A DNA stretch of 64,000 bases from Hygrocybe punicea. Its lineage: Eukaryota > Basidiomycota > Agaricomycetes > Agaricales > Hygrophoraceae. Shown here piece by piece: positions 1 through 64,000 of the stretch (its first letter is position 1; the number at the start of each line of letters is the position of its first letter). The DNA lies in NCBI GenBank assembly GCA_963556145.1, contig OY744463.1:6076001-6140000 (forward strand), written 5' to 3'. A model generated the notes under the pieces. That model worked only from the letters and a program-made list of their open reading frames with translations. It did not search any database and was not told the DNA's origin. Both the position numbers and the translations under genes were made by a program.

Positions 1-345
1 GTACCAAGGGTAAGTGCTATCTGTGACTGGACGGGGCCATACAAAGTCGATACCGGAAAGATCAGCGGTGGTTCCTCTTCTGTAGTCTGGGTGCTTGCGT
101 CGATGAGTTGTGGGGGCGGTGGGATCGGTGGGATAATTTCTGTGGGAACTGGTTGGCAAGGTTGCTGTACAGGGTTGGGAAATGGGTGACGGGCGTGGCG
201 TTGGGGTAATAGGCGACGGTTGCGGCGGCGGGTGCTGCTCCAGGGCTGGGCACCTGTACGTAGATCAGAAAAATCATGTTTATATATACTACTGATCTGC
301 GAGACAAAAACGGGGGTTAACGGCTGTGGCACTGCAGGCGATGTA

Positions 346-1382
346 TTACGCTGGGGGACTTCGGGGTGCATGTCCTGGGGCTTCGTTCGGGTACAGGGTG
401 TCTGTGGGGGCGCTCGCGGGGCGTTCTGTGGTGCTGTTGGGGTATGGGGCAGGTATGGGGCCGTTCGCGGCGCGTTTTGGGGCATGTAGGGGGCTTGGGG
501 CGTCTCTGGGGCCATTCGCGGCGCGTTCTGGGGCGTGGTCGACGTGTCGGTCGCGGTTGGGCTCAGCCGGGGTTCGTTTGGGCATGCGGGCACTCGTGTC
601 GGCTGTTCCTGGGTTGACAGAGATGGGGCCGGATGTTTGGGACATGGTGGGGGCCTTATCGACGCATCTGGGATCGACGTTGCGATGCGGGGCGTTCCTC
701 GACTCGTGGTTGTTGGTGATGATGTGGCGGTTGCGTTGGGCGATGGTGTTGGGTCTCGGGGTGGTTCTCAACGCACGGGCATTGCTGGTGACATGGCAGT
801 AGCGGCTGGGCTGGGCTGGGTCTCGTTTGGGTGTGCCAGCGTTGGCATTGGCTGTTTCTGAGTCTATGGGGATGGGGCTGGGCGTTAGTGTTGAAGTCCG
901 GGTATCTCTGTTGCATTTTGGGGTGCCGTTGGTTGCATACGCGGCAGCAGCGGCGTTTGGGCAAGTGGTGATGTGGCAGGTGCATTGGACGATGGCGGCG
1001 TGTTGGGCATGTGTGCGGATGGCGTTGGGGCCTGCGAGACAGTCGATGGGGGTGCTATCAATGTTGTGGGGACTTGGGACGTGGTTGGCCGAGTGGGGGA
1101 CGCGAATGGCGTTGTGTTTGTGGTTGGTCGCGCGTTTTCTGCCTTTGGTGAGTCCTGGGCTGTTGTCTCGAGGTGTGTACCTTCCATTGCGCGACGGAGC
1201 ATCTGTCGTGCCGTCTTTTCCTTCTGCCGTATCTTTTCCTTCATCCTTTTCTCCGCGTTTTTCTCTTTCTCCTCACGTTCGTCCGCTAACCGCTTTTGCA
1301 GCTCGAGAATCCTTGCGTCGCGTTCCACGTGGAGCTCCTTTTCAGTCTTCTTGGTCTTCGGGTTTTGTGTTTTTGGTGCCAT
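346..1382 (-). pseudogene. Broken Pro/Thr-rich ORF of small LTR element
   Basis: Starts at ATG 1382 (MAPKTQNPKTKK). The first 165 aa end at 885; related Pro/Thr/Ala-rich composition continues in another frame at 771-346, so at least one frameshift is present. Residues about 15-65 are highly charged and likely a coiled coil (repeated EEKEKNAEKRMKEK-like stretch). The rest is low-complexity PTT/APT sequence. The architecture (charged helical N-terminus, then Pro/Thr tail) parallels the 622-aa ORF at 48380-50248, but I see no direct sequence similarity in the N-terminus. No zinc knuckle, protease or RT. Function unknown; by position it would be the gag-like product. Confidence 0.45.
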
Positions 1383-1693
1383 GGCGTAGTCGTGTAGCTA
1401 GACAGATTGTATACATAGAAGAATGTCGTCGGGGATAATAATTCGGACGCGTGAAAATCTGAACCAAAATTGAAAGTGAAAAATGACACGGAACAACGAG
1501 AAACAGAATAAACGAGACGGATATAAATGAGACGGCGAGGAGATAGTGTTTGATTCTGATGTGTCTTTGCGCTTCGTTTGCGCGTCCTGTTGGGTTCCTG
1601 GTTGAATTCTTTCAATACTCGAAATTGCGTGTTTTGGTCCTTTCGAGATCTGGTCCTACGGTCGTGTGGCTCGAATCTCTCTCATCACCACGT

Positions 1694-1863
1694 TGGAGAA
1701 CGGATCTCCGGACCTCAGGGGAAGAGCTCAGAGGGAGCCGCAGCGGGGAGGGGAAAGCTAAGGAAAACCCTGGATTGATGACTAAGCTACTACAGGAAAG
1801 GAAATCTACTAACTAAGGGTCTCCGGGGTCCTAGGGGCTAGCAGCTACTGCTGCAACGTCTCA
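1694..1863 (-). repeat. Probable 5' LTR of small element
   Basis: Begins TG and ends CA on the plus strand (TGGAGAACGG...AACGTCTCA) and abuts the tRNA-like primer site at 1670-1692. Its length (about 170 bp) is close to the 155-bp LTRs at 48062 and 50512, which also begin TGGAGA. The second copy is not in the window, so the outer end is a guess. Confidence 0.4.
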
Positions 1864-2204
1864 TGTGCACCTCATGGTAAACACATGGTGTAGTTGGACA
1901 TGTTGTAGCTTCATGGTTGTATTCCCATTTATCTCCCCTCAAGACCAGTCACGATATATACTGTTCTTGTTGTTGGTTTGGACTTTTTCTTCTTTCTTTT
2001 CCTTACGTTTAGTCTGGTTCTTGGGGCAGACTCATCTTGTTTTGGGTAACCCCCACAGCTCGCAATGATATTAGACCTTGACCCCCCCTCTTAGCAGTGT
2101 TGTCTTAGCTGTAAGCAACAATGAAAACTGCTGTCTTCTCCCCTGGAAACCCCCCTCCTAGTTAAGTTGATTGTTGCCAGAGCCCACTGCAAAAGCGATC
2201 CATA
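1864..2204. other. Non-coding, nothing recognised
   Basis: T-rich in the first half, followed by C-runs near 2090 and 2150. No credible ORF, repeat or RNA structure seen. Confidence 0.5.
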
Positions 2205-2705
2205 ACACCTTCATTGTTGTCATCACTTCGTGCCAAGCCTGCCACCACTAGTTTTGACATTCGAGGCCATTGGTTGAAAAAGTCAGGCACACTCCTGCGT
2301 GGCTTTGAGGACATCCAGGGTGGTGGTCACCGTGGTCTCTGTGTAATTCGTTGCTGTCATCCTTGTCATCCTCATTTCCATCATTGTTAAGGCAGTGGGG
2401 AGTGGGAGCATAGTGGGAAGTGAGCTGGGAGGCAAGTGGGTGGTGGAAAAGCACATGTGACTGATCATATGGCTTTCAACCTTCCACCACCATCACCCCC
2501 ATTCACCATACTCCTGCTCCCCACTGCCTCAACAATGATGGAAACGAGGATGACAAGGATGATGGCAACAATTCACACAGAGATCACCACCCCAGACGTC
2601 CTCAAAGCTGCACAGGAGCACACCTGACTTTTTCAACCAATGGCCTCAAATGTCAAAACCAGCGGCAGTGGGCTTGGTGTACAGCAATGAACATGACAAA
2701 GGCAA
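2205..2705. repeat. Imperfect inverted repeat (palindromic MITE-like)
   Basis: Two arms of about 240 bp face each other around a centre near 2458. For example the left arm reads CATCATTGTTAAGGCAGTGG and the right arm carries the near-complement CCACTGCCTCAACAATGATG. The left arm word TTTTGACATTCGAGGCCATT is matched by the complement of 2637-2656. Similarity weakens towards both outer ends, so termini and target duplication cannot be fixed. Short ORFs here read the two arms and are not genes. Most likely an old foldback MITE. Confidence 0.65.
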
Positions 2706-3462
2706 CATGGAAGGTTGCCACCGGCAATGGTGTGGTCAACGGCAGCAGTGTCATTGAGATATCGTCATCACAACCACTCTTGTCACCACTGTTGTGCAAC
2801 TCAACAGTGCGACTGATCTGGACTGCGAAAATCATGGAATGGATGATGGGGACATCTGAGATGACATCCCCACTAGCTTTATTGATAGTGGAATGTGAAG
2901 AGGGCCATGGGGGGCCCTGATGACATAGGTGAGTACCCACCCTCCTTCTGCTTTTTTCCCGTGTACTTACTCCTTCCCCATCCATCCCCTCTTCATTTCA
3001 CCCATCCACCTCACTTCCTGGACCTTTCCTTGCCACCCATTGCCACCCCCCACTCCATGCACCCTTCCCCACCCCTCATTCACCCTCCAGCACCCTTCGC
3101 CATCCATTTTAGACCCCATCTGGTGCCTCTGCGAATTTGAGTACCCACCTGTTTGCTGGCAGTGCCCCATGTATCATTATTCTTTATTTCTTATTTATTT
3201 TGTTTATTTTCATGTATATTAGTCTATATACAACATGTAGAACAAGATATCTATATGTAAAAAATTCCACAAGAAAATATGGTGGGATCATGAAATAGTC
3301 ATGCTCATCATTGATGATGATAAGCATGCTGTCATGATCCAAAAAGGATTTGGATCAAAATATAGCAGTATGCAGTCACTAGTCAAAATCCTGACAGCAC
3401 ATACAATGTTACAAGGACCATTCATACTGAAGCACCCATCTGCATATGGAGTAGAGAGGAAT
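2706..3462. other. Non-coding; pyrimidine-rich tract
   Basis: 2930-3140 is a CCA/CCC-rich strand-asymmetric tract, followed by an AT-rich segment around 3180-3260. No recognisable gene. Confidence 0.45.
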
Positions 3463-3600
3463 ACCCTTATCTGCACATAGGGCACTCAGGAAATCCTTAT
3501 CTGCATATAGGGCACACATAAAACCCTTATCTATACAAGGAGCATGCAAGTAAACCCTTATCTATGCAGGAGGTATGAAGGGATACCCTTATCTTAACTG
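3463..3600. repeat. Short tandem repeat, CCCTTATCT-containing unit
   Basis: About four degenerate units of 35-40 bp, each with ACCCTTATCTGCATATAGGG-like sequence (around 3463, 3495, 3530 and 3565). TTATCT is the complement of a GATA-type word, so the array is also a run of AGATAA motifs on the minus strand. No function assigned. Confidence 0.55.
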
Positions 3601-4594
3601 GTAAGGCTCCCAAACATCTTATCAGAGGCTAAAGGAGTACAAGAAGCACAGCCACATCCTTATCTCCAATCATAGAGATAACACATGCCACCCATCATTC
3701 CCTGATCAAGAAGCACATCACATTTCACATCAATTGATCAAATATAGTTCAGCCCTGGTCTTATCTTTTTCTTAACTACGACATCAATTTATCAAGAAGC
3801 ACAGCCTCAGGAAGGTGATTCTAGAAGCACACCCTGGCACAGCCTTGCCTTTGATTCACACACCCAAGATTAGATCAGCAGCATGACTCACTCCCATCAA
3901 ATGTGACTCATTGATCTCTCCATGACAAATTCATAACCCTTATGACATATTCATGACCCCCATGACTCATTATGACTAGTGATGGACAGGTCTGGTTCAG
4001 TCCGGTTCTCAGCCAAATTTGGCAAACCCTGGACCGAACCCTAGGTCCGGTTCTACTTAAGTACAGAACCTCGGACCGAACCATTGGTTCTGGTTCTTTC
4101 AGGTCCGGTTCTGGTTCGGCAATCCTAGAACCAAGAACCGGACCTTAATATTGCTACTTTTGTATGGTATTGAGAGGGCATCACAGGTAGCATGACAACC
4201 CCCATGTATTTATAGTACTAATGTAATTTTACATGTAAACGAATATTAAACAGAGGGTGGGGCAGAGTCCCCCACCCACACCTGCCATTCGTGCTGCTTG
4301 CTGTTGGAACCCCACCAACCCTGCCTGCCGCCATTCGCTGTCTGTTCATGCCATTGGCGTGGGCACTGGCCACCGGCACCTGAGCGAGTTAGGCCATAGC
4401 CGTTGTGGCTCGTGTGTTGGGTCTGTGGGCTGTAGCTGGCTGGCGTATTGACATTGGCACGGACTTCTCGTTGCCTTGGCTGTCATCATCACCATCGGCC
4501 CAGTTCCATCGTCGTCGTCACCCTACTGCTGCCAGTTGGCGGTGGAGGTCGTCGCCGTCGTTGTCATTGTCCCATTGCCGTTGCTGTTAGCATC

Positions 4595-4668
4595 AGAGAT
4601 GTTGGCATTGGCATTGGCATTGGCATTGGTGTTGGTGTTGGTGTTGGTGTTGGCGTTGGCGTTGGCGT
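4595..4668. repeat. (GGCATT/GGTGTT)n microsatellite
   Basis: A hexanucleotide run of GGCATT, changing to GGTGTT and then GGCGTT, inside hAT-1. It gives artificial low-complexity ORFs in several frames. Confidence 0.85.
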
Positions 4669-5062
4669 CATGGGGCTATGGTGGTGGGGGGGTGGTTTTT
4701 AAAGAAAAAAATTAAACAGAGGGGCACTCTGGCCCGCCCTGGCCTCACCCCATCCTCCGCAGTCACCTCCTGCTGTTTGTGCTGCCCGCTGTTGCAACCC
4801 CCACCCCCCGCCTACCACCATTCGCCATCTGTTCATGCCATTGGGCATGGGCATTAGCCACCGGTGCCTGAGCAAGGGGGCCGGTTGCTGCTGTGGTGGT
4901 TGTTGCCGCTGCCTTGCCATAGCCATAGTCGTAGCCATAGACCCGAGCCATGGCTCACGGCTCGAGTCATTGCCACCATCAAGTTCCGTCATCATTGTCG
5001 TCACCATACTGCTGCCAGTTGGCAGTGGAAGTCGTCGTCGTCGTTGTGTGACGGTGGTGGTG

Positions 5063-5065
5063 CCG

Positions 5066-5096
<31 letters not shown>
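5063..5096. repeat. (GTT)n microsatellite
   Basis: About eleven GTT triplets in hAT-1, read as poly-Val or poly-Asn in spurious ORFs. Confidence 0.85.
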
Positions 5097-5674
5097 CACC
5101 ATGTGCCGGAAGATGGGCCAGGAGTGGATAGGACGCTGGGTGGCGGGGAAGGGCAGCCACAATAGGGTGGCAAAGGGGGGCCTGGGAAGCGCGGTGGATG
5201 GTCGGATAAAACTTACATGGCACTGGCCGCCGCCGCCTGAACTGCCGTCATTCCACCATCATCGTCGCTCTACTGCTGCCAGTTGGCAGTGGAGGTCGTT
5301 GTTGTTGTCGTTGTCGTGTGATGGTGGTGGTGGTGATGCCCGTTGTCGTTGCCAGTTGGCGGTGGAGGTTGTCGTTGTCGTTGTTGACGTTGGCAAGGGG
5401 TTGCTGCTGCTGTGGTGGTCAATGTCGCTAACTTTCTGCTAGAGTAGTAAGGACTCACCTATCAAGATGTCATGGGACCGTTGGGACGTCTTGGACACCA
5501 GTTCGGACCGGTCCGAACGGGTTCTGGACCGTGCAAAAACACGTGAACGCGGAACCGGACTTTAGGTCCAGTTCACGCCTTGCCTCAAACCTGGACCTGA
5601 ACCATGGTTCGGTTCCCATTGGTTCAGGTTCAAACCATGGTTCTGAACCTGACCTGTCCATCACTAATTATGAC

Positions 5675-5960
5675 ACCCCATGACTCATTATGACTATTCC
5701 TGACTCATTATGCCCCCTCTGTATCTATGTGACTCAGTAATTGACTCTGTATGAGTCACAAACCCATGCCTTCCTTTCTTATGATTCCTTATGAGTTATA
5801 ACCCCCATGCCCTTCATTATTATGACTCCTTATGAGTCATAAACCTATGCCTCTCCTCTATATGACTCCCTATGAGTCATATCCTATGTTCTCCATTTGA
5901 TATACCATTCTATGACTCAGTATGACTCCTGCTGTAGAATAGGTATATATATAGAGCCCA
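5675..5960 (+). promoter_or_regulatory. TGACTCA-rich stretch ending in a TATA-like box
   Basis: The words TGACTCA/TGAGTCA and near-matches (TATGACTCC, TATGAGTCA) recur about every 20-30 bp from 5680 to 5935, and the same words lie left of hAT-1 at 3890-3970. The stretch ends with GGTATATATATAGAGC at 5941-5956, a plausible TATA box. TGACTCA is the Gcn4/AP-1 core. Together this looks like a promoter or an LTR U3, but no linked gene can be identified, so the regulatory reading is inference. Confidence 0.35.
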
Positions 5961-7039
5961 GTTTCTGCTGGAGATGGCCCAGTCACCTAATCTGACAGGC
6001 TCAGTCACAGGACAGTCCCTCTCCCAGATTCTGATTCACCCCTCTGTCTTTGTTTGTATTACCTACTTTGGTAGTAGCTAGTACTTCAAATACCAATTGC
6101 AGTTCAAGTCATCATTCATCTGTCCAAGGATTATCAATCTCAGATATATTGATACTCCCTTAGTCCTGGTTTGATATATATTCTTTGTATTCTGTCACAT
6201 AGTACAGTCACATTCAATTTCTTTCAATTTCTATTGGTCATCACCAAAGATATCCCAGTACTTTATTCTGCACTAGGAGCCAATGTGCATTTGAAGCTTC
6301 GGAATAAAGTCTGATATCTTGATTATCAATTCTACTTGCCTATTGTTCAGTTCATTTATTCTTGTATATAGTACTTTGTCACATACCCCTTGTTTGACAC
6401 CTACTGTTACACTCGCCCATCATCCATTGCTCATTGCTCATCTCTGTTGTACTTTCACTCATTGTATACTTGATACTTGTATACTTGGCTGTTGTATACT
6501 TGCTCATCATACACTGTTCATACTTGCTTGAGTTATCAACTGTTCATACTCTTGCACATCACTCAAGGTCTTTAAAGACCTTGTGTAGGAAAGACCTCAC
6601 TGTTCAATCATCCTCCATAAGTCATACATCTGACTTATTTCATTGTCAAGTATTTGCTGTCTCCTTCAAAGCTAACCTTTGATAGGATTCATACCACAAC
6701 CCAACCACTCAACAGGAATAACTCAGAGTTATAGAAGAGCTAAATCCTTGTTCCTAAAGGACATCAAGGTAATTTCCCAATCAACGACGCACTCCGGAAA
6801 CCCTTGGTGTGGATTTGTTCAAACACTTCTCACGCAAAACAGTGCGTGCCAGTAAGTGATGGGCAGGGCCATGGCAATGGTGACGGGAAAGCCCAAGCCC
6901 ATCAGCACCCTTGTTCCTGACTGGACCTGATGTTCCCAAACAGGTTATTACCATATATAGGACACTATTATACATTACTATGTTAACTCAAGGTTTGGTA
7001 CACAAATTATGGCTGGGGAAGGGATTTTAGCAAAGTAGA
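5961..7039. other. Non-coding; AT-rich, no gene recognised
   Basis: Degenerate TTGTATACTTG-type words cluster around 6460-6530. Short ORFs have no recognisable domain. Confidence 0.4.
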
Positions 7040-7086
7040 GCCTAACAATAGTGGCTGAGACTCATGATTAGCCACTATTGTTAGGC
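7040..7086. repeat. Perfect 17-bp inverted repeat (hairpin)
   Basis: GCCTAACAATAGTGGCT at 7040-7056 is the exact complement of AGCCACTATTGTTAGGC at 7070-7086, with a 13-base loop. No T-run follows and no gene abuts it, so it is not called a terminator. Confidence 0.85.
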
Positions 7087-8260
7087 TGTTAGTGTGGGAA
7101 GGTCAGGTGCCCACATCACATGATGTGACATCGGTGACAGGATAAGGCTTAACATTGGATAAAAACACACAATAGACTGGGACAGCATGACACGATAGCA
7201 CCACTCTATATATCAATCTATTGTAATTTTGCATCCTCTAAATTCTTCATTAATGTATCAGGAAGCACCCAATGACCATGATACTTTTTTCCTACCCATG
7301 CTAATTCTCCTGGGTGCATCTGGACTGGCAACCTGCAAAAAGCAGTCAAGACTTGGGACAAGAGGTGATATGGTCTCCACATACATTCCCCTGATTGTCC
7401 CTTGGTCACATCTGACCATGCCCCTGCAGGTTTTGGATGTGCCACCAACCTTTCTTCTTGGGCATCGGGAATGAGTGGTGTGTCGGACTAATTCCACTTT
7501 TGGCCATCTCAGTGAAAAAACTCAACTAGAAATCTTCCAGCACAGATTTGAAGATTCTGCTTCCAAGAAAATCTCATTGATAGCTCCCTGTATAACTTCT
7601 CAGATGCAGATTCAGAATAATTGTGTTCATTCATTACTTTTTGAATTTACAATGATTTTCTATGAAAAGTCACTTTTTCATGTGATGTGGGATAGGTATG
7701 GATGAGCCCTACCTTATCTTATTTTTGTGACACTGCCACTGATTTATTTGGATCTAATGCATATTGAAGCAATTGAAAATAGGATAGGGAGTGCGACCAC
7801 ACCCTGAGACAGCAGTGCAGCCCAGAGAAATAATAATTGGGGAGTTTGTGGTAATTTACAATAAGGAACCATAAAAGGCTATAAAGTGGGAGTGGTGTGT
7901 GGGAAACAGGGTGTCCAGAGAGCTGTGACACCTGAAAGAAGAATGGTGACAGGCAGTAAGTAAAATGAAACAAAAAAATTAAAAAGAGACCTGGGGTGAG
8001 ATGCATGGCAAGGAGGATGGGGTGATGATGGATGTAAACTTGAATGTGGAAAGTCTTGGAAGCCCAGTGGCTAATGGCTTGAATATGATTGAGGGAGATG
8101 CTATCGTGAGCGAGGGTGATGGTGCCACTGGCCTGAAAGGACTGGCTGGTGACTTCATTTGGCAAGTGGAGTGTAAACAGTTAAGAGGCCACAAGTGGGT
8201 GGACATGGAGCCATCATGGAAAAGCCAGAGTTCTGGGTGAAGGGGGAGAGGGGGTTATGG
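7087..8260. other. Non-coding or decayed; no gene recognised
   Basis: Short ORFs (for example 7218-7448 minus and 7719-8165 minus) have no recognisable domain and overlap each other on both strands. Probably degraded repeat sequence. Confidence 0.35.
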
Positions 8261-8345
8261 TAGTGTTGCCAAAGTCTGGTTTGGTCCCGTTTTTGGCCTT
8301 TTTGGCTAAACTGAAAACTGGACCTAGAACCCTGGCTTATCCTCC
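8261..8345. mobile_element. Remnant of one hAT terminus
   Basis: Starts TAGTGTTGCCAAAGTCTGG and continues with TTTGGTCCCG and AACTGGACCTAGAACC words. This is the same terminus type as the hAT at 28907-30083 (TAGTGTTGCCAAAGTTCAG). The opposite end and the target duplication (GGTTATGG expected) were not found, so it is a fragment. Confidence 0.5.
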
Positions 8346-9236
8346 AAAATGTTAGATCTGATTTCCATCCAATTTTGAAAAATATGTCTGGAAAATTTTT
8401 CGCTCAGGGGTTGTTTCATGTCCAGATGATGGATTTGGCCCACATATATGCCTAAAATATGTCCGGATGATGGACCTAGCATACTAAAAATGTCGCTAAA
8501 TTTACCAAAAATATCAAAAATATCGTCTACATCGCCTAATGGTATCTATACAATGTCAGTCTATTTCCTCATATTGCTGGCTTTGGCTGCACTTCTGGGA
8601 CTCCTTGACAACCTTTTTGGCAATTCTGTAATGTCCTAAAGAGAATGACTTCCTTTTCTCTAAGTTCAATACCAATCTGTGTGGGGAGGTACCACAGAGA
8701 TAAAACATGGGTGGCAAGAGTGCTAACTGCTTTGTTTGGAATACAGCAGTGGTTTCAGGGATTGAGCAAAATTGGTGGCCATACATGACAACAACTTTTT
8801 ACATTGCCATGGCAGATTCATGCACTTGGAGACAGCCAGGTTGCTATATACTGTAGTATACATACAGTCTGCTGATGGTTGGCATGGATCTGGCCACCAA
8901 GACTGACCACAACATGCCACCAGTTTAAAGATTATCTCACAACTGGTACAACGATGATTGGTCTAAAACATGTACAACAGCATATTGTTCATTTCTGGAG
9001 GTGTCTTCAGCTGTGCTGATGCCTTGTTTGATAAGCATTTGCAATTCTGATGTGGTCTTTCAATGCTCATTGTCACAAAGACAAAATATAACCCTTAGTG
9101 ACTCGCTTGGGCAGTCACGCAAAGTTGGAAACAAAATGTATAGGTCGATCTGTAATTGACACATTTCCTAAAACTTCCCTTGAAACATGAGTTCAGTCAG
9201 AGTCTCCTCAGTTGATGACAGTAACCATCAGTGTGG
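8346..9236. other. Non-coding, nothing recognised
   Basis: AT-rich sequence with small overlapping ORFs on the minus strand and no recognisable domains. Confidence 0.4.
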
Positions 9237-10103
9237 TGTAGAGGCTCCAGACCCTCTGGATCTGTATTCCTTTCATATCCCACTCTGTTCTTGTCCAATT
9301 ATCATCAATTCCACTTGATTCTGCCTTAATTCATCAATTCCACTCCAGATCCAACTCTGGAATCATTCCTTATCGATGATGCAATGTTCCTAATGACCTG
9401 GAATTAGTATGTATCTATTTGTATATCATATATCTTCATTTCTTGTTTTCTAGTACATAGGACTTTACTCCTGTCTCACTCACCACTCCCTCCCCTATCA
9501 TATATAGCCTTCACTTGTAGCATGTAGTTACTACAGCACAGGATTCCACCAGTAGTAGTAGTATAAAGGTTGTACTTTTACACATAAGAAATACAGGTAG
9601 GGTTGACCAAGGGTTTAGCCCCTATATATTGTGGCTGATATTTGGAACCTTTCTTGTGAAGTGAGTTTTGAAATAAGTGCGAATGTTTTTGTATCCCAGG
9701 TTGGCCATACTATATCCCTACATGGTTACTTATCCAAGGATTCAGAATTGGTCACTGAAATCAGGTCAAATTTTGCTTAAGGGTTGGAAAACCCTTGAAA
9801 ACCCTTAAAAACTTGGAGTCTAAGGGGTTTTCAGGGGTTTTCACCCCTTAAGCAAAATTTGACATGATTCCAGTGACAAATTCCACACCCTTGGCTAAGT
9901 AACCATATAGGGATATAGTATGGCCAACCTGGGATGCAAAAACATTGGCACTTATTTCAAAACTCACTTCACAAGGAAGGTTCCAAATTTCAGCCACAAT
10001 ACATAGGGGCTAAACCCTTGGTCAACCCTAAATACAGGTTATTATCGCACCTCAGTTCTACACTTTAGTCCTCTCTTCAAATCATCTATATCCTTTCCCC
10101 ACA
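9237..10103 (-). repeat. LTR of an unnamed family, split by a MITE
   Basis: On the minus strand it begins TGTGGGGAAAGG and ends GGAGCCTCTACA, with a purine tract (AGAGGGGAAG) just upstream at 10104-10113, as expected for a 3' LTR. It aligns along its length (roughly three quarters identical by eye) with 23803-24250. Landmarks include the TGTAGAGGCTCC start, the TCAATTCCACTCCAGAT block and the TATATCATATATCTT block. Without the inserted MITE at 9598-10030 it is about 425 bp. Internal sequence of its parent element is not evident beyond the purine tract. Confidence 0.7.
9598..10030. mobile_element. Fully palindromic hAT MITE
   Basis: Begins TAGGGTTGACCAAGGG and ends CCCTTGGTCAACCCTA, with an 8-bp target duplication aatacagg at 9590-9597 and 10031-10038. 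The two halves (about 210 bp each) are complementary over nearly their whole length with few mismatches, so a single strand could fold into one long hairpin. It interrupts the LTR at 9237-10103. No coding capacity. Confidence 0.9.
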
Positions 10104-10209
10104 CTTCCCCTCTGTTTTGGTGGAGTAGTAGATCACATGACCTTCCCACGATTCAATCCAGTAGATTGCCCTGTTTGGTAGTTAGCAGAGAGACAAGATT
10201 CAGACTTAG

Positions 10210-10348
10210 TATTGGAATATATGGTGCAGTGGTTGTTGACTGCTTAAGATATTCAGCATTATTCATCAGACAGGCATGTTTGAGTTCTGGGGTCATGTAA
10301 TACAGATTATCAATCCTTTCCACAACTATTTGGCCACTATTCCCAACA
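10210..10348 (-). repeat. Copia 3' LTR with internal deletion
   Basis: Reads TGTTGGGAATAGTGG to CATATATTCCAATA on the minus strand. Both ends match the copia LTR, but compared with 14472-14666 a block containing TTGTATAAAAACCC (likely TATA box) and a GAGAGAGAG tract is missing. The downstream coding frame reads through it, so the last residues of the 10153-10635 reading frame are LTR, not protein. Confidence 0.65.
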
Positions 10349-11079
10349 CTCCCCTTGGTTGAATACTCTTCAACTTGTTCTGGGTCATGGTAAACATCAT
10401 CCATGTATTCCATTACATGTTCCACTCTTTCCAGTTCCACTCTGGTCAATAGACCAAGTTCAGTCATGAACTTTGCGTGAAGTGGGCAAGGTAACCCTTT
10501 CATAAATATGTCCACTAGATTTTCTTCGGAAGGAATATACATGACTTTAAGGATACCAGATGCAACGTGATCTTGTAGGAAATGTAGATTGATATCTATA
10601 TGTTTCATCCACGTGTGGAATTCCGGGTTGTGCAATATAGCACTCGCAGCCTGATTATCGGATCATAGAATCTATGTTTTGTCTGACTGTAGGTCCAATT
10701 CCTTCAATAAGTTTCTATGCCAGATCAACTGCTCGGTGGCATGAGTAGCGGCAACATATTCCACTTCAGCTGTTGACAACACAATTGTGCTCTGCTTCTT
10801 CGAGCTCCAAGCCATGGCTCCCCCTGCGATCATGAACACATATTTGCTAATGGATTTCCGGTGCAGGTTGGATTTCCAATTAGTATCAACATAATGAATG
10901 GTTTTTGTTATAATTTGTTGGACCTTTCCACCATAGGATAATTCATAGTCCATCGTTCTTTTTAGATAGTGGAATATCCTTTTAAGTGTCCAGTGTTCTG
11001 GACTCAGGTTCCATGTGAATTGCACAATGGTTACAGTTGTGTACATGATATCTGGTCTTGTTGCATGCACAGCATACAA
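10349..11079 (-). pseudogene. Copia RNase H and pol C-terminus
   Basis: First frame, 11079-10672: YAVHATRPDIMYTT (copia 'RPDI' block) and VDTNWKSNLHRKS, with later motifs AEVEYVAATHATEQLIWHR and LLKEL, which define the copia RNase H region. Second frame continues with QDHVASGILKVMYIPSEEN and VDIFMKGLPCPLH, the conserved end of copia pol ('D..TK.L'). An in-frame break lies near 10650-10672. RNase H removes RNA from the cDNA hybrid during reverse transcription. This copy cannot make a continuous protein. Confidence 0.8.
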
Positions 11080-11154
11080 GAGCTCTCTGACTTGTGTTGC
11101 GTACTCAATTGAGGTGTGTTTCCACTTGCTCTCATTGGTTTCAGTTTCATTTAT

Positions 11155-11968
11155 TCATAGGACCATGTTCTGATCTATTTGGGTTGATACTGGTTTTGCA
11201 TCTTTCATTCTGGCCTTCATGAGTATCTTCCAGAGATAACAGCTTTGTGACAGGGTGACTTTCTGTTGTTGGCGGTCTTGTTTGATATGGATTCCGAGCA
11301 GTACTGTTGGCTTTCCGATGACCATTACCATGTACTTTTCTTTCAGCTGGTTTACTATCCAATCATTCATTGCTCGGTTGTTTGCATAAGCTGTGAGGTC
11401 ATCGACCCATACAAGTACAATGGAGAAGTCTTCACCCTCCCAATGGTAGTACACACAGTAGTCGGTCCATAATCTCATATTAACAAAATTCCTTCATCAT
11501 GTTATTGAAATCCATGTTCCATACATTTCCAGCTTGTCTGAGACCATATATAGGGCATATGAGGCAGCAAACCCATTCAGTTCCATCCTCAAATTCTGCC
11601 AGCTGTTTCATGTACAGCTCCTCCTTCATCCATCCATTAAGGTATGCGCCTTTGATATCCATCTGCTGAATATCCCAATCCTTGACTGTAGAATATGTGA
11701 GCAACATCTGTAACATCTCAAACCACATCACACAAGCAAATGTTCTGGTTTGGCTGAAATCCACTCCAGGCTTCTGTGAAAACTGCTGGACTACTAATTG
11801 GGCCTTGTGCCTAGCAATTGCACCTGTCTTGTCGTGTTTCCGGTGGAAAACCCATTTGCTTCCGATGGCTTCCTGCCCCTCCAGTAAGTCTACGGGTTTC
11901 CAAATGCCCATTTCTTGTAGCTGATCAAATTCCTCTTTCATCACTACCTTCCAGTTCTCCCAATCCAT
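11155..11968 (-). pseudogene. Copia reverse transcriptase (RVT_2), frameshifted
   Basis: 11968-11480 begins MDWENWKVVMKEEFDQLQ and includes GSKWVFHRKHDKTG, HKAQLVVQQFSQKPGVDF and the catalytic QQMDIKGAYLNG, all in RVT_2 order. 11478-11155 continues in another frame with VWVDDLTAYANN, the position of the YVDD active site (Tyr replaced by Trp), and LGIHIKQD. Converts element RNA to cDNA in intact relatives. The break between the frames around 11479 means it is inactive. Confidence 0.85.
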
Positions 11969-12777
11969 GGCTTCCCTGGCTTCCCTTAAATCTCATGGGT
12001 CCTTGTCAGTGAGACTGCTGTCCTGCTGCATTGTGCTCAAAAACACATATGCAATGGTTGTTTCTGCACAAACTTTTCATTTTGTTTCACTATGGATTAT
12101 TCCATTGGTCTTCGTACACCAAGCGGTTTGCAGATCTCACATTGTGTCACTTGTGCATGTGGGTTGTTTAACTGTCAATAATTGTGGTCAACTCCTCGTG
12201 TTGCTCTTAGTGGGTATGTTATTTCATTTTCCAGTCTGCGAATGGCCCTTTCCGGTGTTGGATTCAGTGTCTTCATAGTGGGTTCTGGTGATTCTGTTGT
12301 GGGTTCCTGTGGTTCCAGAGTTTGTGAGTCATAGCCTTCTGTGACTCCACAAACCCTACGAATTTCATCTTAGCTGATTGTGGTGCCAGCTTCAATCTCT
12401 TTCTGCCTTGATATAAACCCAAACATTACATCCAAACTCCTGGAAATGCGATATGTCTGGCTTCTTGCCAGTTCAGGCTTCATGCAGAGTCATTCTGTCT
12501 AGAGCCTTGGTGGGGGATTAGTTTCGAATGTATGCTGCATGTGCAATGGCTTCCAGCCAAAGGAATGCAGGCAGGTTTTTAGCGATCAGGGTCAACTCCA
12601 GTAACATGCGATTAAATCTTTCTGCTGTTCCATGTTGCGAGGGTGAGTAAAGGGCTGTTGTTTCAATGACAATTCCCTTCTCCACTGCCCATCTCTCGAC
12701 TTCCTTGTTGACAAGTTCCTTTCCATTATCGAACTGTAAATATTTAGGGTTTCAATCAAACTCCTTCTCAATCATGT

Positions 12778-13255
12778 TCATGTAAGCCTTGATGCATTCC
12801 ATTTCATGAATAAAGGGGTTACGATGCATACTGTGTCATCTGTGAATGAGATATAGTATCTTGATCCTCCAATAGACTCTACACATGCTGGGCCCCAGAC
12901 ATTGCTCAAAGTCCACTCTCCGGCAACTTTTGATCGTCCATCAGCCTCTTTAGAAAATGGCTGGATGGCTTGCTTCACCTGAATGCAAGCCTCACAGGTT
13001 CGGGAAGGGATACTTCCTTCATCAATTTCCAGTCCTGTGACTAACCCCTTTCTCTGCAGGGTCTTGAGTCTGCTCATTATGATGTGTCCATATAGGTGGT
13101 GCCATTTGTCCCAAGACATTTTCTTTGGCTATGTTTTCCTTTTCTGGCATGTGGGATTGCACTTGGGCATTTAAACAGTAAAACTGTCTGTCTTTCTGGC
13201 CTGTTCTGACAAGTTTATTCTCCTTTGTATATAGCCTGCATATTTTGTTGTGCAA
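12778..13255 (-). pseudogene. Copia GAG-pre-integrase and integrase fragment
   Basis: 13255-13022 has NKICRLYTKENKLV and YCLNAQVQ. The overlapping 13119-12778 frame has WHHLYGHIIMSRLKTLQRKG, the H..H half of the integrase zinc finger, and CEACIQVKQ, the C..C half. Then SNVWGPACVESIGGSRYYIS and FTDD follow. The first catalytic Asp of the DDE triad (usually SDVWGP) appears as Asn. Downstream integrase from 12778 to 12000 is too decayed to follow as an ORF. Confidence 0.75.
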
Positions 13256-13273
13256 ACTACTGCTTTTATTGAA

Positions 13274-13771
13274 TCAGCTTAGCAATAATAGCAAGTTTTG
13301 TGACTCCAGTACATCCAGTACATCTTGTAGCTGATGTTGTACATCCTTTCTATCCACTGTGAAGTGTAAAATGATGGTTCCACGACCAAGAGCTCGAGCA
13401 GCTACCTTTCCTAGTCCTTGTATGGTAGCTTCATCCAGAGTTTTGTACATGATGAATGTGTTATGTGAATTGCTAATATGACTTGTCATTCCAGAGTCCA
13501 GTAACCAATCATAGTTTGAAATGTTGTCTGTATTCACTGTGTATGCTACATCCTGTAACATATTATTGACATTGTCTGCAGCTTGATTTGATCGGTTCTG
13601 GTGGCTTCCATCCTTTCTGGTGCCCTTTTCTTTCCCTTTCCACCCTTGCCCTTCCTTTCTGCCACCTTTAGACCAGCAATCTTTTACCATATGTCCTTTC
13701 TTATGGCAGTTAAAGCATTCCAGTGAACCTCTCATGCATAGTGACATTGTTAGGATCTCCGCTGTGCTCAT
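13274..13771 (-). pseudogene. Copia zinc knuckle and aspartic protease
   Basis: Contains a CCHC knuckle CFNCHKKGHMVKDC (nucleic-acid binding, Gag C-terminus). After a Lys/Gly-rich linker comes WLLDSGMTSHISN, the copia protease active site D-S-G, followed by GLGKVAARALGRGTI. The reading frame stays open over the knuckle and protease but is separated by frameshifts from the Gag upstream and integrase downstream. Confidence 0.85.
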
Positions 13772-14388
13772 GGCGCCTGCAGTCTTCCTCTAATAGGATT
13801 GCAACTAGTTCGTGTGACATCAGTGACATTCCATTCTTCTTTGAGCCTAAGTATGCTGATATATACAAGTCCCAACTTTCCGGTAAGGAGGTTACAAGTA
13901 TCATCACAAAATATTCATTGGAAATGAGGCTTCCCATCAAGTGGAGTTCCTCCTGCAGTTTCCAGAGTTTCGATATGTGCTCGATTAGGTTGAATCCTTC
14001 TTCAGCAATCAACTGGTACAGTGTGCGTCACATTGCTAATATTCTGAGCTTTTCCTCTGGATTCCTTTACCAAGGTTAGCTGTTTCCACATCTCACTCAC
14101 TGTGTGTGCACCAATGATATGTATCATTTCTGTGTCACCAATTGCAATATTGATCTGCATCCTCATCTTGGTATCTCCATTGCACCATTTCTTCATCGCC
14201 TCAGATTCTGCTGGTGTTGGACGGGAAGTGTCCACTAGGATAGGGGCTTTCAATTCCGCATTGATGTATATTTCTAACCCGAGATCCCATAGCATGGCTA
14301 ACATCCATCTCTTCCATGGCATCCAATTGTTCCCCTTCAATAACTCAATCCGGTAGGATCCCGATGTGTGCATGACTTCATCTGTCAT
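13710..14388 (-). pseudogene. Copia Gag (UBN2-type), frameshifted
   Basis: 14388-14002 reads LLKGNNWMPWKRWMLAML, the typical copia Gag start (L.G.NW..W), with AELKAPILVD and MWKQLTLVKESRGK. 14012-13710 continues in another frame with HISKLWKLQEELHLMGSLIS and LVTSLPESWDLYISAYLG, the UBN2 Gag core. It would form the particle shell; here it is split near 14005. Confidence 0.85.
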
Positions 14389-14457
14389 AGTTGGCTAGTA
14401 TATGAGATGGTAGTGCGATGTTCAGAGGTGTGTGATCGTGTTTCTGTTACAGCCGTT

Positions 14458-14471
14458 CAGGGCTCATAACC
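14458..14471 (-). other. Copia primer binding site (half tRNA-iMet type)
   Basis: The plus strand reads CAGGGCTCATAACC, identical in form to the anticodon arm of initiator tRNA-Met, directly inside the 5' LTR end at 14472. The element RNA would therefore pair with an internal half-tRNA, as described for Drosophila copia, rather than with a CCA end. Confidence 0.65.
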
Positions 14472-14666
14472 TATTGGAATATATGGTGCAGTGGTTGTTG
14501 ACTGCTAAGATATTTATGTGGAATTACTTATATTTGCCTCTCTCTCTGAGGGTTTTTATACAATCTACTAGAAGTTTCTTGTGTGAAGTAGAATAACTGC
14601 TGCGCTTCAGCATTATTCATCAGACAGGCATGTTTGAGTTCCAGGTCACATAATATGGATTACCAA
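14472..14666 (-). repeat. Copia 5' LTR, truncated
   Basis: Shares AACATGCCTGTCTGATGAAT and GCAGTCAACAACCACTGCAC with the 3' LTR. It includes TTGTATAAAAACCC, a probable TATA box, and a GAGAGAGAG tract. It ends TATTCCAATA beside the primer site. Its first bases are missing because the Helitron-like fragment joins at 14667. Confidence 0.65.
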
Positions 14667-15060
14667 TTACGAGTTCTTTTAATTTATTAAAAGACTCATT
14701 CTTTATCAGGCCTGGTTCAGTGAGGTTTCATAATTAATTAATAAAGTTGATCACCTATAGACAAAAGAAATTTTGGGCAAGAGATATAATTCTACTTCTG
14801 ATACTGGAAAATAAGATGCAGTTGGGGCCATGTGTGAACAAGCTTACATAAGCATCCAAATATGAGTTGCCTCACAAAAGACAAACCACCTCCCAATTAT
14901 ATTCGAAATATTCATACTGCCTTCAGTTCTTATTGGATTCAGCTGAAAATTGAACTGCTGACTAATATAACCATTTCGGGCAAGGTGTCACAGTCACATG
15001 TGACCAATCTAACCATATAAGGTAATTTTTGATATTATATACCAAACTAGAGGGAAGGGC
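14667..15060 (-). mobile_element. Helitron-like repeat, 3' fragment (copy d)
   Basis: Reverse-oriented 3' part of the repeat at 34648-35997. It has the terminal hairpin (TTACGAGTTCTTTTAATTTA at 14667), the AATTAATTAAT stretch, GGGCAAGAGATATAATTCTA, and one GTCACATGTGAC palindrome at 14993. Homology fades at about 15050. The flank beyond the hairpin begins with T, compatible with insertion between A and T. Confidence 0.75.
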
Positions 15061-15325
15061 CACCTTCAGTGGTGCGACCTTGCTCTAATTTCTTTAATCA
15101 AAATATTTTGTTGCATTCTTTTTTTTTTTGGGTAACAATGATTTAAAATACAAAGTGATGAATATTTTTAGTCAATTGTTGTGGACAATGACGAGTATAC
15201 AATACAAGTACACGATTACAAGAGGGGAAGTCTTTCAACAATTTTTTCTTCAAGTTTTAGTTAACTTTGTAAGAAGTGAATGGAGAAGAGAGGGACTGAC
15301 GGGCAGAAAATTTTGGCAGTTTTTT

Positions 15326-15958
15326 TTACTGGATGTTTTTTTGTTTCTTCTTGCCTTTGAGGTCAAGATCGATGTAATAAGGATCCTTTTTTAGGATGCG
15401 TTTCTTGGTCGTTAAGCAGGGTGCACAGGTAGGAGGAAGTATGACACAAAGGGATGCGATGTCTGCGACAAAAACATCTTGACTGGGATGTCCTTTCTCT
15501 CATACCAAGAATTTTTGAAGACTGAATCTTGCCACAGCAGTGGCGCCCTGCAATGTTTCGACATATTCATGGGGTCCAATTAGGTCACCTTCGACATTAA
15601 ATGCCAGCAAAGGCCTAACAATGTAGAGGCCTGCCATATTCCAGAGTGCATTGCGTGCCTCCTCACTGTCAACAGGCCATTCACAAAGGTTAAGGTCATT
15701 GGTGAAGTCAGCAGTCTGTTCTGTGTCACGTTCACCACTCAGAGTGTGAAAGCTTTTCTGTATGTAGGTTTTGTTTATCAGGATTTTGGTTGATGAGAAG
15801 GAAAAGGTTTGTTTACATGAAAAGCTTGATGACGAAATTTGTTTTTTGTCGTGTCATCTTCTCCATCTTTGATGATGCCTTCACTAATGGAACCAGGACT
15901 TTTGCCTGCCATCATCAACTTTCTCTAGGTCGTGACAGCGGTGGTGAAGTCTTGAGAG
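15326..15958 (-). pseudogene. Family X gene copy B, C-terminal half
   Basis: Translating the minus strand gives SPGSISEGIIKDGE near 15880, LCEWPVDSEEARNALW near 15680, NVEGDLIGPHEYVETLQGAT near 15590, FVADIASLCVILPPT, and a basic end KKRILKKDPYYID...KGKKKQK stopping at 15326. Each block matches copy A at 47440-51010 (LCDWPVDSDEARNVLEG and so on). In-frame stops occur, for example TGA after SLQKFLV. The chromovirus target duplication gagag (15954-15958) marks where the gene was split from its N-terminal half at 22996. Product and role unknown. Confidence 0.7.
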
Positions 15959-16514
15959 TGTTAGAGGCGTGCAACTCCGGAAGGATCGGAGTTCTTCGGA
16001 GGAGCGGAGACGTCAACTCTTGAAGTAGGTTCACTACTTCCTTAAGTCGTATTGAGAAGACGTGGACGGAGTGGAGTTAGTCCGGAGTTCCGGACTAAGT
16101 ACTAAGATAACTAATGAGCTTAAGGGAAAGCCTTAAGTTTGAGAGTGGGTAAGAAATAAGGAACTCAAGTTGATTTTCTGAACGGAGTTACAGGACATTG
16201 TAGTTCTAGTTTATATACTTGGTAGACTAATTGTCATGTCCTTGGAGACGTGAAGACAATATGAACTCCGGAAAGAGGACCGGAGTTCGGAAGAAAATAA
16301 AAGGGATAAAAGGTTGCTATGTACGGTGACAAGTAAACAAAGGGGAGGAAGAGAAAAGGAGGTCGGAGTAAACGGAGATGGGGAAGAATAGTAATTAACA
16401 AGAGAAGAACAATAACGTACGCGAGAAGATAAGATAAGATAAGATAAGATAAGTCGGCGGAAAAATCCGGAGCGGAGTTCGTCGGAATCCGGCGGAGCTG
16501 CATGGGATATGACA
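15959..16514 (-). repeat. Chromovirus 3' LTR
   Basis: 556 bp, TGTTAGAGGCGTGC...GGATATGACA on the plus strand. It contains twelve CGGAG words and a (GATAA)5 run at 16428-16453. The right copy is at 22440-22995. Confidence 0.95.
16428..16453. promoter_or_regulatory. (GATAA)5 array in chromovirus U3
   Basis: Five consecutive GATAA units ending in GATAAG. In the 5' LTR (22909-22934) this lies about 245-270 bp upstream of the predicted RNA start. HGATAR is the core bound by fungal GATA factors (nitrogen, iron or light regulators); binding here is inferred only. Confidence 0.5.
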
Positions 16515-16517
16515 GTA

Positions 16518-16527
16518 TCTCCCCCTT
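16518..16527 (-). other. Chromovirus polypurine tract
   Basis: The minus strand reads AAGGGGGAGA followed by TAC and the 3' LTR start TGTCAT. This is the expected primer for plus-strand DNA synthesis. Confidence 0.75.
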
Positions 16528-16599
16528 AGCGTCGAACCCTTGAGACGCCTGTGGAACAAAGGGAGAACCGCAGCGGAGTTCAAAGCGGAGGGCCTACGG

Positions 16600-16606
16600 T
16601 ATAAAA
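16600..16606 (+). promoter_or_regulatory. TATA box of the antisense chromovirus gene
   Basis: TATAAAA lies 31-37 bp upstream of the ATG at 16637, between the 3' LTR and the plus-strand gene. The leader after it ends in AACCCAAAAAATG, a good A-rich start context. Confidence 0.6.
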
Positions 16607-16636
16607 CAAACTCCTGGCCAGGAGACAACCCAAAAA

Positions 16637-17491
16637 ATGTCGTCCTCGCAATTATCGTCCTCGCAAGAGATAGCCGCGCGCATCAAGGAGATGGAGCGCG
16701 AATTCGCCGAAATGAGGGCGAAAGAGGAGGCAGAAGAACGGAGAAAAGCGGAGGACGAGAGGAAGAAGGCGGAAGAGGAGAGGAGACAGAAGATCCAGGC
16801 GGAGGCGATGAAAAGGGTGGAGGAGGAAATGAAGAAGAAAACGGCGGCGGAGGAGGAGAAAAAGAAAGTGGAGGCGGCGGAGGAGGGGCCCTCAAGTGCG
16901 GAGAAGGGGAAGAGAAAAAGAGACGGGTAAGTAAAGGCACATAAATGAAAGACCGGAGTTGACTACAGAAGCAGGGCCGTACAATGCAAGGCGTGCGCGG
17001 AACGCCGGGAAAACTGCGTGTGGCCCGCGTCCGGAAAGGCGCAGAGTTGCGATGCATGCAAGAAGAGAAAAGCGCGATGCGAGGTAGATGGTGAAGAGGG
17101 TGGAGTGAAGAAGAAAAAGAAAAAGGAGGAAAAGGAGGAATCCGGATCGGAGTACCGCGGAGTGGAGCCCGCGGTAAAGAAACCGCTGACGAGGACGGAG
17201 CAGCTTCTTCACAAGCTGCTCCGGGCGACAGAAGAAAACACGGCGATGTTGGGACGGGTCGCGGAGGCATGCGAGGGGGTATGGGACACCGTGGAGGATC
17301 TCCGCGAACATGTGGCTCAATGGGCCGACCATCTGAGGAACTTAGAGTTCCTCAGAGATAATTCATACGAGCTCCGGAAGTACACTCCGGAGTCCGAGGA
17401 CATCGCGCCGGAGGAGACGGAAACGGAGTGGGAAGAGGGGGATTTTTTGGGGAAAGGGGGAAACCTTGAAAATAGTCCGCGAAAATCGTAA
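16637..17491 (+). CDS. Antisense chromovirus gene: coiled-coil protein with Zn(II)2Cys6-type cluster (two exons)
   Basis: Exon 1, 16637-16926, encodes MSSSQLSSSQEIAARIKEME and a long Glu/Lys/Arg coiled coil (about residues 10-80). A GTAAGT donor at 16927 and CAG acceptor ending 16968 remove a 42-bp intron. Exon 2, 16969-17491, then opens in frame; predicted length 270 aa. Residues 103-134 form C-X2-C-X6-C-X10-C-X2-C-X6-C (CKACAERRENC...CDACKKRKARC), the spacing of GAL4-type zinc clusters, with the basic residues in the second half. A Lys-rich stretch and a helical region (LTRTEQLLHKLLRATEEN) follow. It has its own TATA box, lies opposite to gag-pol, and ends 11 bp from the pol stop. Because genomic RNA is transcribed from the other strand, its intron survives retrotransposition. 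Likely DNA-binding; role unproven. Confidence 0.75.
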
Positions 17492-17501
17492 ATAGACAGA
17501 A

Positions 17502-20500
17502 TTAATAGGACGGGCCCGGTTTCGAAGGATAAGCGGAGTGAAAGTCCGAAACAAGCTCAGTAGCATGTCCAAGTTCGGAGGCCAAGATCCAAGAAGTTTC
17601 TTCGTCAGTGCCTTCGTAGCCCTCCCAACGTACAAGGTACAGTAGCTTGCAAGCACGACGGCGGTTGTCGATCTTGGAATCGAGTATTTCGGAGATCTCA
17701 AACTCCGGTTCTCCGTCGACAACGATCGGAGGAGGCAGAGGTTGGACACGGTTAGGAATGGTATTCGGAGTCGCCGGTTCGAGCTGAGAGACATGATAGA
17801 CCGGGTGAACAGAGCGGAGAGCCTCCGGAAGATGGAGGGTATATGAGTGAGTACCGGCCTTAGCAATAACTTCAAAAGGCCCCAAGTTCTTCTCAGAAAG
17901 TTTCTTGGAGGGTCTAGTAGTCCGGAAATGCTCAGCTTTGACGTAGACGGAGTCCGAAACCTTGAAGTTCGGAGGCGGAGCGCGCTTCAAGTCCGCGTAG
18001 TGTTGATAACGTTGTTGTGCCTCAGAGATGGTTTGTCGAAGTTGTTGATGTAACTCATCGAGGTCCACAGCGAATTTTCGTGCGTGGGCGGAGGAGAGGT
18101 CGCGCTCCGGGTGAACGGAAAGGTTAGGGTGGTAACCTTTATTGGCAAAGAAAGGAGAAACTCCGGTAGTGGTGTTTGGAGCGTTGTTGTAAGCAAATTC
18201 CGCAAGAGGAAGGAGGGACGACCAATTATCTTGCTGATAATTGCAATAAACGCGGAGATATTGCTCAAGGGTTTGATTGACGCGTTCCGTTTGGCCATCG
18301 CCTTCAGGATGATAACCGGAGGTAAAGTGGAGTTTCATGTCGAGGGCCTTTCCGAGAGACCGGAAAAAATGGGAAACAAATTCCGTGCCTCTATCGGAGG
18401 TGACGTGACTAGGAACTCCGTGCTTAGAAAAAACGTGAATAAGGAAAAGATGTGCGAGTTGGGGGGAAGTAATCGTATCGTAAGTTGGAATAAAGATCCC
18501 TTGCTTGGAAAGACGGTCAACCACAACTAGGATGGCCGTAAATCCTTCGGAGTCCGGAAGTTGTTCGATGAAATCCATGGAAATTGAATTCCATGGTTTC
18601 TCCGGAATAGGGAGCTGCTTAAGCAATCCGTAAGGACGATGCCGAGGGGTTTTGGATCTCGCGCAGGTTGTGCAAGACTTGCAGTAATCACGGACAAAAG
18701 TCCGGAGTCCGGGCCAGGTGTATTCCCGCCGGATGATTTCGAGAGTCTTATTTTGCCCGAAGTGTCCTGCAGTAGGATGATCATGTTTGGAACGCAAAAT
18801 CCGGAGTCGTAGGTCATTGACATCGGGGACATAGATACGATTATCGAGGCGTAGAAAACCTAAATCGTCGATAGACCATTGAGGATCTGGGCCGGAGGTG
18901 GTACGGGAAATATGTCCGGAGGCAATAGGATCAACCTGTAGTCCGGAGATGATATCGGAGTGAAGGGAATCGACGTCTATGGTGAATCCGGCGCCAAGGA
19001 CTACATCTTCGAGGGAAGTCGCTCGGAGGGACGAAGCCAATTGTTCCGGCCCAAAAACAGGGCGGAAATTGTGAGGATTGGCTTTGGCGTAGTCGCTATC
19101 TCCCCCTTTAGCGTAGACGTCCCAGCGTCGAGTAAGGGTATCGGGCTTAGTGCCAAGCTTGCCTGGGCGAAAGCGGATAACAAAGTTGAAGCGGGAAAGG
19201 AACTCCAACCAGCGGGCTTGACGGCGGGTAAGCAAGCGGACGGTGGAGAAGTACTCCAAATTTTTGTGATCGGTGATAACGTCGACCGGAGTAGCAGTAC
19301 CTTCCAAATAATGCCGCCAGGCAGTGAAAGCGTCGAAGATGGCAAGGAGTTCCTTGTCATGGGTATCGTAGTTCAACTCCGAGTCCGAAAGGGTACGAGA
19401 CCGGAAAGCAACCGGATGAATTTCACCGTCAGGATGGCGTACGGAGAGAATGGAAGCAACGGCGTAATCGGAAGCATCAGTCTCCACCAGAGTGTCAAAC
19501 TCGGGTGACCAATGGGAAAGGATTGGGGCGGAAATGAAAGCGGATTTCAAGTCATTGAAGGCGGAACGACACTTATCATCGAAATTCCATTGTAACCCTT
19601 TACGAGTGAGCCGGGTAAGTGGAATAGTGATGGAGGAATAGTCCGGAATGAAATGCCGGTAAAAATTGGCGAATCCAAGGAAGGATTGAACATCTTTGAT
19701 CTTCCGGGGTTCCGGCCAATCCTGGATAGTTTGGACCTTGGCAGGATCCATAGAAAGGCCTTGGGGGGAAAGAATGTAACCCAAGTATTCCACCGTGTCA
19801 ACGCCAAAAGAGCACTTCTCGGCGTTGGCATAGAGGCCGTGTTTCCGGAGTCGTCGGAGGACCTCGCGGACATGGTCTACATGATCAGCGGGGTCATCGG
19901 AATAAATAAGGATGTCGTCAAGGTAAACAATGACAGAGACGTCAAGGAGGTCGGAAAAAATATCGTTGACGAAGTGTTGGAAGGCCGCCGGGGCGTTAGT
20001 AAGACCTTCCGGAATTACCAACCATTCAAACGAGCCATAGCGAGTGCGGAAAGCTGTTTTCCACTCATCACCTTCGGCAATCCGGACTAAATGGTAGGCG
20101 TGTTTAAGGTCGATTTTAGTGTAAATGCGCGCAGTCCGGGGAGCGTCGAGAAGGTCCGCCGTAAGAGGGATAGGATAGCGGTCCTTCCTCGTGATACGAT
20201 TGAGTCCTCGGAAATCTACGCAAAGTCGAAGACTTCCATTTTTCTTCCGAGAGAAAAGAATGGGAGCTCCGCAGGGAGAACGGGAGGAGCGGATGAAACC
20301 CGCCCGGAGATTCTTGTCAAGGAATTCCCGAAGGGTCTCGAGCTCTAAGGGTGAAATAGAGTAAATCAGGCCAAAAGGAGGTTTTGCACCATCCTCCAAA
20401 TTAATTTTGAGGTCGTAAGGACGGTGTTCAGGGAGGTTCCAAGCCTTCGTTTTGCTAAAGACGTCAGCGAATTCGTGATACTCTTCAGGGATATTGTGAA

Positions 20501-21230
20501 GGTCCACGGAGGGTTCGGAGGACTCCGGAGGGCCGTAGCTTGCAGAGCGACCGGTGGCGTCAGGTAATCGGACTTCCATACGGAAGACCTGAGTGCCGGG
20601 TACTTTGCAACCACGCAAAAAGGCTTGAGCGCTGACAAAGGAGATGTCAGGCTTCGAAGCGGATGGTGAAGAAGGTTCAGGCGGAGTAGACGGAGAGGAC
20701 GGAGGGGACGGAGGTCGTACTGGAGGGTCCGGAAGTGGTGCCTCGCTAGGCACCGGAGTCGACAACGGAGGCGCGGAATCAGAAGAACGGAATTTAACGC
20801 TATGCTCGACCCAGTCAATCAACGGATTGTATTTGGCGAGCCAGCTATATCCAAGAACTGCGGAAACAGACGGATCCAACGGAGTGACCAAAAATTCTAA
20901 GATTAGAATTTCACCAGTAGAAAAACGGACAGAGATAGATACACATTTGTCGATGATTCCACCGGAGGAACCATCAAACAAGCGGAGGCGTTTCGGAGCA
21001 GTAGGAAAAATAGGAAGATTGTGAAGGGAACAAAATTCCGGGTCAATGAAACAATGCGTCGATCCACAATCCACAAGGGTAACGATAAGCGTAGTAGAAT
21101 GATAAAGAGAAATCGTCAAGGAATCGTTAGAAAGAGTGGACGCGTTGAGTTTTACTTCCGGTAGCGCACAGTCAGGTTCAATGCAGCCTACATCCTGTGC
21201 CGGAGTATGCAGACTGCTCTCTATTTTTCC
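17502..21230 (-). CDS. pol: Chromovirus Pol polyprotein: protease, RT, RNase H, integrase, chromodomain
   Basis: Open from the gag overlap at about 21230 (in the -1 frame) to the stop at 17502, roughly 1240 codons with no break. Counting from 21119: protease VDCGSTHCFID (about 16-26); RT with YTKIDLKHAY and VYLDDILIYSDD (YLDD at 399-402); RNase H with VETDASDYAVASIL and DTHDKELLAI; integrase zinc finger HDHPTAGHFGQNK...CKSCTTCARSK; catalytic core SMDFIEQLP, TSDRGTEFVS and HPEGDGQTERVNQ; then a C-terminal chromodomain FEISEILDSK...LYLVRWEGYEGTDEETSW. Chromodomains of this class direct integration to methylated-histone heterochromatin, which fits its location among other elements. All key catalytic residues are present. 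Confidence 0.95.
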   Translation of the reverse strand, partial: GKIESSLHTPAQDVGCIEPDCALPEVKLNASTLSNDSLTISLYHSTTLIVTLVDCGSTHCFIDPEFCSLHNLPIFPTAPKRLRLFDGSSGGIIDKCVSISVRFSTGEILILEFLVTPLDPSVSAVLGYSWLAKYNPLIDWVEHSVKFRSSDSAPPLSTPVPSEAPLPDPPVRPPSPPSSPSTPPEPSSPSASKPDISFVSAQAFLRGCKVPGTQVFRMEVRLPDATGRSASYGPPESSEPSVDLHNIPEEYHEFADVFSKTKAWNLPEHRPYDLKINLEDGAKPPFGLIYSISPLELETLREFLDKNLRAGFIRSSRSPCGAPILFSRKKNGSLRLCVDFRGLNRITRKDRYPIPLTADLLDAPRTARIYTKIDLKHAYHLVRIAEGDEWKTAFRTRYGSFEWLVIPEGLTNAPAAFQHFVNDIFSDLLDVSVIVYLDDILIYSDDPADHVDHVREVLRRLRKHGLYANAEKCSFGVDTVEYLGYILSPQGLSMDPAKVQTIQDWPEPRKIKDVQSFLGFANFYRHFIPDYSSITIPLTRLTRKGLQWNFDDKCRSAFNDLKSAFISAPILSHWSPEFDTLVETDASDYAVASILSVRHPDGEIHPVAFRSRTLSDSELNYDTHDKELLAIFDAFTAWRHYLEGTATPVDVITDHKNLEYFSTVRLLTRRQARWLEFLSRFNFVIRFRPGKLGTKPDTLTRRWDVYAKGGDSDYAKANPHNFRPVFGPEQLASSLRATSLEDVVLGAGFTIDVDSLHSDIISGLQVDPIASGHISRTTSGPDPQWSIDDLGFLRLDNRIYVPDVNDLRLRILRSKHDHPTAGHFGQNKTLEIIRREYTWPGLRTFVRDYCKSCTTCARSKTPRHRPYGLLKQLPIPEKPWNSISMDFIEQLPDSEGFTAILVVVDRLSKQGIFIPTYDTITSPQLAHLFLIHVFSKHGVPSHVTSDRGTEFVSHFFRSLGKALDMKLHFTSGYHPEGDGQTERVNQTLEQYLRVYCNYQQDNWSSLLPLAEFAYNNAPNTTTGVSPFFANKGYHPNLSVHPERDLSSAHARKFAVDLDELHQQLRQTISEAQQRYQHYADLKRAPPPNFKVSDSVYVKAEHFRTTRPSKKLSEKNLGPFEVIAKAGTHSYTLHLPEALRSVHPVYHVSQLEPATPNTIPNRVQPLPPPIVVDGEPEFEISEILDSKIDNRRRACKLLYLVRWEGYEGTDEETSWILASELGHATELVSDFHSAYPSKPGPSY

Positions 21231-22399
21231 GGCTCCTCTAGAGAATCGGAACTAGAGACCGGAGGTGCGGAGGAAGTGGAGGCGGCGCGGGCGGCAACGC
21301 GAGTGGACGAATATTTGGCCTTGGTGCAATCCTTGGCCATGTGTCCGGCTCCTCCGCATATAATGCAGAGTTTATTGTCGATGCGGCGTTGACGTTCCAC
21401 GGGCTTGAGTTTACCATCCTTGCCTAGCTTATCGGCGTAGACAGGAGGGGTTTTCGGAGTGGTGGAGGAGGTACTACCGGAGTTGGTAGTTTTGGCAGGG
21501 GACTTCTTCTCGGAAGCTTTTTCGGTCGAAGACTTGGCCTCAGAAATAGAGGCTTTAGCAGAAGAGGATCCTGAAGCGTGGGAAATCTCCGATTTCCGTT
21601 CCCAATACCGGGCGTCAAGGAGTTGAGCCTTATCCTTCAGCTCGTAGAGGTTCTTTGGTTTCTCGGATTGGGCAAGTTGATCTTTGAGGCGATCCGGAAG
21701 TCCTCGGTAAAAAGAATGCCGTAAGGCACCGATGTCCCAGCCAGTCTGCGTAGCGAGACGATTGAAGTTGACGATATACTTCGCAATTCGTTGGTTATCC
21801 TTCATTACAAGGTTTTCCAACTCACTCTCGGCGCTACCTTTAGGGTCCAGAGGTCCGAAATTATTCTGCAACTCCGTGCAGAAATCTCCATAATCGGACA
21901 TGAAGTCCGGCGGATAGGTATCGATATCTGGGTTCTCCAAAAGGTAAGGCTCGAACCACGCAAGTGCGATCCCTTTGAGGTAGGAGAGGGCGAAGTTGAC
22001 TTTGGCGCCGTCCGTTTGGAAAGCGGTTGGTCGATCATTGAAGTTCAGTTGACACTGAACCAGGAAAGGGCGGAGTTTTGTCGGATCGGAGGCGTCAAAC
22101 GTGTCCGGTTCTCGGACTTTGGTGCGTTGCTTGTCGTCTCCTTTGTTTCGGAGAGTAGTGGCTAGAAGAGCGATGGCCTCAGCAAGGTTGGTATCATCGC
22201 GATTAGGATTGCCCGGTCCGAGAGGATTGTTCTCTTCGAAGACTGGGCGCGGAAACAGTTCGTGTCTCGGAGTGTGAGTTTCTTCTAACGGAGAGACCGG
22301 GGTTATCGTTGGGCGTTGGGATGAGGTGTTTGCCGGTCGTGTAAGTCGATAACGTGTGGGGGTTCTTCGTTGGGAGAAGCCTTGGAAAGACATGATCAA
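21221..22399 (-). CDS. gag: Chromovirus Gag
   Basis: 392 aa from ATG 22399, only 40 bp inside the 5' LTR. A Gag core includes QCQLNFNDRPTAFQTDGAKV, FALSYLKGIALAWFEPYL and FRRLATQTGW-like NFNRLATQTGWDIGALRHSF (retrotransposon gag family). A zinc knuckle CIICGGAGHMAKDC lies near residue 350. Ser/Lys-rich linkers surround it. It assembles particles and binds RNA. It ends GAA AAA TAG, where pol is open in the -1 frame, so Pol would be made by frameshifting. Confidence 0.95.
   Translation of the reverse strand: MIMSFQGFSQRRTPTRYRLTRPANTSSQRPTITPVSPLEETHTPRHELFPRPVFEENNPLGPGNPNRDDTNLAEAIALLATTLRNKGDDKQRTKVREPDTFDASDPTKLRPFLVQCQLNFNDRPTAFQTDGAKVNFALSYLKGIALAWFEPYLLENPDIDTYPPDFMSDYGDFCTELQNNFGPLDPKGSAESELENLVMKDNQRIAKYIVNFNRLATQTGWDIGALRHSFYRGLPDRLKDQLAQSEKPKNLYELKDKAQLLDARYWERKSEISHASGSSSAKASISEAKSSTEKASEKKSPAKTTNSGSTSSTTPKTPPVYADKLGKDGKLKPVERQRRIDNKLCIICGGAGHMAKDCTKAKYSSTRVAARAASTSSAPPVSSSDSLEEPEK
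21224..21230 (-). other. Candidate -1 ribosomal frameshift site
   Basis: The minus strand reads G GAA AAA TAG: a GGAAAAA heptamer directly before the gag stop, with pol open in the -1 frame (GGA AAA ATA GAG) and no stop down to 17502. The form resembles GGAUUUU-type slippery sites of plant viruses. A downstream structure was not assessed. Confidence 0.55.
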
Positions 22400-22426
22400 A
22401 TGTAAAGGGAATACGACTCAAGAGTT

Positions 22427-22437
22427 GTTCAGAAAAT
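22427..22437 (-). other. Chromovirus self-priming primer binding site
   Basis: ATTTTCTGAAC on the minus strand, two bases inside the 5' LTR, is perfectly complementary to GTTCAGAAAAT at 22664-22654 within the LTR. In Tf1-type elements the first 11 bases of the RNA fold back onto the primer site instead of using a tRNA. The match length here is also 11. Confidence 0.75.
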
Positions 22438-22439
22438 AC

Positions 22440-22995
22440 TGTTAGAGGCGTGCAACTCCGGAAGGATCGGAGTTCTTCGGAGGAGCGGAGACGTCAACTC
22501 TTGAAGTAGGTTCACTACTTCCTTAAGTCGTATTGAGAAGACGTGGACGGAGTGGAGTTAGTCCGGAGTTCCGGACTAAGTACTAAGATAACTAATGAGC
22601 TTAAGGGAAAGCCTTAAGTTTGAGAGTGGGTAAGAAATAAGGAACTCAAGTTGATTTTCTGAACGGAGTTACAGGACATTGTAGTTCTAGTTTATATACT
22701 TGGTAGACTAATTGTCATGTCCTTGGAGACGTGAAGACAATATGAACTCCGGAAAGAGGACCGGAGTTCGGAAGAAAATAAAAGGGATAAAAGGTTGCTA
22801 TGTACGGTGACAAGTAAACAAAGGGGAGGAAGAGAAAAGGAGGTCGGAGTAAACGGAGATGGGGAAGAATAGTAATTAACAAGAGAAGAACAATAACGTA
22901 CGCGAGAAGATAAGATAAGATAAGATAAGATAAGTCGGCGGAAAAATCCGGAGCGGAGTTCGTCGGAATCCGGCGGAGCTGCATGGGATATGACA
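22440..22995 (-). repeat. Chromovirus 5' LTR
   Basis: 556 bp, same sequence as 15959-16514. U3 carries a (GATAA)5 run at 22909-22934 and a TATA box at 22691-22698. RNA is predicted to start at 22664 from the self-priming complement. Confidence 0.95.
22691..22698 (-). promoter_or_regulatory. TATA box of chromovirus gag-pol
   Basis: The minus strand reads GTATATAAAC, about 27-34 bp upstream of 22664, which is independently predicted as the RNA 5' end by the self-priming match. Confidence 0.7.
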
Positions 22996-23640
22996 GAGAG
23001 AGTGTTTGTTGGGGCAGGGAAGTGCTGGTACAGGTGAGCTTGATGTCCGCAAAATGTTTAGCACCAACAATGCTTCCTCACCACATTGCATCGGGCATCA
23101 TCCGAAAGTCATCTTCGGTGATGTCTATGATGAGAGATAGTTTGGCTGAATTGCCTTCTTCCCTGACCATCATTGGCAGGATAGGACTTATGAACAGATC
23201 ATTTTTGTTCAAGTCATGAGCGACTAGGCATAGGGTGTGACCATTCCTCATCCAGCATAGCGTTTGTGCTGTTTAGGCAACACCTAAATAGGATTCAGAA
23301 GCGATTAGAGCTGTACGCCACAGATTAAGTTTCTGCTTTTTGATGTCAAAGGTGCTTTGAGTGAGTGGGGGAGGAATGCCTAGGACCCGAAGGCTGTGCG
23401 AGTCACCAAGGAGAAGGGAACATGAGCAATGCTAGCATGTACTTTACTTGTGTCGAAGTGCCAACCATTGAATCGACAAAGTTAGCTTCAACACCATATC
23501 TGGAGTTGACCTCTTCCTTGTCAGTTGGAGACAGGACAGTAGAAGAGACAGGAATTGAAGACATGAAGGAATGTGATCTTGGGGAGAGACCTGTTTTTTA
23601 GGCAAGGTGATATAATATAAAGGGTAATGTTTGGACCAGG
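22996..23640 (-). pseudogene. Family X gene copy B, N-terminal half
   Basis: The minus strand reads NLWRTALIASESYLG, WMRNGHTLCLVAH, ISPILPMMVREEGNSAKLSL and IDITEDDFRMMPDAMW then a TGA stop, GSIVGAKHFADIKLTCT. Copy A at 47440-47780 has the same blocks (IWCTALTTSCSYLG, TPILPSMSGDAGESAELSL, HITEDDFWMMLDTMWRGN). 23240-23640 is probably more N-terminal sequence but contains several stops and no homologue here. The gene is cut by the chromovirus at 22995. Confidence 0.65.
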
Positions 23641-23802
23641 TGCGGTGGAAGTGTCACATAGAAGTGGTCATTGGGTGTGCTGGCATCATATGTTTGTCAT
23701 ATGAGCCAACAGGTAAAATTCTGCAGTGCCTGTGAGGAAAGGGGTCAATAATGTTGAATGCTCAGAACCTCTGTGACCTTACCATACAAGAATTGTTGGC
23801 AC

Positions 23803-24250
23803 TGTAGAGGCTCCGGATCGTGTGGATCCATATCCCCCTCATATCTGACTCCGTTCCCATCCATTCCCACTCCCATATCATTGATTCCACCTGATTCTGG
23901 TCTTTTCCATCAATTCCACTCCAGATTCCACCTCTAGAATCATTCCTACTTGCGATGCAATGTCCCTAAAGACCCAGAATCAGTACATATATAATTGTAT
24001 ATCATATATCTTTGTTTCCCATCTCCTAGTACATAGCACCATTTCTCCTATCCTCCTCTCCACTTGCCCCCTATCACTTACGGCCTTCACTTGTAGCACA
24101 TAGTTACCATAGCACAGGATCCCTCACAGTAGTATAAAAGTAGCAAATTTACACTACAAAACAATATAGAAATACAGATACCCAGACACGCATATAGAAA
24201 CCTCTTATTGTCCCATCTCAATTATACTTGCCTTTGTCCTTTCCCCCACA
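23803..24250 (-). repeat. LTR (solo or 3' LTR) of the same family as 9237-10103
   Basis: Plus strand starts TGTAGAGGCTCCGG and ends TTTCCCCCACA. It is aligned throughout with the LTR at 9237-10103 and lacks the MITE. An adjacent purine tract on the minus strand (TCAGAGGGAGAG, 24251-24262) suggests a 3' LTR. No internal coding sequence of the parent was recognised from 24263 to 24485. Confidence 0.65.
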
Positions 24251-24485
24251 CTCTCCCTCTGATTCCGGAACCCCTGGATTCAGGTTAGATTGATTAGACT
24301 TCTCTAAAGAAACTAATTCCTCTGATCACTTTCTAGCTGATCACCCCTTTCTGTAGATTCCTCTTCTGGGTCTACAACAGAACTCACCATCACAGCACTT
24401 TCACGTGGATTGGTGCAATTTGGTCGATGTCAATGAAAGAGAGCTGATGTGGTGCAACAAATTTTATCCATAGGTTCACTTTCAT

Positions 24486-26114
24486 TACACGATCATCTTC
24501 AGATGGTGGCAAATGGGAAAATGCGGCGTATTAAGGAAGCTGAGGAAATGAAGATCTTACGAAGAAAACGGAAAGTTGAGAATGATTATGAATGGAGATG
24601 AAAGCTCATCAAAATTGATCATACGTACTGGGACATGGACAAGACGAAATTTTTGGAATTGCCTATGGAAGAACGATTGCATGAATGTTATTGGCAATTC
24701 TACAAAGCGACTTCAAATGAGGTCATCCACATGGATGTCTGCACTATTTGCGCTCACGAGCTCAGTGTTCATGGGGACAAATTGCATCATTTGCATTTGT
24801 CACAATTGGATAACTCACATCGTTTAATTCCCAAATCATACCATCCCGCACATGACCTTTTCCACCAATGACTACTCCTTTCTCGTGCTGTTAAGGCTGG
24901 ACCAATGATGTCAGATATGTGGCTCAACACTTGTGAGGGTTGCGAGGCTTCTTTGAAAGAGACAAAAGAAATTCCTCCTCCTTTTTCCCTGGCAAACAGA
25001 ATGTGGATAGGTGAAATCCCTTAGGAGTTGAAGCAACTCATGTCTGCTGAGCAGATGTTGATCATGCTTTATTATCCTTGAGTGTAAGTTTTTAAACTAT
25101 TCCCTAAACTGAGTTTTCCAGGGATGGAAATGGGGCCATTACAGAGTGCGATGGGTGGCACCCTAAGCAGCTATGACCTCAATGTTGAAGTGGCATGTTT
25201 CATGATTGAAGGCAATTTATTGACACAGTGGCCACAGATATTTGCGAGTGTGCTTTCCATAATGTTTATCGGAATGAGGATGATTCCCCAAATGTGGTTA
25301 CGATCCATGTTCAAGGTGCGGCATCAAGTAGTACACGAAGCCTTGCAATGGTTAAAGGAGAACAATGTCAAATATTATGGCCATATGAAACTTTGCATGG
25401 AAAACTTATCAGAGCTTCCTGTGGACGATGTACCTAGTGAAGTGGTTGGTCTAGTGCAGCATTCTAATGACATTGGCATTTTAGAAGAGGAGAATGGGGG
25501 GTATTTGCCTTCGCATGATGACCCAATAGCAGGTAAAGTTCCTTTAAGAGAGATAAGAGGCTAAGTTGATCATTTCAAGTAGCGGACACTCAGGATGATC
25601 AGCGGAAGAATGCTGATAAGACACAGGAGGAGATGGAAGGTAAGTTATCCATTAGTCATTTAAGTGAATCATGATTTAGATTCTTGATAGGCCCTGAAGT
25701 GATTCTCTTGCATGTTTTGGGAGCCATGGACATTGATCTCACAAGAATGACTAGTTCCGAGATGATGGTGTGGGGGCTGGCGAATCTTTGGAAAGAAGAT
25801 AAGGGAGGTGGTTATGCTATAAAGCATGGTGACCAACTGGTGGTCGATTTTGGCACCGCGCATTCAGTGAACAGAGACACAACATGGGCCTTTTTCTTTT
25901 GACAAGTCCAATTTCTTTGAAAAAGCATTTCTGTGTCTGTTTCCTTATAGTACTGGAGGAATTGAGGCTGATTGCAAGACACTACTGGATATATGACAAC
26001 ACATACAATGGGCACTTCAATATCATGATAGAATGTTCTGATGACATGAGACTTTTGCTTTCATAGCCTTTGGCATTTTACAATGACGTCAAGTGTTGGC
26101 AACGGCACAAATTC
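24486..26114 (+). pseudogene. Plus-strand Helitron, N-terminal region
   Basis: In order: RRKRKVENDYEWR, KFLELPMEERLHECYWQFY with a Cys pair (VCTICAHELSV), NSHRLIPKSYHPAHDLFH, EMGPLQSAMGGTLSSYDLN, HEALQWLKENNVKYYGH, LPVDDVPSEVVGLVQHSND, GPEVILLHVLGAMDIDLTRM. Each block has a partner in the minus-strand Helitron at 44430-42240. Several stops and frame changes separate them. This is the part upstream of the Rep domain in fungal Helitrons. The reading continues across hAT-2 at 27297. Confidence 0.75.
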
Positions 26115-26122
26115 AGATTAAT

Positions 26123-27288
26123 TAGTGTTTTAAAGTCCGGTCCAGTCCGGTTTTTTGCCATTTTTGGACATTAACCGGAACCAGACTGGGTAACTCATCA
26201 CACAATTTGTCAAAAACCTGAACTGGACCTAGAGAACTGGTTCATTTTTTGATTTTGGGTGGACCCAACCAGTCTTAACTGGTTCCAACTGGGGAAAATC
26301 ACGCTAATTATCTAAATAGCTAAATCTTTCTTAATAATTAATAACTGATAGTTTTGGGGGTGCGTTAGGCCATTGGCGACCCCGTTGGTGACATTGGTGA
26401 GTCTCTCTGCACACCCACACACTCTCTTCAACCTCGCAAAACTGTACATGCATCAATTGACACGTCGCCGTGTGTATGCGAGGTGGACTGGGATGTGGGC
26501 GTTGTGGCCCAATTGATGACGGTGTTGGTGGTCCCGTTGTGTTGACAGCCCCCAGTGGTGGGGGTGTTGGCATGTTGGTGAGGGCATTGCAGCCCCGTTG
26601 ATGATGGCGTTGGAAGACCTGCTGTGTTGATGGCCCTCAGTGGTTGGCGTGTTGGTGGGGGTGTAGCACCCTGTTGATGGCAGCATTGGCGGTCCCGTTG
26701 ATTGTGGCAGTGGTGGTCACGTCGGATGCATAGGCAGTGTGTTGATGGGTGCATTGGTGTCTCCATTGGTGTGGGTCCTCGCATTGGTCAGGAATTAGTA
26801 TAGAACAATAAATGAAAAATGAAAAAAAAACATACTTTTTCTGCAGCGCACCACCCCCTGCTGCCTTTTCTCACTTCCTTGTGGCCATCACGGTCATTTT
26901 GCTGCAGTCTTGGTCAATGTGGGTACTCGGTAGTGTTCTTGTTTGGCCAGCATTTGTGGCCAAACTTGTTGACATGGTCCGTGTGCACACCACATGTCCT
27001 ATATAAACCCAGCCTTATGCATGTCATCTCCCAATTTTATATTAAGTCATAGTCTAATTAGGTTAATAAATAAATATTACTTTGTAGCTCACATAGACAG
27101 CCAAGTCCAGTTGCAACTGGTTCAAACTGGTTGCAACCCGGTCTTCAGTAATGTAAGTTAAGTTAACCACAACCGGTTTTTTAATGAGAAAGAAGGATGA
27201 ACCTGAACTGTGGTCCAGTTTTTTTCTGGTCCAGTCCAGTTAGGTCCTGGTTTTTTCCTGGTCCTATGGACTGGACCTTCAAACACTA
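26123..27288. mobile_element. Non-autonomous hAT element hAT-2
   Basis: Termini TAGTGTTTTAAAGTCCGGTC and GACTGGACCTTCAAACACTA with 8-bp target duplication agattaat at 26115-26122 and 27289-27296. Subterminal repeats of GGTCCAGT/CCAGTCC. It splits the Helitron Rep frame between QIQIN and MDFQSD. Interior with GTTGGTG-rich sequence; no transposase. Confidence 0.9.
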
Positions 27289-27296
27289 AGATTAAT

Positions 27297-27345
27297 AGGA
27301 TGGATTTTCAAAGTGACACGGAACAACTGATGTCGTTAACACCAG
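27297..27345 (+). pseudogene. Plus-strand Helitron Rep fragment between two insertions
   Basis: Encodes MDFQSDTEQLMSLTPAH, matching RTDFQRDAMILMALTPEH in the minus-strand Helitron. The left neighbour is hAT-2; the frame stops at the edge of the foldback element and resumes as LTPEHLQQVAKEED at 34441. Confidence 0.75.
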
Positions 27346-27502
27346 CACATCATGCTGTGACTTTTCCCATGTCAGACGAGTCAACCAAGATTGACAATGT
27401 TAAGTCCGAGATGGGCCAGCCGATCTGGGTGGAGAAAATGATATTGTTAGGTACTTGACGGGGCAACTCAGGAATGTCATAGTTATGGTGTTAGATGGGT
27501 GG

Positions 27503-27749
27503 GCCGAGGTTTGAGCCAGAATATTGTTACCGGTGTGAGACCGTTGGGCTGATGTTCTATGGGGGTATTGTTACCCATGTCAGACTGTTGGGCCAAGATA
27601 TTTTGGGGGCATTGTTACCCGTCTCGGACTGTTGGGCCGAAGTTCTGTGGGAATATGGTTACCGGTCTCAGACCGTTGGGCCAAGATATTTCGGGGGCAT
27701 TGTTACCTGTCTGATACTGTTGGGCCGAGGTTCTGAGGGGGCATTGTTA
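27503..27749. repeat. Minisatellite, about 53-bp unit
   Basis: About five units with GTTGGGCC(G/A)AG...TGTTACC. Mirror copy at 34045-34291. Confidence 0.85.
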
Positions 27750-28149
27750 CTCATATAATACCCTCCAGCCAATGAAATATCATTGATACAGTTCATTGAG
27801 ATTGGCATTGGCATCGGTGTTCACATCGGCATCAGCATCGGCGTGGGCATTGGCATCCTCAATCAGTCTCATCAATGCCATGGTTAAGGGGTTAGGTATT
27901 GGATGCCATATTGACATTAGAAACAGTGGCAATAATGTGAGAATGGGCATAGGCATAAACCTCGGCATCGGCATCGGCACTGGCCTTGGCATCAGTCTTA
28001 ACATTGGTGAAGCAGCATTTGCTACTACATTTACATCTGTATTGGCACAGGTTGCACAGTGAACATTTGTCCAACCAACCAACACTGAACTCACATGATG
28101 CTGATGCCGATGCCGATGCCGATGCTGAGGTTGAGGCAAATGCTTGATT

Positions 28150-28900
28150 GTAGGTTGTCAAATACCTCCGGATGGCTCATGGAAGTATTGGTGTGCATAG
28201 AGGCCATTGTATACTAATTGTCTGTCAGCCAATGTAAGCTGGCCAGACCCATGGTTTCAATGCACAGCTAATGCCGAGGTTGATGCCGATGTTTTTTGGC
28301 ATTTGCTTGTAACATGTAAAATACCGCCGGAAAGTGTCTGAATATCTTGGTGGACATAGAGCCCATTGTATACTAACTGTCTCTCAGCCAAGGTAAGCTG
28401 ACCGGACCCATGGTTCAACTGCAAAACCAACACCGAGGTTGATGCCGATGTTTTTTGACATTTGTTCACAACATGTTAAATACTGCCAGAAAGCATCTGA
28501 GTGGACATAGAGGCCATTGTATACTAACTGTCTCTCAGCCAATGTAAGCCGACCGGATCCATGATTTAACTGCAAAGCTAATGCCGAGGTTGAGGCCGAT
28601 GTTTTTTGACATTTGTTTGTAACATGTAAAATACTGCCAGGAAGCCTCTTAATATCTTGGTGTACATAGTGCCCATTGTATACTAAGTGTCTCTCAGCAA
28701 ATGTAAGCCGATCAGACCCATGGTTCAACTGCAAAACTGACACCAAGGTCAATGCCGATGTTTTTTGGCATTTGATTACAAGATGTCAGATACCTCCGGA
28801 AAACTCATGCATACATTGGTGCACATAGATATAATCATATACTAACTGTCACTCAGCGAAAACGAGCCAGCCAGACCAATAGTTCAATTGCAAAGCCAAG
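28150..28900. repeat. Tandem repeat, about 150-bp unit
   Basis: About five units, each with GATGTTTTTTGRCATTTG, an ACATGT(A/T)AAATAC(T/C)G segment, and GTATACTAACTGTCTCTCAGCC. Two further units lie right of the nested hAT (30092-30370). The mirror copy is in the right arm. Confidence 0.85.
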
Positions 28901-28906
28901 GCCGAT

Positions 28907-30083
28907 TAGTGTTGCCAAAGTTCAGTTTGGTCTGGTTCCGACCCTTTTTGGCGGAACCGCGAACTGAACTTTGGGTCTGGTTTGGCGCATGGCCAAACCT
29001 GGACCCAGACGGTGTCGAACCGTCTCGCCGCGTTCAGTCTGGGTTCAGATGCGGTCTGAAACCCAGACCGAGGTGGGCTCCCATGAGCTCCGTTCTCCTC
29101 GTGAATGGCAGGCACATATCAATAGATATGGCGCTGCATATTGCGAGGTAGATGGGTGCGGGGGAGCCCTCCGGTGTCCCCAAGGGATGTGGAGGGATGG
29201 GGCATCTTGTCCCATGGTCCCTGCCTGGCATTGCCGGCGTTGCTGCTGCTGGCACCGGCGCTGCCACTGCTGCTGCTGCCGTTGCTGCTGGCGCTGCCGC
29301 TTCTGTTGCTGCTGCTGCTGCTGCTGCTGTTGCCGTTTCCGCCGGTGCTGCTGCTGCTGTTGCCATTGCCGTTGCTGCCGGGGAGCCCTCCGGTGTCCCC
29401 AAGGGATGTGGAGGGATGGGGCGTCTTGTCCCGTGGTCCCTGCCTGGCATTGCCGGCGTTTTCTGCTGCTGCCGTTGCCATTGCTGCTGGCGCTGCTGCT
29501 GCCGTTGCCGTTGCTGTTGCCGTTGCTGCCGGCACTGCAGTTGCTGCTGCTGCTGCTGCCACTGTTGCTGGCCGTTGCCATTGCCGTTGCTGCCGCTGGT
29601 GGTGGTGGTGGTGGTGGTGTTGCGGCTGTCCCATGTCCATTGGCGTTGGGTGGTCATCTCGTGGCCATGGGTGTGGTCACACTGCGGTCGCGGTCGAGCT
29701 TCCTGTAGCAGGCAACATTAGTAAAGTTCAGGAAAGTAAAATACGTACCTGTGTTCATGAACATGACATTGTGTCGCGTTCATTGGCCTTGCGTTGTTGC
29801 GTGTTGGTGAAGAAAGCTACCTGTAACGGTCACATGATACCGTTTAACACGAAAAAGTAAGTAAAGGAATGCGAAAAATAAATGAAATAAATACCTTAAA
29901 AATATCCGCGTTTGCGGTTTGGACGCGGTTTGGAGCCGTTCAGGAAATCCGGCAGGCCTCGAAACCTGGAACTGAACCCACGGTCCGGTTCAGCACTTGG
30001 CTGAACTTAGACTGAACTTAGGGTTTGGTTTGGGGTTTGAACCGGGTTCGGCTAGGTTTTGGAACCGAACTATGGCAACACTA
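28907..30083. mobile_element. Non-autonomous hAT element hAT-3 (left-arm copy)
   Basis: Starts TAGTGTTGCCAAAGTTCAG, ends CCGAACTATGGCAACACTA, target duplication aggccgat at 28899-28906 and 30084-30091. The interior has two copies of GGGGAGCCCTCCGGTGTCCC about 225 bp apart and long CTG/GCC triplet runs, which yield several long but meaningless ORFs on both strands. The mate is at 31711-32887. Confidence 0.9.
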
Positions 30084-30706
30084 AGGCCGATGCTGGTGCT
30101 GATGTTTTTTGGCATTTGACTACAAGATGTCAAATACTGCTGGAAAAATCATAAATATATTGCTGGGCATAGATATAGTCATATACTAACTGTCACTCAG
30201 CCAACATGAGCCAGCCGGATGGATGGTTAGGCCAATGCTGAGGCCGATGTTTTTTGGAATTTACTTATAACTTGTCAGATACCTCCGGAAAAATCATGAA
30301 TATATTTGCAGACATAGAACCCATCATGTACTAACTGCCACCCAGCCAATGTGAGCATGGGATTCACTGCAAAACCAAAGCTGAGAAAGCCACACACTAC
30401 TTTGGAGCCAGTTCCCCCTTCACCTCTCACTCAAATGACAGAATTAAACCCTTAAAACCCCACAACCCACTGAAGCTACAGACCAATATGTATTGCACCT
30501 GTATTTGAGTACAATAAGTAACAGTACAATACCACAAAAGTGGGCAAAAGTGTAGATACATACCATAAACTCTGGTACTTCCCCAGAACTCACAAACCCC
30601 CTACCCTCAACAAACACATTGGTAGGTCCTTTCTTGGCTGGTATTGAGACATAAGAGCATTTGAATCACTGCAAATCATAAGACAAGCAAAAAAGGTATA
30701 GAATTT

Positions 30707-30887
30707 ATTTACACGGTAACCAGGAAGATTAAAAAGAATATTCTGGGGCCAGAGCATGGAGATAGTGTCTGAGAACTGAAATTTAAATTGTCTATGTAAT
30801 AGGTGCAAGGGTGGCCAAGATATAACAGTATGAGTGCTGGATTCAGTATGGAATAGTCAGTTTCTGAATCAAGCAGTCAAGTGACTT
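30707..30887. other. Unpaired spacer at the palindrome centre
   Basis: Has no counterpart on the right side, where the arm starts directly at the gap edge (31088). No gene seen. Confidence 0.6.
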
Positions 30888-31087
30888 NNNNNNNNNNNNN
30901 NNNNNNNNNNNNNNNNNNNNNNNNNNNNNNNNNNNNNNNNNNNNNNNNNNNNNNNNNNNNNNNNNNNNNNNNNNNNNNNNNNNNNNNNNNNNNNNNNNNN
31001 NNNNNNNNNNNNNNNNNNNNNNNNNNNNNNNNNNNNNNNNNNNNNNNNNNNNNNNNNNNNNNNNNNNNNNNNNNNNNNNNNNNNNNN
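30888..31087. other. Assembly gap, 200 N
   Basis: Exactly 200 unknown bases, a conventional scaffold gap of unspecified true size. It lies at the centre of the inverted duplication. Confidence 1.
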
Positions 31088-34000
31088 AAATTCTATACCT
31101 TTTTTGCTTGTCTTATGATTTGCAGTGATTCAAATGCTCTTATGTCTCAATACCAGCCAAGAAAGGACCTACCAATGTGTTTGTTGAGGGTAGGGGGTTT
31201 GTGAGTTCTGGGGAAGTACCAGAGTTTATGGTATGTATCTACACTTTTGCCCACTTTTGTGGTATTGTACTGTTACTTATTGTACTCAAATACAGGTGCA
31301 ATACATATTGGTCTGTAGCTTCAGTGGGTTGTGGGGTTTTAAGGGTTTAATTCTGTCATTTGAGTGAGAGGTGAAGGGGGAACTGGCTCCAAAGTAGTGT
31401 GTGGCTTTCTCAGCTTTGGTTTTGCAGTGAATCCCATGCTCACATTGGCTGGGTGGCAGTTAGTACATGATGGGTTCTATGTCTGCAAATATATTCATGA
31501 TTTTTCCGGAGGTATCTGACAAGTTATAAGTAAATTCCAAAAAACATCGGCCTCAGCATTGGCCTAACCATCCATCCGGCTGGCTCATGTTGGCTGAGTG
31601 ACAGTTAGTATATGACTATATCTATGCCCAGCAATATATTTATGATTTTTCCAGCAGTATTTGACATCTTGTAGTCAAATGCCAAAAAACATCAGCACCA
31701 GCATCGGCCTTAGTGTTGCCATAGTTCGGTTCCAAAACCTAGCCGAACCCGGTTCAAACCCCAAACCAAACCCTAAGTTCAGTCTAAGTTCAGCCAAGTG
31801 CTGAACCGGACCGTGGGTTCAGTTCCAGGTTTCGAGGCCTGCCGGATTTCCTGAACGGCTCCAAACCGCGTCCAAACCGCAAACGCGGATATTTTTAAGG
31901 TATTTATTTCATTTATTTTTCGCATTCCTTTACTTACTTTTTCGTGTTAAACGGTATCATGTGACCGTTACAGGTAGCTTTCTTCACCAACACGCAACAA
32001 CGCAAGGCCAATGAACGCGACACAATGTCATGTTCATGAACACAGGTACGTATTTTACTTTCCTGAACTTTACTAATGTTGCCTGCTACAGGAAGCTCGA
32101 CCGCGACCGCAGTGTGACCACACCCATGGCCACGAGATGACCACCCAACGCCAATGGACATGGGACAGCCGCAACACCACCACCACCACCACCACCAGCG
32201 GCAGCAACGGCAATGGCAACGGCCAGCAACAGTGGCAGCAGCAGCAGCAGCAACTGCAGTGCCGGCAGCAACGGCAACAGCAACGGCAACGGCAGCAGCA
32301 GCGCCAGCAGCAATGGCAACGGCAGCAGCAGAAAACGCCGGCAATGCCAGGCAGGGACCACGGGACAAGACGCCCCATCCCTCCACATCCCTTGGGGACA
32401 CCGGAGGGCTCCCCGGCAGCAACGGCAATGGCAACAGCAGCAGCAGCACCGGCGGAAACGGCAACAGCAGCAGCAGCAGCAGCAGCAACAGAAGCGGCAG
32501 CGCCAGCAGCAACGGCAGCAGCAGCAGTGGCAGCGCCGGTGCCAGCAGCAGCAACGCCGGCAATGCCAGGCAGGGACCATGGGACAAGATGCCCCATCCC
32601 TCCACATCCCTTGGGGACACCGGAGGGCTCCCCCGCACCCATCTACCTCGCAATATGCAGCGCCATATCTATTGATATGTGCCTGCCATTCACGAGGAGA
32701 ACGGAGCTCATGGGAGCCCACCTCGGTCTGGGTTTCAGACCGCATCTGAACCCAGACTGAACGCGGCGAGACGGTTCGACACCGTCTGGGTCCAGGTTTG
32801 GCCATGCGCCAAACCAGACCCAAAGTTCAGTTCGCGGTTCCGCCAAAAAGGGTCGGAACCAGACCAAACTGAACTTTGGCAACACTAATCGGCCTTGGCT
32901 TTGCAATTGAACTATTGGTCTGGCTGGCTCGTTTTCGCTGAGTGACAGTTAGTATATGATTATATCTATGTGCACCAATGTATGCATGAGTTTTCCGGAG
33001 GTATCTGACATCTTGTAATCAAATGCCAAAAAACATCGGCATTGACCTTGGTGTCAGTTTTGCAGTTGAACCATGGGTCTGATCGGCTTACATTTGCTGA
33101 GAGACACTTAGTATACAATGGGCACTATGTACACCAAGATATTAAGAGGCTTCCTGGCAGTATTTTACATGTTACAAACAAATGTCAAAAAACATCGGCC
33201 TCAACCTCGGCATTAGCTTTGCAGTTAAATCATGGATCCGGTCGGCTTACATTGGCTGAGAGACAGTTAGTATACAATGGCCTCTATGTCCACTCAGATG
33301 CTTTCTGGCAGTATTTAACATGTTGTGAACAAATGTCAAAAAACATCGGCATCAACCTCGGTGTTGGTTTTGCAGTTGAACCATGGGTCCGGTCAGCTTA
33401 CCTTGGCTGAGAGACAGTTAGTATACAATGGGCTCTATGTCCACCAAGATATTCAGACACTTTCCGGCGGTATTTTACATGTTACAAGCAAATGCCAAAA
33501 AACATCGGCATCAACCTCGGCATTAGCTGTGCATTGAAACCATGGGTCTGGCCAGCTTACATTGGCTGACAGACAATTAGTATACAATGGCCTCTATGCA
33601 CACCAATACTTCCATGAGCCATCCGGAGGTATTTGACAACCTACAATCAAGCATTTGCCTCAACCTCGGCATCGGCATCGGCATCGGCATCAGCATCATG
33701 TGAGTTCAGTGTTGGTTGGTTGGACAAATGTTCACTGTGCAACCTGTGCCAATACAGATGTAAATGTAGTAGCAAATGCTGCTTCACCAATGTTAAGACT
33801 GATGCCAAGGCCAGTGCCGATGCCGATGCCGAGGTTTATGCCTATGCCCATTCTCACATTATTGCCACTGTTTCTAATGTCAATATGGCATCCAATACCT
33901 AACCCCTTAACCATGGCATTGATGAGACTGATTGAGGATGCCAATGCCCACGCCGATGCTGATGCCGATGTGAACACCGATGCCAATGCCAATCTCAATG

Positions 34001-34314
34001 AACTGTATCAATGATATTTCATTGGCTGGAGGGTATTATATGAGTAACAATGCCCCCTCAGAACCTCGGCCCAACAGTATCAGACAGGTAACAATGCCCC
34101 CGAAATATCTTGGCCCAACGGTCTGAGACCGGTAACCATATTCCCACAGAACTTCGGCCCAACAGTCCAAGACGGGTAACAATGCCCCCAAAATATCTTG
34201 GCCCAACAGTCTGACATGGGTAACAATACCCCCATAGAACATCAGCCCAACGGTCTCACACCGGTAACAATATTCTGGCTCAAACCTCGGCCCACCCATC
34301 TAACACCATAACTA
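31088..34314. repeat. Right arm of the palindrome
   Basis: Reverse complement of 27480-30706. Includes the mirrored 150-bp tandem units (33000-33640) and 53-bp minisatellite (34045-34291). Confidence 0.9.
31711..32887. mobile_element. hAT-3, right-arm copy
   Basis: Mirror image of 28907-30083, with the same termini and flanking duplication. It was probably copied with the arm rather than inserted twice. Confidence 0.85.
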
Positions 34315-34440
34315 TGTCATTTCTGAGTTGCCCCGTCAAGTACCTAACAATATTATTTTCTCAGCCCAGATTGGCTGGCTGGTCTTCAACATAACATTGT
34401 CAACCTCAGTTCACCCATATGACATGGGGAAAGTCATGTC

Positions 34441-34647
34441 ATGGGCTGACACCAGAGCATTTACAACAAGTTGCAAAGGAAGAGGATGCCCATCTCCCCA
34501 TCCCTGATGCAAATGTGAAGAAAATCTGTCATCATGTGCATGGTGCAGTTGGATGGGTGCAAGGGTCAGACCAAGCCCGCTATCAACTTCGAAGTCAAAT
34601 TTGGTCAACAGCATTATTTTTTGGTCCCCCATCGGTTTGGATAACGA
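34441..34647 (+). pseudogene. Plus-strand Helitron Rep fragment
   Basis: Encodes LTPEHLQQVAKEEDAHLPIP, DANVKKICHHVHGAVGWVQG, SDQARYQLRSQIWSTALFFG and PPSVWIT, about 80% like residues 117-182 of the minus-strand Rep ORF at 40972-42327 (Helitron_like_N family). Cut at 34647 by a Helitron-like insertion and resumed at 35998. Confidence 0.8.
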
Positions 34648-35997
34648 CTTGTTTAGTGGGCCAGTGCTTCGCATGGCATGAACGAGTTCTTCTTTTCCTC
34701 TCCTCACTTTCATCATAGCAACCTCTCATCATAGCAATATAAAAAGTAAAAAAAATAAAACTGCATAGCATGTCTCAACCTCCTCTCCCACTGTCATGTC
34801 TTCTTTGCTTCATCATGATGCAATATTCTCTGCCAAAAAAGAGAGCAACACAATACATCAACTGTCAAATACAACTGTCTTTAAACAGTATGATAACAAT
34901 TGACTTACATTTGCTAAACCCTACTTCTCCATAACTTTGCTGCACAACAGATGATAACATGAAGACAGCTGTGCTTGAGTGGACCAATGTTGCATATGGC
35001 ATGAACAAAGTCTTGTTTCTATTATTGAATATTTATTTGTATGATTATTACAAATATCAATAAGTGATTTTGCTTGAAATATATAATTAGTATATAATAT
35101 ATACAGCGATATCACATTGAATTATATGTTTTAAGTAAAAATATCATTATATCATCTGGGTTACACTAATTTCTGCTTATATGGCTGATATTTCTATATA
35201 TAGTAATGGTAGTTACACGTGACTATGACTCCTGTGATCACCTCGAAATTTAGGATATATGGTATAAAATTACCTTATATGGTTAGACTGGTCACATGTG
35301 ACTATCACCATTGCGATCAGCAAAAAATTTGCTATACAATATCAGAAATTGCCTTATATGGTTAGAGTGGTCACATGTGACTGTCACATCTGACCCGAAA
35401 TGATAATGTTAGGCAGCAGTTCAATTTTCAGCTGAATCTGATAAGAATTAAGGCCATGATATATATTGTGAATATAATTGCATTTGTGTAATGAATATGA
35501 TGAGCCATATGTGATTTAGCATATATTATGCCAAATTACCATATATGGTTAGACTGGTCACATGTGACTGTTACCATTGCAATCAGCAAAAAATTTGGTA
35601 TATAATATCAAAAAGTACCCTATATGGTTAGACTGGTCACATGTGACTGTCACACCTTGCCCGAAATGTTTATATTAGTCAGCAGTTCAATTTTCAGCTA
35701 ATTCTGATAAGAACTGAAGGCAGTATGAATATTTTGAATATAATTGAAAGGTAATTTGTCTTGTGTGAGACATCCCATATTTGGATGCTTATGTAAGCCA
35801 CTCCAAACATGGCCCCGATTTTATGTTACATTCCAGCATAAATAAGAAGTAGAATCATATCTCTTGCCCAAAAAAAATTTCTCTATAGGCGATGCAAAAA
35901 CATTAATGAATTAATTAATTAATTAATTAATTACGAACCTTCACTGAACCAGGTCTGATAAAGAACGAGTCTTTTAATAAATTAAAAGAACTCGTAA
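34648..35997 (+). mobile_element. Non-autonomous Helitron-like element (copy a)
   Basis: Boundaries come from the interrupted Rep frame: TGGATAACGA before and TTAACCCTTCC after rejoin to W-I-T-I-N-P with no target duplication and an A/T junction. It starts CTTGTTTAGTGGGCC and ends in a hairpin ACGAGTCTTTTAATAAATTAAAAGAACTCGT plus AA. A subterminal GAACGAGTTCTT near the start is inverted relative to the end, an asymmetric terminal inverted repeat. It holds four GTCACATGTGAC palindromes in 79-bp repeat units. No ORF. These traits fit Helitron2/Helentron-type non-autonomous elements, though the end is GTAA rather than CTRR. Confidence 0.75.
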
Positions 35998-36057
35998 TTA
36001 ACCCTTCCAATTTGCATGACCTGATCTTGCAAGTTTTTGCTGGCAAGGAAATTGATC
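35998..36057 (+). pseudogene. Plus-strand Helitron Rep fragment, end of homology
   Basis: Encodes INPSNLHDLILQVFAGKEIDL, matching residues 183-203 of the minus-strand Rep ORF. Homology stops near 36057, where an opposite-strand helicase fragment begins. Confidence 0.7.
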
Positions 36058-36765
36058 TTTGTGAAGAAGCTTGCCAAATCTTGTCATATGCCCATCATAA
36101 ATGCCAAGTTGTTCCATGGTCGTTATTATGTTTGGATACGCGAAGTTGCCAATGTCCTGAGAAATCATATTTGTCAAAGTGTACCAAAGTACAATCTGTA
36201 TGGAATATCTAACATCCCAAAGAGTAGGATCATTTGGAGTATCTTCATTGATGATCACTGACTTGATGGCATATGAGGTGAAGGCATCAAGTTGAGCATG
36301 TTGGAGTCGTTTGAGGGGTACAATCAAGACACAGAGCTCCATTGGACACAAGAGAAGCAGCATGATCATTATGAGAGTCTTCCCTGAACCCATGCCAGAA
36401 GAAACTATGCCATCACAACCAGAGAGAGCACCCAGAACAGCCTCAAGTTGGAACTCTCACAGAACAACTTTGCCACGAGATAACAGAAAGACTAATGTAC
36501 AAGCTAGGAAGACAGCATGTCGCTCTATGTTGCCTAGGGAACCCAAGAAGCACTCAGATGGCCAGCGCTGAGAAGGGACAAGATCTTGGAACAACTTGGA
36601 CAATTCACCAGGTGCCAAAGCATGAATCAGAGGAACAGCCGATTCCAGATGACTTTGAGGAACAAGACCCTGAGAAGCTTGCATTGCAGTGTCCCCGTCC
36701 ATCTCGTAGTGCAGGAAAGCAAAGTCAACACATATATTAAACTCACTCCGATCGGTATACCTCAA
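36058..36765 (-). pseudogene. DEAD/RecQ-like helicase N-terminal fragment
   Basis: The minus strand reads EFQLEAVLGALSGCDGIVSS, then GMGSGKTLIMIML (Walker A), LIVPLKRLQHAQ (motif Ia) and ITTMEQLGI. Typical order for RecQ-type SF2 helicases. An in-frame TGA sits just before EFQLEAV (probably CGA originally), and upstream sequence at 36765-36457 is in the same frame. It has no helicase C-terminus. Such genes are common as element-borne or subtelomeric copies in fungi; whether it belonged to the adjoining Helitron is undecided. Confidence 0.6.
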
Positions 36766-37871
36766 TTTGGCACCAGCATCTCAAGATATCTCGATTATTT
36801 TATTACCTTGCTTGCAAGGTTGCTGACCCCTGGAAAAGATGGATATCGTAAATAGATGTCAATAACGGACTTTGTTCGATCACTCCGTCTTATATCAGCA
36901 TCAGTTCATGTTTGCTGTCCACTTGAGTCAACACAGCCTGGGGGGTTATCAACATGAACACCTCGCGCTCTCAAACAAAGTCTTCGACAACGACGTCTTA
37001 CACTCTCGAACAAAGTTTCCAGCCACAATGTCTTTAATCCTGTGTATCCAATTGTCCGTTATCTTTGGCTAGCATTCATCCTGACCAGGTTCGTCCATAC
37101 TCAGCCTCGATGGACCTTTACATTTCTGCAAGGAACACGGTGCCCTTTGTCACTCATATTCACGATCAGGAACTTTTAGTGCATCATCTAACGCTCTTGA
37201 ACAAAGTCTTCGTTTACGACGTCTTCATTCCTGCGACTAGGCACGTCAAATGTGACCTATTGGCTAAATGATTACGAGTCTGTGCCAAAGCGTGCATTAT
37301 TTTTAGCTAGCATTGATCCTGACATTCCTCGATACCCAGCCTCAATGGATCTACGTCCTAACAGTCCAATTTTCAGCTTTTATGGTCATGAGGCTACATC
37401 AATCATCATTTCAAATGGTGCGTATTCATGTGACGGCCCACCATCATTTTTACATATCGAGCGTGACATTACTTTACTTTCCCATTGGACCCCTCTCAAC
37501 ACAATTTCCTGATCAATCCATCATCCTCTTTCCCCTCCTCCAATTTTGGGCCATCCACTGGTCATTTTCAACATATATTTAGAACATGTTTTATACTTAA
37601 TTTCAACATTTTGCGCACCTGTACAATGTCTTCGCCAATGACACCATTAATACCGCGATGGCACGGCTTAAACGCGTTCAAGTACACACGGCTTTATCCA
37701 TCGTCACTTCTCACAAACGGTGCTGTATCTCTTGGGTGACCAACATCAGACCAAAGTCTTCGACGACTACATCATTAATCCCACCCCCAACAGGGTTCAT
37801 CAAACACATTTACAGGTACTCTTGAATGAAATTATTGCTTACACCTCTCAAGTGTACATCGCCATTCTCTA
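36766..37871. other. Unassigned segment between helicase fragments
   Basis: Degenerate plus-strand words encoding NKVFDNDVL, NKVFVYDVF, TKVFDDYII and YNVFANDTI recur at about 36970, 37200, 37750 and 37620. One ORF (37252-37512) has no recognised domain. Possibly captured or ancient repeat sequence inside the Helitron. Confidence 0.35.
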
Positions 37872-38096
37872 TCATTTTGTCATCTTCATCCACCAGTCTT
37901 TTGTCTTTTTGTCCAAGTCCACAAGCCTCTCGTCTTCCTCACTGAGCTCTGATATGTGTGACTGCAAAAATGGATCATCTTCAAAATCCCGCAACAAACG
38001 AATGTTTTGTTGTCCCATGCTCCTTGACAACGCCACATATAAATTGAAGAGACTCATGTTCCCAGGTGCGGGGGGGCATTTAATGTCAACTATCAC
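37872..38096 (-). pseudogene. Helitron PIF1-like helicase, C-terminal motif
   Basis: VDIKCPPAPGNMSLFNLYVALSRSMGQQNIRL contains the YVALSR box that ends PIF1-family helicases, followed by an acidic tail (HISELSEEDERLVDLDKK). A stop and frame change separate it from 38121. Confidence 0.75.
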
Positions 38097-38120
38097 ATAC
38101 AGTATTGTTTGACCCTGGGC

Positions 38121-38996
38121 TCAGTAATCCGTGAAGGCATAGCTTGCTGTCATAGGAAACTGCAGCTGCGTGACAGTTTTGTTTAATGTGCTCAACCCCT
38201 CTCTTGTCTTGATTTGCATACGGCACTTTGTAGGCTCAATTGGGATTATTTGTGACGGTAATCCCTGTAGTGGCTTGGCACGTGTTCGGTCCAATCTCAC
38301 TAGAACATAGACAGGTACATGTTTTAACTGTATTATAGGCTCAGGACCTGGAATGGGCTCCTTGGGATGTAGCTTGATATCTATGATCTCTCCTCGAGCT
38401 CCATTCACGATGTTCAAGTCCATCTCCACATTGGTCGTAATCATCACTTTCATTCCTTTTGCAATCTCAATTGTTTCAGCCAGGTTTTTTTGGTTATTAC
38501 AATTTTTCCCCTCTCAGCTCACCAAGGCGATGCGTTCCTGATGCGTGAGTGGACAGCCCCGTGTCCTATCCTCTGCTGTCACCACATAAAGAGTTTCACC
38601 GGAATCCCTGCAGTATCTCCGAATAGTGGCTGAATTCCATCGTTCCCTGACAGCATGTCGAGGCGTGATCAGGACGGCCTCTTGCCATTTGGGTGCTTGC
38701 AGGTTGGTGGGAATGCATTGAGGCTCTCCTATGATTAATGTCCATAACATGTCTAGGTGTCCCTTATGGACGTCTCCTTGTCATAGATGGTCCAAGAATT
38801 GACGCCAAACAGGATCTGTCACCCATTTTTGTGTCTTCAATATTACTACAGTCTTGAATTCTTCATATATCTTGCGACCAAGTTGTGCCTCCAATTTGTC
38901 AGACGAAGATGATCTGTAAAAGAGTGCCTCGGTCTTTGACGTCACTACAGGAGGAAATTGATGTAGGTCACCACAAAGGATGACATTGATCCCCAA
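38121..38996 (-). pseudogene. Helitron PIF1-like helicase, middle motifs
   Basis: Three frames: GINVILCGDLHQFPPV (38996, motif III 'GD..Q.PP'), LQAPKWQEAVLITPRHAVRERWN with VVTAEDRTRG (38750-38514), and VMITTNVEMDLNIVNGARGEIIDI with LKHVPVYVLVRLDRTRAKPL (38453-38121). These are PIF1/Helitron helicase signatures. It would unwind the donor strand during rolling-circle transposition. Confidence 0.8.
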
Positions 38997-40428
38997 AAGA
39001 TTCCTTCTCCGATTGTGCTCCCGTCACCTTCCCAATCCCAATATTTCATGACAATGCACTCAGAAACGTCTTTCCTAACATCAAAAACTCGTCAATGAAA
39101 AGATAACGATACTCTCTCCAAAACTCTTGAAGTTTCTTTTTGGCCAACGCTGACAATGCCGCACTCCAATTGGGAGACATATGACCAATGTGGTGGGTTG
39201 TTTTACCATCGATCTGTGATGCGGCAATGGCTGTGTATGCAGACTTGATTAACCATCACTCGACAACATAGTCACAGAACGTCCATGTGATGGCACAAAT
39301 CACAACCAACTTTCCTGTCCCACCTTCTCCATATATTATCATTTGCAGTGGTGGAGGACGTGCACCTGCTAGAGTCTCTCGGAGATGCCACAAAATAATA
39401 TTGTGCGCCCATTGCTGATCCTCGGTCAACACTTCTTTTTGATCACGGTCACTCCCATCTTTGTCTGTTACGATGCCACATCTTTCATCCGTTTCGCAAA
39501 GTGCGGTTCCATTGAGTGGTCCTACCCAAGGTCCATCCCCCTTTCTCAGTTCATGTTCATCACCGTTGGAAAGTTGATTTTCCAGAGCCACATTTCCCTG
39601 TAACGTGGTCCTCCATCCTTCCAATTTTTGCATGTCTTCTTCACTTGCATTAACGGCTTTTGCTTGGGTCATACACCAAATATTGTCAACTGTTTCAAAA
39701 TAATGAGCTTTCTTCGCCAATTCAATTGCTAAATACCCATTAATTTCCTCTTTTCTTGATTTTCAACTGTTTTTGAATGCCATTACATCCTCCTCTGTAA
39801 CCTGTTCATCCACATTAGCTGTAGACTCTGGCAGGTCGATGTCATCATCAACTTCCATCCCTATGTCATTGCTTGATCCAGAACCCATCGGCAGTCTTTT
39901 GATGTCTTCCTTGGCCGCCAAATCGCATTCGTGAAAATATTGGATTGCTGAAAGCACGAAACGTGTACAGGATTTGCATCCATCAAGGAAGGTCTTCAAC
40001 GCGGTTGACCAAGTTTTGTGGGCTTGCTTCAAATCTGTCTCCAAGCCATGCCACGGCTTCAAAAGCATTAACATGCATGCCATGTAGTATTCGGTCCTTT
40101 CTTCATCATCTCGACGAGGGAACCAGCGGCCTACAATATCTGGCAGGTTCCTGTGGTTTTCAGCCCTGAGAACATGGTAACATTGGGAACTTTTAGGATG
40201 CGTTTCGAGGTATGGAATGCGGAGATGCCCTGGCCAACCTCTACTCTGTGATTCATCATTAATCTTTCCTTTTTCATTGTCAACCTCATAGGTGTGTATG
40301 AAAAAATCTAGAACATTATAATCTTTTAATTTCTGACCACAACATTGATAATCCGTCACTTGGCTCTTGGGAAAAAAGTGGCCACTACCATTGACTTCCA
40401 AACTAATGACCTCGCCACTCGACTGCAT
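38997..40428 (-). pseudogene. Helitron linker and helicase motifs I-II
   Basis: 40428-39763: LPDIVGRWFPRRDDEERTEY and MACMLMLLKPWHGLETDLKQ, the conserved Helitron block ahead of the helicase. 39720-39256: EDQQWAHNIILWHL and IYGEGGTGKLVVICAI, the Walker A region, where the Ser/Thr after GK is Leu. About 39250-39040: DGKTTHHIGHMSPNWSAALS and YLFIDEFLML (Walker B). Frame breaks near 39740 and 39050. Confidence 0.8.
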
Positions 40429-40971
40429 CCAGAGTGTGAGTTGTATTTAGTCATCTTCACTTTTGAAACTGACCTCCATTTCAGTGTCCTTGCTCGAATC
40501 TCCTTCCTCCTCTCCCATGCGACCGCCATGCATTACACTTTCATAAACACAATATTCATCAATATAGCAACCGGACATGCTCCCTAATACAAAACATACC
40601 CGCTCTCGTCTTCACTTTGACATGACCTGTGGGTATTGTGATTATTCAGTTAACATTCAATGTGCGAGAAATTAGACTAACCTGTTCAAAGTGGAATGTG
40701 CGACCAACAAAGACATTACAAAAGAAGACCAATAAATGTATGAATACATATGGGATCTGTAGACGTCACCCCAACCCATCAAATAAGATATCACCATTGG
40801 ACCGGCAATCTGTTGCTCCTGATTGATGGCATGCACGAGTTGAAACATTAGAAGACATTGCTGAGCACGAATGTCTTCAATATATAGAGGGTTTGGATGT
40901 GACAGATGGTAAACGAATCCATCTGCTAAGATGGCGGAGAGATTAGAATCACGGTTTTGCTTTTTAGCTGC

Positions 40972-42327
40972 TTATGTGGACACATAATAAGTGATGTTCT
41001 TCGTATCCTTGCCATTTGTGAGCAGTTTCCCATCATTATTGCAACGAACGTTGACAAGAATGCCTGGCACCCATCCATTGACATAAGGATGCAATCGTCT
41101 GCAACCCCACCGTCCTTTGGCTGTGACGTAATCCGCATCTGCAATTTCAAAAGGCGCACGTCTCTTGCAAACGAGAACACCTTCTCTGTTGTATTTGAGA
41201 CATCGCAAGACTTTACATGTGTGTATTTGTTCCATTTGTGCCAATTTCAACTCGAATGATTTCAATTCCTGTGCATAATCTGGAAGGGAAGGATCCAGTG
41301 GCCGACTATAGCTAATGTCCTTTTTCTTTGGGATGTTCCTGACAGTGTCCGGTGATTCAAGACCAGGTAAATATGCAAGAAAGTTGTTGTGGATGTAATG
41401 GAGGACTCGTTCCCGAAATGATTCGGTCTTGAGAAGCTCTGCCATTTCATTAAAAGACAGAGTGTGCTTTAACCACAGGAGGATATGAAGATGTAAGGTC
41501 ACCCACCCTTGTGACTCCACAGCGCCAAAATAGGCCGCTACTTCACCCAAGATTCCTTTCCCTGTCTTGATTTTGTTATCCTCCACTTTAATCTGAAACA
41601 GATGTTCTAGTATCACATGAACCATAAAATGGAAGAATTTTCCTGTGGCATATGGATCGTTTGCCACGTTCTGCACACGTCGCTCACGATCGGGACCTGC
41701 ACTAGCAATAAAATGGTCCAGATCAATTTCCTCTCCAGCAAAAACCTGAAGGATTGGATCATGGAGATCGGAAGGATTGATCATCATCCACACCGATGGT
41801 GGACCGTGAAATAATGCTGTCGACCAGATTTGACTTCTCAGCTGATAACGCGCCTGATCAGTGCCCTGAACTCGGCTCACAGCTCCATGTACGTGGCAAC
41901 GTATTTTCTTTACAGCAGGATTAATGATCGGAATGTTAGTGTCCTCTTCCCTTGCCGCCTGTTGTAAATGTTCAGGTGTCAGTGCCATCAAGATCATTGC
42001 ATCACGTTGAAAGTCAGTCCTATTTATTTGAACACAAGCCGTCGCTAATGCTTGACGTCGTTGCAAGATTCCGAACACAACAAAAGGAAAAGTATCATGT
42101 TTTCGAAACCGCCGGTCATGATATTGAAGCGCCCATCTGATGTGTTGTCGAAAATCCACCTGCGTTTCTCGGTCTGCTTCTATTCCACTGGTTCTGTAGG
42201 GAAAGAGGCATGGGAAAGCTTTTTCGAAAAAATTTGGTTTGTCAAGAAAAATCACGTGTTTGTCGTTTATTTGCAGAAAGGGGAGTGCCAAAATCAGAAA
42301 CCGGTTCTCTTCCATGCTTAACCACAT
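40972..42327 (-). pseudogene. Helitron Rep domain (Helitron_like_N), longest intact piece
   Basis: 451 aa open frame. Conserved blocks: KAFPCLFPYRTSGIE (about 36-50), QHIRWALQYHDRRFRKHDTF, FGILQRRQALATACVQINR, LTPEHLQQAA (116-125), QARYQLRSQIWSTALFHGPP (158-177), YFGAVESQGWVTLHLHILLW with the HUH metal-binding His279 and His281, and FRERVLHYIHN. The HUH nuclease nicks DNA to start rolling-circle transposition. The Rep domain is intact as an ORF, but flanking parts of the protein are broken, so I treat it as part of a pseudogene. Confidence 0.85.
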
Positions 42328-44500
42328 AGCCTCCTTCCTTACCTTCTGACCACAGGTTGGCCAGACCCCACATCATCATCTCTGAACAGGTCATGTTTGT
42401 TAGATCCATGTCGATTGCTCCGGAAACGTGCAATGGAATCACTTCAGGTCCTAAATGGTTTCTATATGTTACCTTCAAGAAGGATCAGTGCAACACAGCA
42501 CGCCTTCATTTCCATCAGTATTCTGTCGGCCTTCACTCAAATGACATTCTGGTGTGTTTACTATTTAAAAGTAGTAAATTCTTCAGATCTCAATGTTGTC
42601 AAAAGATCTTACCTATCAAAGGATCATCATGTGAAGGTACATATCTTCCATTCTCCTCATCAAGAACTCCAAGATCCATGGAATGCCGCACAAGACCCAC
42701 CACTTCTTCAGGCACATCATTTTCAGGAAGCTCACAAAGGTTTTCCATCGAGATGTTTACTAGGGATGACCACGGGTTCGTGACGGGTTGGCATGGCCAA
42801 CACCGCACCCATACCCGCTGAACCCGCACCCATAATGGGTACAACCCGTACCATCCATTCTGACCCTCGGTGCCCCGGTTACCCGTACCCGTCCGTCCAA
42901 ACCCATGGTCCCCTGGTTTTTTCGGAGCCAGGGTGTGCCCAAAGTCATCACAAACACCCAGCACACGTCAATTGACGTGGCTGGTTTGTTTTGCGACGGC
43001 TCTGCTGCCCTCGGCCTCTCGACGCACCTGCCAACTTCCACCATCGTCACTGGAACGGCTTGGCCACTGGGCCAGAGCCGACGTCGACGACGTTGGTGTT
43101 GGGTCGTCGTTGTCGCGTTGTGTCGCCGTCGCCGTTGCATCGTGTCGCCATCGCCATTGCGTCGTGTCACCGTTGTCGCCACATCGTGCCGCCGCCGTTT
43201 AGCAATGAAACTAAATAAAAATAATAAAGTAGCAAGCATTAGCACAAGCCAGTTTAATGAGATGATGATAATTGATGTACCTGACAGCCAGAGGGTGGGC
43301 GCACCACCTCACTGGCTGTTTTCCCGGCCATGCATAAACTCGTCATGGTCGTTGTCGTTGTAGTTGTCGTTGTAGTTGTCGTTGTTGCTGTTGTTTTGTG
43401 TTCATAGTTGTCATTGTTGTTGTCGTCATGGTCGTTGTTGTTGTTGTCACGGTTGTTGTTGTAGTCGTTGTTGTAGTGGTCGTCGTGTGTTGACATACCC
43501 GTGAAAACTGCGACACCGCGGGTACGGGTGACGGTATGGTCACGGGTGATGAAACCAAACACCCTACCCGTACCCACGCAACCCGTTTTGGTAATACCGT
43601 GGGTTGACCCAAACCCGTGGTCAACCCTAATGTTTACATGCCCATAATATTTGACGTTAAGAGTTTTTAACCACTGCAGGGCATCATATACCACAGATCA
43701 TCGTACTTTGAATGTTGATCGTAACCAAGTCCGGGGGACCACCGACGTCCCGATGAAAGTTATTGACAGGACCCTCGCCAAAATCTGCAGTTTCTGAGGT
43801 AAAAATTTCCCTTCAATCATGGCCGTTACTCCATCTACATCCAAATCATATGTGCTCACTGTTCCATGCATAGCACTTTGTAACGAGCCCTCCTCAATTC
43901 CTTGGAAACTAACTTTAGGAAATAACTTGAAAACATAGACACAGGGATCATAGAGTGCGACCAGCAATTGTTCCACAAAAGTAAGCTGTTTTAACTCCCA
44001 CGGAATCTCCACCTATCCACAAATGGTTTGCCAGTGAGAATGGTGGTGGAAGCTCTCGACCGTCATTCAAACAACGAATACAATCTTGACATGCGGTTAA
44101 CCATGTGTTTGACATTGACGATCCTGCCTCAACGGCTTGCGGCTTGAGTAAACGACCATGGAACAGATCATGCGCATGGTGGGCGCATTTGGGAACCAAT
44201 CGATGTGAATTCTTCAAGTCCGTTAATTAAACTCGACACAGCCTGTCCTCTTTCACACTAACCTCCTGTGCACAAATCGCACAAATGCCCATCTGAACAG
44301 CTTCATTGGATGTTGCGAAGTAGAAGTCACGGTAACAGTCATGCAATTCAGCATCTGTAGGCAACTCGAGAAACCGAGCTGGGGCTCCCATGATTTCAGT
44401 CAATTTTAATAAGCTTGCATCTTTCTTCATACACTTCCTCTACTTTTCGTTTCCTCCACAACACCTTCATCTCGTTGACTTCATTGACATGCAGCCATTT
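42240..44500 (-). pseudogene. Helitron N-terminal region, split by hAT-4
   Basis: From 44500 leftwards: RRKRKVEEVYEERCKLIKID, GAPARFLELPTDAELHDCY and ICAICAQEVSV (44430-44227), NSHRLVPKCAHHAHDLFHG and ACQDCIRCLNDG (44217-43948), LKQLTFVEQLLVALYDPCVY (44012-43698), DALQWLKTLNVKYYGHVNI up to the hAT, then ISMENLCELPENDVPEEVVG (42760-42599) and GPEVIPLHVSGAIDMDLTNM (42478-42242). Paired CxxC motifs suggest a zinc-binding module. Blocks parallel the plus-strand copy at 24486. Confidence 0.75.
42761..43629. mobile_element. Non-autonomous hAT element hAT-4
   Basis: Starts TAGGGATGACCACGGGTTCG, ends CAAACCCGTGGTCAACCCTA. Target duplication atgtttac at 42753-42760 and 43630-43637; joining the flanks restores the Helitron reading YYGHVNISMEN. 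Subterminal ACCCGTACCCG words, a 16-bp palindrome CACGTCAATTGACGTG at 42964-42979, and GTT/GTC-rich sequence near 43340-43490. No transposase. Confidence 0.9.
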
Positions 44501-44540
44501 TGCCTTGGCAACAGATTGAAGATGCTGGTGAAATGATGAA

Positions 44541-45075
44541 GACCCAATTGCTATTATTTACCGCATGACCACTTCCCTGTTTCATTCGCCGCAACTGAAT
44601 TGGACGGACCCTTGTGAAAGAGCCAATAATTCTTGCAATGTCAAGTGTCGTAGGTCTTGAGCGACCAACATGGTCGTTGTAAAGAGAATGTGACTGAAGT
44701 GGGGGGGAGATGTTTCCAACATGATGGCATCATGATGCCTGCAATCAATGATGTCAACGCTCAGATGACATGATGCCTATGATTACACTAGGACATCGTT
44801 TAACCATCCTCCATATAACGTGCAGTGACAAAAAAAACCCCACATGTCCTCATGTCTCGCAATACTTCAAATGAGTTCCTGCCAGACAAAGAACCTCACG
44901 ACCAAGAAACCCGTTTCCACGAAGACATTGCCAATTGCAGTGCAGGAGCCTGCTCCAATGTAAAGTATGTCCTGTTCATGCGCCACCATCCAATTCTTGT
45001 ATCCATGTCCACTTAAACAGCATCCAAGTACATGGCCTCCCTGCCCCTCTGAAAGCCAACTCCACAGATCAACAA
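44541..45075. other. Unassigned, between Helitron and Helitron-like repeats
   Basis: Small plus-strand ORF 44825-45016 without recognisable domain. The CACTTCC/TGATGCC-rich segment near 44700-44790 has ATGATGCC(T/A)GCAATC words. No confident feature. Confidence 0.35.
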
Positions 45076-46208
45076 CTTGTTTAGTGGGCCAGTGCTGCGC
45101 ATGGCATGAACGAGTTCTTTTTTTCCCCTCTCTACTTCCATGACGACATAAACAATTGTATAAAGCATGTTACATATGGTATAAGATATATATCATATGT
45201 TGTATACTGCCAATTGTTCTAATAAGCCCATCTTTCACCTCAGCAACATGAAAAGTAGAAAAACTAAACTACATAGAGTGTCTTGAGTGTTCATCAACCT
45301 CCTCTATTACTGTCATGTCTTCTGTGCTGTATCATTATATAATATGCTCAGCCATAAAAGAAATGTTGAGGAAGCAATAGGTCAACTGTCAAATACAACT
45401 GTCTCCTAAACATTATGATAATAATTGACTTCCCTTCTCCAGGACCTTGTATGCTGTGCAACAGATGATAACATGAAGACAGCTGTGCTTGGTGATTGGG
45501 CTAATGTTACATATGGCATGAACAAAGTCTTTCTTCTTTTATTGAACTTTTGTTTGTATGATTATTATGAACATCGTAATTTTGCTTGAAATATATAATT
45601 AGCATATAAGATAATGTATATATATGGCAATGTCACATTGAATTTTATGTTTTAAGTAAAAATATCAGTATATTATCTGAGTTAAGCTCATTTCTGCTTA
45701 TATGGCTGATATTTCCATATATAGTAATAGTGGTCACATGTGACTATGACTCCTGTGATCAGCTCAAAATTTAGCATATATCATGTAAAATTACCTTATA
45801 TAGTTAGACTGGTCACATGTGACTATCACCATTGCAATCAGTAAAAAATTTGCTATATAATATCAGAAATTGCCTTATATGATTAGATTGGTCACATGTG
45901 ACTGTCACACCTTGCCCGAAATGGTTATATTAGTCAGCAGTTCAATTTTCAGCTGATTCCGATAAGAATTGAAGTCAGTACGAATATTTTGAATATAATT
46001 TGAAGGTAATATGTCTTTTCTGAGGCAACCCATATTTGGATGCTTATGTAAGCTTGTCCACACATGGCCCCAACATGGTGTTATTTTCTGGTATCAGAAG
46101 TAGAATCATATCTCTTGCCCAAAAAATTTTTGTCTATAGGCGATCAACTTTATTAATTAATTAATCAATTAATTAATTAATTACGAATCCTCACTGAACC
46201 AGGTCTGA
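45076..46208 (+). mobile_element. Non-autonomous Helitron-like element (copy b)
   Basis: Same 5' start (CTTGTTTAGTGGGCC) as copy a and the same interior, with GTCACATGTGAC at 45733, 45812 and 45891 (79-bp spacing). It ends at AGGTCTGA just before the terminal hairpin, where copy c starts, so it is a head-to-tail tandem with a lost 3' end. Confidence 0.8.
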
Positions 46209-47434
46209 CTTGTTTAGTGGGCCAGTGCTGCGCATGGCATGAACGAGTTCTTTTTTTCCCCTCTCTACTTCCATGACGACATAAACAATTGTATAAAGCA
46301 TGTTACATATGGTATAAGATATATATCATATGTTGTATACTGCCAATTGTTCTAATAAGCCCATCTTTCACCTCAGCAACATGAAAAGTAGAAAAACTAA
46401 ACTACATAGAGTGTCTTGAGTGTTCATCAACCTCCTCTATTACTGTCATGTCTTCTGTGCTGTATCATTATATAATATGCTCAGCCATAAAAGAAATGTT
46501 GAGGAAGCAATAGGTCAACTGTCAAATACAACTGTCTCCTAAACATTATGATAATAATTGACTTCCCTTCTCCAGGACCTTGTATGCTGTGCAACAGATG
46601 ATAACATGAAGACAGCTGTGCTTGGTGATTGGGCTAATGTTACATATGGCATGAACAAAGTCTTTCTTCTTTTATTGAACTTTTGTTTGTATGATTATTA
46701 TGAACATCGTAATTTTGCTTGAAATATATAATTAGCATATAAGATAATGTATATATACGGCAATGTCACATTGAATTTTATGTTTTAAGTAAAAATATCA
46801 GTATATTATCTGAGTTAAGCTCATTTCTGCTTATATGGCTGATATTTCCATATATGGTAATAGTGGTCACATGTGACTATGACTCCTGTGATCAGCTCAA
46901 AATTTAGCATATATCATGTAAAATTACCTTATATAGTTGGACTGGTCACATGTGACTGTCACCATTGCGATCAGTAAAAAATTTGCTATACAATATCAGA
47001 AATTGCCTTATATGGTTAGATTGGTCACATGTGACTGTCACACCTTGCCCGAAATGGTTATATTAGTCAGCAGTTCAATTTTCAGCTGATTCCAATAAGA
47101 ATTGAAGTCAGTACGAATATTTTGAATATAATTTGAAGGTAATGTGTCTTTTCTGAGGCAACCCATATTTGGATGCTTATGTAAGCTTGTCCACACATGG
47201 CCCCAACATGGTGTTATTTTCTGGTATCAGAAGTAGAATCATATCTCTTGCCCAAAAAATTTTTGTCTATAGGCGATCAACTTTATTAATTAATTAATCA
47301 ATTAATTAATTAATCAATTAATTAATTAATTACGAATCCTCACTGAACCAGGTCTGATAAAGAACGAGTCTTTTAATAAATTAAAAGAACTCGTAATAAA
47401 GAACGAGTCTTTTAATAAATTAAAAGAACTCGTA
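46209..47434 (+). mobile_element. Non-autonomous Helitron-like element (copy c) with duplicated terminal hairpin
   Basis: Nearly identical to copy b over 1133 bp, then continues through the hairpin. The 39-bp terminal segment ATAAAGAACGAGTCTTTTAA... occurs twice in tandem (47357-47395 and 47396-47434). Palindromes at 46866, 46945 and 47024. Confidence 0.8.
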
Positions 47435-47439
47435 ACAAT

Positions 47440-48061
47440 CCAAACTTCAGATTTGGTGTACAGCACTCACTACGTCGTGTTCGTATCTGGGCGATCTGGT
47501 TCTCATTCAGTCGCTCTGTTGGATGAGAGATGGCCGAACACTTTGACTTGTTGCACCTGAACCACAAAAGAATGAAAATATTGTCACCCCCATCTTGCCG
47601 AGCATGTCTGGAGATGCAGGTGAATCCGCAGAACTTAGCCTTCTCATGCACATTACTGAAGACGACTTTTGGATGATGCTGGACACGATGTGGCGAGGAA
47701 ATGTAGGCGGCACAAAAAGATTTTCTGACATTAAACTCACATGCACGGGCGCTCCCATCTCATCCCCTGCACTCACCGAGGACTTCAACACTGCTGTTTT
47801 GATGATTCAAAAACTGATGACCTCCGCTAAAAATCCCAGATCTGTCAGTGAAGGAATCATTAAGGAAGGCGAAGGCGGCATATCGAAAATCAGATTGCGA
47901 CATCAACCTTTTCATGTGAGCCACATTCGGTCACCCATGATTTGTTGTCATAACACCTTACCTCCTTATCAGAGAGGGTCACTGCCCTCCATCGACAACG
48001 ACTGCCAAGCACGTGGTGAAGCCAACATCGCAGATGAAACAAAGCTTTGTGACTGGCCCGT
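47440..48061 (+). pseudogene. Family X gene copy A, N-terminal half
   Basis: Reads IWCTALTTSCSYLG, MRDGRTL then TGA (47544), LVAPEPQKNENIVTPILPSM, SGDAGESAELSLLMHITEDD, FWMMLDTMWRGNVGGTKRF, ALTEDFNTAVLMIQKLM, RSVSEGIIKEGEGG and DETKLCDWPV. The LTR element at 48062 interrupts it within DWP-VDSDEAR. Homologous along its length to copy B. A lineage-expanded basidiomycete protein seems likely; no named domain recognised. Confidence 0.7.
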
Positions 48062-48216
48062 TGGAGAGGTGCCGATGGGCTAGCAGGGAGTCCTCTAGCT
48101 CAATCGCTAAGCTCGAGTCACTAAGATCAATCCTAATCCTACTGACTACCAAACAGAGCTATCTACTGAATCCAACCGTGGGAAGGTCACGTGATCTACC
48201 AGATCTCCCTACCACA
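48062..48216 (-). repeat. 3' LTR of the small element
   Basis: 155 bp, TG...CA, identical by eye to 50512-50666. Confidence 0.9.
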
Positions 48217-48379
48217 TGTCCCCTCCTCCAAAATGGCAGCGTCCCCGCTGCCAGCGAAAGAGAAAAGAGGGAGACAGAAAGACAAGAAGAGAGATGGAAA
48301 GGAATAACAAAAATGGAAAAGAAATGGACAAGAGTCATATAGGGAAAGCAATGGGAAAAAAGAAGAATATTAAAAATGC

Positions 48380-50248
48380 CTATCTTGGCTTCTTCCAACC
48401 TAGGGCCTGGAGAGCTCTACTCAAGTCTGAGAGACGAGGGTCCTGGTCCCAGTCGAGACAGGTAGATCTCGGGGCAGTTGGGTATGTCGTGTGGAAAGGC
48501 TTCATGAAGATGGGTCGGCCAGGTGCGATGCCAGATGGGTGGGATCGTGTGAATGCTGGACCAGGTGGTCTTGTGTATATGCAGCGAGCTCGAGGGCGTG
48601 CGTGGCGTTGTCGAATACGACGTTGAAGGGTGGCGAAGGGCCGTCGGTTGTCGGAGAAGAGTCCTGAAAGGTCGCGAGGTGGGTATTTGGCTGGGAAAAC
48701 GGGGCGAAGTGGGATCGTCACGGCGTCTTCAGCCCAGTCGAACCGCGTAGGTTGTGCTGGCGTAGACGTTGGGGCGGGGTTGGGCACACGAACGGAGCCG
48801 TCCACGGTCTCCTCTTGGTCCGTCTCGTCGTCGCCTCGGCGCATGCCCCCGTTCGTCTTTGGGGCGGCCTTGCTCGTCTCGCCTCCTCTTGGTGTCGTTG
48901 TCTCCTCTTTCTTCGTGCTGTCTCCTTCCCTCTCATTCCTTTCGTTCGCGTACACGCCGGTTCGTGTTTCGATGTTGCTTGGCTTTGGGGGTCGCATTGG
49001 CGACATCTGGACGGCGACATCGTGTCTTTGGGCTTGCGTGGGCGTGGACTGACTGGGCACTGGTGCCGGCGTGGTGGATTCACGGTCTGAGACGCGTATG
49101 GACGCGTTTTGTAGTGGGGGTGTTGATTCTTGAGCGGGTGGGCTTGTTGGGACACGCTGGGACGCGTTTCTGTGCGTGAACGGGGCCGTTTGGGTGGGCA
49201 TTGGGACATGGAAGGCGTCGCGTTCAGTGTTGGGCGATGGGGAACGTGCTGGGACGTGTGGGGCCATTCTCGTCGCGTGTGTGTGGGCTGGTACTTCGAT
49301 ACGCGGTGGTTCTGATGACGTGGCACGTCCTGGTGCAGCGGGGGTCGTTTTTGGCGAGGGTGGGTAAGCTGGAGCTTGCTGAGACGCGTTTCCGCGTGCG
49401 CGTGGGGCCGTGTGAGCGTTCTTATGTGCACTGGGTGCCAGTGGATGCGCTTGCGGCTCGTCCGTTTGTACTGACGCGAACACGAAGGTGTGTGGGGTCG
49501 TTTGGGCTGACTTTGACGCGTGGCGCGTAGTTTTCGGTGTGGGGGCACAGGTGGGGGCCGGTGATATGTAGACTTGCGGCGTCGTTGACGCAGACGTGTG
49601 GATGGACGGTTCTGTCTGGGTCGACGTGTGGTGTGTCGTTTTCGGAGTGAGCGGGTGAGCTGGGGTTCTGGTTGCGGCTGAGCCGATGGACAGCGTTGTC
49701 TGTATGCTTGTAGCAGTGTAGGCGAGTGCCGTTTGGGTCGACGTGGATGCGTAGATGGGCCGATTATGTTGGGTTGGCGGTTCCGTTTGTGTTGTTGCTG
49801 ATATTTTCACTAGCGGTGTGCTGGTTTGCGCGGTGTCAGGCGATTGGCAGGCTGCATCCGAACAGCCATCGTTGTACCCTTCGGTATAGCCGTCGTATTG
49901 GCCAAAGTCCTTGCCATCCTCATACCCTGCTTCGTATCCTACCAATCGGCCATCGTCATAGGCTCTTCGTTGGTCTTCATCTGCTTTCACGGCTCTTTTG
50001 GATGCTTGTTCGGCTGTTGTCAATTGTCCAAGAGCAAATGCGATCTCGAAAAATTCTTTTAAGGCATTGGCCTTGTCGAATGAAGCGTCGAACTCGTTGA
50101 CGGCAGCTTTGCGGATGTTATCTTTATATTCGACCGTGTATTTGTCTATCGTAGTCGATTCGCTAAGTGTGGTAGCTCGAGTTGGCTTGACATGGTGTGC
50201 GGCTTTTGCTTTCTTTGTAGCAGCTTTTTTGTTGCTGGGGCCTGGCAT
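48380..50248 (-). CDS. Pro/Thr-rich gag-like protein with repeated TQT motifs
   Basis: 622 aa if started at the ATG at 50248 (MPGPSNKKAATKKAKAAHH); the frame is open 27 codons further up, but the basic start parallels MAPKTQNPKTKK of the related element. Residues about 25-110 are helical (EYKDNIRKAAVNEFDASFDK), then Gly/Tyr repeats (GYEAGYEDG, QYDGYTEGYND). The middle is Pro/Thr/His-rich with recurrent TTQTEPP, TSTQTAL, TSIQTT, TSTQTEPS, KSAQTT, ASVQTDE and AVQM. The C-terminus is basic (RRIRQRHARPRAR) and ends DWDQDPRLSDLSRALQALGW. No CCHC knuckle. TQT words resemble dynein light chain LC8 ligands; that role is inference. Confidence 0.65.
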   Translation of the reverse strand: MPGPSNKKAATKKAKAAHHVKPTRATTLSESTTIDKYTVEYKDNIRKAAVNEFDASFDKANALKEFFEIAFALGQLTTAEQASKRAVKADEDQRRAYDDGRLVGYEAGYEDGKDFGQYDGYTEGYNDGCSDAACQSPDTAQTSTPLVKISATTQTEPPTQHNRPIYASTSTQTALAYTATSIQTTLSIGSAATRTPAHPLTPKTTHHTSTQTEPSIHTSASTTPQVYISPAPTCAPTPKTTRHASKSAQTTPHTFVFASVQTDEPQAHPLAPSAHKNAHTAPRARGNASQQAPAYPPSPKTTPAAPGRATSSEPPRIEVPAHTHATRMAPHVPARSPSPNTERDAFHVPMPTQTAPFTHRNASQRVPTSPPAQESTPPLQNASIRVSDRESTTPAPVPSQSTPTQAQRHDVAVQMSPMRPPKPSNIETRTGVYANERNEREGDSTKKEETTTPRGGETSKAAPKTNGGMRRGDDETDQEETVDGSVRVPNPAPTSTPAQPTRFDWAEDAVTIPLRPVFPAKYPPRDLSGLFSDNRRPFATLQRRIRQRHARPRARCIYTRPPGPAFTRSHPSGIAPGRPIFMKPFHTTYPTAPRSTCLDWDQDPRLSDLSRALQALGWKKPR

Positions 50249-50485
50249 GTCGATTGCGAAAAGTAAGAGAGCTGGGATGCAAATGTGAAACGCCAGGACG
50301 CAGGGTGTAAAACGCGGAGACGCAGGCACGAAACCTTAGAGACGCAGAGAGGCAAAGACGCAAAACACGGGAACGCAAAATCACTGAAACGCTAAGACGC
50401 TGGACGCTGAGACACTAAGATACTGAGACAAAAGCACCAAAGAGACTTGGGATGCAACAAGAAAGCAGGAGCAGGCGTGTTAAAG

Positions 50486-50508
50486 GTCGAATCACGCTCT
50501 CATCACCA
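50486..50508 (-). other. tRNA primer binding site of the small element
   Basis: The plus strand reads GGTCGAATCACGCTCTCATC followed by ACCA: a tRNA-like T-loop (GTCGAAT), 5-nt T-stem side, 7-nt acceptor side, discriminator and CCA. The equivalent at 1667-1692 keeps TCTCATCACCA. Confidence 0.65.
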
Positions 50509-50511
50509 CGA

Positions 50512-50666
50512 TGGAGAGGTGCCGATGGGCTAGCAGGGAGTCCTCTAGCTCAATCGCTAAGCTCGAGTCACTAAGATCAATCCTAATCCTACTGACTACC
50601 AAACAGAGCTATCTACTGAATCCAACCGTGGGAAGGTCACGTGATCTACCAGATCTCCCTACCACA
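50512..50666 (-). repeat. 5' LTR of the small element
   Basis: 155 bp, followed on the minus strand by TCG and the primer site at 50486-50508. Confidence 0.9.
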
Positions 50667-51010
50667 CCGTGGACAGTGATGAAGCTCGCAACGTGCTTGA
50701 AGGGATGGAAGGTGTTTACTTCATCAAACCTTTACCAGCATATAACATTGACCGAGACCTCATTGGTCCACGAGATTACATTGACACCTTGAAGGGAGCA
50801 ACCGTCGCGGCCCATTTCACACTTCAAAAATTCCTGGTCAGAGAGAAAGGCCACACGAGCCGTGGCATTTTTGTTGCAGACATTGTCTCCCTCTGAGTCA
50901 TCCTACCTCCCACGCGCACCTCTCAGTCCAACACGAAGAAACGTCTCTTCAAAAAAGACCCTTTCAAAATTGACGATAGCATCAAGGGCAAACAGAAACA
51001 AAAAATGTGA
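50667..51010 (+). pseudogene. Family X gene copy A, C-terminal half
   Basis: Continues VDSDEARNVLEGMEGVYFIK, NIDRDLIGPRDYIDTLKGAT, HFTLQKFLVREKGHTSRGIF, VADIVSL then TGA, VILPPTRTSQSNTKKRLF and a basic end KGKQKQK with stop at 51008-51010. Copy B has Cys at the TGA position (SLCVILPP). Confidence 0.7.
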
Positions 51011-51385
51011 AGAAGATGAAGCTCAGTTACTGACGAAACAGTATTCTTGTACCGTCACTACCAACTACTTGTGGGTTAAATAACTATGCACACCTTTTCA
51101 TGATCATTTACAACCCACATAAAAAATTAACAAAACCCAGAATGTACCTGTGAAAAGTTCAAATTCACCATAAGGAGTCCCACTCCTTCCCTTCAAATGT
51201 TGTCACCCGTTTTCCTGCACTCATACATAAACCACCTCGCTCACCATAAAACAGCATTAAAAAAAATTAACCTCTGTAGTATATTTGATGCATATGAAGA
51301 TACTGGAGCATTGATCGTTAGTCACAACTACCTCTACCAAACCTGACCCACCACATGTGAACTCCTTTCGGACACACTATATGAG

Positions 51386-52522
51386 TAGGCAATGACATGG
51401 GTATACCCGCAGGTGTCCTGAGGCCAACCCGTACCCAGACCTGCTCCAACCCGTACCCGTCTACCCACGGGTCTTTTTTCAGCGGGTAGATGGCGGGTAG
51501 CGGCGGGTCGGGTACGGGTATTGACCCGCGCAGGAAACCCGGCGGGTTCCAGCCCACATCTACCTCGCGTCGCTGACACGCACGTCAATTGACGTGGCAC
51601 TGTGCAAACGCGAGGAGTGGGGGGGCTGGGAACCACGCGACGGGTTGGGTTCTCGTGGGCGAGAGACCCTCCCCCATCGTATCCATCTCCTCATTCCCCG
51701 CACCATCTCCCATTCTCCCCTCCCTCTCATCCTCCTCCATCGTTGTGTACGCGTCAGCTCGCGTTTCGACGCCGTTTAGCCTTGGCGTTCGCAGTTGCGG
51801 CATCTGGACGGCGGCATCGTGATTGTGGGCGCGTGTGGGCATGTACTTGGGGGGGGGAACGGGGTCTGGGGCGCGTTTGGGCACGTTCTGTTGCACGGGC
51901 ATGGGCTTTGGGGCCTGTGTGGGCGTCAAATGGTCGGGTGTTGTGAGACCGCGGTCTGGGACGCGTTTGAACGCGTTTTCTTGCACGGGCGCGGGGTTTG
52001 GTGCTGGGGTGGGACTTGAGACGCATTCGGACGCGTTTTGCAGCGGGGACGGTGTGTTTGGGGCTGACACGGGCGCGTGATGTGTCTCCCGTTGGGTTTT
52101 GGGCACGGGGGTTCGCGTTGGGGCACTATTTGATGACGGGGTGTCATGCAACACGGTTGCTGTTGCTTCTTGCAGTGGGCGTGTAGGGACGCGGTTTCAC
52201 GCGAGGATGGGGCCGTTTGGCAGGCGGTTGGTGTTGTGTTGCCACGGAAGTGGTGGCTATCGGCTTCATCTGTGTTGTCGCGGATGCGTGCGTGCGTGGG
52301 GCAGCCTGTGGGGGCGCGGATGCATTGCTGGGTCTCGTTGTTGACGCCGGTATTTGTCGTGAAGCTGTGTGGCTCTGTTTGGGCTGGTACCTGCGGGTAT
52401 ACCAAGACCCGCAGTCACGGGTACGGGTTTTGCCCGGGTCCAAAAAAGGTAACCCGTACCCGTACCCGGCAGTACCCGTACCCGCAACCCGCGCGGGTTA
52501 CCCGTACCCGTGTCATTGCCTA
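51386..52522. mobile_element. Non-autonomous hAT element hAT-5 carrying a captured gene fragment
   Basis: Starts TAGGCAATGACATGGGTATA, ends TACCCGTGTCATTGCCTA; target duplication tatatgag at 51378-51385 and 52523-52530. Both subterminal regions are dense ACCCGT/GGGTAC repeats. Palindrome CACGTCAATTGACGTG at 51581-51596. The middle contains a minus-strand ORF like the 48380-50248 product. The flanks join into an open minus-strand frame (MDGEDLHIHEVQWAPRF... to SVCPKGVHMWW), unrecognised. Confidence 0.9.
51585..52154 (-). pseudogene. Captured fragment of the small-LTR-element ORF inside hAT-5
   Basis: 189-aa frame with NASECVSSPTPAPNPAPVQE, RVPDRGLTTPDHLTPTQAPK and DAAVQMPQLRTPRLNGVETR then ADAYTTMEEDEREG. 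The 48380-50248 ORF reads NASQRVPTSPPAQESTPPLQ, RVSDRESTTPAPVPSQSTPT and DVAVQMSPMRPPKPSNIETR then TGVYANERNEREG in the same order. It represents an internal piece without the N- or C-terminal regions. Unlikely to be functional. Confidence 0.65.
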
Positions 52523-53122
52523 TATATGAGTCCCTTTGCTCTTCCGAAAACCTTGGTGCCCATTGTACTTCGTGAATATGCAGATCCTCTCCATCCATGA
52601 AACGAACGACAAGAAAAAAAGCAGTAAATTCAATCGGATTTGGCATCATAGTAAGCATTCAAAGTGAAAATCCTGACAGATCAAGCTATCAACCCATCCT
52701 GAACCACCGATCGGCACACTACATCATGATGACGAGTTTATGTGGTCACCCATGACTCATTTTCTACACCCTCAATCATAGCCATAATCTTGTCTTGCCA
52801 ATCTCGACCAACCCAAAAAAGAAAAAACCAACCACTGTCATCAGGAAAAGGCCCAGTGTCTTAACCTTAGTGTCTTAACCTTACTTAGTCAGCTTAGCAA
52901 AAATCACTAAGGTGATAAGTGCATTAAGATTAGCGCTAAGCCGGACAAGAACCCTTATTTTAGTATATAATTTACCATTTGCAATAAGAGTGCATTAAGG
53001 TGGATAAGAACATATGTTAGTATTAAGGCATTAATGCAGTGGTAGCCGGCGGATTCATACGCATGGGTGCATCTTTTTTTTCCATCTGCAGGCATATACG
53101 AGACAGCATTGTTGGATTGACT

Positions 53123-53640
53123 GGAGGTTTGTCACTGTGCCCTTCATCCTCCCGGCGGGTTCATATGAAACAGTTTGGTTGAAACGAAGCCAGTTGCTGG
53201 TGGTGGGGAGAGGGTCTACTGTCGTGCGTTATAAGACAGTATTGTTGGAATGGGTTGCTGGTGAGGTGGAAGGGAGGTCTACCGCGCGCCATTTGAACCT
53301 CCTGCGTGTTCATATGAAACAGTTTTGGAATGGCGGGCTCTGGTGTTAGAGATGGAGGGGTCTGTTCGACCATCCTGAATGTTTGACAGCGAGTTCTCTT
53401 GTTGGAGCAGGAGGGGAGGTTTGCCTCGAACCTCCTGCATGTTTGTATGAGAAGGTTTTGGAACGGCGGGCTTTGGCGTTAGAGCTGGAGGGGAGGATGG
53501 CTGCTGTGTCATTCAAACCTCCTGCGTTTTCATATTAGACGGTTTTGGAACGGCGAGTTCTCATGTTGGAGTGGAGTGGAGGTTTGCCGCTGCGCCGTTC
53601 AAACCTCCTGCATCTTCATACAAGACAGATTTGTTGGCTT
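53123..53640. repeat. Degenerate tandem repeat, left arm of Plavaka element
   Basis: About six units with CCTCCTGCRTGTTCATATGA and TTTTGGAAYGGCGGGYTYTGG separated by 70-110 bp. Small ORFs here only read the repeat. Confidence 0.7.
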
Positions 53641-54882
53641 TGGTTATAATACATTTATTTACAACTGCAGAAAGGCTCGTACTTCCCTACCGCATAGATA
53701 TTAGTGTAATCTCCATGAGAAATACATAAAAATGCACTGATCTACGCAATCAAGCCATCATCCCTCCCAATCTGAGGACTGGTGGGCTTCAGAACTTAAA
53801 GAAAAAGAGACTGAGAATAATAAAATGAAAGAAACGAGAAAAACCCACCGTCTAAATCTTTGTAAAAGACGCCGCGCTGCACCTGCAAAATGGTTGTGAA
53901 GCGAACGACGTTGGGGCGGGGCCGGGAGGGGTTGAACCACTTGAATATTCGTTATATAAACGATATTATATTGGTCGCCGGTGACATTGTTGAATACTGA
54001 GTGGTTTGCAGTAAAATTCGACATGTGAGTTGTGAGAGACGTGATTAATGATGATGTAAGCAAATAAAACTTACATCCGAGTCACAGCATCTGACCAACA
54101 GCTACTTCCTCTCCCTCTCAACCTCATCATGCAACTCCATGCCGCCTTTGGTGTGCACCCGGGATTTCGACCTGCCCATCACGCGGCATCTTGCTCATCG
54201 ATTCTTTCACTCCCACATCCGATGCTGCAGCCCTCTCGATTTCGCACAACCATCTACGCCGGTAACCATATGCTTCTCTAATTCCACAGGCATCCCCTCC
54301 TCCGATAATGAGAGAGCGGATATTGAGATGGGTAGGAAATGGCCGTCCAAGTGGCACGATAAGCCAACAGCATACTTGCTGTTCACGTAGAGTTTACCGG
54401 TGTTGGTGGGGTTGTTAGTGAGGCCTGTGGCCTGCCGGGTGCATGATCCAGGATGCAGGTTGGGCCAAACTTGCTTTCTGAGGTTTGGTCCAGGCGTTCA
54501 CACTGTCACCGTGTGCGACGCTCAGCTGGCTGAAGAATCTGGCATTCCTCCTTCCATTCGAACACGTTATTCCCCAACAAGTCTCCACCCCTCCAAACAA
54601 CGGTGAACTCGCCCTCATCGGCCATTCTACACCTGGCTTCCCCATTCGCACTGGGCAAGAGTTCTTGGAGTTTCTTAGTGCCATTCCGGGCCCGGTGCAC
54701 CATTGCCAAAAAACTCCCATCGAAGTCTTCCCTCATTCCCACCTCTCAGCGCTTGCATTCCTAAACCCTCGTCTTCAAGCCTCACACGAGAGGCCTTCTT
54801 TGGCCTTAACGCAAAAGCTCATCAAGGGCCATCCATTTCGGGCACTTCTGGGAAGTCAATAATATTGCCAGTGGGGAATGAT

Positions 54883-57800
54883 TTAATGGAGTTCAGGCGT
54901 CAAAAGATAAAATGCGTGGTGGTCAATATATTTGTTGACATAGAAGGCCTTGAACACATCGAGGGTTTGATGAAATTTTAGAGTTTTCGGCATGAAATCT
55001 TCTCCGAAAACAGGGACAAGATGAGCAGCACGTATTACACAATCGAGATGGATGATTGAGGTCACCGGGGCTCCGGTAGGGTCAACTTCGGGTTGCACAA
55101 TCCAGAGTCCAGTGTCACTGTCTGGTTGTTCTTGAAACTTTGTATACCAATGGACCAGCACACATGGATATGATTTCCCTTCAAAATTGAAATTAAAAAA
55201 GAGGTGAACTCGGACAACATCCATCCCAAGCATCCCTGGGACACCAGGATCACAATTGAGGAAGACGCAATCATAGCGGGCAGGACCTTTCCTCCATGAT
55301 GGAATGGCCCTGATATATTCTCGGCGCATGCCTCCTGGTCCGCTTGGATCGCTGGGTGCATGGAATGTGGCGACAGCAGAGTTGTGGACTCGAATCCTTC
55401 CATCAAATGATGGACATTCAGAAAGGGGGACTTCCGATGAGGAAAGAACATTGTCAGGGTAAATCTGGTCATAAAGGAAACAGCGAATAAGTATCAGAAA
55501 GGTTGGTTGCTGGATTTCAGCCGCAAGACCAGCAATAGATCGTGTTCGGACTGAATATATCGTCCAATGAGAAGAGAAGAAACATCCTGATACTAGTACA
55601 TACCAATTGTTTGTGTCAGGTCAACATATGATGAAACGGGAGGACCATCTACAGCTCTGTCGTCCCCGTCATCACCTGGATCCATGCTTGCAGACTGGAC
55701 GGCACAACCTGCATCATCGAATTGATGTTCAACATTATTTTCGGTCCACTCAGGCAAGTCATCATCATCCGCATCATGGTCCGAGTTGTTCTCGTCATCA
55801 TTTTTGTTGCCAACTTCTTCCTGGCTTCCTGTATATATTTTGGATTCCAGTAATGATTGTGGTAAAAATGCAGATTACTCACTCAATTCAGCAATGGCAT
55901 TGCTCAAACATGTCCCTTCGAGCATTCCGCACTGCGAAAAGTCAATGCGGAGAGCTGCAAGCTTATCAATCCGTTGGTTCATAAGTAACATCTGGCCAAG
56001 TGCCTCATAATGGCTCGATCGACGCCAGGGCTCCTTTACAGCTTTGATGTGTTTTGACTCAGTGATTGAGGAGCAAAGGCCATTAGGTGCCCCATACCGC
56101 AGAATGTTGATAGGATAATGTTTTGCAGAATGTTGTCGGGGAAGACCAAATCCATCAGGACAAACACCAGTTGTCCGAAAAATTTCTCGGAAACGCATGA
56201 AATCTGATAAAGCCCCTTCGAGAAGTTGCATAGATGCTTGGGTGTGGAAGTTATGTCGAGAAATGTAGCAGAAGTCGAGGAGAGCACGAAAGCAACGGAT
56301 CATCTCAGCAGGGACATGACCTTCAATCGCAGAAATATAAACCTGTGGACGTCAGTCCAAAGCATCATGAAGCCGAGACTTCACATACCTTCATTAATGC
56401 TTTAGAGTCATCACCTGTCCATTGCTGAAAATGGCGGCCTTGAGGGAATCGCTGGAGCCCCGCAAATGAAGGAACAAGAGCAATACTAGAAGAAATCGAC
56501 ATCAGAGGACTTGCGGAAATAAGGCACAGAAAGGACATACTGACGATCAATATCGTCCAGGATCTCGTCAGCACGCTTCCTGCCATGTTCATTAACCAGA
56601 TATAATTCCACCCAATCAACAAGGTGGTCTTTGAAGACACCTTTAATAAGTTGGTGGAGGAGATCAGGCGCATGGAGGAGTTGGTCATTTGGGTGTGGAA
56701 GACCAACAGCGAATGACTAGCCCTTTGGTCAGCCCAAATCTCAACAAAAGTCACCATGTACTCACATCGCACCTCCCTGCAATGCCGTACTCTTTCCATG
56801 CAACATCTAACCCAAATTTTTCGATGATCATTGCCGTATGCTCAGGGGTGCAGGAATGCCCATCTTCCTCTAAGTACGGTGCCGGAGAAACACATCTAGA
56901 TTGATATTTGAGATAATGATAGTAGGATGATAATAATGTGCTTATGATGCACACCATCCCAACACGATCAATGCAACGAGTACTTATTCTTGGTAGTCCG
57001 CAATGTAGGGTCCAAGACCATATATTCCACGTCAGAAATAATTATCGGAGCAACGAACAACCTTAGGCTTCTCCATACCAGGCCTAAGCGAGGAAAGAAT
57101 CTTCACAAGTGACGTGTGAAACAAATGTCGCTTGAAATTACGATACTCTTCATTATTTGCATCACTCCTATCAGCTGAAATACAAGTCCATAAGGCAAGA
57201 TCTTAAAGATAGGGAGAGGGAAATGCACCGATTGGAATGGCAAGAAAAGCGATGACAACAACGGCATTCCTATGGCCGCGGCGCACGCTATTATGGACAT
57301 TGCCAATTGACAGATAAAGCAGGTAATATTGTGTATGTCCTGTCGTGACGGAGACCGTTGTCTTATCACTACCCAGGATAATAGGGACAAGTAAGGCACC
57401 GCGATTGGCTGGGTCAGCTGCAAGAATGTCCTGACAACAAAATGAGCATTGTTAGCATCACAAAGCGTGAAATACTCACGGCTTGTTCCCATGACCAGTT
57501 GCCAGACATAAAGTTACTGTATTGTTGCTGACCATTCACATCATAATCTCGTTGGGAGCAAAGTCTATATCACCTGCAAAATCGGGATTTGCAAGGAGAT
57601 TCTTTATAACTTGGTCAGGATCCCGGTACCAGACAGTGTGTTCGGCCATCATCCATGAGGGAGATTGTTCGGGATCAACTTCGTCCTGATAACAAAGTTT
57701 AAACGATTTCCAAGGGACATCTCTGAGAGTAGCCTGATCAATTGTTTTGTACATATCACGAGCATTCTTGAATGGGGAAGTTCCACCCAATGCAATATTG

Positions 57801-58340
57801 GACGCTGCCCATAACTCAAATAATTCGTCAATACAACCTGCCGACATCTGTTCCTTCTTGAAGAGGAATTCCGCTGTCTCGAACTCAACGCGTGAATGAA
57901 AAGGTGTCCAGTCATTTGGCTGGGGGTCATCCCACGCAGGTGGTGGTGTTCCAGGGGGCAGAAAATCACCATTTTCATCACATGGTTTACCTATGACATA
58001 GAGCAAAATCAGTAATAAAACTAAGAGATGAAAAACAAGGAGCAGACAAACCATTCAAATGAGGATGTAGTTCCACAGTAGGCCGTTGGGGGTCTCCCTG
58101 CGACTGAATATCGACTAGATGGTTTGGTAGGTAAGATTCCACGTCAGAGTCTGCAGCTTGTGGTGGAGAAGACGAGCGATCAAAGAGGTCATATGGAATG
58201 GCCGGTGGGGATGGGGTGCAAACTTGGATGATCGGCTCGGGGAGAGGGAATGAGTGTGCATGTTGGGTTTGGACATGCTTTGTGAGACCACCACAATTGC
58301 GAAAAAATCATCTACACCCTGTAAAATTGCAGGGGATGTG
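54883..58340 (-). pseudogene. Plavaka transposase gene, multi-exon, probably disabled
   Basis: N-terminus near 58335 encodes a C2H2 finger, CNFTGCR-stop-FFRNCGGLTKHVQTQH (C-X4-C-X12-H-X4-H), with an in-frame TGA at 58308-58310. Then ELHPHLNG, an intron at about 57990-58050, and GKPCDENGDFLPPGTPPPAW, WTPFHSRVEFETAEFLFKKE, CIDELFELWAASNIALGGTS and WMMAEHTVWYRDPDQVI, all hallmarks of this family. The core has VPIILGSDKTTVSVTTGHT and GNVHNSVRRGHRNAVVVIAF. The C-terminal exon (55329-54883) has LVHWYTKFQEQPDSDTGLWI and IIHLDCVIRAAHLVPVFGED then FYVNKYIDHHAF. Intermediate exons lie in 57500-55350. The cut-and-paste enzyme of the element; the TGA may inactivate it or be an undetected intron or later start. 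Confidence 0.8.
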
Positions 58341-58515
58341 TCGACCATTATTCAACGGAGGCAGAGGCATTAATATTCAGGCTCAGGCTGTTGCTGGCTT
58401 GCTGGTGCCAGTGGGCATGGGACGTCGGTTTATCCAAAGTCAGCAAGTCCGAATAAATAAGACCTAACAACACCTCCAGTTGAACTTTGCCCATTTTGCG
58501 CTCATCACTGCGACT
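58341..58515. promoter_or_regulatory. Shared divergent promoter region
   Basis: About 175 bp separates the transposase 5' end from the plus-strand gene's ATG (58516), so both promoters must overlap here. No clear TATA box. Confidence 0.4.
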
Positions 58516-60712
58516 ATGCCTACTCCCACCGCTGACTCTTCCCGTCTCCAAACACGTGCTAAAAATGTCAATCAGCATCCGGGTGACGTGATTCCAAAGA
58601 GAAAAAGACGTACTAAGGCCGAAATGGCTCAAGCGCGCGAGGAGGAGAGGCTCCGGTTGGAGGCGACAAAAAAGGAGAACGAAGAAAAACTTCAAGCCAT
58701 TGCAAAGGTTGAGAACAAAATCGCAGCAAAGGACAAGCAAGCGGCTGCTGGAATAGCACATCAAAAAGTCAAAGCGACGGTTCAGCCTTCGAGGGAGAAA
58801 AAAAATTCTGTGCAGGTACCCGTTCAAGGACAGGCAAATAAAGTGAGTATAAAACCCTCTGCATATGTTTCGAGGAGCTTACAGGTCGGCTGAGACCAAG
58901 GAAAATGACACGGAGCACCAACCAATGAACAGTGACATCGAGATGGACAGCGAGAATGACAATGATGAAGTTGTTGATGGCTTTGCTGATGGCTTACATG
59001 TCGATGATGGGAGCGCTGCAGACATCAAATCCAGCCAGGAAGAAGAGGAAAAGCCGAGGAAGACAAGGAAAATTCATGGAGAGACGAGGGAGAAAATCAA
59101 GGAGTACAGGAAAAGTGACATCAACTCCGAAGGTGAGAAACTGATTCCAACGTGGACAATAGTCATCATTGATTTTGATGAACGATAAACGTTATCGATA
59201 AACCCCCTTCAGGTGACACTTCCGGCATCAACTGGGAAGTCGTCAGGTGCGTTCTTTACGATCATGCTCGTTCTGAATGCCATCACCTTGTTTTACTATG
59301 ATCTCTGCTACAGCACCGGGGGAAAGCCCACTGGAGTCATCAAGAACTGGAATAAAAAAGTTCACGCCGAATCGTTTGCAAAATCGACGAGCAATGGCAA
59401 AAGCACCACAACTCGCCCAAGCGCTACTCTTGTTCCCGTTGGACTCTCCTCTGGGTCAAGCAGGCACAAAAAGATAGAAAAGCCGTTGAGTCTCATAGAC
59501 TCTAGCGATGAGCAATATTTGGGTTCGAAGGCCCATAAGGAGAAGAAAGGAGCACCTGTTGTTGAAGTTGTAAGCCTTCATGTCCGAATGATTTTGAGTG
59601 CTTATTCTTGAGCAGGACCTTAATTACGTGGAAATCTCAAGTGATTCCGGGCAGCCTGATAAATCTCAGAACCGCTATCTTCCCCATGGCAGTCAAGATG
59701 GTAATGTTTGGCGTCGCATCTTCATTCCAACATACTTTACCTTTGTTGCGGCATACGATGATCCCTGGACAGTTAAAGATAAAGATGCCGTCCAAGCATT
59801 GCAGAAAATTTGGAACCATGTGTACGTCGGCCGTCAAGACAGTGTAGACCGTGACATCCCCCACACTGTTTTGGTGAAAAAAGCAGTTTTTAGAGTGGTA
59901 CATCTGTTCCTTTTAAAGTAATCTATGTCAATAACATTTTCTTGGAGATGTCGCAACGTCTTTGTGAATGGAGGAGTGGTTTCGGCTCCGTGGCCTTAAC
60001 TTTTTTGTCCGCTTTTTATCGAAACAATGAAGGCTTTGAAACGGATGATGCACGTATTGAATTTGCTAGGGACAGGATCGAGAACCTCAAGTTTTTATAT
60101 GAAGTAGCCGAAGGGGATGATGAAACGGTAAGTTTCCATCATTCATTGGGTAAAATTAATCATCATTATTTTTGTAGACTTATTTCGCAGTGATATCATT
60201 TTGCAGACGTTCGCAAGTCATTTTGCATCAATTAAGGGTGCCTTAAGGGTCAATGGACTTCATGCAAGTGAAAGTGAGGCATGCTGTGCGCTTGCGCTAT
60301 CGGCTGCAGCGGTAAGTCTACTTTGATTCTTGACTACATATTCTCAACATCTTAACTAGGCTGAATGAGCATTCAAACTCTGGATCAACGGCTCGATAAC
60401 CATAAAGTCCATCGGCAATGAAGATACTAAGCGCAATAAGAAATTGTCTTTGAAGGTTATCATTAAAATGATAAATGCCTCAACTGGTCAAGAGTCAACT
60501 AGGGAGACCGTCTTCTCAGAGGAAAATTGGGGCCCTGCCACCCGAAACTACCTTTTTTCAATCAAAAATCTTCGTGCAGACACTTTGTGAAAATTTATTT
60601 CCCAGGCCCAGACATACGCTGAAAGAGCTGGTGGCCGCTGCATTGTAGATTCCATCGCTACTTCCAGGAATACAGCAGACAAGCGAGCACTTCTTATTGA
60701 ACGCGACTAAAT
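58516..60712 (+). CDS. Second Plavaka-element gene, multi-exon, unknown function
   Basis: Starts MPTPTADSSRLQTRAKNVNQ. Exon 1 has a basic stretch (PKRKRRTKAEMAQAREEERL) and a coiled coil. Later exons: an acidic region (DSENDNDEVVDGFADG), STGGKPTGVIKNWNKKVHA after an intron 59250-59313, VEISSDSGQPDKSQNRYLPH and RRIFIPTYFTFVAAYDDPWT, CEWRSGFGSVALTFLSAFYR and DDARIEFARDRIENLKFLYE, FASIKGALRVNGLHASESEA, EHSFKLWINGSITIKSIG, and a last exon ending ADKRALLIERD and stop at 60710-60712. Introns carry GT..AG. The order of basic, acidic and globular parts suggests a nuclear protein. No family recognised; a DNA-associated accessory protein or capsid-like partner are guesses. Exon boundaries are approximate. 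Confidence 0.6.
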
Positions 60713-61976
60713 GTAAGTTTTATTAAATCTGACTATTTGGCATTGCACTAACGATACTACTAGTTGGATAGCGAATTTCAACGGTCGGTGTTTATTTATG
60801 TCGCATGGGGGATTCAGTCGTGTCTCACTGATTTGGCGAGCCTTTTTTTTCCCCTTTTTTCCCTTAAATGCGCTTTATTTGCCTCATTACGTCTTGCTTA
60901 GCTGGCTTTGTTTTTTATTATTTACCGCAAATTTTATTTTTCACGCTGCTCTAAATTCCCGCTAAGTCGCTGATACGCAGTCTCTCCCTTTGGGCACGGA
61001 ATCTCTCATATGGTCAATTCTACTTTCCCTACGACTCTTCCGCAGTCCCACGTACATGCAAAACATCAGCGCGCCGCCCGCGACTTGCGCGACTTACGCC
61101 AATCGACGCGCGCGTGACCGCGACATCTTCGCTGTATCTTAACCGCACGACCCGGTCTTAAAACGCTGACACACGACTGTTAAACACGTCCTACACGTTC
61201 GGACACCGAGTCCGATACCAGAAATGTAATTCATCCGGTTTATCTTCGTCTTTTCGCCGACTTTCATGTGATATTCACCGTTATTTCAAATCCTTCCCTA
61301 TTCCATTCCCGTTCCGTCGCTTTCATGCGATATTTCGCTGCCTTTCTATTTCACTCATCCACCCTTTCCCCCTATCCCTTTAGAATATAAAAAGTGTCCT
61401 GTAGTAGAAAATATGCGAAGAAGAACCCAGTTCTCCCCTCTCCACTAGTTTGCGGCTTAAGTTTTAAAAGGATCTAGTCATTCTCACTTGAATCTGCGTC
61501 TCTCCTCATCGCGTACTCTCCGCTATCGTGACCTAAGTCGTAGCGCAGAACCTCCGTCTCATCGCGTCATCGCCACGTATCGCGCTGTCATCTAGGACAC
61601 CCAGCTAAGCCTTCCGATCCTTGTTTATCACTGCGTTGCGACATCGCGTTGTCTTGCAACTCTTCGCGTTTGTTTATTTTATCGCGCATATTATCGCGCA
61701 CTATCGCGTTATTGTCGGGAGTGTCCCCAAGTCTCGTTCGCACCTTTGCGACATTTTTCATCATTTATTATCTCTTTATCCGGGGTCATAGACGTGGAAA
61801 CCGTATCATCGCACTAAGGATGATTAAAAAGTGACTAAGTTGAAGTTAATCACAGGGATTAGCTTTTTTTTCTCTTAGTGGCCTTAGTCATTTTAAGTCA
61901 GTCAAGATGAGCAAAGCTCATTTAAAGGTGGACTAAGCTTATGTAAATGATGGCTAAGGCAACCAGGGTTTTCCTG
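60713..61976. other. Right non-coding arm of the Plavaka element
   Basis: Many CGCG-containing words (ATCGCG, GCGCGC) at 61050-61720, then CTTAGT/GACTAA subterminal words from 61810 to the end. No gene. Confidence 0.5.
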
Positions 61977-62426
61977 ATGGTAACCGTGCCCAAATGCGTT
62001 GAATATCTTGACACCAAAAAAAAAGGACTCTCTGGCAAAAAACGTTGAAAAAAGGGATGAGAAAGATAATGACTCCTAATTAACAATCTTGTCTTTTCAC
62101 CTTGTGTTCTATATTTTCCCTTTACAATCGTTAACCCATACCTCTAAAAAAAATAGCAAGGTGGCCCTTCCCTCTAGTTCTAAAAATCACGTGAATTCCA
62201 GATATAGATGGAATCAGCGCGGTGGGCCAATTCAAACTCAGCTCTACGAGCTTCTGTCGAAGAGCTTGCTCCAGAGAACGAAGGGGTAGTCACGAGCCTA
62301 ATAGGCGGTTTCAAAATGACCTGGAGGTTTTGCTGGAGGAACCTCGGTTAAGGCTCCAGTAGGCTCATGACATCAGCCACGTGCAGATAACTCCAATATA
62401 TTGATATTTAATTTTACTGTACTAAT
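61977..62426. other. Non-coding, nothing recognised
   Basis: Contains CACGTG at 62379 and purine/pyrimidine blocks but no ORF or repeat that I recognise. Confidence 0.4.
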
Positions 62427-64000
62427 ATGGTGCTGTCAACAAAGTGTTCACACAAGCCTGAGTCTTGTGTTTATCCTGACCCATCCCGTCCATCCAAGCT
62501 CCGTCGCATGGTGCCAAGCAAAGGAAAAGGTCGGCAGACTGATGGTTTCAAGATCAGTTGGGATCCCAATCGGACATGGCGGATGCTGGATTGGCTAGAT
62601 GAATATCCTGCACAACGACATATGCTTTTCTCGGACTCCTCTCAGGAAGCTAGGGAAGAAGGACACCACACAGATGTTGGGAAGACCTCAAAGGCAACTT
62701 ATCATTCCCAAATTGCTTCATTTGTCTTTGCCAACGATCAAAATCTTGATTATCAACAACATTTCCAAGTAAACCCCGGGAAATTCACAAAATCAGTTGG
62801 AGACAAGTTAACTTCGTATGTCAAGGTTTTGCGAACTCTGATTTGTACTAATTTGCAAGAATACAGGTTGAAGAAGAAATATCGTGAGAAGTGTTCACAT
62901 TTGAAGCTGAGTGGTACGGGATTGACATGGGAGGATATGACTACCCATCCTCAATATCAGAACCTCATAGGTAAGCAAAGCTTTTTTGTTCCAGAAATGA
63001 ATTGGAAACTGAGCTTGGTTTTTTCAGCGTTAATCGAGAAAGATTTTCCCAAGTTTCCCTGTCTCCACGGATACTGGCGTACGATTCCGAGCTTCAATCC
63101 CTACACAGTTTCTTTGAATCCTAATCAGGATCTTCAATCTGAAACTTCAGCATTGCTCTTTTCAACGAGGGGGAATGTAGAAATTCAACATGGCACGATT
63201 GCTGACACCACTGGACACCAGGTAGAGCCTTTCAGCTCTACCCAAAACAATCCAAACTTTGTCGACGGATCATTCACTTCAGAAGACCACGCTAGTGCAA
63301 TGACAGACGAAGTTCCATTTCCTCCAGTGTCTTCAGTCTTTTCATCAGATTTTCCGGCATCATCGTCGTCTCAGCCTTTCCAACAATCAAATTTTTCACT
63401 ACCCCAGTTGTCTCCCAATCAGTCTGAACCAACCAGTCATGCCTCACCATCATCAATGGCCCCCTTCCTTCATTCCTTGAATATTCCTGGACCTTCACAT
63501 TTGCATGCATCTCCTAGCTTACCCCCAATCGATCCACAGATCCCCTCATTATATGCCATTTCCAGGTCCTCATTCGTCATCCCCTAGCCCTCGTGGAGTT
63601 TCTCCGATCACCCCGGTTACAACACAATCGATCCACGGATCCCCTCGTTATATGCCTTTTCCAGGTCCTCATTCGTCATCCCCTAGCCCTCGTGGAGTTT
63701 CTCCGATCACCCTGGTTACAACACAATCGATCCACGGATCCCCTCATTATATGCCTTATCCAAGTTCTCATTCATCATCCGCTAGCCCTCGTGGGGTTTC
63801 TCCGATCACCCCGGCTACAACACAATCATGGACATCTACCCACACTCCTCCTACTTCCACTGATCTGGTACATTATAACCCAAATCCCTCCTCACAAGGT
63901 CGTGGTAGTTCAGCACCACCTTCTGGCCTTCCTCGATCAAGCAACCTTTCTCGGCAAAATAATGCAGAAATTGATTGGCAAGGCAGTCTCAATGTTATCT
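62427..64000 (+). CDS. Unknown gene, 3' end beyond the window
   Basis: Open from ATG 62427; the ATG at 62508 (MVPSKGKGRQTDGFK) is an alternative start. Residues about 40-170 (ISWDPNRTWRMLDWLDEYPA, QIASFVFANDQ, NLQEYRLKKKYREKCSHLKL) are helical and resemble Myb/SANT-like or trihelix-type DNA-binding proteins that are common in basidiomycetes. A 57-bp GT..AG intron (62971-63027) keeps the frame, giving FPKFPCLHGYWRTIPSFNP after splicing. A Ser/Pro-rich tail follows. The frame stops at 63587, but 99-bp repeats continue open in another frame to the window end, so a frameshift near 63521-63526 (C5 run) is likely. Whether host or element gene is unclear. Confidence 0.5.
63526..63822 (+). repeat. 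99-bp (33-codon) tandem repeat
   Basis: Three units starting CAATCGATCCAC at 63526, 63625 and 63724, with a fourth start at 63823. The period is exactly 99 bp. In one frame they encode QSIHGSPHYMPFPGPHSSSP then SPRGVSPITPVTT, so the length conserves the frame of the Pro/Ser-rich tail. Confidence 0.85.

Follow-up and report, generated by a model that had tools for sequence, protein, structure and literature searches.

Antisense accessory genes between pol and the 3' LTR (aORF-3R) are already known from several LTR retrotransposons, namely from plants, with gene23 of Grande, RIRE2 and TRP28 of Retand, and from Botrytis, with Boty (PMC7264820, PMC11963269). Their function in LTR retrotransposons is called an open question in the accessible part of one of these sources (PMC7264820). 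A protein of a transposable element (TE) with a defined target is described from Arabidopsis, where VANC21 binds a TE-specific motif that forms dense arrays in the same orientation, and where VANC causes loss of methylation through the VANDAL element (PMC5735166). Tcn1-like elements of fungi and plants are chromoviruses, as is the element described here, and a figure key in their description lists an additional ORF of unknown function (PMC2864245); we liken them to our element by description and not by sequence, and the accessible text of that paper does not contain the word antisense.

Here, we describe a chromovirus of Hygrocybe punicea that lies in a window of 64,000 nucleotides, which is the whole stretch of DNA analysed (contig OY744463.1, positions 6,076,001 to 6,140,000). 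As far as the aORF-3R genes are characterized in the accessible texts, the antisense gene of this element shares with them its position, its orientation, its presence in most copies and a likely nuclear or DNA-binding product, and with Grande an own promoter. In contrast to the aORF-3R elements, the window element is a fungal chromovirus with a zinc-cluster-like domain, a conserved intron and a conserved candidate target array. The text available on Retand makes no mention of an intron, whereas the intron of the window gene is conserved, and Boty resembles the window element in the described position and orientation of its gene. With VANC and VANDAL, going by the accessible description, the window element has in common a TE-encoded protein and a short TE-specific motif in same-orientation arrays. 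However, VANDAL is a DNA transposon and the VANC21 motif is mainly non-coding, whereas the window element is a retrotransposon, its protein has a predicted zinc-cluster-like fold, its motif also lies within codons, and both its binding and its effect on methylation are proposed from sequence. Among the literature matches listed, judged by titles and the beginnings of abstracts and with subscription papers mostly outside the search, none dealt with an LTR retrotransposon that carries a zinc-cluster gene. Antisense accessory genes at this place in an element have precedents; the spliced zinc-cluster-like gene together with a conserved element-wide candidate target is new relative to the literature matches listed.

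The chromovirus and its copies

The window element is a young Ty3/gypsy chromovirus. It comprises gag, pol with the domain order protease, reverse transcriptase, RNase H and integrase, a C-terminal chromodomain, LTRs and a short target site duplication, GAGAG, which was read from the sequence on both flanks. The chromodomain (PF00385) scored 25.4 bits compared with a cut-off of 25.1. Pol and the antisense gene are convergent and end 10 nt apart. The parts of the element, in window coordinates, are:

15959-16514, minus strand: 3' LTR of the chromovirus, 556 bp, one of an identical LTR pair
16516-16528, minus strand: putative polypurine tract, 1 base from the 3' LTR, read by eye
16600-16606, plus strand: TATAAAA box of the antisense gene
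16611-16624, plus strand: 14-bp perfect palindrome CTCCTGGCCAGGAG between TATA box and start codon
16637-16926, plus strand: exon 1, 290 nt, with a charged coil-like region that ends in the basic stretch GKRKRDG
16927-16968, plus strand: intron, 42 nt, GTAAGT...CAG; 48 nt with the second AG at 16973-16974
16969-17491, plus strand: exon 2, 523 nt, with a Zn2Cys6-like cluster (16985-17080), a Lys-rich linker, a long helix and an acidic C-terminus
21251-17502, minus strand: pol, with protease, reverse transcriptase, RNase H, integrase and C-terminal chromodomain
22417-21224, minus strand: gag with a CCHC zinc knuckle
22440-22995, minus strand: 5' LTR of the chromovirus, identical to the 3' LTR, with the sense TATATA at about 22693-22698

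The organism's own genome (92.2 Mb in 42 contigs) contains at least 40 close copies with 97-100% identity, the window included (40 of 76 candidates were scored). Matching 5-bp target site duplications flank 19 of the 20 full-length copies fetched, the remaining copy having a single LTR match, and the LTRs of 19 copies measured show 0-4 differences. Organism names were attached to four of the 120 gag relatives listed, which come from Trametes (twice), Pisolithus and Astraeus, all of them basidiomycetes. For 51 of the 54 top gag matches typed (of 106 listed), the antisense gene is matched, in some cases partially, on the opposite strand no more than 14 kb downstream. A few of these gene matches are far off, probably owing to nested insertions, and one is part of an adjoining copy. 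The three top gag copies without a gene match are located on contig 33, at C2:3967121 and at C3:6538412. The copy on contig 33, 99% identical in gag, was considered as an intact gene-less element and rejected, because it is truncated and only window positions 18509-21299 were matched in the 5.5 kb downstream of its gag.

Beside the chromovirus, broken Ty1/copia-like gag-pol frames were recognized by eye at 10153-14394 on the minus strand. Direct repeats at 9300-9547 and 23876-24123 (80-84% identity, constant spacing of 14,576) flank both elements, and the window also holds a 210-nt inverted repeat, 90% complementary, at 9598-9807 and 9821-10030 with 13 nt between the arms.

The antisense gene and its protein

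The original prediction of an antisense TATA box, a start codon, a frame-joining intron and a cysteine cluster between the pol stop at 17502 and the 3' LTR was borne out, as all of these were found again in the sequence. Exons 1 and 2 join into one frame of 270 amino acids. The predicted removal of exactly 42 nt does join the frames; the true acceptor, however, may be the AG 6 nt downstream, which would extend the intron to 48 nt. The reading frame is kept with either acceptor, and the later one is suggested because its CAG aligns with the acceptor of a second subfamily, in which the intron has 50 nt.

This subfamily (B) is about 20% diverged and retains both gene and intron. Its copies in the own genome were revealed with P0001, a protein of 165 amino acids from a short public contig, as query; out of 92 matches, 20 further loci were fetched, of which 7 are close copies, 8 belong to subfamily B with a readable cysteine cluster and 5 have a broken cluster. 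Counted from the donor to the shared CAG, the window intron has 48 nt, and seven of the eight diverged loci with a readable intron have 50 nt; in L059 it has 43 nt and one exon base is also lost, and in a ninth locus, L062, it is unreadable. GTAAG and CAG are kept in the diverged introns. In the seven loci with 50 nt, 22-25 of 32-35 positions of the intron interior are identical, as are 24-27 of the last 30 nt of exon 1. The change in intron length by 2 nt with an intact frame is as predicted for a spliced intron. An in-frame TAA stop sits within the splice donor (16925-16932), so that translation of an unspliced transcript would stop behind the coil and the basic stretch and give a short coil-only protein.

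Upstream of the gene, a TATAAA near the gene start is present in 17 of the 20 further loci. Thirteen of the 20 have an intact palindrome CTCCTGG(A)CCAGGAG, allowing for no or one base at its centre; in subfamily B its length is odd through the central A. The palindrome at 16611-16624 is a possible operator. The end of pol is matched beside the gene in 19 of these 20 loci, in L054 and L064 by short pieces only; the exception is L061.

The start codon, the GTAAG donor and the AG acceptor are kept in all 40 close copies (the window and 39 others). Random stops in other copies had been named as a refutation of the original prediction; the frame is open in 36 of 40, counting as open the 12 copies that share a stop seven codons early. 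Three of the four broken frames have 1-nt deletions in the last ~16 codons and one has a stop at codon 132. In all 35 copies that were read in register, the six cysteines occupy fixed positions, while two more copies are out of register through in-frame deletions and three were left unread. The five loci with a broken cluster (L060-L064), in which the cysteines are incomplete or split between frames, are taken as decayed. A 2-nt deletion affects one cysteine codon in L060, L062 and L063, one cysteine in L061 and two in L062 are lost by substitution, and L064 aligns with the last two cysteines only. Within subfamily B, the readable cluster of L054 contains a stop. Exon 2 is identical in the pairs L059/L067 and L056/L057, whose members are separated by about 10 kb and 27 kb of one contig and are probably segmental duplications of decayed copies; in L059/L067 one base is missing at the end of exon 1.

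Within the family, a selection test on the 40 copies was not significant (42 synonymous and 68 other substitutions; omega 0.79, p 0.14), the substitutions among close copies being too few for it. Against the diverged subfamily, the comparison that had been suggested as a check of the gene, exon 2 of the window has a dN/dS of 0.12-0.22 (8 B loci, 6 distinct), and values of 0.13-0.27 were obtained among the B loci, all of them approximate because dS is near saturation. Decay of B copies pushes dN/dS up, not down. In five of five comparisons the gene frame has the lowest dN/dS of all six frames (0.12-0.22); the reverse frame with the same third positions has 0.26-0.41 and the remaining frames 0.61-2.0, and the end of pol has 0.07-0.10 in 7 fragments. 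A chance ORF is ruled out by dN/dS, by the splice sites and by the copies. The antisense gene codes for protein and is part of the element family, and its intron is conserved. The convergent arrangement of the two genes at a distance of 10 nt and the own TATA box would also suit an antisense transcript that matters as RNA, by convergent antisense or dsRNA control, with the protein being secondary, and such a role is discussed for plant aORF-3R in the accessible part of one source (PMC7264820). We regard this as very improbable, since the low dN/dS in the gene frame, the conserved cysteines of the sequences read and the frame maintained by 36 of 40 copies speak for selection on the protein.

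The protein was originally assigned to the GAL4-type Zn(II)2Cys6 class, in which the cysteine spacing ranges over C-x2-C-x6-C-x5-12-C-x2-C-x6-8-C. Residues 103-134 of the 270 read C-x2-C-x6-C-x10-C-x2-C-x6-C, which fits this range exactly, and the six cysteines are invariant in 8 of 8 aligned sequences, all of which except P0001 and the window were chosen for a readable cluster, the cluster being broken in five further decayed loci. While spacing and conservation agree with the assignment, the profile search that had been proposed as a check did not: Zn_clus (PF00172) was matched with 12.7 and 13.8 bits, below its gathering score of 21, and at E up to 5 by one of the eight members. No other Pfam family exceeded its cut-off for the members of the antisense protein; L053 touches a zf-PHD-like profile (E 0.0013; 18.7 bits, where the cut-off is 27), and the remaining Pfam matches are weaker. 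The basic residues that contact DNA in GAL4-type proteins are located in the first half-cluster. In the window protein the basic run KKRKAR lies in the second half of the cluster, not in the first.

AlphaFold2 predictions for two sequences gave mean pLDDT values per block of 71-80 over residues 1-40 and helices at 5-9, 26-30 and 73-128. The pairing of the predicted fold with Gal4, Hap1 and Ppr1 is weak, at low structural Z, and the cysteine pattern alone may drive the model. All 18 PDB entries listed as pairing with it (out of 26 chains aligned) are taken as Zn2Cys6 proteins. A PDB search by sequence gave two weak matches to the helical part (best E 0.075). P0001 (67%) was the single relative among 5.8 billion proteins, and scans of viral contigs and prokaryote contigs revealed no homologue of the antisense protein. 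With the fungal proteins Gal4, Hap1, Lac9 and Ppr1, the window protein shares the six-cysteine spacing and, by prediction, two short helices, a following coiled-coil-like helix and candidate sites of the CGG type; unlike them, it is below the Pfam cut-off, has its basic half as the second half and is encoded by a retrotransposon.

The CTCCG/CGGAG array

The word (A)CTCCG/CGGAG is strongly over-represented in the LTR, in pol and in the antisense gene, and weakly in gag. The element has 110 copies of CTCCG/CGGAG, 89 of them as CTCCG and 21 as CGGAG on the sense strand. Its interior contains 82 sites where about 20 are expected (z ~13), and nine other tiles of the window gave z values of -1.8 to 2.6 for the same word. 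The sense strand of the LTR has 12 CTCCG in comparison to 1.2 in dinucleotide shuffles (none of 500 reached 12), 2 CGGAG in comparison to 0.2 (9 of 500 reached 2) and 5 TCCGGA in comparison to 0.1. Three CTCCG sites are clustered at 16468-16497, at the start of U3 in the 3' LTR. In pol, 40 CTCCG stand against 16.7 in synonymous-codon shuffles (z 7), which rules out codon usage as the cause of the motif. In an unbiased ranking of 5-mers under two null models, CGGAG was first and CCGGA second in LTR and pol, with the reverse order in the antisense CDS, and CGGAG had rank 5 in gag. Plain CGG was set aside as the enriched unit, its enrichment being weaker than that of CTCCG/CCGGA. In pol, the excess of CGGAG stems from CCGGAG, and CGGAG in other contexts shows no enrichment (4 in comparison to 2.4). 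Pairs of CTCCG 8-10 bp apart number 12 in comparison to 2.8 in a jitter null, but we give them no weight because several of them fall within one repeat-like stretch of pol. Rfam gave no match at gathering score. At 24000-32000 of the window, CCGGA is enriched (24 in comparison to 6.8, rank 5) together with several words of the CGG type (ATCGGC, CAACGG) and without CGGAG, which speaks against specificity.

A second young chromovirus family of the own genome (L069:888-7822), whose LTRs are identical and whose pol is separated from the 3' LTR by about 1.2 kb, served as control. It has no enrichment of the motif (5-mer ranks 45 to 251), no zinc-cluster motif in single frames and no clear antisense gene by eye. 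The stretch taken as the LTR of L072, a longer diverged locus, shows no enrichment, and foreign sequence seems to be present there. Measured against nine window tiles and one other chromovirus, the motif is enriched and TE-specific in the manner of the VANC motif; its link to the protein comes from one family and one control chromovirus.

CTCCG/CGGAG is conserved at silent sites between the subfamilies. Ten diverged loci were compared, including the longer L071 and L072, which overlap L060 and L049, and the p-values given here are indicative because there are only two subfamilies and the B copies share descent. At fourfold-degenerate non-CpG sites the conservation is 0.924 within the motif (45 sites) in comparison to 0.680 outside (595 sites), with 0.711 at up to 9 nt from the motif. 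By p, CGGAG is first among 30 testable 5-mers (3e-4; ~0.01 after a factor of 30), and by size the top word, at 0.994, is ACTCC, an overlap of the motif, with AAGGA and AGGAG also reaching 0.900. Silent CpG sites are conserved at 0.619 within the motif versus 0.490 (p 0.03), and other third positions show no significant difference. In the LTR, 41 of 42 non-CpG motif sites are kept versus 363 of 454 (L071) and 359 of 454 (L072), while CpG motif sites of the LTR show no clear difference (18/28 versus 18/32 and 19/28 versus 21/32 in subfamily-B LTRs). CTCCG is intact or decayed at its CpG only in 62 of 77 cases in L071, versus 197 of 392 for other NNNCG words (p 4e-7), and in 61 of 74 cases in L072 (3 more missing), versus 186 of 366 (p 2e-7); for CGGAG the counts are 12 of 19 and 15 of 19, respectively. 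The decay products CTCCA, CAGAG and, in L072, ACTCTG are among the top words in the interiors of L071 and L072, where CGGAG has ranks 2 and 9. Across loci L009-L028, 126 singletons fall on 998 CpG sites versus 91 on 6039 others, an excess of about eightfold that suggests active cytosine methylation in the host fungus. This excess is seen within the motif as well as outside it, and the CpGs of the motif are not spared among the present A copies, where 25 singletons fall on 216 motif sites and 101 on 782 others.

The bias of the motif towards the sense strand (89:21) makes a role in RNA possible. The array could act on the sense RNA, in its packaging by Gag, its export, its stability or its translation; the protein could then have a separate task such as control of the LTR via other sites or integration targeting. 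The derivation of the CGGAG excess in pol from CCGGAG agrees with a function of the sense RNA, as does the extension of the array over both the LTR and the coding regions, since the genomic RNA includes all of these. We consider this the main rival to DNA binding, albeit an unlikely one. CGG is the classic half-site of Zn2Cys6 proteins, the LTR has both orientations above shuffles (the second with just 2 sites), and the control chromovirus, in which no zinc-cluster motif was found, has no array. Moreover, same-orientation arrays are described for a DNA-binding TE protein (PMC5735166), and Zn2Cys6 proteins are described as typically binding CGG triplets (PMC5559640), both according to the accessible parts of these papers.

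A self-encoded regulator as proposed function

We lean towards the view that the protein is a self-encoded antisense trans-regulator which binds and activates or de-silences its own element. The original prediction that the element encodes its own DNA-binding regulator is upheld as far as a protein-coding gene of the element and a conserved CGG-type array are concerned; DNA binding and regulation are what we infer. The 270-aa protein would form a zinc cluster with a dimerising helix behind it, the basic stretch would take it into the nucleus, and there it would bind CTCCG/CGGAG sites in the U3 of each LTR and throughout the element body. The CTCCG cluster in U3 is located 100-130 bp upstream of the antisense TATA box and, in the 5' LTR, about 250-280 bp upstream of the sense TATATA. 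Due to this placement upstream of both TATA boxes, one array could serve both genes: at the 5' LTR the protein would raise gag-pol transcription, and at the 3' LTR the U3 array would also drive the protein's own gene. Binding across the body may counter silencing by CpG methylation, as VANC does on VANDAL. The antisense orientation would let the gene keep its intron, which can persist because the genomic RNA carries only the complement of the gene. HBZ of HTLV is a bZIP protein, spliced and encoded at the 3' end of its element. Together with APH-2 it represents antisense nuclear regulators as proposed here, without a claim of homology (PMC11963269, accessible part).

The U3 sites and the palindrome at the gene's own promoter could likewise be operators of a repressor, a self-limiting factor that binds the LTR and holds the copy number down. 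We regard a repressor as improbable, because the elements that bear the gene have spread well, as seen from the number of close copies and their few LTR differences. Returning to the activating or de-silencing regulator, we speculate further, and with somewhat less than even confidence, that the whole sequence, LTRs and silent codon sites included, has been selected as a dense array of sites for the element's own spliced zinc-cluster protein, which would form an element-wide coat for self-recognition and anti-silencing, with an origin independent of plant VANC.

The function is directly testable, since a single sequence shows both the protein and its candidate target. If the proposal is true, retrotransposons too carry sequence-specific self-activating or anti-silencing factors, silent codon positions would double as regulatory DNA, and the antisense gene would provide a compact, TE-specific zinc-cluster DNA binder.
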